Below are positions 1-64,000 of a stretch of 64,000 nucleotides of DNA, in pieces; the stretch's first letter is position 1; every line of letters starts with the position of its first letter. The notes under the pieces were generated by a model, which made no database searches, had not been told where the DNA came from, and saw nothing but the letters and a program-made list of their open reading frames with translations. The position numbers and the translations under genes are program-made. Source of the DNA: Hymenoscyphus infarciens (lineage: Eukaryota > Ascomycota > Leotiomycetes > Helotiales > Helotiaceae); assembly GCA_001414345.1 (NCBI GenBank), contig LLCB01000127.1:92342-156341 (forward strand), written 5' to 3'.

Positions 1-140
1 TTGAGTTTGGCATTGAGTTTTTGACGGAGATCGTTTTCGTCGGTGACGGTTACTCCATCGGAGTGGGAGTCCTGACTAACGGAGGGTTTTTCGATGTTTT
101 CATGTCGGGAGACGGTTGGTTGATCGTTGGTTAATGCCAT
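1..140 (-). CDS. 5' end of an unidentified gene (cut by window edge)
   Basis: Only the first 46 or so codons are in the window. The minus-strand ATG at 138-140 lies in a strong fungal start context (CAACCACC just before ATGG), and the frame stays open to the window edge. The visible N-terminus is hydrophilic, rich in Asp, Ser, Thr and Lys, with no signal peptide; it runs through an acidic stretch (TDEND) into LRQKLNAKL. Such charged cytosolic leaders occur before the first helix of some fungal transporters, but no diagnostic domain is present, so I assign no function. An ordinary gene start is likely; the family cannot be told. Confidence 0.5.
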   Translation of the reverse strand, partial: MALTNDQPTVSRHENIEKPSVSQDSHSDGVTVTDENDLRQKLNAKL

Positions 141-2256
141 GGTGGTTGTCTGTGTGTATGTACCATGCAAGTACGAGTTTGACAATGGATTATAAGAGTG
201 TTGATCAAATAGAGGGAAGCGGAAGCATAAATAATAGAATGAGGAGTGCTAATGAGTTACGTATGAGGGAAGCTAGGACCTACACTGACGTAAGGGTGTC
301 GAATTGAACAAAGAAAAAAGCTTGAGAACGTGGGCGGAGTTTCACTACAAAAGAGGTGGAAGCGACCTCTTATGTGACGGGACGGGATACTCTTACGAAG
401 ACTCCACTCAAGTCGATCGACGTAGTAAAACCTAAACAAGAATCAAGAGTGAAATCTTATTGGCTACCACATGCGAGTTGCCTACAAAAAACTGGGAAAA
501 GTCTGGGGAATGGCGATGCCATGAGGCATACTTTCCAAGAACCCTGACACCCAGTGGCTATTTTACCCAGCAAATATATATGCCAAACACTAGTTGCAGG
601 TACTTGGGAGTAGCTTTACTCCCATGGTTTCTCGCTTCGGGATTGAATTTAAAGCTATCGCGAACCTCAAGCCCCAACCATATTCTGTTCCCCAATACCC
701 AGTTAAACTCAACTCCAAAAAGCACTGCAAATAAGATACAAAACAAAAAATCAGAAAGAACCCTCCATAAACCCTTAATAAATCCCAAACCCTACGTCAC
801 ACCAACCCCCCCCCCCCCTATCACGCAGTGCAACCCCTCGCAAACCACCACCGGCCATCACCAAAAACAGAAAAAAATCAACGCTTCGCAAAGAACTACC
901 AACCAAAATTCAAGATTGAAGAAGTACAAGATGTTGGATTCCCTTGGTGTTCTTGGCCCCAACTGTGCCGCCGCACTCGTTTTCTTGGTGTCACCCCAAC
1001 TACAACGCTCATTTGTGTATGTTTGCGGGGTGATCGACGTAAGATGCGTGATATGTAATTTGTGACGTCGATGGCTCTTGGAAAGAAATGAATCCCAACA
1101 CGGTGAACAGGGGTTTGTCTGGGCATAGCTGACTGTTGTGAGGACTTGGGAGAGTGCGTGCTTGTATCAGTGAGGTGAAGTGCTCGTGGACAAATTGTAG
1201 AGAAGTCGCTTATAATCCTTCCTACACCTGAAAAAGATATTATACGATTTTTTGGAATAATTAAATGGAATGATTATATCTACAAGAAGACTACAAGCAA
1301 GATTGTTTAATTTACTCGAGTTCCCTAAACCTTCTGAAATAATATCTTTTGATATATTATTCAGGTGTACGAGGAGAGGAACGTTGGCAAAGGCTCTTAC
1401 TCGAGAACAAAGCATCAGAAAGATTTTACAAGATATTGAATTGAAACTATCTAAACAATACCGCTTGATGCCATCCTACCGCACTGGCGCTATAAGGAAC
1501 ATGTTCTAAGAGAATATTAGCAAGTGTTCAAATACATGAAATGTTCTCGAACAAGTGTTGAGTAATAGCAATCAGGAAAAAATTAGAGTTGTATTTTTTG
1601 GTCTTCAAGGAGTAGATCTCCATTAAGGGTTAAAAAGCTTTGATTGTTCATCATATGCTGAGGGGGCAAGAATGTGAAGAAGAGTAAGAAGAATTGACTG
1701 ACCTTTGATTTGCTGGTAGTAGCAGTGAAACAAGTTCTCATTCCTACAAATAGGGGAGGAAACACATATCCTGGGCCATAGGACCGCCACCACAATCAAT
1801 CATGGGCTCATCTCAAATCATAAGTCTCCTGCGAGGCCACTGAGGAGGCTAGAGAGAATGTAACCTCACTGAAGTGATGTATCAACCACAATTGCCTTCG
1901 AATTCCCGTGGAAGCGTAACACTCAAGAGAGTAGAGGAACCAGTACCAGAAAAACCGTAAAGTAAAGCTGGATGGCGACAGAAGTATTGACTGAGCGAGC
2001 GGTCACCCAAGGTGAAATTAGAACAAGACGCTCATATTTCGAGGCTCCAGCAAGCGGTAAATATATGCACACAGACTAGTTGACACGCCATAGAAGAAGG
2101 ATCTTCGTGGCAACTTAAGAGTGTGCAATTCCAGCAAAGAGCAAATCAAGGATGCTAAAAGAGGGAAAGAGGGGCGAGGGTATTTTCGCGGCGCAAGCTG
2201 AGTGAGAAATTGCATTGCACACTGTTGTATCGTGTGAATCGACTGATGTCCTCATC
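141..2256. other. Gene-poor stretch, no supported gene
   Basis: About 2.1 kb of normal base composition between the divergent partial gene and the 3' end of the RING-CH gene. Short open frames exist on both strands (one of 79 codons at 1,270-1,509), but none shows a domain, convincing codon pattern or intron-linked continuation. A poly-C run lies near 810-818. It probably holds the promoter of the partial gene on the left and the 3' UTR of the RING gene on the right. Confidence 0.4.
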
Positions 2257-3230
2257 TTAATCTTGTTTGTCGTCATTCTCGTTATATTCAAGAATATAAT
2301 CACCAACCGCGTCGAAAGCTCTTTTGCACCAAGCTCTGACCAACTTGAATAAAGCCTGATTATCGTCGTTAGCAAATGCATCAATGGTACAGCTAATTCT
2401 CGACCTCGACCTACAATCAAGAAAGCGATGAACCCAACAACTATAACGAAGACCATGGTGCCGGAATTTCTCTCTCGGCGATTTCGGCCGCCAGCGAGGC
2501 CTCCGGCACGTAGATTCCACCAGGTAAAGGGACTGGCGGAAAGAATTGTTTGAATGAATCCAAGGACCCCTAGAGAAGAAACCCCTTTGAAAAAATGCAA
2601 TATCCACCACTGGTGATGTAGCAGCGGAATTCCAGTTGATTCCTCTGCTTTCTGTAAATAGTCATAACCCTTCTTCACGTTGGAAGCCTCCCCGGGTTCG
2701 AACCAGAAATTGAGTATTGGGTCTGCAGCCCAGCCCATTGCAAAGACTATGCCAATCATAGCAATGATAGTGGCCGTAAGTTGGATCGCCCAGCTATGGA
2801 AGAACTGACCCCTGGTCAAACGCCCAAATTGATATTTGTAACCGCAGGAAACGCAATTGTAAAAGATTGTCCCGCTTCCATCCTGGGAATATCTCCACGA
2901 GCGCAGACACTCTGCATGCACATACATGTTTGATCCTTTGCATCTACATGGCCGGATGAGGGGACCCTTATACTCCAGTCCGGTATACTCGACTATGGGT
3001 GTTGGCATGAGCCGGGCGAAGAGACCTTCTGCACTCGCCACGAAAGTGCCTGTAACTTCTTCTCGGCATATTCTACACTGTCGAACCCCAGTTGGATTTT
3101 GTGCGTGATCATCTAGGACCTGGGGAAGTTGTTGTACGTCTCCATCGGGAGGTTGTTGCTGTCCGTCGGCCATATTTGATATCCCAGAAGTCGAAGTTCG
3201 CTGTTGGAGAAAACTTTGTGGGCTGGGCAA
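2257..3230 (-). CDS. RING-CH (MARCH-type) membrane E3 ubiquitin ligase
   Basis: Two exons (2415-3230 and 2257-2355) split by a 59-nt intron with GTAGGT donor, GCTAAC branch site and CAG acceptor give about 304 residues. A C4HC3 RING variant lies at residues about 52-135: CRICREE, then LIRPCRCKGS, HAECLRSW and YNCVSCGY. Three hydrophobic segments follow (AIQLTATIIAMIGIVFAMGW, a second near VLGFIQTIL, and MVFVIVVGFIAFLI), then a short acidic tail ending in NENDDKQD. RING-CH proteins recruit E2 enzymes to ubiquitinate membrane proteins, often in ER or endosomal membranes. Reading through the intron gives a longer frame with a low-quality tail, so I prefer the spliced end. A second in-frame ATG (MADGQQQ) 19 codons downstream could be the true start. 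It is divergent from the proteasome gene. Confidence 0.82.
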
Positions 3231-3624
3231 TTGAGGCTATCGCCATATGCTATTATGCGATTAGCTTTCAAATCATTAGCCTGATAGAAATAGAGGATCA
3301 AAGGGAAGGATAATGAGTGCCGCAAACAGCTCATCCATTGAAGAAAGGTGGCTTTAAAAAAGTCCAGAAAGAAAAGGAAGTGGCGGACTCGAGAGCTTGA
3401 TTTTGGCGCTAATGGGTTTCGGGCTAGATTCTGGCGGCCTTCTTGACGCCTTGGATGTCAGGTGTCAAACAGGCACCGCTGGACGCGAATAGCTTGACCT
3501 TCCAAACCATCGTCAACAGCTCAAGACCTCCCCATCCCGCGAACTCCAAACTTCCATCACCCTCTTTTCAGACCCTCCTACCATCTGCGCACCCTCCGAA
3601 AGAAATCCACGATAACCAAGCAAC
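3231..3624. promoter_or_regulatory. Shared intergenic region of two divergent genes
   Basis: About 394 bp separate the start codons of the minus-strand RING-CH ligase and the plus-strand proteasome alpha-2 gene, so both promoters must lie here. The stretch just before the proteasome start is C/T-rich, as is common in front of highly expressed filamentous fungal genes. I could not identify a specific transcription-factor site. Co-regulation of two ubiquitin-proteasome genes is possible but is inference from position only. Confidence 0.5.
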
Positions 3625-4747
3625 ATGGCGGATAGATATTCGTTCTCCTTGACCACCTTCTCCCCAAGGTAAGCTTGAACCCTCTCTAGCTTCCCATTGC
3701 ACGTATCAAGCTATCCCGGTGGCACAATTCCGTTCATGGCTAATTCAGAATAGCGGGAAGTTGGTTCAGATAGGTTCGTGGAGCTCTAATATACCCTATG
3801 AAGCATTGCGCTTCCACTCTCTTGCCGACAAGTCAATAAGTCCCAACTGCTAATGGTGATGGTTCAGAATATGCATTAAATGCGGTCAATCAAGGTGTCA
3901 CGGCATTGGGAATCAAAGGTATGCCTCAGAAAGCCCCCTTCTCTCTGGGCAAAACCTAACTCTCCCAAGCTACAAACGGCATTGTCCTCGCAACGGAAAA
4001 GAAGTCCTCGTCGCCCTTGATCGATCCTCCTTCCCTCTCAAAAGTCAGCCTTATCACACCAAACATCGGCATGGTATACTCAGGCATGGGACCCGACTAT
4101 CGAGTATTAGTCGACAAAGCCCGTAAAGTCTCACATACCGGCTACAAGCGAATTTACAACGAATACCCCCCAACGAGAATATTAGTGCAGGATGTGGCAA
4201 GAGTCATGCAGGAGGCAACTCAATCTGGTGGTGTACGACCTTATGGTGTCAGTTTGTTGATTGCAGGTTGGGATGAGGGTATTGAGCCGGAATCTGAGGA
4301 GGCTGCTACTACCGATACTCTTCCTGATGATGAGAAGAAGCCATCTGGAAAGACTGGTGGTATCTTGAAGGGCGGACCTATGCTATACCAGGTTGATCCA
4401 AGTGGCAGTTATTTCCCTTGGAAAGCGACGGCTATTGGCAAGAGTGCTACTTCAGCAAAGACGTTTTTGGAGAAGAGATACACCGAGGGTCTTGAGTTGG
4501 AGGACGCTGTCCACATCGCATTGTTGACCTTGAAGGAGACAATTGAGGGAGAGATGAACGGAGAGACTGTTGAAATTGGTAGGCCAACATTTTCAACATT
4601 TTCGAAACTCAACTGACAACTATAATAGGAATCGTTGGACCACCAGCTCATCACTTACTTGGCGTTGAAGGAGTTGAGGGTGCTCAAGGACCAAGATTCA
4701 GAAAGTTGAGTCCTCAGGAGATTGAGGATTACCTAACGAATCTATGA
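3625..4747 (+). CDS. PRE8: 20S proteasome subunit alpha type-2
   Basis: Five exons (3625-3668, 3754-3773, 3868-3918, 3970-4578, 4629-4747) join in frame to about 280 residues. The start [20 protein letters not shown] is the alpha-subunit N-terminal signature ([10 protein letters not shown], then IEYA), and [34 protein letters not shown] and [16 protein letters not shown] are typical of alpha-2. The protein forms part of the alpha ring that gates the 20S core in nucleus and cytosol; alpha subunits are not catalytic. The small second exon (20 nt) and all four introns have GT donors and AG acceptors. An acidic insert of about 35 residues ([18 protein letters not shown]) follows the GWDEG strand and makes this longer than the roughly 250 residues usual for the family. 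The end reads EIEDYLTNL. Confidence 0.93.
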
Positions 4748-5015
4748 GCGTGCATATCCTGCTTTGCATTTGATAGTTTGGGGCACCTGTATTATAGATG
4801 GTCACAACCTGGAAGAAGACAAAATGGATGAGACAAGATACCAAAGACTTTAATTTGCCTCAGGTCTAAATTGATATTTTGACTACCACTATCATCCCTT
4901 CCCTCTTTTTTGTTTCCCCGTTGACCTCAGTCAAATTTCCAGCTGGTGGCTGGGCAAGCAACTAGAAAATCCATGTTTTGGCTCCCATCGGAAAACTATT
5001 CTTCCAACACCTTTA

Positions 5016-6448
5016 TCACGTATCCCTAACCACCAGAAACGAATTATCATACCCCGTCCAAACACCCTCAACCTTCCCACAGACAGGGACTTTCATCTCA
5101 ACCCACTCCCCAACACCGTCCACATCTCCCAATCCCAGCTGACCGTTCCCATTAGAGCCAATTCCCCAGACCCGTCTTTCTTCCCCGTCGATCGTGATAG
5201 CAATCATGTAATCTCGACCAACTGCGATATCGATGACATCCAATCCATGGATATCTATTGATTTTACTGCTTCTTCCTCTTCTTCTGGATCTGAGGGTTG
5301 GAAGAAAGGTAGGAAGGATGAGGACGAGGAATTTGAAGACGTTCCCCAGATATAGAGATCTTTTCCTAATGTGAGGGCTGCTGTTACCGTCCCGCTGGAA
5401 ATGAGTTTCTGTATCGGACCTGTTGGTAAAGAAGACAACTCTGTGATTTCTGAGGGTGTGTCTGCTGGCCTGGTTTTTATCAGTCACCATTTATCTCTTG
5501 AGTTTGAAGGCTCACCTACGTCCCATCCGTAACTTCTCGTCCCAATAGCTGTGGGAATCGTGCATCTCCCCAACTATATACCAACTCCTCCTTCGTTAAA
5601 ACATGGAAGGCTCCCAAGTTCCCTACGATTGTGGTGATTTCCGAGGGGAAGTCAAAAGAGCTTTCCAGGGTTTGAGAGAGGTGGGAGTGGATGTTTTTGT
5701 ATATCGTTATGGTTCTTGGGCTGGAAGCTGAGACGAGGGCTAATCGTCCAGAGGAGAGGGTTGCTATTTGGTTTTTATTCTGGATTATTGGTTGGGGGCT
5801 GTTGAGGATGGTGTAGAGGTGGTCGATGAAAGAAGTTTGAGGTAAGGAGGGGATTCCTAGGTAGTGGAGTCTGGGTGCGATGGAGGAGGGAGTTTGGATG
5901 GAGACTGGGGGTGTTAGTAGCTGTTGTAGAGATAATGGGTTGAAATTTTAGACTAAAAGGAGACGAGACTGGTAAGAGGGGCATAACTCAATTGGGAAGA
6001 AACAAACAACACTGGGGTGCTGACTCGGGAAGCCACGACTGTAGTCTCAAGGCACTCGGTTGAATGACTGAAGAAATCAGTTACGGATTTCATTCTCTGA
6101 CGTGAGTAATGAATTCATTCTTTTTTTGATAAACAAGCAAAATTTGAAAACCCAGCAGACTTTTATCCATCGAATACCAGGGGGAAGGTAGTAGTAAAAA
6201 TGAGAGAGATGTGAAAGGGTGTGAAGGCTCGGCAACTTGAAAGTCATAGGATAACTTGGAGGTACGAAAAGAAACTTGCCTAAATTGGCCGAAAAGTCTC
6301 CATAAATGAAGTCGGTATATTCAGCAGTAAGTATCTGAGTCCATATTCTGAGGTCTTCTTGCTCAAGTCTCTGCTCTTCCGAATCAGGAGGCCCGTAAGT
6401 AAGTTGACCGAAAGCATTGAAGCCGCAACCCCAAAGCGACATTGACAT
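5016..6448 (-). CDS. RCC1-repeat protein (ATS1-like)
   Basis: The first exon (6448 to about 6286) begins MSMSLWGCGFNAFGQL, an RCC1 blade start. A central exon (upper limit unclear, to 5520) encodes VLTKEELVYSWGDARFPQLL, another blade. A 50-nt intron at 5470-5519 (GTAGGT donor, CAG acceptor) joins it to the last exon (5469-5016), which carries LGKDLYIWGTSSNS, then IDIAVGRDYMIAI and RRVWGIGSNGNGQLGLGD. These G-x-G-Q-L-G repeats build a beta-propeller; relatives act as guanine-nucleotide exchange factors, tubulin-related suppressors or ubiquitin-ligase partners. The join between the first exon and the central exon is not resolved: the best donor after exon 1 is a GC-type (GCAAGT), and an extra exon may lie in 5,985-6,120. 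The exact role is unknown; family assignment is firm, gene structure partly so. Confidence 0.75.
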
Positions 6449-7181
6449 CGTGCCAGCTCTCTTATTTGTTCATTCGACACAGGCCCTTTCTCAAATGTCT
6501 TAGACGGACCAATAAGAGAGAGTAATCAAATGCCAGTTTTCCGATTGCTTGTTGGAGTCCCTTCAGCCTTACAGACTGCGAACTGCAGCGAAAAGGTGCA
6601 GCAAGCAAATTGGTGCACAGCCCCCACTTCACCACAAAATGTCAGCAGCGACCTCACACTCACAGCATCTCAACTCGACTCGACAGCTTCACTCGAAAGA
6701 TCTCGTCACTACACTCGACAATCGAAATTGCCTCACTCATCACTCATTCCCCGCAGCGAATATTCACCTTTACCAAGTCTCACCCGCGACGTCGTAACTC
6801 ACGCAACTTGGCATCGTCACCTCCCAAACAGTGCTGCCTACAGCAGCATCAGCATCTCCTCCGCAGGCTCCCATTTAATTGTTCCTGCATGCAACACAGA
6901 CCTCTCTCAGCCTCAGCTTACTCTTTTTTGCTCAAGAAACCATAATTCCCCGGATTTTTTTCTGTTGATTGTTTTCTTTTCTTGTTGCTCTCTGTGTTCC
7001 TTGTTCAATTGAGGGGTTGAATTTTGTGGCGGTGTTCTTTCTGGTGTATTTTATACGCGGCACAAGGTTCGATAACAATTAGCAATTCTCTCTTTACATT
7101 CCTCCAGACCCAAGCTGAACCAGTTGAATCCCGGCGACAAAGAGGCCCCAGGTTGAAGACGAGAAGGAAACATAAGATATA
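6449..7181. promoter_or_regulatory. Intergenic region between divergent RCC1 and Hsp70-like genes
   Basis: About 730 bp between two divergent starts. It is C/A-rich on the plus strand in 6,600-6,930, with CT-rich stretches typical of fungal promoters nearer the Hsp70-like start (6,950-7,180). Open frames here are long only because of low stop density; they show no domain. No heat-shock element array (repeated nGAAn) was seen on careful reading. Confidence 0.4.
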
Positions 7182-9660
7182 ATGAATCTCGATCTCCCGA
7201 TACGCTCGGCTAGTCGTCGAAACGACGAGAGCAGAAAACATTTTACCAATATGACACCTACCTCCTCGACAGAAGCTATATCGGGACCGATTCGGGAACC
7301 TACCCCTTTGAATGATAGGTTGATCGTTGGGCTTGATTTTGGGACTACTTATTCTGGGTATGTTCTACATTTTTCCGTCATTTCTTTGCGACGGTGATGG
7401 TTGAGATTCGAAGTCCCAGAGCAAAGATTGGTTTATGAATCTTCATTTGGAGAATTGCAACCTTTTCGCCATTAGATTTCTTGAGATACCCATATTCAAT
7501 GTAATTTCCTTGCCACAACCAAGAGCTAAGACTGTGCCAATTGAGTTTGGGGTACCAAGAATTCAATTGCTTGATTTTGCTAAAACTTGTTCGATTCCCC
7601 CACACTTAAATTCTTCTACACATGCTAGGCATACAAGATTAGACTAGGTACAGGTTGAGAATTATGACGAGAGATTTAATCTGCGACATGGCATTTTCTA
7701 CAGGAGGAACTCTTTCTAAACTCAATGCCCTTCGATTTATCTGCCTACCTCGCGTTCTCCGGTCACTTCTTGCGTTCCCTCAACCATACCTCTCATAACA
7801 CAAGCTAACAATATCAAACAGCGTAGCAGCAGTCTACACCTCAACCCCTGACGACGTAGAAATCATCAAAACATGGCCCGGCGGCAACGGCATAACATCC
7901 GACAAGGTCCCCACCGAACTATCCTACGACCCCTCTTCCTCTCCCAACTCACCAACAATAAAATGGGGATTCCAATTCCGCCCCGAAGAGTCCCGCTTGC
8001 GGTGTATAAAACTCTTCCTCGATCGCTCTCAAAAACTCCCATGGTACGTTTCCCCACTGGAAACGGCTGCGCAGCTCAAGAAATTCAACAAGAATGTCGT
8101 TGATGCTGTGAGCGATTACTTGACCCAAGTTTACAATCATACCATGGAAACTCTGACGAGGAGATATGGGGAGAGCTTTATGAGTAGTACGAAAGTGGAA
8201 TTTGTACTTACTTGTCCGGCTGTTTGGTCGGATGCCGCGAAGAATACTACGCTTCAAGCAGCTGAACGCGCGGGTATGGGAGCAAAGAGCGAGATTCAGA
8301 TGATCAGTGAACCGGAAGCTGCTGCTGTTTACACACTCAAAGCTATCCAACCTAACCATTTGAGTGCCGGGGATAACTTCGTGGTCTGTGATGCAGGTGG
8401 AGGAACGGTGGATTTAATCGCGTATAAAATTATTTCTCTCAAACCTTTGAGAGTTGAGGAATCAGCGGTTGGAACGGGGGGACTATGCGGAAGTGCGTTC
8501 TTGAATTATCGCTTTGAGGATCATGTCAAGGCGAGGCTTGGAGAGGAGAAATTCAACGAGATGATGGCTAAGAAGGGGAAGACTTGGCAGATGGGTCTAC
8601 GATACTGGGAAGAATTCGTTAAAAGAAACTTCAACGAGGAGGAGCATCAGGAAGTTAATGTTCCTCTTCCGGGATTGCCAGATGACGAGGAAGCAGGGTT
8701 GGATTCTGGATTCCTTGTCATGACCGCGGCACAAATCAAAGAGATCTTTGAACCGGTTGTCAAGGAAGTTTGTGATCTCGTTCAAGGACAAGTCGATGGG
8801 ATCCGTCAAAAAGGCGGTATCGTCTCGGGAATCGTACTCGTTGGTGGTTTCGGACAGAGTAATTACCTCTACACTCGGTTGAAAGCTCATTTCAATACTG
8901 CTGCTCCACCTCCCTATAGCGAAAGACCTACACACGCTCAAGCTAATGCTCTCATCCAAAATGGATCTGTGGAGGTGATGCAGCCCGTGAATGCGTGGAC
9001 GGCAGTGGTGAGAGGAGCGGTATTGAGGGGGTTGGAGGGAAGTATGGTCGTAAGCAGGAAGTCGAGGATGCATTATGGGACTTCGTATGCTACGGTTTAT
9101 GATGAGGAGAAACATCAGGTTAGCGAGAGGTATTGGAGTCCGTTGTGGGAGAGGTGGATGGTTTCGGATAGGATGCAGTGGCATATCGCTAGTATGTTTT
9201 CTCCCTCCCTTTCCTCTTTTTTGAGTGTAGAGCTGATATTCGTGGTAGAGGGCGAGACTTTGAGTGCTGAAACACCAGTTAGTTTCCATTACACACGTAA
9301 TTTCAGGTATACTCCCCCTCCTTTCCCCTCCCCTTATCCCCTCCCCATCCCCCTTTCCATCCCACTAACATTTCCCCAAGGCCAGGACAGTCCCTCGTAG
9401 TCTCCGACGACCTAATCGCCTCAGACGCCGACGGCGAGCCACCTGCCTCTTATACACGGGACCTAGTAAATGTCTGCACCCTAACCACAGACCTCGGTGC
9501 GGTCCCAAAACCCCTCTTCACACGATTGACAACCACTCGAGGTGTGGAGTTTGATAACTTGGATTTCACGCTCGAGATGATCGTAGAGAGTGCCGGGTTG
9601 GGCTTTGAGTTGAAGGTTGACGGGCGTAGGTATGGGAGAGTGGAGGCGGAGTTTCATTGA
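7182..9660 (+). CDS. Hsp70-superfamily ATPase, HSPA12-like
   Basis: Four exons (7182-7357, 7822-9191, 9249-9306, 9381-9660) total 1,884 nt, or 627 residues. Phosphate-1 motif GLDFGTTYSG ends exon 1; phosphate-2 region VVCDAGGGTVDLIAYKI and adenosine motif GIVLVGGFGQSNYLYTRL follow, with SEPEAAAVYTL in between. This is the actin-like ATPase fold of Hsp70, but the C-terminal part lacks the canonical substrate-binding domain and EEVD end; this fits the HSPA12-type family that is much expanded in fungi and whose clients are unknown. Intron 1 is 464 nt, long for this genome, with GCTAAC branch site and CAG acceptor; introns 2 (57 nt) and 3 (74 nt) are ordinary. A second in-frame ATG at 7251 may be the true start. 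The last exon ends GRRYGRVEAEFH. Confidence 0.88.
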
Positions 9661-10611
9661 GTGAGTTTGTGCTGTGCTTGAAAGAGGGAAGGTTGGAGGA
9701 GGAGACGTTTGGTGGTTGGTAGCTCATCGCCTGGAAAGGAGGAAGGGGGGATGGAAGGAATTATGGACGGCATGGTATTATATCCTTTAGTAAAGCAATG
9801 GAAGCAGGACAGATTCGGAGGAGAAAATTAATATATCTGATACACCTAACCTCAAGTATCAAAACTCATTCCGTCTATGCAGTAGAACGAGAAGAGGATA
9901 AACTAGACTGGGGAACCCCCGAAAAAATGTCTGCCTTGCTCTGGTTCCCATCGTTTCAACCAACCCATCCCCTTGAACGACTCGCTCCCAAAGTACGTGG
10001 CTATGTATATCAATTACACGCTCACCAAAAGAAAAAACCCCCCGAATCCTACGCCTACCTTTGGAAAAGCCTCAGAGAGGAGGACATGAAGAGCGGAACA
10101 TCCACTCAGGGAGCAATAACTCCGCAAGGCGAATTGTTATGTCTGCAAAAAGTGAGGCGACGAGGCGGCCGAAATGCAGTAAGCCTTGCACTCACAGATA
10201 GGAGGATATCCACTTCCGGGGCATTGCTTTTTGGCATTCGGCATATAAGGAAGGCGAGCCTCGTCCGTTTTCCCAGAAAATTTCACAAGTCTTACATTCC
10301 AAGATCCATGGTAGTTGTGAATGGGGTATCTCTCGGGTAAACCATAGTGAGGCTGTGCACTTACGAAGGGGCCTCCCACACGCCACCCAATTGGAAAAGA
10401 CGATAATTTAGGGAGCCAATGAGAAAGTAGAAAAATCCTTCTATTTATGTCGTTCTTCTGATGATTGGTTGCGGGATTATTTGTCGGTCTAATATGATTT
10501 CGTCGTATTTAATCAGGGGTCGAATAGACTCACAAAGCAGCTGCCAAAGTAGATGGTGTAACCTCTCATTGTGGCGAATTATCGAGATCGCAGCTGAATT
10601 ACCTTCGTAAG
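9661..10611. other. Gene-poor stretch before the first RIP block
   Basis: About 950 bp without a supported gene. Frames of 181 codons (plus, 9798-10340) and 80 or 64 codons (minus, 10137-10386) overlap each other. The minus frame contains Cys-rich pieces (ILECKTCEIF, PICECKAYC) that could be a small exon, but frame changes and lack of flanking exons prevent a call. Confidence 0.3.
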
Positions 10612-10613
10612 TA

Positions 10614-10800
10614 TGGTGGCTGTTAGCGACCCTCTCGGACATTTTAGAAAATCAACTTTTTAGCATTTCAGCGTCTAAATATATTATAATTCAACGTCCT
10701 CTACTACCACCTTTTATACTAAATTATACTTTAAAGTTAAGAGAATTATATAATAAGGCTATTTAATTATACTAAAATTATATATACTCGATTATTATAA
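10614..10800. repeat. Left TIR of the 10.6-13.1 kb element
   Basis: Inverted match to 12,900-13,077. The outermost part (to about 10,655) is nearly identical to its partner, for example GACCCTCTCGGACATTTTAG. Further inward the copies differ mostly by C/T and G/A changes, as RIP would leave. Confidence 0.75.
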
Positions 10801-12899
10801 AAGTTATAGTTATTAAAAAAAATAAAAATTTTAAAGTTCTTACTTTTATTTCCTCTACTACTACTACTTTTTATATACTCGTAGATTTATAAATCTTAGT
10901 AATATAATATAGCTATTATATTATATATATTTACTTCTATTATAAGCTTAGCTTCTTTATTAGTAGAAGAGAGATTATTTAATTAAACTAAGAGATAGTA
11001 TTTATATTTATAAAAACTAAGAAGAATATTCTTAAAAGAGTCTATAAATAGTTTATTATTAAAAGACTAAATTAGATATAAAGCGTTAATAGCTATAATA
11101 AATTATTCTTTTAAAGCTTTATAATAGCTAGCTATTTATAATTACTATTTATATTAGAAGAGTTTTAATTCTAAAACTAGTTAAATATATCTAAAACCTC
11201 GTTTATATTCTCTAAACTCTTATATATATATATATATCTCTTCTCTCTCTTGATATTAAAAAGAATAATCTATTCTTTATTTTAGTATTTAAGTCTATAA
11301 ATTATATATATTATTCTTTTAAATATACTTCTATTTATCTCTTTACTAGTAGTATATAATTAGTATTATTATAAGCTTCTAAATATATAGATTTATTACT
11401 ATCTACTTATATAAAATACTAAGATATTTATTAGCTTTTTTAAACTCTTTTTAGATTTTAGTTATAAAGTACTCTCTTTAATTAATATTTAAATATAGCT
11501 TTTTAAAAGTAGTATATTAACTTCTTTTATAGTATTAAAAGAAGTCTAAATTAAAAAATATTAAAAATCCAGATATATAATACTTTTAATAGAAACTAGT
11601 CTAATAAGTAATAGTAGTATATCTTAATTAACTAATAAACCTCTTAGTAAATAGAATACTTTAAGTATTATTTATATAAAAAAGTTTTTTTAATAGCTTA
11701 AAATATAATTAGATTATCTTATAATATATTTATATATATATTATCTATTATTAAAATAAAAAGTTTATTAAGACTTATAATATATACTCTACTTAAAAGT
11801 AATCTTAGTAATAGTAAGAAGTGTTTTAAGAGAAACTTAATAAGATATATAATTATAAAAATAATAATACTAGAAATTATACTTATAAAGCTAATAATAA
11901 ATTATAGTAGAAATTTTAAAAGAAAGTCTCTTTCTATAAAAATACTAAATATCTAAAGACTAATATTTATATAATATATAATAAGATTAAAACTAATTAG
12001 CTTAATACTAGTAATAAAGACTTTAATCTTTTTAATAAAATATAATTAGAGTTTAATATACTATATACTTATTTTTACTTATACTTTTATAACTAAATAT
12101 ATACTAAAAAGTATATTTACTAAATAAAGGAATTAGTTATACTCATAAAAGAGAAGAAACTAATTAATATTATATAGACGCTTATACTTAAGATAAAGAA
12201 AGAGAGAGATAATAAGCTTAGATATTATAATAGATATAATAGTATAAATTATATACTACTAGTAAAGAGATATATAAGAGTATATAGACTAGAATAATAT
12301 ATACTATTACTAAGCCTAATACTTAGAAAAAGAATAAATTAGCTTCTTTTATAATATAACTAAAGAGCTAGATAATACTAAAAGATTAAAAATAAACCTA
12401 ATCTAATATAGATAATAATAATATTTAGAAGCCTAACTATTATTATAGAGAGTATAAATAGAATATTATTATAAATATAGAGTTTAACTAGCTTTTATAA
12501 AATATTTAAAAGTAATATATTAAATTTAATAAGAAAGAAAAGAAGAAAATAAAAAGAGAGAATAATAGTAGAATATACTTTAAGCTTAGTCTTTTAGAAT
12601 AAGTTAATTTTAAGTTTCTAGAGTTTTACTAGAAAAGAGAGAAAGGCTAGTTTTTAGCTACTAATAAGACTATAGTTTATTAACTATATATACTTTTAGT
12701 ATATTTAAATAGCTTTAATATATAATTTAAAAGATAGTAGCGTAGTTATAGTAATATTTAGTATTAGAAGAGTATAAAAAGCCGATTTTCTAAAATGTCT
12801 AAGAGAGTTACTAATAGCTAGTATATAATAGTAGGTTCTAGAGTATATAGTATATAAGAGTAAGAATCTTAAATTCTATCTTTTTAACGACTATAACTT

Positions 12900-13077
12900 C
12901 TATACTAATCGAGTATATATAATTTTAGTATAATTAAATAGCCTTAATAAGTAATTCTAGTAACTTTAAAGTATAGTTAAGTATAAAAGGTGGTGGTGGA
13001 GTATGTTGAATTATAATATATTTAAGTGTAAAAAGTCGATTTTCTAAAATGTCCGAGAGGGTCGCTAACAGCCACCA
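12900..13077. repeat. Right TIR of the 10.6-13.1 kb element
   Basis: Inverted match to the left TIR, ending GTCGCTAACAGCCACCA. A degraded direct copy of the same end lies at about 12,660-12,830 (GATTTTCTAAAATGTC shared). Confidence 0.75.
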
Positions 13078-13079
13078 TA

Positions 13080-13656
13080 CTTGCTTTCCAGGTTGTTGCA
13101 CAACTTTCGCTCTTTTACGAGGGAAGGAGCAACATGGAAAAAGGGACTTGGCTCCCTTGGTCGTTTCTTCGAGGTCCCTGCTTCACACACCTGCGGCAAT
13201 ACTTGCTCTGTCATGCAACTTTTGCACTAGTAAGGTGGGAAAGAGTAATCTCAGCGAGAAAGCAACCAGCAGTCCACGCTACTGCTGAATGGAGTTTGGT
13301 AGGAGTGTGACATTTATGGATCTTAGGTACTCTTTGGCGGGCTTTAAATTTAGAGAGTAGGTAGGTCGTTCGTTCCCGGTTGTTTTTATTTTTCTCACGC
13401 CCGAACTCGTGCTGTGCATAGGAACGAAGTAACAGCGACAAGGCAAAATCCTGGGAATGCTACTACAAATGCTTCAAATGAGTATATCAAGTAGAAGGGC
13501 CGAGTGCAAAAATGATGACATTGAGAAAGCATGGGGAACGCCGCTGAGATTGGTTGTCACGTACTCGTTGGCATTGACGTGTTTTCGCTGATGGATTTTT
13601 GGTAGAGCTTTATGGGAAAGAAGGCTTGGTCTGTTTGTTTTCGATGTTTTAAATGT
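13080..13656. other. Non-RIP spacer between two TIR elements
   Basis: About 575 bp of normal composition. A frame continuing out of the right TIR (13049-13288) and a minus-strand frame (13211-13441) lack any domain. It looks like ancestral host DNA left between two insertions. Confidence 0.4.
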
Positions 13657-14503
13657 CGGTAATTGACACTTTTGTCCCCTAGAATATCCTCTAAATTACT
13701 CGAAAAGTGACTATTCTATTCTTTAAATAATACCCCTCAAAAAAGAGGGTATTCTAGTTAGAAAAGGGGGATATTTAAATTAGTCATTATTTACTATTTT
13801 TACTATATTACGCCACCTATTTTTTGGTGAATTAAAGCTAGTATCTTAAGATTATAACCTTTAATATATAGTATCTAATTTCCTTTGATTCCTTGAATTA
13901 TTTACCTTCTACTACTAATATACTAGCCTATAAGTATATTAAAAAGATGGCCTACTATACTATGGCTTCTAAATCAAAGGTTAGCTAGGAGTAGAATACT
14001 ATTAAGAAGGTATAAGAGAAGGTTTACTTTTTGCTAACTAATCGCGATTTATCCTAGTATATAGTCTCTTATATACGTATACTAATAACCGAGCTAAGAA
14101 TAGCGTTTAATATATCCTCTATAACTATCGAGATTACTACTTTAAAGCTATAACGTTAATAAATAATAAGATCTTATATAAGAGAGGCTATAAAGTGCTT
14201 TCGTAATAGACGTATCGCGTAGTTGAAAAGCAACGTAATAAGAGTATAAAAGTTCTTAAGAGTTAGTTTACGTAGTCGTAAGTAGGTTACTTTACTATAT
14301 TTATTTGTTTTTTAGTATATTAGTATAAGGAAACTAATAGATAGAGAAAAAGTATAAACTAACTTAAATATCCCTCTTTTCAAACTAGAATACTCCTTTT
14401 TTTAAGAGATATTATTTGAGGGATAGAACAGTTACACTTTAATTAATTTAGAGGATATTCTAGGTCTTTACGATTATTTAGAGGATAAAAGTGTCAATTA
14501 CCG
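13657..14503. mobile_element. Short RIP-degraded TIR element
   Basis: An 847-bp element with inverted ends: CGGTAATTGACACTTTT at 13,657 and its complement ending at 14,503. Weaker inverted similarity continues for about 150 bp, including paired GAATATCCTCTAAATTA blocks. The flanks TTTTAAATGT (left) and TTTTAATGT (right) look like a 9-10-bp TSD with one length change, which would fit a Mutator-like element; alternatively the TA inside GGTAATT is the duplicated target. The interior has a plus-strand frame starting MASKSK near 13,965, readable if TAG is taken as Gln or Trp, without a known domain. A related sequence occurs at 59.8-60.1 kb. Confidence 0.65.
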
Positions 14504-14990
14504 TTTTAATGTTAGAGTGGATTTCGAAAGCCGCCATCTTTTCTGCAGCGCAGTTCCGTGGTGGGAGTGAGTGTGAGAGGCGCGCCTTCGGTTTCCAGGT
14601 TTAGTCACGAGTTATAAGGCGAGCAAAGTTGTTGTCTTCCTTTTCTCGTCGTAGAACGTAAAAACTCTCCTTTCTGAGATTACATCGTTCGCAGTTGGCT
14701 TCATAGGCTCCGTGATACTATACTAGAGACGTGTTTACCATGTTACTTATAGTGAAATTAATTCCTTTCCAGATTAGGTGAAGTTCAGAAGTTCAGTCGT
14801 ATACTTGAAGCTTGTTTGAGGCTAATTGGTACTCCCCTTTCTTTTCTCCTAATGAGAATAAATTAATAAGAGAAATGAATAGGACGATCCTCTCACATTT
14901 CTTATCTCTCACAATATTCCGAAGAAGCTGTTAGAGGTGCCATGACTTATAGAACTTAAGAAAAAGCTTTGAAATTTCAGGGAATTTAAC
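14504..14990. other. Non-RIP spacer
   Basis: About 490 bp of host-like DNA between the 847-bp TIR element and the outermost element of the nested block. No frame or RNA gene is supported. Confidence 0.4.
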
Positions 14991-15539
14991 TATCCCTTCA
15001 GTTATCCTTACACCCCACGTATAGACGCGTTCAGCAGTCCGGTTTAAAACTACTCTTATTTAAGGTAGTTTTAGACTAAAATCTAGGTAGCTTCGAACTA
15101 CGATACTACTAAACCAGTTTAAGAGTGCTAAGATACTAAAATCTGAATTAGCGCCTCTTTCCACCTCTTTATTCACTCTCTCTCGCTCTCTTATATTCTT
15201 AATAACTTCTATCTTATAGAATTCTTTCTAACATAGCTAATTACTACTATAAATAGGTATATTATACTACTTACCCTAGCTCTTAGTTTAACGTAGATAA
15301 GGTAGACGCACTTAGTATAGAGAATAGTATAGTTTTCATAGTTTTCGTCTAGTTTTGAATATACTAAACTATACTACGGTTTTAGTACTATTAGTAGAAC
15401 TAAGTAATAAATTAATAAAACTAACTACGTAAACTATCGTAGTTTTGAAAACTATAAGTAAAAAGAGCTACTATTTTTAATCTAAAAGTAGCTCTTTAGT
15501 AGTAACTAAAGTATTAACCTCTCTTATAATTCTCTTATT

Positions 15540-17950
15540 ATCCTTCTTCTCTAATACTCTAATCTCTCTTTTAACCTTTATTATAGTATCTTCTATATTA
15601 AGTAAACTAAACTAAGACTTTAGATATATAAAAGCGTTTATTAGTAGTATACTAAGATAGTTCTAATAATTAGTAATTATAATTTTAGTACTAGAGAAGA
15701 GTCGCTCTAGCTTAGTAGACATAGTAGGTATTAAGAGTATATTAAGAGCTATTTAAGAGAGATTTAGATACTACTTTTATTAGATAGACTTAAGCTACTA
15801 TTTAATAGAATTTAAATATATTAGTATAATAAGAGAAGTATAATAGTACTTATATTCGTTAATAGTAAATATACTATTAATCTTATTAAAGATAGTATAA
15901 AAGAATAAGAAAAAGAGGTTATTATTGTTTTTTAAAGTAGTAGTAGTAGTAGTAGGATTATTAAGTAATACTAAGGTTATTAGATAATATTCCTTCTAGA
16001 GATTAAGTACTAAACCTTTAATAGAGTCTTAAAAAGCTTTTTTCTAATTCTTATTAATATACTACTATTTAAGACGTAGATTTAATATAAGTATTATAGT
16101 ATATACTAGTAAATCGTTAGATAATTAATAATATTTATTTAGCTTCTTCTAGTTTAAATTAAATATCTATAAGAGTATAAGATCTTTTATAAATATCCTT
16201 TTACTATGTTTAAAAGCTAAGAGCTAATAATCTATTATAATAAGTACTTCTAAAAGTATTAAATAATCTAACTTAAGTACTTTAATAATATACTTAAATT
16301 ATTTTAGAAACTTATATATAATATATATAATATATTAATCGTTATTAGAGAGTATATTATCTTTATTATACTTAAAGTCTTTCTTCTTTTTAAGAGGAAA
16401 GTACTTAAAATAAAGAAGTATATTATTTTTATAAATAAGCGCGCTATCTAATATATTATACTAAGAATTCTACTACGTACTATTATCTCTTTTAAGCTTT
16501 GATTCTATAATCTCTTTATATATTATAAGCTATTAAATACTCTTTTAAATATATACTATAATATTATAAAGTTTATTAAGAGGTCTGATTTTATACTAAT
16601 ATTTAATATAATCTATTATTACTTAAAGTACTAAAAGTTAATCGATATTATTATAATTAAAGGTGTCTTTAGTTATATAAAAGAGGAAGAACTAGATAGT
16701 AAGGTTAATAATATAACTTATATAATATATTTAATACTTAAGAGTAGTATAATTTAGAATTCTATATTTAAGATATATTTCTAAAAGATTAGTAAAGATA
16801 TTAAATAAAGTAAAAGAAGTATATACTTAACTATAAAAACTCTATTATTATATTATTATTTAAAGTATTATCTATCTAAAAGTATTTTAAATTTTATATA
16901 AAACTCTAATTCTCTAAAATCTTAATAATTACCTCTCTAAGATACTTATCTATATATAAGCTTTTAACTCTTTTAAGAGCTAATACTACTAATTAAAGCT
17001 TCTTATCTACTCTTATAAAATACACTAGTATACTAAATATTATAAGATTATTTAATAAGCTTTAGAGGTTATATAAGATATAGATCTTTAAGAGTATACT
17101 ATTAAGTAGATAGCGGATTCGAACTTTTTATATATTATATTAGTTTTAGATCTATCTATAGATTATATAATATATAAGTCGAAGCTAAACTAGTATATTA
17201 AGATTAAAATAGTATAAGAAGGCTTTAACTTTAAGAACCTCTACTAGTCTAAAAGCTAAGAAGTATATAATAATTACTTATACTTAGAGATATTTAAGTA
17301 CTTTTAGATTAAGTAAGATACTATTACTATAGCTAATTCGATGTCGCTTTTTAGTATTTTACTATACTAATTCTAAAGTAATCTTAATCTACTACTCTAT
17401 ACTATATACTATCTCTTAATAAAGTCCTTTGTCTAGAATCTTATAAACTTTAATTAGATGTTTTTATACGATTCTAGTATTTAATAAGACTTAGTACTAT
17501 TATATATAATACTTATAATTCTAAGAGTCTTTTTTTATTATTTAATATATATATTTAGTATTATAGTTCTATATCTAAGAGTATTATTACTCTATAGTTA
17601 ACTTTTATATACGTTTACGCTTTAAACTAGTAGATAAACTAGAAGAAACTAAATAAGACGAGTTAATAGAAGAAGACCTACTAGGTATATATAAAAGTGC
17701 TTATTCCTAGTTTATATCTTCGTCTCCTAGTTCGTTATTTAAAGTAGCTACTTTTTTAGTAATAGCGACGGCTTAGGCCTTAGCTTAGATAGAAGTAAAA
17801 GATATAAGAGGTTAGTATATTATTAGCGTAGGTTTAGAAACTCTTACTAACCTTTTAGAGAGTGTCTAGGCTTCTTTTAGTAGTATACTAATATTATTAT
17901 TATTATTTTAATAGTAGTATTACTAACGTTTAAAGTTTATTATAAGATAG
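15540..17950 (-). pseudogene. hAT transposase remnant (dimerisation domain recognisable)
   Basis: Read on the minus strand with TAA/TAG taken as Gln or Trp, the segment around 15,830-15,590 gives YLNLS, then ALNILLIPTMSTKLERLFSS and KIIITNYQN, the hATC dimerisation domain (family form: ALDILSIPAMSAEPERVFSS). This is the C-terminal end of hAT transposases, which insert with 8-bp TSDs, in agreement with the element ends. The upstream catalytic part should lie between about 15,900 and 17,950 but is too mutated for me to mark residues. Stops and C-to-T damage make it dead. Confidence 0.8.
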
Positions 17951-18026
17951 ATAGTAAAGGCCTAGCTAATAGAAAGCCTAGAAACTACTAAAATAGAGTC
18001 TAAAAGAGTTTAGTTTTCCTCTTTTC

Positions 18027-18077
18027 TATAATAGTACGAAATATATACTACTATAGAAGAGATATATAGAAGTACGT
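18027..18077 (-). repeat. OG left (3') LTR, first fragment
   Basis: Matches 53,090-53,145 of the right LTR (ACGAAATACACACTACTAC, RIP-changed). It is cut at TACGT (18073-18077) by the giant Gypsy element; the LTR resumes at 32,341. Confidence 0.8.
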
Positions 18078-18261
18078 TATAGTATAAGAGACAGATTATA
18101 GATTAGAAGCTTATAGCTAGGCCTGATGAAATACGTGAAAGTAATCTTTTATATAGTATAGTAATAAACGTCTAAAGAGAGAAGAGGAGAGTATAGAGTA
18201 CTTATAACTATCTATATCTATAGGTCTGCTACTAGTATAGTTATATATCCTTCCTATAATA
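18078..18261 (-). repeat. Gypsy1 3' LTR
   Basis: 184 bp, same length as the partner at 32,152-32,335; differences are nearly all transitions. Preceded by TSD TACGT. Confidence 0.88.
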
Positions 18262-18289
18262 TACCTCTCTTAAAAAAGCGTCTTCCTTT

Positions 18290-21200
18290 AAAGTCGTAAA
18301 AAGAGATACTAACTATAAGTTAATTTTAAGTCTTATTTAGCTCCTTATTCTTTAACTTTTCTCTAGTATCTTCTAATCTATTCTTATTCTTCTCTATATT
18401 ATCCTCTTCTTCTTTATCCTTTAATTTATTAAAAAACCTATTATTAGAGCCTAGTATCTTAGCTATTATTATTCCGTCGTAGATATTAATTCTATAGTAT
18501 AAAATAGCTAATTATTACTTCTTAGCTTCTATCTCTTAAGCCTTTAATTAATCTATAATAGTTATAATTAGTTATATAACCTTATAGTAGATACTGTCTA
18601 CTTAAATCTATAAGATATAGTTAGTAGTATATAAATCGTAACCGTTATCTTAGATAACCTAAGAAGTAGTAGAAGCGTTAGCTATATAAATAATAAGATT
18701 TAGTTATTTTAAAGTAATCTTTAACTTAATTAGTATATTTATAAGTAGATAAAAGAAAAATATAAAAGTATTTATAGTAAAATCGCTCTTAATAAGCTCT
18801 ATCTTAGCGCCTTTAAGAACAGCTTTATATACCTTATCTATAAGCTCTTTTACTAGTATATTAATAAGTTCCTCTTTAGAAAATAGATATTTAATACTAT
18901 ATTAAATCTATAAAGCTAGAATAATTAATTATACTCTATAATATAACTTATTTCTACTAATATTAGTTATAATATACTTATTAGAGAACTAGGCGTAGTA
19001 TAAGTTCTTTTAGAAAACGTCTAGCTTATTTATAAAGTTAAAGTATATAATATATAGCTTAAAGACCTATTTACTAGAGGTATTAGGCGTATAAGAGACT
19101 AGAGCTTTAACTTAAGAAGAAGTAGATTTAGTAGTTAGTATAGAAGCTTTTAGCTAAGAGGCATCGACGTCTAAGCTAGGTTTAAGCTCGGGATTTTCGA
19201 TCTCTACTTCTTAATTCTTAATCTCTATATTCTAATTCTTAATCTTTATATCCTAGATCTCGATTTCTATATCCTAAGTCTTAATCTCTATATTCTATCT
19301 AGAGGTAGTATTAGACTCTAGTAACCTATTATCCTTTTAGAGAATAATAGCTAAAGTAGTAATAGTTAGATTTATTTAAAAGTCTTAATTAATATTATAA
19401 AGTCTCTAGAAAGTATAATTACTTAGTTTATTAAATATTTCTAAGATCTATAATTTAATTATCTTTTTCTTACTATCTAAAAGTAGCTTCTATTTCTAGT
19501 CTATAGTATAGGTTTAATTATTAATCTTAAAAGCGATCTTATTTCCTAAGACTAGTAGTATAATTACTATATTTTAGAGAATAGTAGAGACTAAGTATAT
19601 AACAAATTACTTAGAATTTAGCTTAACGAATCTTATTAGTAGTAGTCTTTAGCTTAAATTACTAATAATTACGTTACCTTTTATAAGTACTATATTTATT
19701 TATATCTATAAGTATTTATATACCTCTATAAGAGCTAGTAGAATTTTAGACTATAGTAGAGGCTTACTTGTTATTACTAAGACGTCTCGATTATTATCTA
19801 CTATTATAGCTAGCTCTTTCTTATTATTAAGAGAAAGAACGTAGTTGTAATTACTAAGTTATATACTAAGTATACGTTGTATTACCTTTCTAGCCTTACT
19901 ATAGGCTATTCTATAGCTCTCTCTAACGTAATCCTCTAAACTATAAGTAGTATATTTAACTATATTTATATATATTAACTTATAATAGCTAAATTCCTTA
20001 TACTTTATATATTATATATATAAGTATTCTTAAAAGGTATACTTATAGTTATATTACTTATAGCTGTCTAGCTTTTCTATAATAATATAATATACTAATC
20101 TATAGTACTTATATATTTAGTTAAACATATTAGTACTATTATCTTTCTTATCCTTAGCGTAAAGGTATATATTCTTTCTATAACTAATATAATTATAAAG
20201 GTTATATTTTAAAGTCTTATTATTTATATAAGTAGCTTAAAGATAGCTATATTAACTATATCTACTATAGTTCTTAGCATTTACTATCTAAGTATTAGTA
20301 GTATATCTATAATCTTTTATATAATACTATAATTAGTAGATATAACTAATATTAAGGTGTTATATTATTTATATATTATCTTAGAAAATATTATAGCTAT
20401 ACAACTTTAGTTTAAGAATATAGTCTAAGATAAGTACTATAAGTAAGTAAACGTGTTAGGTAATCAATACTAATATATACTTCATATTATTACACTATTT
20501 AGAGATTTTTATACTAGTTAGAATACTAAGTATTAAGGCGTTAAATATTATATTCTAAGTAACTTTAGTAATATATAAGATATAGGCTAAGTTATTTAGA
20601 TATTTAAGGTTAATAACTATAGCTTTAACTTCTACTTTATAATAGTAAATATAGGTGTTCTTAAAGTACTTAATCTTATACTACTTAAGCTTTTATTTAA
20701 TATATTATATCTACTTATTACTAATATTAATATAGTTCTTATTAAAGATAGAAGTACTTTTAGCTTTAATATTAGAAGTACTACCTTATACTTATATTAT
20801 AATAAATTAAGTATTAAGATTAAAAATTTCCTTATTAACCTCTTTTATTATATAATTACTTAGAAGTAAGCTATAGTAGATAGTAGTATTAATTATTTTA
20901 CTATAGTAGTATTCTTTATTAATAAATTTCTAAATAATACTATTATATATTTAGCTTTAATAGTTTAAGTATATAAGATAATACTTACTATACTTATAAT
21001 ACTCTAGAATAGTATTATTAAGATACTTTATACTAGGATTCTAGGCTTCCTTGTTTATCTTTAAGACTAAATAATAATATATCTATTTACTATTACTATT
21101 TATATTATATATTTTAAACTTAAGACTAGTAGCTAAGGCGATTATAATAGCTAGATTTATTATACTAGTCTTATTTATACTAAATCTAAATAATTTACTT

Positions 21201-24200
21201 ACCTATTTTTAGGCTCTTAATTATAAGGTAATTACTAGTATAGTTATAATAATATCTACTTCTATAATAACTTTTTATATAGCCTTATTAAGAGTATCTA
21301 TATAAGCTAAAAGCCTTAAGTCTAGGTTATTAGAGTTATAGAGGACTTCTTAAGTATATATTTTAAAAGCTTAGAATTCTATGACCTCTTTAGCTAATCT
21401 ACTAATTAGATCGAAGATATACTTCTAAAAGCTAAACTTCTATATATATACTAGATATCTTTAATCTCTTACCTTCTTATTTATCTTAATCTTTTAAATA
21501 GCTTTATAGATAAAATGTTTAATAAAACTATATAATAGAGCTAATATGTCTTTAATATAAGACTTAAAGTTCTCTAGTATATAGTAATTAAGAAGCTTAT
21601 TCTTTTCTACTAATAAACTACTAAGATAAATAACTATCTTCTTAACGTTAAGTAATAAGAAGATCTTATCTATTTTTTTAGTAAGATTATCTACTCTCTT
21701 ATTTATAGAATATATAAGAAGGACTCGGTTCTTTATATTATTAGAATTATAGTAACCTAATATAAAAAGAGTTTCTATCTAATCTATCTTATAAGATACT
21801 ATATAGCCTTAGATACTAATAAATAGTATATATAGCTCTTATAACTTCTTATACTTAATCTAATAGTTAGAATTAAACTTTATAATTACCTTCTAAATAA
21901 ATTTATCTAAGAAAGGCTTATTATAATACTTAGTAAAAAAGTCTATAGTTTTCTAAGGAATTAGAGAGTTAAAGTTTATAAATAGTTTTATATAGTATAT
22001 AAAGGTATAAGATAGCTTATTCTTCTTTACTAATACTCTTTTATTATTAAGACTTTAAATAATATTATTTTAGAATTATATTAAAATCTTAAAAGTAATC
22101 TTAATCTTATATATAGGTTTTATTCTATTAAAAGTGTTTATAAAATAGGTAAGAAGTATATTAGTAATATTTAATATTAGAATATTAAAATAAGTAGTAA
22201 CTTATTTACTATTAAAGCCTTACTATAGTAGATCCTTTCTAGTATATAAGATAATTAAGATTATATTTAGAAGAGATAGTATATTAGTAATAATTCCTAT
22301 AATAGTAGCTCGTTACTCTTCTATCTATTATTCTAGTAAGTTCTTTATCTTAACCTTTTTCTTTTTATTACCTTTAATAATTATCTTACTACTATCTAAA
22401 CTAAGGATCTATTCTCTAGTATTATTATTAGATTTATTCTTATTATCTAAGACATTTTTACTAAAATAATACTTATTCTTAGTATTAGGTCCTTTATATT
22501 TAATATATAGTATAGTCTTAAGATTAAAGAATTAGACTTTAATATAATCGTCTTTTTTAAGATTCTTATAAATATAGTACTATATATTAATAGTAGTAAT
22601 CTAGGCCTTATCTCTATTATAATTATATTATAATAGCTTTCTATCTAAGCTAAGAATATAAGAAATAGCTATAGTAAATTCATTTAATTACTAATTTATA
22701 GCTTCTTTAGCTATAATCTTAAACTTATTATAAATAATATAGGCTAGAAGTATATATATATACTTATAGTTATAAAATATAAAAATATAATATAAGTATT
22801 TATCTATAACTCTTAATAGTATCTATTCTAGAATCTAGAATAGATTACCTATATCTAATTAGCTAGAAATAAGCGTGTTTTTAATTTAAAAGTTATTAAA
22901 GTTCTTTTTCTTATTAGCTTCGATTTTAGTACTAATAAGAGAAAGGTTACTATAGTAATTATTAATAATAAATATAAATTTAAGAATACTCTTTTCTATC
23001 TAAATAGTCTTAACTTTATTAATAAATTATTATATTATTTAATTATAGTTTAGATTAATTATAAAAGAGATATTAGTACTAGTAATATTAATTATATCTA
23101 TCTTAATATTAATAGTAATAATCTTTATACCTTCTAGCTTCTTAAAGTCTAGTTTTAAGAAGGTAGCTAGTAAGCTATATTTATTAAAGTCTTAATATAT
23201 AAAGTTTTTAATAATATAAACTCTTTAATTAAGATAAGTCTTAAAGTAAGTATAGTTAGAGATATTAAATCTCTCTTTATAAGAGACGTCTTTATTATCT
23301 TATATTCGCTTACTATTAAGAGTAAGCTCTATATTAAAGTAGATATAAGGTTCTAAGTACTAGAAATAAAGTCGTTTTAAAGAGGCTAGGATACTATTAT
23401 TACTAGATAACTCAACTTAGTTAAAGAGATAGTATAGCTTACTATTTATAGCGAATATAGTCTTAAATTTAGCTCTTATATTTATAACTTTAAGAATCTT
23501 TTATTATTTCTTAAGTAAGATATATTCTAGTTAGATAAATCTTAACTTCTTACTCTTTTATTTATTATAAGTAGTAACTATTTTATTCTTAGGTTTAGAA
23601 TTTCTACTAGTAGCTTTAGCGTTCTAACTATTAGTAATAGTAGTAGGTTTATTACTAGTAGAGTCCTAACTACTAGTAGTAGTAGTAGGTTCTTTTATAT
23701 TATTACTAGTAGAGTCTTAACTACTAGTAGTAATAGTAGGTTCCTTTATATTATTACTAGTAGAGTCTTAATTGCTAGTAGTAGTAGTAGGCTCTTTTAT
23801 ATTATTATTAGTAGAGCCTTAACTACTAGTAATAGTAGTAGGTTCTTTTATACTATTGCTAGTAGAGTCTTAATTACTAGTAGTAGTAGTAGGCTCTTTT
23901 ATATTATTATTAGTAGAGTCTTAACCTCTAACAACAATAGAGAGTGCTTTTAATATATAGCTAGCCTTAATAATAGCTCTTTTATTAGACTAGATTATAG
24001 TAGTAGACTTGTTAGTAGCTAAAGTAAATTTATATTTATTATTATCGAGTTTATAAATAGGTAGAGAGATAATAGTACTTAACTTATTATACTAAGTTAT
24101 TATAATAACTATATTATAGATAATATTATAAGTATAGGCTTTACTATTAATTAAGGTACTAGTAGTAGTATCTATTATAATTCGTTGTTTTAAGAATAGT

Positions 24201-24950
24201 ATTATATTACTAAGAGTAGAAAGGTTATTATTACTAACTATAAAGGTCTTAACTTTACTTTTAAAGTCGTTGTTAAGACTAAGTATACTAGAGAGTATAT
24301 TTTTAAGAAGTTAGTAGTTGTTTATTATAGTAGAGTAAGCTATAAAGTTAATCTTATAATAGACCTAGTTTAGATTACTTATAAAGACCTATTTAGTAAA
24401 GTAATCGCCTACTATATTAATAATAGAAGGTTAATCTAAGAATATATTAGAAGTATAATTACTAATTAAGGTGTTTAAGGTTTTATAAATTAATAGATTA
24501 AAAGGAATATAATATAAAAGACTTAAGTATATTTATATTAAAAAGTTGAATTTATTATAGTATAAGGTTAATAAGATAATAAATTCCTTAGTAGAGTATA
24601 ATAATATTAAGGCTAAAAATTAAGCACTAACTAATTAGCGTTATATAAATTTAATATTACTACTAAATAGTAAAAGTAAATTTCTAATAAATAATTAAAA
24701 TTAATATAATATATAAAATTTAAACGATTATAGCTTATAAGAATAAATAAATAAATAAGGAAGTACTTACTTCTTTAAGAAAGGCTTATAAGCCTTTTAC
24801 TAGGAATAGTTATAAATACTATAGGTATAGATACCTATAGATCTTACTAGTTTACTCTTCTTAAGAGGTATAACTAGTACTAAAACGTAGTTTAACGTCT
24901 TTTTAGACGTTACTCTATTATAAGAAGGCTTTATTCTATTATAAGAAGGC
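18290..24950 (-). pseudogene. Gypsy1 extra long frame (ORF2), unknown function
   Basis: Downstream of pol and on the same strand, segments I read (18.3-19.2, 21.3-21.6, 22.3-23.95 kb) translate without frame change between neighbouring segments, interrupted only by TAA/TAG of the kind RIP makes from CAA, CAG or TGG. The product would approach 2,000 residues. Features seen: a Ser/Thr-rich tract of 17-residue repeats (23.66-23.92 kb; unit about DSTSNNIKEPTTTTSS plus one), low-complexity Asn/Gln/Pro-prone stretches, and a highly charged C-terminus (QLKAQEIEAKKQQ, then KLKDKEEDNIEKNKNR) that ends just before the 3' LTR. The antisense reading of the charged end gives hydrophobic nonsense, which supports the minus strand. 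I recognise no domain. It could be an env-like or accessory ORF, a captured gene, or a second element whose ends I missed. Confidence 0.5.
23610..23926 (-). repeat. 51-bp tandem repeats (17 codons) inside ORF2
   Basis: The marker GAGTCTTAA (with small variants) recurs at 23661, 23712, 23763, 23814, 23865 and 23916, an exact 51-bp period over five full units, with a partial unit before. The period is a multiple of three and encodes a Ser/Thr-rich unit. Units differ mostly by transitions. Confidence 0.9.
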
Positions 24951-24975
24951 TTTTACTCTAATATAAGAAGGCTTT
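24915..24975. repeat. Short tandem repeat (about 21 bp, three copies)
   Basis: TAAGAAGGCTTTA recurs at 24921, 24942 and 24964. It lies between the integrase end and the extra frame of Gypsy1. Confidence 0.6.
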
Positions 24976-25299
24976 AGACTTAGAGTATATATTCTTCTTT
25001 CCTTTTCTTTTATAAGCTAATATAACCGATTTAGCTTAATCTTATATTATTAATACTAGCTTCTAAGTGGTTTTCTTATAGCTTAGCTACTTAATCTTAT
25101 AATATAATTAGTATTACTCTTTTAAAGGTTTATATATTTCTTATCTTAGGATATTCTTAATAATAAATCTTTTCTCTCTATTAATAGTAATTAGTCTTAG
25201 CTTAGGTTAAGAATAAGTATATAAATTATTATTTACTAGTTCTAGGTATTTAATAGATATAATAGAGTAAATCTTAAGCTAATTTAGTAGCTTGATTTT

Positions 25300-28200
25300 A
25301 AAGACGAGGTTATCTACTAACTATATAATCTTAAAAGGTTCTAATCTTTAAAAAAATAGCTTTATATAATTTTAAAGATAGTAACTCTTATTTTATTTTT
25401 TTACTATTTATAAGTATACTATACTATTAAATTTTAGAAGAGTATATTTATTATTATAGTATATCTTTATATAAGCTTAGGCTATCTTAATTAACTATTC
25501 TACTTAGTTCTATAAGGATTTATAATAAGTTAAGAAGTCTAGAATATCCTCTCTAGTATTAGTACTAAGCTCTATCTTTATATCCTAGCTATATAGTAAG
25601 GAGAAGAGCGTTACTCTAGTAGAAGTATTAATAAAAGAGTTAAGTAATAGCTAGATAAAAGGTATAAGGTCCTTCTAGGTTAACTAGTTATATACTCTAC
25701 TAATAGTATATTATAAAGTATAGACTATAGTTTAATTAGTATACTCTATCTAACTATTACCTATTAAATAGTATATAGTATTAAAGCTTAGATTAACTAT
25801 TATAAGCTTGAAAAGCTTATACTAGAACGTTAATTAAAACTTAAAGTTATAATTAAATATTATACTATTAAGTAAACTCTAATCTATATAGATAAATTTA
25901 AAGTATTAAATAGCTTCATTCTTAGTAGTATTAATATCTTTACCTACTAAGAGCTTTACTACTTTTAAATACTTATAGATAATAGTAAGTATCTTATTAT
26001 TACTTTAGATAAAGATTAGAAGACTATTTATAAAATCTAATAATAGTACTTTTAAAAGTACTATAAGATGTTCGATTAGCTAAAGAGACCTCTAAAATAG
26101 GGTATTAGAAGACTTTACTTATTAATATACTAGATAGCTCTTTATATATTTTATAATCTTCTAATATAATCTAGAATAGAAGACGAAACTTTTTATATAT
26201 TAATAGATCCTTTTAATTCTAAAGTAGCTCTTATTATTATAAATAAGAGATAAGAACTTTCTTAGACATACTTTTAGTATATAAAGAAGCTTATTAAAGA
26301 ATAGTAGCTTCCTAGTAAGCTTAAAATAAAAGCTTTTAAGAGTAGTTATTAGTACTTTAGTATATTTACTATTTATATATTATTTTAATATCTAGGTAAA
26401 TATAAGCTTTAGAGATTAGTCTAAGAGTAGCTGTTTTATAACTTCTAATAGTAACTCTTTAGATATAGATAAGGTTATAACTTTAGATAAGAAAGCTTAT
26501 ATAAAATATATATTAGATTTAATTATAGCTTTCTTTTAAGATAATAGTTTTAGCTTATTATAAGGTAATCTTAATAGAGCGTCTATATTAATATAAGTCT
26601 TACTTATATAGTAAATAATATTTATATACTATTTATAATAAGATAAAAACAATTACTAGTTTTATAGCTAGATTAACCTTTTACTCTTAATAAGGCTGTT
26701 ATTCTTAAATATATTAGTAATAGCTTAGTAATTAGTAACTATTATAAAATCGTTACTATTTAGATATTATAATAACTTTTCTAAAGCCTAAATAAGTACG
26801 CTAGTCTCTAACTCTATTAGCTAGTATCTTTCCTTTATTAGTAATAATAATTTAAAAAGGTATAAAATAGAATACTTAACTTCTTTATTATCTATTTAAT
26901 ATAATACTACTTTATAATCTATCTCTTTACTTCTATCTATATATAGCTTAAAAAGCTTTATAAAGTCTAGAAATACTAGTATAGGTATAGAGTATAGCTT
27001 ATCTTTAAGCTTTTCTTATATAGATTTACTATTATTAAGTAATTTAGTTAACTTTAAGTCTATTATAAAGGACTTTATTATACGTCTTAAATAGGTGTTA
27101 TATTCTTTACTAGAAATTAAGAAGTCTTTAAACTCTAAGGTTTTTAGCTTAATTAATAGTATTATAATAGCTAAGTAATAAGTAATAAAATTATAATAGT
27201 ATTTAAATAGCCTAAGGCTCTTTTCTAAGTTAGATAAGATATAAAGAAACTTTATTACTCTTATTACTTTAACTTTATCTTTTATTATATATAGACTATA
27301 TTATAATATTTAATAGCTTAATACTTATAATTCTAATTAAGTAAAGTAGTATTTTAATAGTAAAAGAGTAACCTTTAACTTTATAAGATAGTAGAGTACT
27401 TACTTTAAATAAACTAGATATTCTTCTAAGGTTTTTAAAAAGATAATAGTATTATTAATAAATATATATATAAATTACTAGAGTATATCTTTAAACGTGT
27501 CTTCTATATAATATTAGAAGAAGGTAAGTAATATAGCTAGCCTTATAGTATTAATAGTTAGTCTTTCTTAGTCTTTATAAGGTATTATAAAGATCTACTT
27601 CTATCTATTCTTAAGATAGGTTAATTACTAGAAAAAGCTTTTTATTATATTAAGTATAGAAAACATAGTTATACTATATATTACTTATAGTATGTTATTT
27701 TACTTAGGTAAGAGCTAAGCGTTTATATATAGTTTAGTATTAATTCTTTTTAAATCTACTACTATATAAGGTTTTCTATTACGCTATACTATAAATACTA
27801 GTATAGAGGCTAATAAAGGTTTCTCTAAAAGTATCTTTTTAATAACACCTATCTTAATTAATAGGTTAATAATACTATTTATTACTTCCTTATCTCTTTT
27901 TAATAGACTATAGAGAGCTTATTTTAAGTCTTTAATATCTACTCTCTTTTTAAAAGAGATAAGTATTTTAATTCTATTATTAAAGTAACTTAACTTATTA
28001 TAGAATAGCTTAGCTTTATTTTAGATAACGTCTTTAACCTTAGCTTAATATTCCTTACTCTACTCTAGTCTAATATTAGTCTAGGAAATATTAATTAGAT
28101 CGTTAATTAGTTATATAAGATAAAGCTAACTATTAAGATGTTTACTTTTAAGCTATTCTAGTATTAGAGGTAGTTCTTTAAATATATTAATAAGGTTAAA

Positions 28201-28500
28201 GTATATAGAGTAATTAGCTAATAGTAGCTTATCTAATAGCTTAAGAAATCTTAGTAACTATTCTTTTATAATCCTTATAGAAGTAGTACTAAGGTTTACA
28301 AATATAAGAGGTTTTTAATCTTTATTAGTAATTATATATATAAGGCTTTTAAATTAGTTTAGTACTAGGCTACTTTTCTAATATAGCCTAACTATATACT
28401 CTTATACTAATACTAATAACTTCTTACTATAATAAATACTAATATTCTAGCTTTATATAAGATTAATAATTATATCTTCTATTATATAGATTATTATATA
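25300..28500 (-). pseudogene. Gypsy1 pol remnant (RT, RNase H, integrase)
   Basis: On the minus strand, reading RIP stops as Gln or Trp, 27,560-27,435 gives a segment like RLAILLTFFQYYIEDTFKDI followed by IYIYLLIILLSF (family: FGLTNAPATFQ, then VVYLDDILIFS). This is the palm of a Ty3/Gypsy reverse transcriptase with the catalytic YLDD position RIP-changed. Downstream, 26,200-26,080 reads FYSRLYQKIIKYIKSYLVY, matching the HHCC zinc region of Gypsy integrase (FYWPGM, then YVKSC). The order RT then integrase is that of Gypsy, not Copia. Borders are approximate. Confidence 0.75.
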
Positions 28501-29499
28501 CTTAAGCTCTTTCTCTTCTTAATCTAATAAGTAGGAGATATAGAATTTATAACTATAGTAATCTAGATAATCGATACTATGTCTTTTTATTTAATAGAAG
28601 TTTAGGTGATTTAGCTTTAGAAACGAAGTATTTATTAGTATATTATAGTCTAGCTTATTAATAATATAGAATTCTACTTTAAAGAGGAACTCTTACTTAG
28701 AAGTATTATAGATAGTAAAGAGAATCTTTATAAAATTTTAAAGCTTTTAAGTACCTTTCTTAATATTTAAAAGGTTAACTATGTTTAGTTCTTCTTCTAT
28801 CTTAATATATAAGAAGAAATAATCTATTATATACTTAGTTATAAGATTTATACTTAAACTAGTGTTTATATAAAATTTAATATCCTAGCTTAATAAAGTA
28901 GTAAGAACGCATTTTATACTTATATAGTAGTAATACTAAGTACTATTTATAAAGTACTTACTATCGCTCTTCTATTTTATATTAAAGACTATAATCTTTT
29001 TAGCTCTTTTATATAGTTAATTAGTATATAATAGCTTACTAAAGAACTCTATACTATTTAATAAGGTGTCTATTCTAATTATCTCTTTAATTAGTATATC
29101 TAGAAGTAATAAGGTTACTAAGCCCTTTACTAATAGATTTATAGAAGATAGAGGAAGTAGAGTAGTAGAAGGAGGTATATATATTATATCTACTTTCTAT
29201 AGTATAAGAGAATTAGATAGAGTAGCTAATATTAGTAAAATACTAGGTATAAATAGAATAGGTGATATTTTAGCTAGATAGCTTATTTTAGATAGTTTAT
29301 TATTTTTAAATTTTTTTAAGCTTTCTAGTACTAGGACTAGTAATAGGTCTAGATTAGGTAATAGTAAAGATATATAATTTTCCTATTATATTATAATATT
29401 AATATTAGATAACAAGGTTATAATAGGAATTCTTATAAACGGCTTACTACTTTAGAGCGACTACTATATTCGTTTTCTAAATCTAAATTATCTAAACTA

Positions 29500-32140
29500 A
29501 TATATAGATTAGTCTTAAATCTATTTAAAGTATTAACAATTATCTAATATATATACTTATCTATAACTACTAGGTCTAAAGGTTTAGCTTTTTTAAAGTA
29601 TACTAAGACTATAGCAGTGCTTATAAGTTACTATAACTGCTTTTAACTATTCTTTAAAGAGAGTTAAAGTAGCTATTACTATTACTACTATCTTTATATA
29701 AATTAAGTAGCTACTTATAGTATAAATCTTAATTATATAGACTATATAAGCTATATTAGTAGAGGCATCTAGTAGTTTTAAGCGTATAGAGAATTAAAAG
29801 GCTATCTACTAAATTACTAAGACTAGGCTACTAGTAGGCTAAATCTAGGCTATTTAAATTATTATAGAATAAAGAGATTAAAGAGTTACTTATCTCTACT
29901 ATCTTAATAATTACCTCGAAGGTTTTAACTATATCTATTATTATATCTCTTAAAGTTATTATTATTATATCTCTTAAAGTTATTATTAACTCTCTTATTA
30001 TCTCGCTTCTATTCTATATAATTCTCCTAGTTACTCTTACTTAATCGACCTTTACTATATAATTTAAACTTCTTAAACTTTTTCTTTAGTAATTTATTTT
30101 CCTTACTAAGTATCTTAAACTTCTTATTTTAAATAGTCTAAGATACTTATACTATAGACTCTATAGTATATACCTTCTTCTTAAGAAATTCTAGAGTATT
30201 ACTAAATAGCTTTAGTATAATTATAGAGCCTAGTATAGGGTCGAGTCTAGTATAAATTCTATATACTAAGTAGTCTTTATCTATAAACTTAGCTTTAACG
30301 TAGAGTAATTACTTTTTTACTATATATACTTAAAGAGAGTATTAGTCTTCGAATTTAAACTAAAATTCTTCCTTATTAGCTTAGACAAGTAGTATTAATA
30401 CGTCTTTTTAAAACTGTTTACTTATCTAGCTTCTAAGCTTATTATAGTCTAAAAGTATTTAGGTCTTAGTATTTAGTATAAGTCTATTATACTAGACCTA
30501 AGTATTATCTATTAGAGCCTAGAGTATAAGGCTTAATATTATCTTCTTACTATAGATCTATATAAATCCCTTAACCTAGCTAAACTATAAAGTAACTAAA
30601 GTCTTACTATTATATTTAATATCTCTTATCTTAAGATATAGTTAATATTATTATTAGTTATTAGAGTTCTATTACTTATATTTATAAAAGGATTTATAAG
30701 AGGATTAATAAGATAATTAATAAGAGGTTCTAGAAGGAGATTTACTAAGACGAGGGTTTACTTATTCTAGTCTAGATTAGAAATAGGTAAGAAGCGTAGT
30801 AAATTTATCTACTATAGCTAGGCTATCTAGCGATTTAAACAGTTATACTATACTAGCTATAAGATTATTTAAGAGGTTATCTCTTAGTAGGTTAAATACT
30901 AACTCTATGTCTTCTAAGTTCTTATCTATAATAAGTAGTTAAAGATTTATATACCTAGTAATGTTCTTAGCTACCTTATTTACTATAAAATCGATAATTA
31001 TAGTATCTCTTTACTAAAGCTGCCTAGTATATAGTACCTTAGATTCTACTATTATAATAGGTCTACTACTTAAGAGTAGAGTTAAGAGCTTATTAATTTT
31101 ATTAAAGAAGTCTAAATTAATAAACTCTTAATCTAATAGAAGAGGCCTTAATTAATATAAAGTAAAAGCTATCTAAGGTATAAGATTAAACGTAGTAGTA
31201 ATATCTACTAGTTTAGAGGCTTTAGAGTAAGTATTAGAGCTAGGGATTAGGCTAGAGTAACTTAGTATAGAGCTAGGAGAGAATAGTACTATAGGTTCTT
31301 CTCTAATTATAATAAAGTTTAAAATATTATCTCTACTAATAATAGTTAAGTCTTTAAGAATACTAAAGGCTTTCTCTTCTTAATATTTAGTAATTATAAT
31401 ATCTAGATTATTATTAAGATTCGCTTCTTCCTTATCTCTTCTAAGTACTAGTCTCTAATATATAAGCACTCTAATCTTATTAAGTCTACTAGAGCTTACA
31501 AAAACAGGACTAGAGGCTCTTAGAATATAAGAGTCAACTAGTATAATAGATATATCTTATAAATAGTATATATAAGGAGCTAATAAGGTTTATAAGGCTT
31601 ATAAAGCTAGAGTACTCAGCAGAGCTAGAGTACTTAGCAGAGCCTTAAAGAGCTTAGAAAAGAGGTTTTTAGGTATAATAGATCGTTCTAATAGTGTTAA
31701 GGATAGGGCCGATTCTACTAGAACTCTTAGAGTAGGCTCTTTTATATATCTACTATTCTTTTAGTATCTATCTTATTTGTTATAGTAGCTACTATATTTG
31801 TTAAGAATTTTTTTAGATTTAGGTTTTACTAGTGCTTCTCCTTTCTAAGGCTTTCTTATATAAATTATAAGTAATATATATATATATAGAGTAGAATAGG
31901 TATAAGAGAGATATTCTTTGTCTTTCTTACTAACCTACTAGAGATCTAAGAGACGGTTATACTTATTACTAGATAACGTATATACTAATAGCTAGATTCT
32001 AATTAAGTATTTAAATTATAAGATTAGGAAGTAGATAAGAGAAGGAGAGGTAAGAGTTATAGGTTATAAGTTATAATATAGTTAGTAGAAGATAGAGGCT
32101 TAATAATTTTAAAGAGATTATATATAGTTTAAATTTAGAG
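29500..32140 (-). pseudogene. Gypsy1 gag-like region
   Basis: The segment between the 5' LTR and pol. Around 30,060-29,900 the minus strand reads a basic, Asn/Arg-rich repeat (RYNNNNFKRYNNRYS) that would suit the nucleic-acid-binding end of a Gag. No intact zinc knuckle was seen. A small tandem repeat (AGAGCTAGAGTACT) lies near 31,600-31,640. Assigned mainly by position in the element. Confidence 0.45.
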
Positions 32141-32151
32141 TATTACTACTA

Positions 32152-32335
32152 TATAGTATAAGAGATAGATTATAGATTAAGAGCTTATAGCTAAGCCTAA
32201 TAAAATACGTAAAAGTAATCTCTTATATAGTATAATAATAAACGTCTAAAGAGAGAAGAGAAAAGTACGAAGCACTTATAACTATCTATACCTATAAGTC
32301 CGCTACTAGTGTGGTCACGTGTCCTTCTTATAATA
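32152..32335 (-). repeat. Gypsy1 5' LTR
   Basis: 184 bp; keeps GTGGTCACGTGTCCTTCTTA where the 3' LTR is more RIP-changed. Followed by TSD TACGT. Confidence 0.88.
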
Positions 32336-32340
32336 TACGT

Positions 32341-32704
32341 TTAGTAAAATAATATATATAACTACTAGGCTCTAATATAGAAGAAAAGGAAAAACTATCT
32401 CTCTTTTATACTAAGTATAAATCTCTATATATAAGAGATTAGAAACTACTAAGTCCTAATAATAATAATAACTAGGCTCTTTCTAATATAGCTAATACTA
32501 AAATAATAAGAGCTTTAAAGCTAAATATATAAGATCTTAAAGCTAAATATATAATATCTAAATCTTAATCTCTTTAGTACCTTCTATTATATAAGTATCG
32601 AGTTAATTATAAATCTTAGCTCTAAGATATTAGAGGTATTAGCAAGTATTAAAGGTATTAGTAGTTTTATAAATACTAGTAATTTAGAATAGCGTGCTAT
32701 TATA
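32341..32704 (-). repeat. OG left (3') LTR, second fragment
   Basis: Resumes the outer Gypsy LTR after the Gypsy1 insertion; matches 53,130-53,477. It ends AGCGTGCTATTATA, the complement of the LTR start, and is followed by the polypurine tract in minus orientation. Confidence 0.8.
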
Positions 32705-33527
32705 TCCTCTCTTCTTAAAAAAGACTCGTTCTAAGTCTTCGGTTATACATTAGTATAGTATCGAGTTAACTAGAGTATTATTTATCTATTTATTATAAAG
32801 AATATAACTTATTTACTATTATAGTATCTAGTAGTTAAGATAGAGTTAGTAGCTAGTAGTATTATTATTTAAGAGCTAATTACTCTTTATTTACTACTAT
32901 ATACTATATAATAATAGATATAAATAGAAGAGAGGCTAATTATTAGCTATTAGATAGAGAGTAGTATACTACTATAGAGTTATTATATTCTTACTATTAT
33001 TATATATTATAATAGTAATTATTAAGTAATAAATAATAATTATAAAGTAATAAGTATTATTATAAGTAGTATATTAGTAAGTAACTTTTCTCTAATTCTA
33101 ACTTCTCTTCTTCTTTTCCTTTTATCTAAATAATATATATAATAAGAATACCTTCTAATTAAGTATATTCTTATATACTAACTTATCTTTGATAAAACAT
33201 ATATATATATACTATATATATATATATATATAAAAGTAAGTCTTTCTCTTCTTAATTAGACCTAATTTAAAGCTAATCGAATATAGTAAGATACCTCTTC
33301 TATATCCTCCTAGTACGCTTCTAGCTACTTACTAGGTCTACTACGTTTAGTACCTTTAGATAAAAACTTAGAACGAAGATTATATATACGTTTTTAAGAA
33401 GACTAAGTTAAAGAAGTATAGATACTAATTCTAAATATATACTAAATCTATTCTAACTTAAGTAGTTACTATAGTTTATAGAGAAGGAGTTTAGTAAGCT
33501 TAAGCTTAAGAAGGAGAAGAAGAAGAT
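32705..33527 (-). pseudogene. OG 3' internal segment
   Basis: About 820 bp homologous to 33,994-34,850 of Gypsy2, including the hairpin plus T-run at 32,714-32,735 and the distal end of pol. It is broken at AAGAT (33523-33527) by Gypsy2 and resumes at 44,478. No reading frame is intact. Confidence 0.65.
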
Positions 33528-33993
33528 TATAACGGCACGAAATACACACTATAGGAGAAGAGGCATATAAGAGTGCGTTCGAGACTGAATAACGTAAGTA
33601 GATATAAGGCTCTAATATAGAAGAAAATAATAACTGTCTCTCTTCTATACTGAATATAAACATCTATATATAAGAGTTCAGAAGCTTCTAAGTTCTAATA
33701 ATAATAATAACTAAGCTCTACCTAATATAGCTAATACTAAATAATAAGAGCTAAAAAGCTAAATATATAACCTCTAATTCTTAATCCCTTTCGTATATAA
33801 ATATTAGATATTAATACCTTTAGCACTTCGCTTATATAAGTATTAGTTATTTGTAATCTCGGCTCTAGAAGTATTAGAGGTATTAGCACTACTTAAGGAT
33901 ATTAGCAGTTTTACGAATACTAATAATTCAAGATAGTGCTATTATATAATAATCTAGCTATTATATAATAATCTAGAATAGCGTGCTATTATA
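33528..33993 (-). repeat. Gypsy2 3' LTR
   Basis: 466 bp, starting TATAACGGCACGAAATACAC and ending GCGTGCTATTATA. Only mildly RIP-changed at its left edge. TSD AAGAT precedes it. Confidence 0.85.
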
Positions 33994-36100
33994 TCCTCTC
34001 TCCTTTAAAAAGACTCGTCCTAAGTCTTCGGTTATTAATCAGCGTAGTATTAGGTTAATTAGAGTATTATTTATCTCTTTATTATAAAGAATGTGATTTA
34101 TCTACTATTATAGTGTCTAGTAGTTAAGGTAGGGTTAGTAGCTAGTAGTATTATTATTTAAGAGCTAATTACTCTTTGTTTACTACTATATACTATATAA
34201 TAATAGAATATAAATAGAAGAGAAGCTAATAATTAGCTAATAAGTAGAAAGTAGTACACTACTATAGAGTTATTATATTCTTACTATTATTATATATTAT
34301 AATAGTAATTATTAAGTAATAAATAATAATTATAAAGTAATAGCTATTATTATAAGTAGTATATTAGTAGGCGACTTTTCCCTAATTCTAACTTCTCTTC
34401 TTCTTTTCTTTTCATCTAAATAACATAAATAGTAAGAATACCTTCTAATTAGGTATATTCTTATATACTAACTTATCTTCTTAGAATATATATATTATAT
34501 ACTAATATATAAAAGTAAGTTCTTCTCTCCTTAATTAGACCTGATTTAAAGCTAATCTAATATAGTAAAATACCTCTCCTATGTCCTCCTAGTACGCTTC
34601 TAGCTACTTACTAAGTCTACTACGTTTAGTACCTTTAGGTAAAATCTTAGAATAAAGATTATATATACGCTTTTAAGAAGCTGAAGTCGAAGAAGTATAA
34701 GTACTATATAGAGTAGAATACTATATATATTCTAGTAAGTTTAATCTTAAATATATACTAAATTCGTTCTAACTTAGGTAGTTACTATAGTTTATAAGAA
34801 AGGAGTTTAGTAAGCTTAAGCTTAAAGAGAAGAAGAGGGAGATTAAGAAGGCTACTAAGGCCTTAGATAAGATATTAGTCGTTACTAGTATAGAGGTACT
34901 AAAGAATAGTTTAGAGATATAGTTTACTCTCTTAGAAGAGACTCGAACACTTTACGCTAAGGTTACTATAAGTACTTCTTACTTATTAAAAGGGTTTTAG
35001 TTACTAATATTTAACAGTTCTTATACTATACTATAAAAGGTAGAACCTCTATTTAAACCTAGGTTTAGGTTCTCTTTAAGACTTACTTAAAGAGTTTATA
35101 GACGTCCTCTTTAAAGCTAGTTATAAAAGGTTACTAAGGTAAGAAGCGTCCTTATAAAGAGGAGGTAGTAGAGGAAGAGCCGATTTAAGCTCCTTATACT
35201 TAAGAGGGTAAGAAGGAGGATAATAAGTTAGAGGAAGAAGAGGCTATAGCCTAGAGAGAGTTAGTAAGCCCTATTTTAGTAGTAACTTAGTCTTAGTTCT
35301 TTACTTTATTAACTTTAAATATTCCTACTAGTTAGTATTTTATCTTAGGTTTTTATTATAAGTTCTTTATTAAGAGTAACTAGAATTAGAGAGTATTAAT
35401 AGAGTTTTATAAATTAACTCTTTTACTTAATTCTTATCTAATTCCTATATATTAAGCTATTTAAAGAAGTATTAGAGTAGTTCTAGCTTTTCTAGATATT
35501 TAGTATAAAAGTCTCTTAGATAATATAGTAAACTCTAAAAATTATTTATAAGATACTAAGTAAGATCTAAATTATATCTAACCTATTTTACTTAATATTA
35601 TAGCTATTTTCTAAAAAGTCTACTACTAAGTATTTCTTAAACTTCTTATTTTTATATACCTTTAATAATATCTAATAGAGGCTCTAGAGCCTCTTATCCT
35701 AGTAAGAGAGTATTTAGGTCCTTTAAAAGTATATTAAAGGCGAAAATATTATAAATTAATAATCCTTTTAGAAGTTTTAGCTTATAAGAGTGTTTTATAT
35801 AATCTAGTATTTTAAAAAATCCTATCTACTATTTAATAAGCTTTTAGCTAGAACGATTTATCTTAAGATTCTTAGTAGATAAGTAGACTTTATCTCTAAC
35901 GTCTTAGTTAATAGCTCTTTAGTATTAATTTATACTATCCTCTATCCTTTTCTAAGCCTTACTTATATTATCTTTAGCTATTCTCTAAGTAGAGTATATA
36001 TATTAGGCTACTTTTACTACCTTATTATAGTTAAGACGTTTTTAAGGAATAAACATCTTTAGTATATTCTAGTCTTATAAAGTCCTTAAGTTAAGTCTAA
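33994..36100 (-). pseudogene. Gypsy2 pol, distal part (integrase C-terminus)
   Basis: Minus-strand reading of about 35,960-35,700 gives KDNISKAQKRIEDSIN, then VYLSTKNLKI and FKILDYIKHSYKLKL, the GPF/Y-type module typical after the Gypsy integrase core (family: VLLSTKNL, GPFKI, YRLDLP). The rest toward the 3' LTR reads less clearly and may hold a chromodomain. A second copy of this region lies in OG (48.6-49.6 kb). Confidence 0.7.
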
Positions 36101-38420
36101 ACTTAAGCTAATAAAGAGTTATACTAATAAATAAGTATAGAAGTATTATTTATACTCTATCTATTAAAGAGATTAATTCGCTCTAATTATCTTAGTAGTA
36201 GTTTATAAAGAGCCTTAGTCTCTAATTAATATATTAGTTTATTATCTCTATCTATCTATCTATTTATTTATAGTAGGTAGTACTAAGCTTAAGCTTAATA
36301 CTAATTATTTAATAAAATTTAATCTAAAATAATAATATAAATTAAGGTTCTTAATTAGACGTAATTAATTTAAAGTAGTAACTAAAATAGTAAATCTATT
36401 AAATAAAGAGTTTAACTAAGCTTTTAACATCTATAGTTAAGTAGTAGAGTATTAATACTAAATCCTTTCTAAGTTAGTTAATAAATACTAGTATAGCGTT
36501 AAATCTATATTTATTCTTTAAGAATAATTTAAAATCTATATATAAATATTATATAAGATAGTTAGGTATAGGTAGAGAGTAAAGAAAGCCTTATTACTTA
36601 GTTTATTAAGAATAGGAGTATTTATAAGCTTAACAATTCCCTATATACCTCTTATAGTCTAAACCTAGTCTAACTTAATAGTAGTATTATACTAATAACT
36701 AGTATATCTTTTTTATACTTAAGTAAGTACTAGATACTTAGTTATAGACTTTTCTAATTAGCTTTATATAGAGTTTAGTATTCTTTTAAACATAAAGTCA
36801 ATTCTTAAAAAGAAGTAAATTATCTAGTAAAATAGAGTATCTATTTAGAAGTTTATAACGTTCTTTCTAAAAGGAGTGTAGATTATCTTCTTTTAACTTC
36901 TAAATTATATCTAAACTTAACTTTAGAATAATATCTATTATATTAAGAGATATAGACTATTCTTATAAAAAGATCTAAGTAAGTTTAGTATTAATTTAGA
37001 GGTTTAACTAATTAGGTCTTAAGAGAGTATAAGAGCAGCTATCTAATTTAGCTTAAATATAGGTTTTTAAGTCTTATTTATATTAAGTTAATATATCTAC
37101 TTTTTAATTACTCTTCTTAGACGTAAATTAGATCTAAAAGTTAAAGTTTAATAAAAACTCTATTTATTAGACTTACTTAGCTATAAGTAGCTTAGTTATT
37201 ATAAAGTATTCTAATAATCTATAGTCTAAATATACGTTAATATACTTCTAATATAATATAAGTTTAAGACGTCATTTCTTAAAAGCTTTTATAATAGTAG
37301 ATAGTTCTTTATTATAAATCTTCTAATTTAATTTATAGCTAACTAAGATATATAAATAGAACCTAATAAGGTACTAAAGGCTATTATATTATTATAAGAA
37401 TATACTAGCTATTACTCCTTCTAAGAAGTCTATTTCTACCTTTATATTATAATTAGAGTTAAAGTAGTATAAGGTTTATATAATAAGTAGCTAGGTTCTT
37501 AGCACTTTAAAGGCTTTATTATATTTAGATATCTATAGAAATAGCTCTATAAAGTATATTATCGTAGTTAAGAGTTTAGCGATTTTAATATAACCTTTAA
37601 TAAATTATTTATAAAATCCTATAAACCTTAAATAAGACTTTATACTTATTATAGTATTAGGTTAGACCTAGTTTTATAAAGGCTCTACTTTTTTAAGGTT
37701 AACTTTAAGTCTTTTTATAGTTAAGATAAATCCTAAGTATTTAACTCTAGTAATACTAAATTCACTTTTCTTAATATCTACTTAAAGTTCTACTTCTTAG
37801 AGCTGCTTTAGAACCTTCCTAACCTATTCCTTATATTCTTTAATAGTATCTAAATAAATTAAAATATTATCTAAGTAAGTAATATAGAAGTTATTTAAAT
37901 AGTTAATTAAGACGTTATTTATATAATATTAATAAGTAGTAAAGCTATTATAGAGTCTAAAAGAAAGAACCTTATATTTATATATACTATACCTAGTTTT
38001 AAATATAGTTATCTCTTTTAATTTAAGGTCTATTTAAATATAATAGAAAGTTTATTTAATATTTAATTTAGTAAAGATTTTAGCTATTCTTATCTTAGAA
38101 AGAAGCTTATTAATATAAGAGATTAGATAGAGATTATTTTAAGTTAAAGCGTTTAGCTTCTTATAATTAATATAGAACTATAACTTATCACTATTAGCCT
38201 TTTTAATAAAGAGTACTAGAGAGATAAAAGAGCTATTACTATTAATAATAAACCTTTTATCTAGATTCTTTATAAGATACTTCTTCATAGTTTTAAGCTT
38301 TATAGTTAACTATTAATATAGAGGCGAAAAGAAGTTAAAAAGTAGCTTATTTAAAGTAATCTTATAATCGTATTTATAGTAAGAAGAGAGCTTATTAGAA
38401 GCTACTTTTAAGAATACGTC
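36100..38420 (-). pseudogene. Gypsy2 pol: reverse transcriptase, RNase H, integrase core
   Basis: With RIP stops read as Gln/Trp, the minus strand gives a textbook Ty3/Gypsy order. RT: FISLVLFIKKANSDKL and INYKKLNALTQ near 38,250-38,150; then YITYLDNILIY near 37,880 (YLDD with its second Asp changed) and VKYLGFILT. RNase H: YNKELSTIIKAFKK near 37,290 and YLDYRLLEYFIITKLL near 37,180. Integrase core: ITSNQEPQFI, then IKLKLSTTYYKQIDRQIE near 36,290 (family: SDRDPQF, LSTAYHPQTDGQTE). The catalytic residues visible are partly mutated, so the copy is dead. Confidence 0.88.
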
Positions 38421-41089
38421 TTTATAGAATAAGTAATACTTTAGAAGTTAAGCCTATATTAGAGCACTTATCTTATCATCGTCTTAGAAAGGGGCTAATC
38501 TCTTATTAATAACTTAATCTAGCTTATAAAGACTTATTATATAAAATTCTAAATTAAGCTATTTTATATTATAATATATTACATTTACGCTTATTTTATA
38601 GATAAAGGAATATAAGGTCTAGCTTTTTAAAGCTATACTAGTAGTTTATAAAAGCTTTAAACTAAAGTTAGATATTAAAATTTTAAAAGGTATTATTATA
38701 AATAGAAATAATAACTTAGTAATATTTATAAGTCTACTCTTTTTATATCTTTCTTATTACTAGATAGTATATTCTCTTTAATTTACATCTAACTAGTAAT
38801 TTAAAAAGAGTTTCTAGTTCTAGTTAAAAAGAGAAAGTAAAATTTCTTTACTATAGTAGAGAGTTAAGAAGTAATTAGCTAGCTAAATAATCTAGCTCTT
38901 TAAAAAGTTAAAGAGGACTTTAAAGTAGTTTAACTATTTATTACTAATAATTAGGTCTTACTATCTAAGGTCTAGGATAATAAAAGAGTAGTTAAAGATA
39001 TAATATTTATTAATATTTAGATATAGTTATATAAACTAATTTACTTAGCTTTTAGTACTATTATTATATCTATAAATAGACACTATATATAATAATCTCT
39101 AAATCTTTAAACCTATTAACTTTAATAAGTATAAGGCTAAGAGCTGATTTAGAAATAGGTACTCGTTTACTTCTATATTTACTAAAGCTTATATTTTAAT
39201 ACTATATCCTTATATACTATGAGTAGTATTTATAAGGAATTGTTTTCCTCTTATAAGCTTAGAAAGATTAAGTCTAACTAGATTATATTTATATAAGCTT
39301 AGAAAGGAATTTTTACCTAGGCCTCTTTATTTTCCTTCTAACTTAGCTTAGAATTAAAGTACTCTTTAGAAGGTTATTCTTCTTTAAGTTAGTTATTTAT
39401 CTTATTAATAGTAAGAAGATTAGAATAATTAGGTTTAAAATACCTAAGCTTACTATAATAGTAATAATTCATACTAGTAAGGACTTAGTTTATTAATATA
39501 GTCTTTGATTTTTCGCTAGTAGAAAATAGTTTAAGAGTTTATAAAATCTTCTAAGATATAGGATTAAGTTCTTATAAGAGTAGAGAGGTTTTTAAAGTAG
39601 AGTTAGATAAGGATTAAAAAGTACTTATCTTTTTAAATAATAAGGTTATACTAATTAGTTTAGCTATAGTACTAGTTATAGATAACTTTATATTTTAACA
39701 CTTCTCTTTATCTAAGGCTAAAAGATATACTACTATCTTATTAAAATTATGATTCTAATCTCTCTTAGCTAAAGTAGAGCTACTTTAAAGCTATAATATA
39801 ATCTTATCTTATATTAAGTAGAATCTTTCTAACTCTAGTATTCCTTTAAGTATAGCTATACTTAAGAAGCGTACTCTAAAATCTAAAAAAGTTTCTCTTA
39901 TATAACCCTTTCTACCTATTTATAAGGCTTAAAATTTATTCTAAGTATTCTCCTTCTTATAACTAGTTAGGAAGTAAGAATTAAGGAGTTTAATTATATC
40001 TTATTAATCTTTAAAAGCTATATTACTTATATCTAACTTATATTAAGGCTCTAAGTAGTTCCTAGTAAGTTTTATAGTTATTTCTTAGATAAGGGCTTTA
40101 TAAGTTTTAAGTATATAGTAATAGTTAGCATTTACTTAGAGTCTATTATATATAGATATCTTCTATTACTTATAAGTAAGTAAAGTACTATTATTTAAAG
40201 GTTTAATTTTCTTTATAATTTTACTTTTAATAAGTTAAAGGGCTTTTAAGGTACTTTTAAGTTATAAGTATAGAGAAGGTTATTATAAAGAAGGAATATT
40301 AAGAGTAGAGTCTTACTTTTAATAATAGTTTAAAGAGATAAAAGGAGGTGTTTATATAAGTTAGATAAGACTTAGACTATAGTTATTATTTAGTAGTTAT
40401 TAACTTATTTACTATACTAGGTCTAATAATTAGATAATCTAATTATCTTATTCTAAAATTTTCTATTCTTTTTCTTAATTCTTAGCCTTTATAGCTTAGA
40501 TTATACTTTATATCTTATCTATATTAGAGAAGTCCTGTTAATCTCTCTAGCTTCTAGGCGTAAGGCCTTTACTTTTATTATTCTTAGGCTTCTTAGTATT
40601 TTTAAAGCTATAGTACTAAGTTAAGGATCTTTTAGTAAGAGCTTGACTTTATTACTTAAAAAGGGGCTCTACGCTTAAGAGCAGAGCTTAGAAGAGACCT
40701 AAGGTTACTCTAGATTCTAATATATTAAATATTAAATTAGAGGGAGTAAAAGAGGTGATTTAAGAGTTTTCTAGATAACTGTTTATATTATTAACTATTT
40801 AAATTATATATAGTAATTCTTATATAGAGAAGGTTATTAGGATTCTTAAGAATACTTAATATATTCTAATCCTTTAATATATAAAACACGATTTTTACTA
40901 GCTATTTATATAAATACTAAACTCTAGTATTACTAGCTGTTTAGGAGATCTCTAGAATCCTAGCTATTTAAGGATATGTTATTATAGTCTAATTCTAGGC
41001 TAAATTAAAATCGAAATAAAAAAAGTAATAATAAGCTTAAAAGAGATATTATAAAGGCTATTACTAGTAAAGAAGAGTTATTATTTTTA
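38420..41089 (-). pseudogene. Gypsy2 gag and protease region
   Basis: About 2.7 kb between RT and the 5' LTR, where gag and protease should lie. It is RIP-mutated and I did not recognise a zinc knuckle or the protease Asp motif. Assigned by position. Confidence 0.45.
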
Positions 41090-41232
41090 TATAATAGTAT
41101 AAAATATATACTATAGAAGAAGAGGTATATAAGAGTATATTTAAGACTAAATAACGTAAGTAGATATAAGGCTCTAATATAAAAGAAAATAATAACTATC
41201 TCTCTTCTATACTAAATATAAACGTCTATATA
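41090..41232 (-). repeat. Gypsy2 5' LTR, first fragment
   Basis: Starts TATAATAGTATAAAATATAT, the RIP form of the LTR end; interrupted at ATATA (41228-41232) by the gag-only LTR element and resumed at 44,124. Confidence 0.8.
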
Positions 41233-41542
41233 TATAACAGTATACCGTTATCCTAGACAGCTAGGAGTACCTGCTATATATGAGGTTTTAGTAGTTGTTG
41301 TCTTATATAGTCTGTTTTAGGAAGGTTACGTAGGTTTAAGCTTTTATATTAGCTGAGGTTATTCGGTTTCAGACTCTTTTATACTATCTGAACCTCTTAT
41401 ATATAGTAGCCTACTTCTAGAGTAGAGAGAGATAGTTTTTCCTTTTCTTTTATATTAGAGCCTAGTATCTACTTACGTTATTTAGTCTCGAATATACTTC
41501 TATATACCTCTTCTCTTATAGTATATATTTCGTACTATTATA
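41233..41542 (+). repeat. 5' LTR of the gag-only element
   Basis: 310 bp, identical in length to 43,809-44,118; starts TATAACAGTATACC (TG lost to RIP) and ends CGTACTATTATA. Confidence 0.85.
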
Positions 41543-41920
41543 TAAAAAGGAAAAACTCTACTTCGCTAGTAATAGTATTTATAATATCTCTTTCAAGCTT
41601 ATCGTCGCTTCTTTTATTTTCAAATACGACTTAGCTTAGATTTAGACTAAGATAATAATATTCTTAAATAGCTAGGTAATCGGAGACTACTTAGACAGCT
41701 AGTAATATTAGAGTTTAGTATCGGTTTTAGATAGCTAGTAAAAAGCGTGTTTTATATATTAAGAAAGCAGGAATACGCTAAGTACTCTAAAGGCTTCTAA
41801 TAACCCTCTCTATATAGAGACTACTATATACAGGTTTAGTAAATAAGTCGACTATTACTAAAAAGTTATTACGAAGGCTTCCGAATCTACTCTTACCCCC
41901 CCCCCCCCTCTATTCAATAT

Positions 41921-43560
41921 TATGTCAACAGTTCTACTAAATAGTATTAAACTTCTTTCTAAGGCTACCCCCCTTTCCAAAAGCCGCTCAAATAGTATCC
42001 GTATACTAAGATCTAAAAGATCTCAACAAAACAATAATAATAATAATTAAAGAGACTAGTAAGACTTCTTAAATATAGACTAGATATAGTTAGTTATATA
42101 GGCTTTAGAAGTAGAAAATCAAGAAACAAAGGATTAGCTAGCTAAGCTAGAAAAGAAAGTAAGTAAACTTATAAGTTAATAAATCGCTTCGCTTCTAAAC
42201 CCTCTCTAATCTAACTCTCTTCTACTTCTAAGCCTAAATTCATACCTCTTTTAGCTATAGGTAGCTACCTCTAATACCTTCTAACATTCCTCTACTTAAT
42301 ATAGCACTAAAGCCTCTTCGAATATCCTCTAACTTTAATAAAAAAGCAAGATAACTAAAAAGATCAAACCTTTAAATAATAGCATTTCATCTATATACTA
42401 ATAATAGAAGATATTAATATAAGATAGACTCTATATAAATACTAACTACTACGGTTCATCTCTAATATATAAAGCCCTTATTTAGAGTATAATAACTAGA
42501 CTAGCTAGGAACTACTTAGAGCCTAGATATAAGTTAGAGTTAGATCTTACTTTCAAAGATTAAGAAGACATAGTTACTCTTTTAGATACCTACTTTTTAA
42601 CTAGTTATAAGACAGAGAATACTTAGAACGCTTTTAGATTCTTATAAATAGAATAATAAGACGCTAAAGAAACTTTTACCAATTTTAAGAGTCGCTTTTC
42701 AAGTACAGCTATACTTAGAGACATACTAGAATTAGAATAGTTCTTTCAAATATAGAATAAGATTATACTATAGCTCTAAAACTTAGCTACTTTAAAAAAG
42801 AGATAATAAAACTATAACTTTATCGAAATAGTAGCTAATCTTTTAGCTTTAAATAAGAAGATATACTAAAACGCTAAGTTATATACTTTAGTCTAAAATA
42901 CCTTCTCTCTAAACTCCTTATAACCTAATAGCGAATCTTCTACTACTTTTAAAGTAGAATCGAAATCAGAAGATAAATAAGTTCTTAAGTACTCTAATAG
43001 GAATAAGACAGTATAACAACTTTAGTATTAACTTTATTTAACTAGCTAGAACTACTCCTTTTATTATCTTAAACTTTAGATAGTAAAAACTTAATAACTT
43101 TAGAAACAACTTTGCCTTTAACTACCCGAAACCCTACTAACTCTAGTATAGAGTCTTATAGTCTTTACTTACTTTCTTTTACTTCTAGTAGACTAAAAGT
43201 TCTTTTTTTATTTAAACCTTTTAAATTAGATATAAATTAGTATACTCTTAAAAGAATAGTAACCTCTTAGCTAAGTTATTACTATTATCTACGATATTAT
43301 CAACTTTTCAGTTCTAACTTTATTTTAAACTTTTTTAAACCTATACTCTTTTTTATTTAAATTCAACTTAGATACGAATTAGTATACTCTCGAAGTAAGC
43401 TCTTAACTAAGTTATCACTATCACCTTTAACATTATCTCTTAACTAAATAACCTCCGACTCTACTCTAAATTCGCCTTCAACTTTTAAACTTTTTCTAAT
43501 TTTACTTTAAACTTTTTCTAACTTACTAGATAGAATTAGACTATACTCTTTTAGCGAATA
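41921..43560 (+). pseudogene. Gag-like frame of the gag-only element
   Basis: An ATG at 41,927 or so, just after a poly-C run (41,886-41,897), starts MSTVLLNSIKLLSK. Further on, reading RIP stops through, come a coiled-coil segment (ENQETKDQLAKLEKKVSKL) and a retroviral-type Gag core near 42,560-42,720: TENTQNAFRFL, then AKETFTNFKSRFSST. No zinc knuckle or pol domain follows. The start region is less RIP-changed than its surroundings. The C-terminal part is Leu/Phe/Thr-rich and degenerate. Confidence 0.6.
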
Positions 43561-43775
43561 CTTACTTTTAATATTAAAGGATTAGAAACGAAGTCTCTTT
43601 ATAAGCATCTACGAAGTCGATTCGGAACCGACATCTCGCTTATAATAATTTTAATAGATAAAGCATCTATAAACTCGGGTTAGCTACGATTTAGACTCTA
43701 ACCTTCTTACTTATAATAAATACAATAGTAACACTTATACTATCCTGATTTAACTCTAAATAATAAGAGAGAGAA

Positions 43776-43808
43776 GACTTAGAACGAGTCTTTTTTAAGA
43801 GAGAGAGA
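43776..43808 (+). promoter_or_regulatory. Stem-loop and polypurine tract before the 3' LTR
   Basis: AAGACTTAGAACGAGTCTT forms the RIP-weakened form of the stem seen intact at 50,295-50,313, followed by T6 and the purine run AAGAGAGAGAGA. The polypurine tract primes plus-strand synthesis in LTR elements; the stem is extra. Confidence 0.6.
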
Positions 43809-44118
43809 TATAATAGTATACTATTATCCTAGATAGCTAGGAGTACCTGCTATATATAGAGTTTTAGTAGTTATTATTTTATATAGTCTATTTTAGGAAG
43901 GTTATGTAGGTTTAAGCTTTTATATTAGCTAAGGTTGTTCAGTTTTAGACTCTTTTATACTATCTAAACCTCTTATATATAGTAGCTTACTCTTAGAGTA
44001 GAGAGAGATAGTTTTTCCTTTTCTTCTATATTAGAGCCTAGTATCTACTTACGTTATTCAGTCTTAAACGCACTCCTATATACCTCTTCTCCTATAGTAT
44101 ATATTTCGTACTATTATA
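43809..44118 (+). repeat. 3' LTR of the gag-only element
   Basis: 310 bp; aligned along its whole length with 41,233-41,542. TSD ATATA follows. Confidence 0.85.
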
Positions 44119-44123
44119 ATATA

Positions 44124-44477
44124 TAAGAGTTTAGAAGCTTCTAAGTTCTAATAATAATAATAACCGAGCCTTGCCTAATATAGCTAATACTAAATAATAA
44201 GAGCTAAAAAGCTAAATATATAACCTCTAATCCTTTAAAAAGCTAAACATATAACATCTAAACCTTAATCCTTTTTATATATAAATATTAGATATTAATA
44301 CCTTTAATACTTCGCTTATATAAGTATCAGTCATTTATAATCTTAGCTCTAGAGGTATTAGAGGTATTAGCACTGCTTAGAGGTATCGGCAGTTTCATAA
44401 ATACCGACAATTTAGAATAGTGCTATTATATAATAATCTAGCTATTATATAATAATCCAGGATAGCGTACTATTATA
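44124..44477 (-). repeat. Gypsy2 5' LTR, second fragment
   Basis: Resumes the Gypsy2 LTR after the gag-only element and ends GCGTACTATTATA, followed by TSD AAGAT. Contains a 31-bp segment absent from the 3' LTR. Confidence 0.8.
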
Positions 44478-44665
44478 AAGATTAAGAAAGCTACTAAGAC
44501 CTTAGATAAGGTATTAGTTATTACTAGTATAGAGGTACTAAAGAATAGTTTAAAAGTATAGTTTACTCTTCTAAAAGAGACTTAGACACTTTATACTAAG
44601 GTTACTATAAGTACCTCTTACTTATTAGAGAGGTTTTAGTTACTAATATTTAATAGTCTTTATAT
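44478..44665 (-). pseudogene. OG pol fragment between Gypsy2 and hAT-2
   Basis: About 190 bp that align with 34,847-35,030 of Gypsy2 and continue at 48,616. It is the distal part of the OG pol region, isolated between two insertions. Confidence 0.7.
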
Positions 44666-46656
44666 TAGTGTTTTAGCTTTCCCCGCCTTAGTTAGCCTAG
44701 TACTTTAGAGAGAATAGGCTATCTCTCTCTATTAGAAAAGGAGAGAATAGACTAATTTCACTTATAGACTAGGCTAAATTAGATAGAAGAGATGCTAAAT
44801 TTAGATAGAAGAGATAAGGAAGACTAAAAGAGAGAGCTAGATAAGAAGAGATATTAGAGAGAATAGAATAGAATAGAAAGTATATAAGTATAAAGTATTA
44901 AAATAAGTAAGAAGTAATAAAAAGTACTAGTATTATAGACTAATTTAAGAAGTATTAAAAATAATAATATTATTAAAGCTACTAAAAGACGAGATATTAT
45001 ATCTAAATTATATATTATCTAGTAGATTAGTAATAACCTAATTCTCTTTATTCTACTACTTATCTTCTAAGTCCTTTTCTCTCTACTTCTCTTATAACTT
45101 TTAGTTTATAATAATCTATACTTAGAGATACTAAGTTACTTCTATTATATTAGGTTAAAGGTGATTCCTTTACTCTATAATAAGTAGTTTAGCTTAAGAG
45201 AATACTCTCTTATAATTACTACTTATTATAGGAATTAAGGCTATATCTAATCCTAATTAAGCGAGGCGATATATAGCTTTTAACTTAAGTATATAATACT
45301 AGTATTAAGGTAAACTTTCGTATATATATTAAGATAGAAGTGCTTTTAATAGAACTACGTATTAAGAGGATTATTCTTTATAGAGTTGTATATTATAACT
45401 ATATCTATATCTCTTTTAAAGTTATCTAGTAACCGAGCTTTTTTGTCTCTAGTATTATTATTTTAAGGTATTACAAGATTCTTATATTCTGTCTAAACCT
45501 CTCTAATATATCTATTAGCTTATAATACCTATAAATCTAGATAGTTTATATCTTTCTATTAACTTATATCTCTCTACTTATACTAAAACTACTTAAACTT
45601 TATCTTAGAAGTGATTACGATTAAGGTATAATATACTAGAGTATTCTTAGTCTTAAAAAAGTATTCGTTAATCTTTATCTAGTAATTATTAGAGTACTAG
45701 TAAATATAATCTTTATTATCTTATATCTTAAATTCGTCTTATATATTATATAAATACTCTACTAATCTATTTAAGGTAACGAGATAATTAGAAGCTATAC
45801 CTTAATTAGTCGACTATTTAGTACTTTATATATATATTATATAGTTATAAAAAGGCTTTAGAATTCGTATAACTTCTTTAAGAGTATTCTAATTACTAGA
45901 GGTAAGGATATTATAAGATAATTAAGTGTTATAATTATCTTACTATTATTTAGCTTAAGCAGCTTTTACTTTATAATTACTCTTATAAATAGTACTAGAG
46001 TTATATAAGTAAAATAAGTCGATTTAGCTCTATACTTATAAAGCGCGCTAGATTATAGAATAAAGAGAATTCTACTAAGTAGTATTATCTCTTACTAATT
46101 ATAAGTAATTATAAGACTCTTTAAAAGCTATAGAATCGTTCTTTATAGCTTAGAATTATTAGCGCTATTAAGATAATCCTATAATATAATAGATAATATT
46201 ATAGAGCTTATTAATAAAGCTACGCTTTTACTAGGTATTTAGCTTTTTAATTAAATTAGAATTTAATCTAGTACTATTACTTTCTATCTTAAAGGTATTA
46301 AATTCAGCTCTATAAAGGAAGGCTTTTACCTTAAGATTTATAATATATCTAAGGTATTATAAACGTCGTACTTTTTATTATTTAAGAGTAAGATAAGATA
46401 AGAACCTCTTAGTAATAATATCTAGATAGGTGTTATTATTTAGTATATTATTAGTTATAAACTAGCCTACTTTATACTTTATATTATACTTCTTAATAAC
46501 TTATATAACTAAATCTACTTAATTATCTCTTATATAAGCGCTTTTAAGTTATTAGATTATAATAAGAGTTTAAAAGTAATACTTAAAGTTAGCTAGAAGG
46601 TACTAACTTTTAAGGCTTAGAAGTCTATAAAACTAAGACTTTCTAGTTAAGCTTAG

Positions 46657-46787
46657 AGTTTGTTTTCTTAATAACTACTATACTTATTTATAATATTTTT
46701 ATATTATTAAATAGCCCTAGTTTACAGCTATTTAAAAGTATAAAAACATTATAAAGAAGCGTAGTAGTTATTAAGAAAACAAACTAT
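46657..46787. repeat. 131-bp palindromic (foldback) insertion in hAT-2
   Basis: AGTTTGTTTTCTTAATAACT at the left is mirrored by AGTTATTAAGAAAACAAACT at the right, and pairing continues for about 45 bp with few mismatches around a 40-bp centre. It looks like a small MITE or the relic of one. Confidence 0.65.
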
Positions 46788-46930
46788 TAGTTCTAAACTA
46801 GTTTATAATGTTTTAAGAATATTAAGACCTATTATCTAGCTAGAATTAGAGCTTATATATACTCTAATATCTTAGACTTAAGCTATACTATATAATTAAA
46901 ATTAAATTAATAATATAATTAAAGTAATAA

Positions 46931-46983
46931 CTTTTTAGATATTTAAGTAGTATATTATAAGAGCTACTTAAATATCTAAAAAG
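46931..46983. repeat. Perfect 20-bp hairpin in hAT-2
   Basis: CTTTTTAGATATTTAAGTAG at 46,931-46,950 is exactly complementary to 46,964-46,983, with a 13-nt loop. That both arms agree perfectly in RIP-mutated DNA is unusual. Confidence 0.8.
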
Positions 46984-47944
46984 GAATTAAATTAGTATAG
47001 TAGATAATAAGAAAATAATATTAATAGAAGAGGTAGGCTTATATATATAGAGCTAGGAATAATACTACTTACTAACTAGTTTCTTCTACTCTTATTAATA
47101 TAGTATACTACTACTTCTATTAGTATAAGATACTTAGGTAACGTCTAGAGATTAAAAGAGAAGTATATCTTACTAATTAAATACGTTAATAATCTACTCT
47201 TATATTATACTAGAAAAGCTAGAGAGTAACTTATAAATAGAAGAGTATATAGTCTAGAGAAGCTCTATAAATATACTACTAATAGCGATAGATATTAATA
47301 ATTAGTATACTATAATCTAGGTAATTAGCGTATTCTTAAAAGGTTTAAATTTAATAGCTAAGACGAGATTTATTACTCTCTTCTTTTCTTTATAAGTTAT
47401 TATATTTATAATATTATTAATAGCTTTCTCTTTTATTAAATACTTCTATAGAGTCTTCTTACTATCTCTTATAATACTATACTTAATTTAAAGATATATT
47501 ACTTTATTCTCTAAATTTACTATAAGGTATTAAACCTTAGAGTACTAAATATACTCTTATATGCGTCTATTACGCTAGTATTAGTCTTTAGAGTTAGGAT
47601 CTTAAAGTTATTAGTATATTAGTTATAAATACTCTCTCTTAAAGGTTTAAACTAACCTTTACTTATATAGATTAATTCTAAAGTATATTTCTAGTACTAT
47701 ATACTCTTCTTTAACTTTTTAAGTCTATATAGATTATACTTAACATAGTAGAAGCAACCCCTCTTCTCTTAGTACTTTTTAGAGATTTAAGCTAATATAA
47801 GCTTAAATATAGTATTATCTACTACTACTTCGAGTATATATATTAATAGTGCTTCTTATCTAGAGAGTATAAGTGTTTTACTAGATATCGCTATTATAAG
47901 GTTAGATTTACTATTATTAATAATAATTACTTTAAATAATTAAG

Positions 47945-48025
47945 AAGGAGAAGAGGTAGATTAAGAAGAGGTAGACTAAGAGAGAGTAGACTAAGAGAGA
48001 GTAGACTAAGAGAGAGTAAGTGTTT
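47945..48025. repeat. Purine-rich short tandem repeat
   Basis: Units of about 16-18 bp of the form AGTAGACTAAGAGAG repeated four to five times. Within hAT-2; no function assigned. Confidence 0.6.
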
Positions 48026-48615
48026 AAGTATTAGCTAGGCTAGGACGTCTATAGAAAAAAGAGTAGCTTATATTAGTAATAATTAGAATAATAAATAATA
48101 AGAGGAGTAATAGATAATATACGTGTCTTATATTATTATATAGCGTAGGTATTAGAGAGTATAATTAATATTATTAATATATTATCTAGAAACTAGTTAA
48201 GGCTTAAATACAAGGGCTTATAGAAGTAAATAGTACTAAATTAAGTGCTCTACTAGGTACTTAATTTACTATAGTAAAACCTCGGTTTTGTTTTTAGATA
48301 CTAATTAGAGATTAATATTATATACTTTTCTTAGATAGTACTACTTCTGCTAAATCTACTAATAATACTATAAATAATATATTTAAGGCTAGTATATACC
48401 CTGCCTAGCCTTCTCTATAGGCTAGGAAAGGCTACTCTAATACCTTAGATAGAAAAGAATAGATAGAATAAATTTTAGAATAGGATTAGAGTAGCTAAGA
48501 GAAGTAATATATTAGGATAGAATTAGATAGAATAGCCTTAAAATAGAGATAAGAAGGAGAAGGATTATTAAGATAGGATAGGATAATAGATTAGGCGGGG
48601 AAACTTAAAACACTG

Positions 48616-50025
48616 CTTTATATAGTACTATAGAGAATAGAACCTCTATTTAAACCTAGGTTTAGGTTCTCTTTAAAGCTTATCTAAAGAGTTTATAAGC
48701 GTCCTCTTCTAAACTAATTATAAGAGGTTGCTAAGGTAAGAAGCGTTCTTATAAGAAAGAGGTAGAGAAAGAGCTAATTTAGACTCCTTATACTTAGAAG
48801 AGTAAGAAGGAGAATAATAAGTTAGAGAAAGAAGAGATAGTATAAGCCTTATTTTAGTAGTAACTTAGTCTTAGTTCTTTACTTTATTAACTTTAAATAT
48901 TCTTACTAGTTAGTATTTTATCTTAGGTTTTTATTATAAGTTCCTTATTAAGAGTAACTAGAATTAGAAGATATTAATAGAGTTTTATAAATTAACTCTT
49001 TTACTTAATTCTTATTTAATTCCTATATATTAATCTATTTAGAGAGAAGTTAGAATAGTCTTAGTTCTTCTAGATACTTAGTATAAAAGTCTCTTAAATA
49101 ATATAGTAAGCTCTAAAAATTATCTATAAGATACTAAGTAAGATCTAAATTATATCTAACCTATTTTACTTAGTACTATAGCTATCTTCTAAAAAGTCTA
49201 CTACTAAGTATTTCTTATACCTTCTATTCTTATATACCTTAAATAATATCTAGTAGAGGCTTTAGAGCCTCTTATTCTAGTAGAGAGGTATTTAGATCCT
49301 TTAAAAGTATATTAAAAGCAAAAACATTATAAATTAATAATCCTTTTAGAAGTTTCAGCTTATAGAAGTATTCTATATAATCTAGTATTTTAAAAGATCC
49401 TATTTACTATTTAGTAAGCTTTTAGCTAAGACGATTTATCTTAAGATTCTTAGTAAATAAGTAGACTTTATCTCTAATATCCTAGTTAATAGCTCTTTAG
49501 TACTAATTTATACTATTCTCTATCCTTTTCTAAGCCTTACTTATATTATCTTTAGCTATTCTCTAAATAGAGTATATATATTAAGCCACTTTTACTATCT
49601 TATTATAGTTAAGTTACTCTCTAGGAATAGAAGTCTTTAGTATATTCTAGTCTTATAAAGACCTTAGGTCGAGTCTAAATTTAAGCTAATAAGAGGTTAT
49701 ACTAATAGATAAGTATAAAAGTGTTACTTATACTCTATTTATTAGAAGAATTAATTTACTCTAGTTATCTTAATAGTAGGTTATAAAGAGCCTTAGCCTC
49801 TAATTAATATAGTAGTTTATTATCTCTATCTATCTATCTATCTATTTATAGTAGATAGTACTAAGCTTAAGCTTAATACTAATTATTTAATAAAATTTAG
49901 TCTAAAATAATAATATAAATTAAGGTTCTTAATTAGATATAATCGATTTAAGGTAGTAACTAAAATAGTAAATCTATTAAATGAAGAGTTCAGCTAGTCC
50001 TTTGGCGTCTATAGTCGAGTGGCTA
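48616..50025 (-). pseudogene. OG pol remnant: integrase core and C-terminal module
   Basis: Homolog of Gypsy2 35,030-36,450 in the same orientation. Minus-strand reading gives the integrase core near 49,990-49,680 and the GPF-type module near 49,520-49,280. Homology to Gypsy2 pol stops sharply near 50,025, where the 3' end of a gag-only element takes over, so the RT and gag parts of OG are gone. Confidence 0.75.
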
Positions 50026-50318
50026 GACGGATCAGACCACACTCTTTTAGCGAACGCTTGCTTTTGATATAGAAGGATTTGAAACGAAGTCTCTTTATAA
50101 GCATCAACGGAGTTAATTCGGAACCGACATCTTGCTTACGACAATTTCAATAAACAAAGCATCTTTGAACCGGGTCAGTTGCGATTCAGACCCTAACCTT
50201 CTCGCTTACGACAAAATCAACAAATACGACAAATGCTTCGACTCTGACAATGATGCCACAGCATCCCGATTCGACCCTGAACGATAAGAGAGAGAAGACT
50301 CGGGACGAGTCTTTTTTA
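50026..50318 (+). mobile_element. 3' internal end of a second gag-only element
   Basis: Aligns with 43,545-43,800 from CACTCTTTTAGCGAACG onward, but is almost free of RIP mutations (many CpA kept). It ends with a perfect stem-loop and T-run, then is interrupted by a Tc1/mariner element; its LTR start resumes at 51,803. The left border at about 50,025 is abrupt and lacks an LTR, so this is a truncated or recombined copy. Confidence 0.7.
50295..50317 (+). promoter_or_regulatory. Perfect stem-loop plus T-run next to polypurine tract
   Basis: AAGACTCG-GGA-CGAGTCTT: an 8-bp stem with a 3-nt loop, followed by T4 (T6 counting the stem). The same structure, RIP-weakened, occurs before the LTR at 43,777, and in complement after the LTRs at about 32,716 and 34,004. 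Confidence 0.75.
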
Positions 50319-51797
50319 CTATCCCTCTCTCTTAAGTATTTGTAAAGTGGGTCGAGTGGAGACTAGAGGAGGCAGTGCTATTAGAAGTCTTAGAACTAAT
50401 AAGAATTACTCTATTTTTAAGCTAATATTAAATACTTTATTATTTAGTATCTAGTAGGTTCTTCTCTAGTATTAATAATAGCCTAATATCGCTTCTACTA
50501 AGAGTTAAAGAGCTTTACTATAAAGTCCTCTAGTATAGTATTCTAAGCTTTAAGAATAATCTCTTTTAGCTAATCTAAAGTAACTAAATTAGTATTATAA
50601 TAGGCTTTAAAGTAATATTCTTAGATATATTAATATATCTAAGCCTATATATACTCTATTAGATTAAGGTCTAGTAAATAGATAGGCTAATAAATTATAG
50701 AGATATTTCTCTTATAGAGATTATTCTTAGTTTTAAAGGATTAGTAGTAGGAAGCGTTATCTTATTACTATACTAGTCTATACCTCTACTACTTTATAAG
50801 TATAAACTAAGGCTTTAACTATAAGAGAATATACTTATTATACTTTTAAGAGTCTATTATTCTCTATTCCTTCTTCTAAAAGGTAGCTAGACTCTTAAAC
50901 CGACTATTATAGATCGTTCTATAAAACATTTAACTAGGTCTTTTCTAGTACTTATATTAGAGATAATTAAGTCTATACTAATCCCCTATTATCTCGTTCT
51001 TATCTCCTTTAACTAATATAGTAATAAAACTTTATATAAATACTCTACTATATAGCTAAACTTCGTTTAAGAATACTTAATAAAATAAACGCTCTTTTAT
51101 CTATATTAACCTCTCTCTTATAAAAGTAATATAAGCGTTCTTATAATATTAAAGTTCTGAAAACCTCTTCTTCTTTACTACTTATTAACTATATTTAAGT
51201 TATTAAAAGGCAGTATAAATAGCCTCTTTGCTATAGTTCTTAAGCTAGGAGAACTGTGGTATATAGCGTATAATATAATAGTAAGAGATAAATCGGTTTC
51301 GTTGTTCTATAAGAAGCTAGCTATATAGCTATACTTATCTTACTACTAAGATAGTAGGAGGATAGCTACTTCTCTTTTTTAGTATAATAGATACTTTATA
51401 AGCCTTTTTAATCTACTAGAGGCTATAGTTATAGATATATTAATACTTCTCAAAGATCTTATAAGAGGTTAACTATTCTAGAGCTATCTTAATATAAATT
51501 TAGTTAGAACGGGTAATATCACGGTTCTTAAATTATAGTCTTCTTAGAGAGAGGGTATATAGAGAGAGAGGAGAAGGAATAGTTCTTGGTTGTCTAGAGG
51601 TATAAGAAGACGTAATAAGCTCTAAAATGTCTATTTTAATCTATGAATTACTTTAAAAAAGTAAGTAAAGTAAGGTTAAAAGAGAGGATAAATAAAGGCT
51701 CTTATTAGCTTACGCTTTAACTTTATACTACCTCCGCTATAGCCTTTTCTCTCTTATAAATCGACCTACTTTATAAATACTTAAGAGAGAGGGATAG
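50319..51797 (-). mobile_element. Tc1/mariner-type transposon Tc-1, 1,479 bp
   Basis: TIRs start CTATCCCTCTCTCTTAAGTA at 50,319, and the inverse ends at 51,797, similar over about 37 bp. TA dinucleotides flank it (50317-50318, 51798-51799). The homologous empty site at 43,798 reads TTTTTTAAGAGAGAG, which proves insertion with TA duplication. Minus-strand reading gives transposase-like pieces (VFLNEAS near 51,065, preceded by IRERLIQIKERLF), consistent with a DDE enzyme, but I cannot mark the full triad. Confidence 0.82.
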
Positions 51798-51802
51798 TAA
51801 GA

Positions 51803-51885
51803 GAGAGAGATATAATAGCATACTATTCTAGATAGCTAGAAGTACCTGCTATATATAAGGTTTCAGTAGTTGTTATCTTATATTA
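51803..51885 (+). repeat. Start of the 3' LTR of the truncated gag-only element
   Basis: TATAATAGCATACTATTCTA and onward matches the LTR starts at 41,233 and 43,809, directly after a polypurine tract. Homology stops at about 51,885 where a second Tc1/mariner element begins; a short LTR tail (AATTTCGTGCCGTTATA) lies at 53,011-53,028. Confidence 0.65.
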
Positions 51886-52985
51886 ACTATTTTACTTCGT
51901 CCTAGGCCTTTTAAACGTTAAATAAGAGAGGTTACTTTTTAAGGTTTTTAGAGGGTTTATATTAGTATACTACTTTTTAGCTAATATTTAATATAGTATC
52001 TATTAGCTATAATAATATCTAAACACTAGTCCTATATAGTCTAAATTAGAGTAATAACCTAGTCCTTTTCTATAGAATCCTATACTTCTTATACTACTTT
52101 CCTTAACTTTATATAAGACGAGTGAATACCTAGATAGTATAGCTAAATATAGTCCTTTATCTAGTCTTAAACTGTCTTAATTAGATTAAGATTAGGTAAG
52201 TTCGTAGGCTATTTTATAGGCTCTATTCTATAAGCGTTAAGAGTCTTTATAATATACTTAGCTAAATGTCTTTTAGTATTATCTTATTAGAAGTCTATCT
52301 AGAGGTATTTCTAAAAAAGCAAATCTATAATAGAGATAATAATACTAGAGTATAAGCTAGTATTAATCGTCTCCTAGTCCTTCTTCTAAAATAGCCTCTC
52401 TACTCTCTCTAATTAGCTATAAATCCCCTCTTAAAACATCTACCTAATCTTTTATTAATAGCGTGCTATTATATAATCCTTATAGTATTCCTTCTCTACT
52501 CTTCTTAAGACCTAAGTTCGGGTATACGTTCTAGGTTATACCTAAGTTTCGTCGGTAAACAAGACTCTATCCTACTACTTATTAGTCTAATCTATATACT
52601 CGATTACCTACTCTAACCTAGCTATTATATAGTCTACTATAAGAGGACATTTCCTTCGCTCTACTCTTCTCGAGAACCCTTCTTTCTAGAGAGCTAACTA
52701 AATCGCCTTCTCTCTATATTCTATAAAAAGGATAGCTAGAATGTCTTTCTATAGCGTCTCTCGGTTAGCCTTACTAGCTATGACCTACTCGACTAGCTCC
52801 TTACGTTATAGGGTATTAAGGAAAGGCCTCTTACTAGACTTCTTCTTTTAAAGTATAAGGCGATAATATAGATACTAAGTAACTTAAGCAAGAGTATAGT
52901 TCGTTTTAAGAACGACATTAGACTTAGACTAGTCTACTTAAAAGTAAAGAGTTTAGATTTGTAAACGTTAGTTATAAGTAAGCTC
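51886..52985 (-). mobile_element. Tc1/mariner transposon Tc-2 with DD34E transposase remnant
   Basis: On the minus strand, with RIP stops read through, the transposase is clear: QQDRVLFTDET near 52,560 (first catalytic Asp), IDFQQDNTKRHLAKY near 52,260 (second Asp), and PTNLPNLNLIKTVWD near 52,190 (family: SPDLNPIE, then W). The third acidic position has become Lys, and the spacing from the second Asp is 34 residues, so this was a DD34E Tc1-type enzyme. It is less RIP-mutated upstream (52,600-52,900). The exact element ends were not resolved. Confidence 0.78.
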
Positions 52986-53085
52986 TTTACTTCTCTTTTA
53001 CTTAGGAATAATTTCGTGCCGTTATATAAAACTGATTCGCATCCGATTTGAACTTCTGGCCTAGCTAGAAGTGAAAGAAAGTAAG

Positions 53086-53477
53086 AAAACGGCACGAAAT
53101 ACACACTACTACAGAAGAGGCATATAGGAGTGCGTTTGGCAGAATGACATGTGTAAATACTAGGCTCTGATACGGAAGAAAAGGAAAAACTCTCCCTCTT
53201 CTATACCGAGTATGAACATTTATATATAAGAGGTCGGAAACTACTAAGTCCCGATAATAATGATAACCGAGCCCTTCCTGATACAGCTAATACTAAAACA
53301 ATAAGGGCCTTGAAGCTAAACATGTAACATCCGAACCTTAATCTCTTCGGCACCTTCCATCGCATGAGTATCGGGTCAATCGTAAATCTTGGCTCCGAGG
53401 TATTAGGGGTATCGGCAGGTATCAGGGGTATCGGCAGTTTCACGAATGCCGGCAATTCAGGATGGCGTGCCATCACA
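53086..53477 (-). repeat. OG right (5') LTR, almost free of RIP
   Basis: About 390 bp; the complement starts TGTGATGGCACGCCATCC and ends CGTGCCGTT. It keeps many CpA/TpG sites and has normal composition, while its partner at 18,027/32,341 is strongly mutated. TSD TTTTC follows at 53478-53482. A 91-codon minus frame inside it is chance. Confidence 0.82.
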
Positions 53478-53958
53478 TTTTCTAGGCTTCTTAAAACTCA
53501 AACTTTCCTAGAAACCTAGCTAAAACTATAAAATTTTAATATATTATTATAGATTTTATATATAATATTAAAAAGCTACTTAGTTTTTAAAACTACATAG
53601 TTTTACTATATAAAACTATACTAACTATAGTTTTAGACAAGTATTTTAAAACTAAGTAAAATTTACTAAAACTAACTATATAGCAAGTTAGTATAGTTAG
53701 TTCTTTAAAAACTATACGTATTCCCTACACTGGGCGCACTTCTTCTAAGAGTTTATCCCTTTACATCCTACACTAATAATATGACCTTTTAGTAAGAGCT
53801 ATATACCGAGTATAGAGATAGGTGGGGTATTGCTTTCGAGCCTTTGTAATATTATCTCCTTTATCGAGATATTTATTTAGTCGCGTCAGAGCTGGAAATA
53901 TGAGGTTGGAACCGCGTTCCACTAAAGCACGTGGGGTGTAAGGATAACTAAAGGGATA

Positions 53959-54596
53959 AAAGGTTGCAATGAAGCAGGGGTATCTTCGTCATAGCCATGA
54001 GTAAGAGGTTAGTGAATAGGATGGGAGTTGAGTTTATAAATATCATGCAGGATAGCTTCACTGGAGACAAACTTGGAAGTAGAATGTAGCTAGGAAATAA
54101 AGAAAGTACTGTAAACTTGACACGTTGTAGGTTGTGTTTTTACTTGACCTGGGGTTCGGTGGTGGAGAATTTAATGTTGGGTCGCTTAAGGAACTAGCGA
54201 GTAAAGGTAAATGTTTATTCACCCCCACCTTTACAAAACATCAGACCTCCCTACTAACCAAGATTTGGAGAGTGAACACACGTGCCCTCCTGTCCCGTTG
54301 GCTTTTTTTCAGCAGACATATTTGCAGCCTGATTCTGACCAAGCGAATATCACTTATCGGTATCGCCGTGTATTTAGAGGAGGCCCCATTGAAACAGGAC
54401 TGTCAACAGGGGTTGTCTTGTGCACAGGTGCTGTACTGGAAACAGACCATTCGGTGTTACTTCGTAAATATCTTTATCGATTGTAAGCATCGCTTAGTCG
54501 CTCACTAATAAACACTCAAAATTCTTGTATGCCTCTTGGTCCTTTGATAATATTACATTCATTTGTTGAGAAAAAAAGAGGGCACCGCTACTCAAT
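53959..54596. other. Host DNA right of the nested block
   Basis: About 640 bp of normal composition. Two overlapping plus-strand frames (54134-54508, 54211-54486) lack any domain; the region most likely holds the 3' flank of the alcohol dehydrogenase gene. Confidence 0.4.
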
Positions 54597-55837
54597 CTAC
54601 TTGCCCGTTCCAAACACTTCTTTCAAACCTACCAGAGTAAGTCTATATCTCACATCATTCTTTTTCACTCGCTCAACCGCCTCCTTGCATCCCTTCTCGC
54701 TGATATTAATGGTCTCGATCATAGGATGAAGCTCCTTCTTACTGGCGAGATTCAACATCTCAATCATCTCCTTCTTGCTCCCAATGTGACTTGCTCCAAG
54801 TTTGCAACCATTTGGTGCGAAACTTTGAGCCATGATCCCAGGCAAAGGCTCATCTGGCAAACCAACGTTATGGAACTCTGCATTGACCTTCAACGTTCCG
54901 AGATATGTTGGCAAATCGAACTTGTGCGTCATGTCCGCAGCGTTGAGGATGAAATCAAACTTAAACGCCAGAGGCTTCGCCCAATTCTTGTCGTCAGTTG
55001 AGACAAAATGATCTGCGCCGAGCTTTTTGGCTTCAGATTCCTTGGAAGGAGTATGGGAGAGAGCGTAAACTTCAGCACCTAGAGCTTTGGCCCAGAGAAT
55101 ACCGAAATGACCAAGTCCTCCGATACCGAGAATTGCGACAGTCTTCCCCGGACCTACATTGGCTCGTTTGAGGGGAGAATATGTAGTAAGACCGGCACAC
55201 ATCATGGGGGCAGCCTCTTCGGAAGGAATGTTTTTGGGGATGGCAAAGACGAATTGTTGGTGAACTCGAGAGTGAGATGAATACCCTCCTTGGGAGAAAA
55301 TCTGGTTGCCCTTTGAATCTTTCATGGGCTTGTCGGAGCGCCCCTCATCCTCGTTATAAGGGGCATTGTATGTATCTACTTCCCATCAGTTCTCATTCCT
55401 CCCATTTTTCCTTGAAGTTGACTTACCAACTTGTTTAGGACAATAGTTCTCATTATCCGACTTGCAGTTCCCGCACTCCATGCAAGATTGGGCCTGTGCT
55501 CCCACACCTACACGGTCTCCTGGCTTGAATTCCGTAACTTTCTTTCCTACGCGTAGAACCTTGCCGATGATTTCGTGGCCAACGCAAAGCGGAGTTGTTC
55601 CGAGTTCACCCCAACCTCCAGTGATAGTGTGGACATCTGAGCCACAAACACCGCAGCACTCATTTTCAATGTCTACGTCGTGGTCTTCAAAGTGTTTGGG
55701 GGTAAACTGTGGATTTTCAGTTAAAGAAGTTCCATCAAAGTTTGATGTGGCTGGGATACCTTTGTCTTGCTAAAGGTACTCCAATCCTTGGTAGAGGAGA
55801 TTGTGAAACCTTCGAATTGTTCTGGTGCTGCTGACAT
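54597..55837 (-). CDS. Zinc-dependent alcohol dehydrogenase, cinnamyl (CAD/ADH6-7) type
   Basis: Three exons (55760-55837, 55427-55706, 54597-55375) with introns of 53 and 51 nt give 378 residues. Catalytic zinc site: CGVCGSDVH and GHEIIG. Structural zinc site: CMECGNC followed by a fourth Cys in ENYC. Rossmann motif: GIGGLGHFG in the second half, with SHTPSKES after the second strand, typical of NADPH-preferring CAD-family enzymes. These reduce aldehydes (cinnamaldehyde, branched and aromatic aldehydes) to alcohols in the cytosol. The first exon reads MSAAPEQFEGFTISSTKDWS; an apparent frame change after SKTK is a normal GTATCC...CACAG intron, not a mutation. Length and motifs fit an intact enzyme; the substrate is unknown. 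Confidence 0.92.
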
Positions 55838-56189
55838 TTTGTGAATATAGGAAGTCGTAATCTTAATGATGAATTCGGCAATTAAACTTGCGAGGTATGG
55901 ACTGGCTTACTTATGCCTTTCCACCGAGCTGAAATGTGGATTATTTGATGATGTCACGATCCTGTGTTGGCATGAAAGAAACATTATCAGATACAGCCTC
56001 GAAAGGAAAAGAAATCCGCTACTTGTATCTCCGAAAGTCTAGATCTTCTAGGCGTCATAGAAGAAATGGCTGTGGTACTTAAAGTCGATCACCATACGGA
56101 GCAAAAATTCCGAATTTTATTTCCACCCATGACATCACTATATCCAGATTTGTTTCGCTACAAGTCAACAACAACTTCAATCCCCTTCC
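55838..56189. promoter_or_regulatory. Upstream region of the alcohol dehydrogenase gene
   Basis: About 350 bp between the dehydrogenase start and the 3' end of the SDR pseudogene; no frame is supported. It should hold the promoter of the dehydrogenase. Confidence 0.4.
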
Positions 56190-57092
56190 TCATTCACGGT
56201 TAAGCATATCAATAGTCTTACAGACCTCCTTCCATCCGTCTAAACTTTTCTTTTCCTTCTCAAGTACCCCATCAATGAATGCCGTAGCATCCGACCCCAT
56301 AGCCAACCTCGGAGGCAAAAGCTTCCCCGCAAATGGCCCAGACAAAGTAAGTGCATCAACAATCAGCTTTCCTCCCTTGACTGGATCTCCGGGTTGCTGA
56401 CGATCGTAGGCTGTGAACATCACCCGCGTGGGATCAGTGACTGGTCTCATCTCCTCGATAACCTTTTTGGCCGAGATTTGGTGTCCGCCGCTGAGGAAAT
56501 CGGTGCGGAAATATCCAGGTTCGATCATCACGACCTGAATTCCGAAGGATTTTACCTCCTCACGAAGACTTTTCGAGTTGGCCGCGAGTGCGAATTTGGC
56601 TGCACAGTAGATGCCAGTGTTTGAATATCCATCCCAACCCGCGATGGAGCCCATGTTTGCGATTACCCCGCTCTTATGCTGGCGCATATAAGGAAGAACA
56701 GGGCGTGTTACCCTGAGATAAGCGAAAACGTTGAGATTAAATGATTCCTTCGCTTCAGCGTCACTAAGAAATATTAGTCTATGTATCCCAAGTGGGCAAG
56801 AAGCAGAGCTGTTACCTGATTTCCTCCAATCCCCCCTCAAGAATATATCCAGCATTATTAAGCAATATATCGATGGTTCCGTACTTTTTCGCGACTACAT
56901 TGACTACTTTGATGATTTCTGACTCCAGTCCTCCGATATCGAGTGATATGGTGTGAGCTCCCTAGTCTTCGAGGTCTTGGAGTTTTGTGGCATCGCGAGT
57001 TGTGACTGCGACATTGTCTCCTCTTGCGAGAGCATCTTTGGCGACCTCAAGACCAGTCCTGAGGAGCCACCTGTGATGAGCCAATTAGGCAT
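56190..57092 (-). pseudogene. Short-chain dehydrogenase/reductase, two inactivating lesions
   Basis: Classical SDR of about 280 residues in two exons (intron 56764-56815, 52 nt, GTAACA...TTAG). N-terminus MPNWLITGGSSGL is the cofactor-binding Rossmann start; ILLNNAGY follows; catalytic Ser is in ANMGSIAGW and the YxxxK in GIYCAAKFAL; the tail ends KTIDMLNRE. Two lesions break it: near 57,052-57,058 one nucleotide is missing, so SGL runs out of frame with the rest, and TAG at 56962-56964 stops the correct frame after LQDLED. Everything downstream of the stop is well preserved, so the loss is recent, or one lesion is a sequence error. SDRs of this group reduce carbonyl compounds with NAD(P)H; it neighbours the alcohol dehydrogenase. 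Confidence 0.82.
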
Positions 57093-59081
57093 GCTTTTTG
57101 CAATTGTTTTTGTGGACTTGGTGTTGAAGACAATTGTGTTGAGAAGTATGAAGTTTCGTACTGATGGTCCTTGTTGTACTTCATGTCCACTTTGCCCTTT
57201 CGCTTGTCTTTAGCTTCTGTGATTAGTAGGATATGTTGTCGTGTTCCGGGTACTGCATTATTATGCTCATTGCCTCCAATGCTCTTTGCATTTGGGTCCG
57301 ATTACATAGTGTAAGTCCTGGAAATTCTCGGAAGCAGGGCAGGATATAGTTCGGATGGTAGGTGGCGAGATAATGACCGATGGGTAGAGTTGGATTTTGA
57401 GGACGTTGTTTGGGGTCTTGCATGAAGAGTTATAGGATGCCCAGTGCGTGGATTGGAATTTCTTTTCTAAGTATTTGTTAGCGACATCATTTTCAAAAGA
57501 AGACGAGAGGTGACTTACTGTTGTAGGCAAACTTCATGCATCTTTGACAATGGAGCAGCTTGGTTTTGGTTTCTGGAGTTTGGCACGAAGCGCCCGCTTT
57601 GGTGTTGAGTTCGATGCCATTTTGAAACGGTTCGATGTTTGAAGAGGGTTGAGTTGGATAGATGTCTTGAAGGGGGATACTGAGATATAAAGAGAGAGTT
57701 ATGGCGGAAAATCAAAGACACTTTACGTTTCCGAGGTGAATTACAAAGTGCCAGAAAGAAGTTTAGCGAGCTCCCACGAAACCCCTTAGTTGGCTTCGTA
57801 CTGTAACAATAAGAACCCATATTCATTTCTAGAAAGCGGACCTACAAGGGGGGTGTAAGTGTTTGGTTTAGAAGTTCCTAGAAATCAGTCCTTAGAATCG
57901 TATGTTGTTCAAGACATTCATAATGCATTCCTTTTTAATTTAGAACTTTCTAAGATCACGTGAAATTGCTGATAAAGAACAGTGACCGATTGTCATCTTT
58001 GATATGAAGACTTGAGACGAGGACAAACTAATCATTTTGTGACCTCTCGGAAAGTCCATTGATCTCTACTTTAGAATAGCCATTTAGCTCTAGTTATCGC
58101 TACTAGACTCTTCACGTCTCTCGCTTAATTCGAAACACGACTCCAGCACCACCCTTTCTTCCACTTCAAAAACCCCACACCCACTCTCCCCACACTCTAC
58201 ACTTTTCTGCTCCAAACGTGTACTCAACTTTAGTCAGCACATACAAATGTTCCAAAGGCCGCTTACACATAAGTACCCGCTGCAACCACCTCATCCTCGC
58301 TCTTCACAGACATTAAATAAGCACACATCACCGAATATTGGACATTTCATGAAACAGACGTCGATTTAAGATAGTCAATAGCCTTAGATGCTTACAAATA
58401 GCAGCCGCATCAATGAGTGTGATCGTAAAACCTCAAAGTTTGGGGTAAGATATCCTATACTTTTGCTTAGTGTCAGCATTTTGCTGAGGGGAAACGACTT
58501 TTTGGAGGTGGCGATTACTGAAATTTCCCTGAGACAGTTTAGTTAAGAGAAATATATAATACTGACTCTGTTGCTACATTTTTGAGGGTTTTCTATCGTC
58601 TTCATCAACTTCCGGTGCGAATTCCAAGTCGTGGTTATAAACTCTTTGCAAACAACAAAAATAAATGGAAGGGGTTTATAGTGAATTGAGGAATTAGCTT
58701 AATAAGCAGGGGGGGAGGCATATATATGCCTCCTCTCGTGCCGAGTAACCTCTATTCCATCAACACCACTTCCTGACGCTTTTGACGTCGTATTGAGCTC
58801 TTTTTCGACCCCACCCTCGTACCCCTTCACGATACGCTCGCCAGGATTAGTTAGTACTTTTAGCCTCTTAAATGAGTGCGATAGCCGATAGTACTTACTC
58901 TTTTCACCCTTATATCAGTGAGATGCTCAGGGAGCCTCCTGATTGGCCCAAAAAGGCATATAAGAGAGTGCAGAGTGAGATACTTGAAGCTAGCCAGCAA
59001 ATACAGAAATTCTCAAAATAGCCTCAAATACGTGTATGTGACAAAAAGCAATAAAGGTTCTCTTAGAATTGGCGAGCCAAA
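57093..59081. other. Intergenic stretch with possible degraded small gene
   Basis: About 2 kb without a firm gene. On the minus strand around 57,620-57,530 an ATG starts MASNSTPKRALRAKLQKPK, with a GTAAGT donor near 57,520 and open frames continuing to 57,223, which might be a small multi-exon gene; no domain appears and stops interrupt the obvious joins. From 57,850 to 59,080 I see nothing beyond unremarkable AT-balanced DNA. Confidence 0.35.
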
Positions 59082-59339
59082 ATGTCCGACGACGTACCTG
59101 ATACACCATTGGGAGAGAATGAGGCCGAAAAAGGACCAGAAGACGACGAGGAAGCAGGGGCCGAGGAAGGAGAAAACGAAGCGGAAGCAGATGGAGACCC
59201 AGAAGTATCCGGGGAATCCGAAGAGGGGGATTATTTGTTCATGGGTGGAAAATTGACGTTCAAGGATGCTCACAAAAAGGATAAGGATGAAGTATACAAC
59301 CTCCTCCCCCTTTCGTCGAATGATGTACTGCTTATATAA
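59082..59339 (+). CDS. Small acidic hypothetical protein, possibly truncated
   Basis: An 85-residue frame starting MSDDVPDTPLGE in a good start context (CAAAATGTCC). Residues 10-50 are dominated by Glu, Asp, Ala and Gly (GPEDDEEAGAEEGENEAEAD), then YLFMGGKLTFKDAHKKDKDE. It ends at TAATAG exactly where the RIP-mutated block starts, so the stop codons themselves may be RIP products and the real protein may have been longer. No known domain. It may also be the start of a transposon-borne or captured gene. Confidence 0.4.
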   Translation: MSDDVPDTPLGENEAEKGPEDDEEAGAEEGENEAEADGDPEVSGESEEGDYLFMGGKLTFKDAHKKDKDEVYNLLPLSSNDVLLI

Positions 59340-60140
59340 TAGAATAGTAGAACTTAATTATCTAACTATTATACTAGCTATTTTTCTCTCTTTATCTTCT
59401 ATTCTATCTACTACTACTAATATACTTATACTAGAGCGTCTCTAAAAGAACTATTATAAAAAGATATATAAAAGAGTATCTAATCTATAGCGCACTTAAA
59501 GCTAAGAGTTAGAGTAAGAGTAAGCGAGACTTTCTCTTTAAGAAAAACAAGAAAATAAAAGTCTAGAATATAGCTATAATACTTAAGAGTAGAATTTCTA
59601 AGAATAGTACAATATAAGAAACTAATAATACTATTTAAGCTAAAGAACAAATTAAGACTAGTAAAACGTAAGAAAATAAAGCTTAAGATTAATAATTAGA
59701 AAATACCTAAATTAGTAATTTATGTGATAAAAGCTCTAAGAGAAAGAGTAAAGACGTTTTTTTTCTAAGCTTAACTACTAGTAAAGAGAACGCAGTAGCT
59801 TATAAAGTAAAAAGTCTTTTAATTTGTCACAGAAAAGAGGGTCTCACGTGACCCCTTTTCCCTGTATATATAGCAGAGTTTTCACCTCCTAAATTCAAGC
59901 TCCTTAGAGCGTTTTCAACCCAAAAATACGTCATATAATTTCTTATATTTATTAATTTTTTCATATCTTAGTATATTAGTATAACGAAACGAATAAATAA
60001 GAGAAATTTCCTACTTACTTAAATAGCTCTCTGTTAAATCTAATTACCTCTCTATTAGTAAAAAAGGCAAATTAGTTATTTCAAAGTAATTAGAGAGCAA
60101 AAGAGTTAAGTACTGTAAAAATTAAGATTATTATATTTTA
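59325..60140. mobile_element. RIP-mutated AT-rich block
   Basis: About 0.8 kb of TpA-rich DNA. The plus strand at about 59,430-59,870 reads a basic frame if TAA/TAG are taken as Gln (SKRTIIKRYIKEYL, then RKSKDVFFLSLTTSKENAVA), ending at TGA before a less mutated GC-balanced segment (59,850-59,930). The part at 59,940-60,040 (TTAGTATATTAGTATAACGA) resembles 14,300-14,345 of the 847-bp TIR element, so this is probably a related transposon. I did not find both of its ends. Confidence 0.55.
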
Positions 60141-61254
60141 TAACTATAGGCTACTATTATATCTACTAAGTTCCTATACAGACCTCTATCTTGCCAAGTT
60201 CATAGACTGGTATAGTGCTCACCATGCTATACAACAGGGACTACACTTAGTCACGTATCATAACCATGAAAATATGGTAAACCCCTCACACTTCAAGCAA
60301 CTCGCCTGCTATTGCGAACAACTTGAACCAAAGACACAGCTGTCCGACAAAGACCACAGAAGCTGGATTTCAACTCTATCACAGCCGTCTATTCTATGAG
60401 AAAACTCCTTTCCAATTTCTTAAGTCCTCGTCCCACATGGAAGAGAGAGGAAGTTATAATTCCAAGCCAAGGGGCAAGTCAGTTTTGTTCGTGGTGGGCT
60501 AATTTTGGTATTTATAGTGAGAGGTGAGAGGTTGGAGGTGTTGAATGATGCGGAGATGTTTAGTGGATAGTCGAGGATATGGACGAGGCGAGGGTAGGAT
60601 TGATGGTGTTGTTACCTTGTGTGTAGAGCCCCAGGGAAACGAGCTGGAGCTGAAAGCAATATATGCGCCTATGTATATCAGGATTACAATGAGGCTTACA
60701 AGTAGCCAATCGAGGTCTCTTTATGGAACGGAGTAAAGCGATGTGTGAGGAAAACAACCACTCATATGAATACAATTTTTATCATCACACAAGATGACGA
60801 GGAATATAGAAAGCATAGAGCAGCAGCATGGGGCTATAATATGCTATTGCCTGTTAACAAGAGGTAATCAGTGATCAAGTGAAGAAGCGAAGACTACGGA
60901 AATGATGTGAGAGATGTGCTGTAACTATCCCTAAAAGAAAAATATATACACGCACCTCAGGTACCGAAGTAGAGAACCAGAGAACAAACCTCGATAAGTA
61001 TGACAGTCCTTAGACTTATAAGAAATAGTATATTGTAAAACCTGTCAGAAAATTTCTTATCAAGAAATAAACAAACGAAACATAAAGCCAAGGGTATATA
61101 ATAGCATCTCCCATCCCAAACCCACGATTCATTTCCATCCCATCCTACGCATTGTTTCTCCAAGAAACCCATCTAAAAACACCCCCCCAAAACAGCCATC
61201 GTGAGATCATTCCTATATGAATTGTACACAACTAAAAAGTAAATTCCCCCAAAA
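60141..61254. other. Intergenic region
   Basis: About 1.1 kb of normal composition with no supported gene. Short frames at 60,545-60,775 and 60,957-61,172 carry no domain. The right part is the 3' flank of the DUF6594 gene. Confidence 0.4.
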
Positions 61255-63330
61255 TCAAAACAGCCCAGCAACAACAATCATCACACCACCATAAATACCC
61301 GCACACATCATCCCCTCGCTCCTCAAAAGCATATTCCGATCGACAAGACCACCTTGCATCAACACCGCAAGCACCCCACCAACCACTAAACTACTAGCCG
61401 TGATTCTCCCCAAAAACCCTGGGATAACAGAAAACGTCAATATAGGAACAAGGATCGACACCGCCAGCGCAGCAGCGAAAGCTTGGACATGTTTGGGTTC
61501 ATGCTCATTATCTACTGGTTCGGTGGGAGGACTGGTTGTTGATTTCGACTCTACTGTAACGGAGGGGGCATACGAAGATATTGATGAACCTTGCGAAGTA
61601 GCATAGGAGGATGAAGAAGGCATTTGCTCGGAAAATATCGAAACGAGATCATCCTCCGGATCAAGGAAATGTGTCTCGGATTCTATGATGGGATGTGCTG
61701 TTTGTAGAAACGTCCGATAGGAAGTTACATCTTCAGGATTCGCAGGAGTAAGAGATCGTGTGGAGTTGAATGAAGCAAGTGCTTGGTCTGTGAAATTGTT
61801 AGTTGGAAAAAACAGATATTGAGGAGGGAACCTACTGTACTGAGCTAATTTGTACCCGATCTTTCCAAGGATATCTGTTTTATGCCATTGAAGCTCTCCA
61901 CCGGCGGCTGCAGATGCCCGTCGAGATGCGGGTGTAATATGAGTTTCGGTTCTTCGTGATTGGGTATCTGTGTGATCGAGTCGATGAAGTTGTTCCTCGA
62001 GCTCGCTTAACTCATCTTGTAAATGTAACAACAAACGATGATTGAGAGCCTCAAATTTTCTATAGATTGGTTTGATCTTCTCTCCACTTTCAGTAGCCGA
62101 AGATGTCGCACGAGACGAAAGTTGCGATGCAAGTAACTCATAACCTGTGACGGGTAGTTTTTCGGCTCGTGGAAGTGGGTGTTGTTTAATTTGTTGCTGA
62201 GGTCGAGTACTAAGTGCTGTGGATGGAACATGAGGTAGATTGGCAGGTCCTCTTTGCATATCTGGTGTCCCATAATGCATTTGACCATGGTAACTTTGTC
62301 TTTGCTGTGCGGCTGCCATTTGAGAGGCTATTTTGGCAGAAGTATCATCAATTGGTGTCGATTCCATCTCAGGGTGCTCTTCCTCTTCCTCCTCTTCCTC
62401 GAATTCTTCTTCTTCTTCATGATTACTTCTTTCGGGGCTTGTGCTACGATCCGTATCAACATCATGAGCTGCTTCAGACGAATTGTCGTCGCCATGAAAG
62501 CTGCTTGATGTAGACGAGGAGCTGCCAGCATGAACTTGCAACATGTGTGTCGGTAAGGATGACTCTACTCTAGTACCAGTGAGTTGTCCAGGTTCCCATT
62601 TCGGAATCGCATCAAACTCATTGCTCTCCAAGTCGACCCTAGACGCAGCTGCTGAGCCTTCAGGGTCCAGATATGCAAATACATTCGGCGCATCAGGAAC
62701 TGCCGGGGACATTGGCCCTTCGGGAAGATCCGACTTCTTTTCCACCGTCGTACGTTTAGTGATAGATGCTTGTGTAACGGTAGAATTGCTACCGCTGGAG
62801 CTACTGGACTTGTTGGTTGTATTCGTCAAGGAAGTGAGATTTGATATTGTCGACGGTGAAGTCAACCTTGCCCTAGCGGAGGACAACACTATCCTGTGGT
62901 TATGCGCTGGTGCTTCTTCCTGAGATGAGGAAGAGGAGGAGGAAGAGCTTGTATCCCGGCTCCGATTTGAATGAGAACGACGATGCCGTGAGCGTCCTTC
63001 ATGATCATGTTCATGTTCATGCACCCTCTCCCTCACTACACTTGACCGTTTCGCGCTTGTATTCTTCGTTTTCCGACTGGAAGTATGTCGATTGGGGCCG
63101 CTGCTCCCACTGGGAGCGGATCTGTGATACCTCTTGGATCTCTCTCTTTCTCTTTCTCTCTCCTTGCTGATGTTGGCTTTGGTCGTCGGCATTGTCGCTT
63201 CCTGTGACGACCTCCAACGACGGCGCGTTCTCTCTGCTGATGAACCTTCGTCTTGGGATTTCAATTGCCCCTTTTCATCTTCGGATATCTCGTGGATGAC
63301 AGTTATAGGCGAACTGTAACTCGTTGCCAT
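61255..63330 (-). CDS. DUF6594-type membrane protein with long disordered N-terminus
   Basis: Two exons (61836-63330 and 61255-61787) separated by a 48-nt in-frame intron (GTAGGT, CTAAC branch, ACAG) give about 675 residues; the intron reads through without a stop but its signals and the restored KLAQYNQALASF favour splicing. Residues 1-390 are disordered: Arg/Glu and Arg/Ser-rich tracts, a nine-Ser run, and an acidic run (EEEEEFEEEEEEEE) near 305-318. A DUF6594 domain follows from GYELLASQLS near 396: FEALNHRLLLHLQDELSELE (helical), then ILGKIGYKLAQY. The end has three hydrophobic segments (LAVSILVPILTFSVI, ASSLVVGGVLAVLM, GIYGGVMIVVAGLF). This is a fungal-specific family of unknown function. 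The start context precedes MATSYSSPITVIHE. Confidence 0.85.
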   Translation of the reverse strand: MATSYSSPITVIHEISEDEKGQLKSQDEGSSAERTRRRWRSSQEATMPTTKANISKERERERERSKRYHRSAPSGSSGPNRHTSSRKTKNTSAKRSSVVRERVHEHEHDHEGRSRHRRSHSNRSRDTSSSSSSSSSQEEAPAHNHRIVLSSARARLTSPSTISNLTSLTNTTNKSSSSSGSNSTVTQASITKRTTVEKKSDLPEGPMSPAVPDAPNVFAYLDPEGSAAASRVDLESNEFDAIPKWEPGQLTGTRVESSLPTHMLQVHAGSSSSTSSSFHGDDNSSEAAHDVDTDRSTSPERSNHEEEEEFEEEEEEEEHPEMESTPIDDTSAKIASQMAAAQQRQSYHGQMHYGTPDMQRGPANLPHVPSTALSTRPQQQIKQHPLPRAEKLPVTGYELLASQLSSRATSSATESGEKIKPIYRKFEALNHRLLLHLQDELSELEEQLHRLDHTDTQSRRTETHITPASRRASAAAGGELQWHKTDILGKIGYKLAQYSRFPPQYLFFPTNNFTDQALASFNSTRSLTPANPEDVTSYRTFLQTAHPIIESETHFLDPEDDLVSIFSEQMPSSSSYATSQGSSISSYAPSVTVESKSTTSPPTEPVDNEHEPKHVQAFAAALAVSILVPILTFSVIPGFLGRITASSLVVGGVLAVLMQGGLVDRNMLLRSEGMMCAGIYGGVMIVVAGLF

Positions 63331-64000
63331 ATCGGAATTGTTGTTCTAAGGAATGCTTATCAGCTCAGCCAACTTCGGGGAATGCGCGAAAAGCATATGA
63401 TAGACATGGCGAGTTGGCAAGGAATACCTAGGTGGATTGGGTGGGTTTAGTTACTTTATCGCGTTCGGATTGGGTACGGGCGGTGTGCTGGCGTCGTGTT
63501 CATGGAGGCTAATGCGTGATGGCCATACTCGGTATTTGAAGCTGGTTATTGCGGGAATGGAGCTGAAGTTGGCGACGAGGAGCATGATCTCGGGATCGTG
63601 GGGAGGGAGAGGGGCACAGTTTCAAGTATATGTAATGACTGTTCTAATATAGGGTTTGGATGAGGGCTGAGGGTGGCTCGAGGGTGGCTTTGGGGGGAAA
63701 AGGGAAAAAGGGGAAAAGGTGATGGGAGATGGGAGGATTCCGAAGATAGGTTCGCTTGTCACTCACGCTCGGTCAATCTGGAGGGAGGCGTTCCAGTCGT
63801 GTTTCGAGTCTTTTCAGGGCTGTTGGTGTTGGTGGTCGGGTACCAAGGTGACAAGGTGATGACGAAGTCTGCTCACTTTTGTCTTTTATAGGAGGGTTAT
63901 AAAACAGTGAGAGGCCTGGGATGCTAGACCAGTAAGAGAAGGCTGCGAAGATGCCAATTCAGGGGGGAAGACGGGAGTTTTGCACGGGGAGGGGGGGGGG
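63331..64000. promoter_or_regulatory. Upstream region of the DUF6594 gene
   Basis: About 670 bp, G-rich on the plus strand (so C/T-rich as seen from the gene), as in many filamentous fungal promoters. No gene is supported; the window ends in a G-run. Confidence 0.4.

What the first reader, a model, noticed from the sequence alone, without database searches (positions are those of the whole stretch)
18290..24950. Unrecognised long frame (ORF2) downstream of integrase in the giant Gypsy
About 6.5 kb on the pol strand reads as a continuous protein in all segments I translated, with RIP-type stops only, and ends in a charged coiled-coil-like tail next to the polypurine tract. Known extra ORFs in this position are env-like; this one shows no signal peptide or membrane pattern in the parts read. 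It is the best candidate here for an undescribed component of a retrotransposon.
Basis: partly seen in the sequence, partly recalled or inferred. Interest (0 to 1): 0.8.

Follow-up and report, generated by a model that had tools for sequence, protein, structure and literature searches.

The report
Giant fungal retrotransposon's huge extra gene
A 14-kb fungal jumping element, now wrecked by the fungus's own mutation defence, carries beside its usual genes a third, roughly 2,040-codon gene that is shared by relatives and faintly resembles RNA/DNA-unwinding enzymes, an uncommon extra part for this kind of element.

Summary
The frame is real and belongs to the element. Window 18078-32335 (minus strand) is one 14,258-bp LTR element with matching 5-bp target duplications. 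15 of 20 aligned copies keep it unbroken by indels; the 13 indels shared by copies inside it are all multiples of three. ORF2 DNA lies beside each of 29 long pol copies listed, and two diverged relatives keep the frame at 43-44% protein identity. Stops are almost all TAA/TAG, but 93 of 142 stop sites are stops in every row compared, so "RIP-type only" is unproved. Family, structure and protein searches found nothing. In a RIP-aware scan, superfamily-1 helicase motifs I+Ia rank first of about 86,000 positions and recur in a diverged relative; motif III appears in another. But motif I is atypical, most other motifs fail, and genuine UPF1-type helicases score far higher. I favour a divergent helicase-like accessory protein (about 0.5), not filed as a family member.

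The parts
18078..32335 (-). Complete LTR element, 14,258 bp
   Evidence: LTR pair and 5-bp flanking duplication; homology ends at 18077-18080 in 6 of 7 copies compared and at 18046 in one
32336..32340 (.). Target-site duplication, 5' side
   Evidence: identical 5-mer on both flanks
18073..18077 (.). Target-site duplication, 3' side
   Evidence: identical 5-mer on both flanks
32152..32335 (-). 5' LTR, about 184 bp
   Evidence: 85% identical to the 3' LTR
18078..18261 (-). 3' LTR, about 184 bp
18262..18271 (-). Purine-rich tract abutting the 3' LTR (putative PPT)
   Evidence: sequence read; function inferred
25363..29349 (-). pol frame (RT, RNase H, integrase in Ty3/Gypsy order as read by eye)
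   Evidence: translation; only the RNase H domain passes Pfam; ends chosen by eye
26674..27018 (-). RT_RNaseH domain of pol
   Evidence: PF17917/PF17919
29400..32000 (-). 5' part of the element (gag expected here; no domain recognised)
   Evidence: conserved in copies next to pol; gag identity inferred from position only
18326..24440 (-). ORF2: conserved extra frame, about 2,038 codons
21755..21823 (-). ORF2 segment aligned with SF1 motif I (QG...KT-like, without the canonical glycine before K)
21668..21727 (-). ORF2 segment resembling SF1B/UPF1-type motif Ia
   Evidence: best of 85,998 positions scanned; rank 1 in 16 of 16 rows; kept in L052
21071..21115 (-). ORF2 segment aligned with SF1 motif III
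   Evidence: weak here, strong in the diverged relative L053
19943..20113 (-). Region with regularly spaced TAY codons that could derive from Cys/His pairs (possible zinc-binding region)
   Evidence: read; not tested
23617..23925 (-). 51-bp (17-residue) tandem repeats inside ORF2
   Evidence: copy number varies in steps of 51
19200..19297 (-). 21-bp (7-residue) tandem repeats inside ORF2

Best explanation
Shown: ORF2 is a genuine protein gene of this Ty3/Gypsy-type element, about 2,040 codons, under protein-level selection before RIP destroyed the copies, with diverged relatives in the same genome. Inferred: it encodes a large multi-part accessory protein whose central part (about residues 870-1345) is a very divergent superfamily-1 helicase-like domain, nearest the UPF1-type (AAA_11/AAA_12) group in motif Ia, followed by a possible Cys/His zinc-binding stretch and charged repeats. 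Proposed role (speculative): it binds the 14-kb genomic RNA or the cDNA intermediate. It would either unwind it to help reverse transcription or, if the atypical P-loop means weak ATP hydrolysis, act as a UPF1-like decoy that shields an RNA with about 7 kb downstream of the pol stop from nonsense-mediated decay.
For: Gene: frame kept in 15 of 20 aligned copies; shared indels inside the frame 13 of 13 multiples of three and third-position excess of transversions; ORF2 beside 29 of 29 long pol copies listed, same orientation; two diverged relatives in the same frame, E 7e-29 and 4e-29, 44% and 43% identity, transversions 66/71/101 by codon position. Helicase-like: motif Ia block 52.3 against a next best of 32.7 among 85,998 positions, rank 1 in 16 of 16 rows; I+Ia at the right spacing 49.8, against 24.2 for the next separate site, best at the same place in 16 of 16 rows (scores 9.9-50.7), and 50.5 in L052; spacing I-Ia 32 (references 26-31) and Ia-III 204 (references 107-274); motif III best hit in L053 falls on the aligned position, decoy fraction 3.5e-5; ordered-block z 3.2-5.0 in the four copies tested, 5.5 for the window copy in a repeat and 2.5 for the 16-row mean, against a distant true SF1 helicase (T4 Dda, simulated RIP) at 2.3 and 4.0, four unrelated proteins at -1.5 to 0.4 and the other five frames at 0 to 1.8.
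Against: Six true AAA_12-type helicases put through simulated RIP score z 21-32 with most motifs at rank 1; ORF2 as a 16-row mean scores z 2.3, below the highest of 100 shuffles (120.8 against 107.6), and its motifs II, III, IV, V, Va and VI rank 6-25. In L053 motifs II and IV are not found either. Whole-profile alignment was weak: 1 of 500 shuffles at or above, fitted p 0.005, and with single sequences several decoy frames scored as high or higher. With permissive gaps z was 0.7-5.9 over 16 rows. Single-sequence alignment to UPF1 or the NFX1-like protein was not significant. Motif I lacks the canonical glycine. Pfam finds no helicase although it still finds simulated-RIP UPF1 and the NFX1-like protein; PF13087, PF01443, PF13604 and PF05970 hit no ORF2 copy. 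AlphaFold2 gave pLDDT 30.7. The motif reading began by eye, so it is partly post hoc. The relatives are homologues, so their motif Ia is not independent evidence. No expression data.
Confidence: 0.5

Rival explanations
1. ORF2 is a real, conserved accessory protein of an unrelated and unknown fold; the motif Ia resemblance is coincidental and inherited by the relatives.
For: Controls show that ordinary AAA_12-type helicases would be seen clearly; most motifs fail; no family match.
Against: Motifs I+Ia at correct spacing are the best of about 86,000 positions, and the motif I and III scores are higher in diverged relatives at the aligned positions.
Confidence: 0.36
2. ORF2 is a captured host gene (for instance a host SF1 helicase) carried passively.
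For: Gene capture by LTR elements is known (PMC6431247, passages); the host has SF1B helicases with AAA_12.
Against: No significant similarity to the two host helicases compared; diverged ORF2 relatives exist in the genome, one on the contig of a diverged pol, so any capture is old and retained.
Confidence: 0.06
3. ORF2 is an env-like gene.
For: Position between pol and the 3' LTR, sense strand.
Against: About 2,040 codons is very long for an env (recalled); no env-type family match, although RIP weakens that test.
Confidence: 0.04
4. The open frame is an artefact of AT-rich, RIP-mutated DNA, or a nested transposon that inserted later.
For: RIP biases stop frequencies by frame.
Against: Protein-level conservation at 43-44% identity in the same frame, codon-position pattern, indels in threes, one TSD-flanked unit, present beside 29 of 29 long pol copies listed; the only two PIF1 hits in the genome lie elsewhere, which argues against a Helitron.
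Confidence: 0.04

Closest known systems
[quoted passage not shown] passages seen)
   Different: Fungal host; about 2,040 codons; not recognisably env-like; RIP-destroyed
Boty/BcGypsy elements with brtn (Zhao 2011, seen only as cited in PMC8365987 and PMC7264820; passages of these two seen)
   Same: Fungal LTR element with an extra gene between pol and 3' LTR
   Different: brtn is antisense to pol; ORF2 is sense; sequences not compared here
Insect LINE and LTR retrotransposons carrying viral SF1 RNA helicases (PMC5563155, PMC6338049; passages seen)
   Same: Retrotransposon-encoded helicase-type accessory domain (if the helicase reading of ORF2 is right)
   Different: Those domains are viral-type with all motifs and fused to retrotransposon proteins; ORF2 is a separate giant frame with an incomplete motif set, nearest UPF1-type in motif Ia
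Giant Gypsy-like elements (Ogre, Burro; PMC6431247, passages seen)
   Same: Unusually long internal region with extra coding capacity
   Different: Here the extra length is one long frame after integrase, LTRs are only 184 bp, and the host is a fungus

Membership tests
Ty3/Gypsy LTR retrotransposon | LTR pair with short target-site duplication | tested here: met
   184-bp LTRs, identical 5-bp flanks
Ty3/Gypsy LTR retrotransposon | RT-RNase H followed by integrase (Gypsy order) | tested here: inconclusive
   RNase H found by Pfam; RT upstream and integrase downstream only read by eye, because RVT_1 and rve were not found in this RIP-mutated copy
Ty3/Gypsy LTR retrotransposon | Polypurine tract next to the 3' LTR | tested here: met
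   purine-rich tract abutting the LTR
SF1B UPF1-like helicase (AAA_11/AAA_12) | Pfam AAA_11/AAA_12 match | tested here: not met
   none, while simulated-RIP UPF1 and the NFX1-like protein are still found; the simulation is milder than the real element
SF1B UPF1-like helicase (AAA_11/AAA_12) | Canonical Walker A (GxxxxGK[ST]) | tested here: not met
   QG and K[T] spacing kept but no glycine before K in the copies aligned or in L052
SF1B UPF1-like helicase (AAA_11/AAA_12) | Motif Ia | tested here: met
SF1B UPF1-like helicase (AAA_11/AAA_12) | Motifs II and III | tested here: inconclusive
   III strong only in L053; II weak in ORF2 and L053
SF1B UPF1-like helicase (AAA_11/AAA_12) | Motifs IV, Va, VI | tested here: not met
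   low block scores; a recalled generic V+VI pattern ranks 4 of 85,854, judged post hoc
Helitron/PIF1 helicase | PIF1 family match in ORF2 | tested here: not met
   only two genome hits, both elsewhere
Viral SF1 helicase (PF01443) | Family match in ORF2 copies | tested here: not met
   three weak hits, none in an ORF2 copy
env-like ORF | Signal peptide, fusion and transmembrane segments | not testable with these tools
   RIP rewrites the relevant residues; no intact relative found

The most novel reading that the evidence does not exclude
A fungal Ty3/Gypsy lineage encodes its own giant UPF1-like helicase mimic with an atypical P-loop, a self-made factor that handles or shields its long RNA, for example against nonsense-mediated decay.
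Probability: 0.25. Interest if true: 0.75.

Novelty: new variant of a known kind. Interest (0 to 1): 0.52.

Why it matters
Extra ORFs of LTR elements are seldom assigned a biochemical role. A conserved frame of about 2,040 codons greatly enlarges what this fungal Gypsy lineage encodes. If it is helicase-like, it would show a retrotransposon supplying its own RNA-handling factor and give a testable link to RNA surveillance in fungi. The RIP-aware scan with calibrated controls also shows one way to weigh homology in RIP-ruined genes without mending them.

Tried and rejected
Plus-strand reading of 10500-18290: no domains; the element is on the minus strand. Pfam on ORF2 as window copy, 16 rows and pieces: nothing except one row with PRT6_C at E 0.079. 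PDB by profile: nothing. Protein database with a region of one copy (E up to 0.01) and with a 16-row alignment (E up to 0.1): none of 7,982 and none of 7,996 scored candidates. Viral contigs with ORF2 and with pol: none confirmed. AlphaFold2 on residues about 818-1375: pLDDT 30.7, useless, so no fold search was made. Canonical UPF1-type helicase: rejected by calibrated controls. Single-sequence RIP-aware alignment to two host helicases: not significant. Whole-profile alignments with several gap settings: weak or uninterpretable (one search used insertion positions that did not match its profile). Gap settings and the move from whole-profile to block scans were chosen while working, so the block statistics are exploratory. 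Env-like, host-gene, Helitron and artefact readings: see rivals. In-print check: the listings of eight searches of the open library (titles and starts of abstracts, capped lists, one of them 15 of 771) named no fungal Gypsy with a helicase-like ORF; subscription papers and unlisted hits are not covered.
Full report
Setting. The window is part of an unnamed 65.6-Mb assembly in 742 contigs. Host-like flanks have 44-46% GC; the middle, about 10.5-53.5 kb, is AT-rich and its repeats have CpA and TpG at 0.07-0.16 of expectation, the signature of repeat-induced point mutation (RIP). The closest named UPF1 protein in the database is 92% identical and from Aureobasidium melanogenum, so the host is probably a dothideomycete fungus (inference).

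The element. In 6 of 7 copies compared, homology ends at window 18077-18080 (18046 in the other). An LTR pair of about 184 bp at 18078-18261 and 32152-32335, flanked by an identical 5-mer, defines one minus-strand element of 14,258 bp. Pfam recognises its RNase H domain. RT and integrase can be read by eye in the expected Gypsy order, but RVT_1 and rve profiles miss them, which shows how much RIP hides. RVT_1 does match 150 places elsewhere in this genome, all listed with internal stops (150 of 323 candidates scored), so this pol may also be divergent.

Is the frame real? Between pol and the 3' LTR one minus-strand frame has the lowest stop density of the six, but density alone is weak evidence under RIP. 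Better evidence comes from copies. Twenty copies besides the window were aligned. Sixteen were translated, of which 15 have a length divisible by three over 2,007-2,068 codons and no frame-breaking indel inside; C404 has one. The other four (C259, C70, C113, C346) were left out and each carries a private frame-breaking indel. So 15 of 20 keep the frame. Inside the frame the 13 indel classes shared by two or more copies are all multiples of three, while private ones are 6 of 12; 8 of the 13 lie in tandem arrays whose unit is itself a multiple of three. Shared indels that are not multiples of three occur only outside it, at about 24748, 24485 and 18207. Transversions, which RIP does not make, favour third positions (42/52/77; by hand, chi-square 11.4), though not in the stretch with the 21-bp repeats (13/12/13).

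Boundaries. A 1-bp indel at about 24485 is shared by 14 of 20 copies, and a homopolymer near 24748 varies by 1 or 3 bp between copies, so the conserved frame probably starts near 24440, not at 24950. It runs to about 18326, just before the purine-rich tract. Inside are 51-bp and 21-bp tandem repeats and a charged C-terminal tail with 39-bp length steps in some copies.

Stops. Across 16 rows there are 142 stop sites: 93 are stops in all rows, 33 show CAA, CAG or TGG in some row, and CGA is a frequent alternative, suggesting that CpG is also converted to TpA here. RIP saturation (CpA 0.06 of expectation) makes the invariant stops unsurprising but does not prove their origin.

Part of the element. 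Pol DNA gave 29 places of 3 kb or more, the window's own included (40 of 72 candidates scored). Beside every one of the 29 lies ORF2 DNA in the same orientation (40 of 71 candidates scored); one of these has only 392 bp of ORF2, and one lies about 5.4 kb away instead of 2 kb. Against this, C30 has pol pieces of up to 1.75 kb with no ORF2 in the list, and one ORF2 place (C318) has no listed pol. A diverged pol family at 67-70% DNA identity appears at five places, and diverged ORF2 pieces at 67-79% on six contigs; of the five diverged pol places only C261 also has a listed ORF2 piece, same orientation, at about 10.5 kb. Two ORF2 pieces were fetched (L052 from C1, L053 from C261). They encode ORF2 relatives in the ORF2 frame with 44% identity over 143 residues (E 7e-29) and 43% over 163 residues (E 4e-29), with no frameshift. 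Over 301 codons transversions fall 66/71/101 by codon position (by hand, chi-square 9.0). The frame was therefore under protein-level selection across this divergence before RIP.

What it encodes. Searches by ordinary means found nothing: Pfam (one row with PRT6_C at 0.079), PDB, the protein database, viral contigs, and AlphaFold2 with pLDDT 30.7. To judge these negatives, host proteins were put through simulated RIP. Pfam still found UPF1 (3e-36), the NFX1-like helicase (4e-19) and DUF6594 (6e-20), barely ADH (0.0014), and missed an HSP70 fragment. The simulated genes kept 64-71% protein identity and 28-34% GC, milder than the real ORF2 at 21.5%, so the negatives are only moderately informative.

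Helicase lead. By eye, residues of about 870-1345 resembled a superfamily-1 helicase. I tested this with profiles of UPF1-type helicases (host, plasmid and database sequences) and a forward RIP model. Single-sequence and whole-profile alignments were weak. Block scans were clearer. Motif Ia scored 52.3 at 21727, best of 85,998 positions over both strands, next 32.7; it ranked first in 16 of 16 rows. Motifs I and Ia at proper spacing scored 49.8, against 24.2 for the next separate site, best at the same place in 16 of 16 rows (9.9 to 50.7), and 50.5 in L052. In L053 motif III peaked at the position aligned with ORF2, decoy fraction 3.5e-5, while motifs II and IV were not seen there. L052 and L053 are homologues, so agreement at Ia shows conservation rather than independent evidence; the higher I and III scores there are new information.

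Calibration against the lead. Six genuine AAA_12-type helicases under simulated RIP scored z 21-32 with most motifs at rank 1, whereas the ORF2 mean scored 2.3, with motifs II, III, IV, V, Va and VI at ranks 6-25 (z 2.5). Four single copies gave z 3.2-5.0. A distant true SF1 helicase, T4 Dda, scored 2.3 and 4.0; four non-helicase proteins scored -1.5 to 0.4; the ORF2 frame of the window copy scored 5.5 and the other five frames 0 to 1.8. ORF2 is therefore not an ordinary UPF1-type helicase. It is compatible with a distant SF1-like domain with an atypical P-loop, or with a chance resemblance kept in its relatives. I put the helicase-like reading at about 0.5.

How it might work (inference). A protein encoded after pol could be made from a spliced or separate transcript; no data bear on this. 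If helicase-like, it could aid reverse transcription of a 14-kb RNA. If ATP hydrolysis is impaired, it could act as a decoy for UPF1, since an RNA with about 7 kb after the pol stop should invite nonsense-mediated decay (principle recalled). Morozov and colleagues discuss similar roles for SF1 helicases captured by insect retrotransposons (PMC5563155 and PMC6338049, passages seen).

Known relatives. Extra ORFs between pol and 3' LTR, sense and antisense, are a known kind of feature (PMC7264820, passages). In fungi the brtn gene of Boty elements is antisense (PMC8365987, passages; Zhao 2011 seen only as a citation). PMC3248453 (passages) mentions complex fungal elements with additional inserted domains and has no occurrence of 'helicase' in its main text. 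Giant elements with extra ORFs are reviewed in PMC6431247 (passages). The listings of my searches named no fungal Gypsy with a helicase-like extra ORF; they are capped listings of open-licence papers only.

Verdict. Real, conserved and, as far as these searches go, undescribed extra gene of a giant fungal Gypsy; identity unresolved, with a specific and testable helicase lead. New variant of a known kind.

Noticed in passing
G000 C225, C251, C261, C337, C97:95895: A second, diverged lineage of the same Gypsy (pol 67-70% DNA identity); C261 also carries diverged ORF2 pieces about 10.5 kb from its pol, roughly 6 kb more than in the window.
   Followed up: partly
window about 24485-24750: Two groups of copies differ by a shared 1-bp indel and a 15-bp deletion just upstream of the conserved ORF2 start; a homopolymer there varies by 1 or 3 bp.
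   Followed up: partly
window 24910-24976: 21-bp tandem repeat between pol and ORF2 whose copy number varies among copies in steps of 21.
   Followed up: no
window 18326-24440, stop sites: CGA is a frequent alternative codon at stop sites, suggesting RIP here also turns CpG into TpA.
   Followed up: no
window 32400-53500: Further RIP-mutated repeats, with direct repeats (for example 32918/34208, 41232/43808, 35234/48812), not identified.
   Followed up: no
window 7997-9400 and 61255-63330: Host genes flanking the AT-rich block: an HSP70-like frame and a DUF6594 protein.
   Followed up: no
G000:C44:116855-117465: AAA_12 helicase gene piece with an internal TAG; it also gives the best Viral_helicase1 hit in the genome.
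   Followed up: no
window 19943-20113: TAY codons at a roughly regular x2/x13 spacing in ORF2, as would remain if CxxC pairs had been RIP-mutated (read by eye).
   Followed up: no
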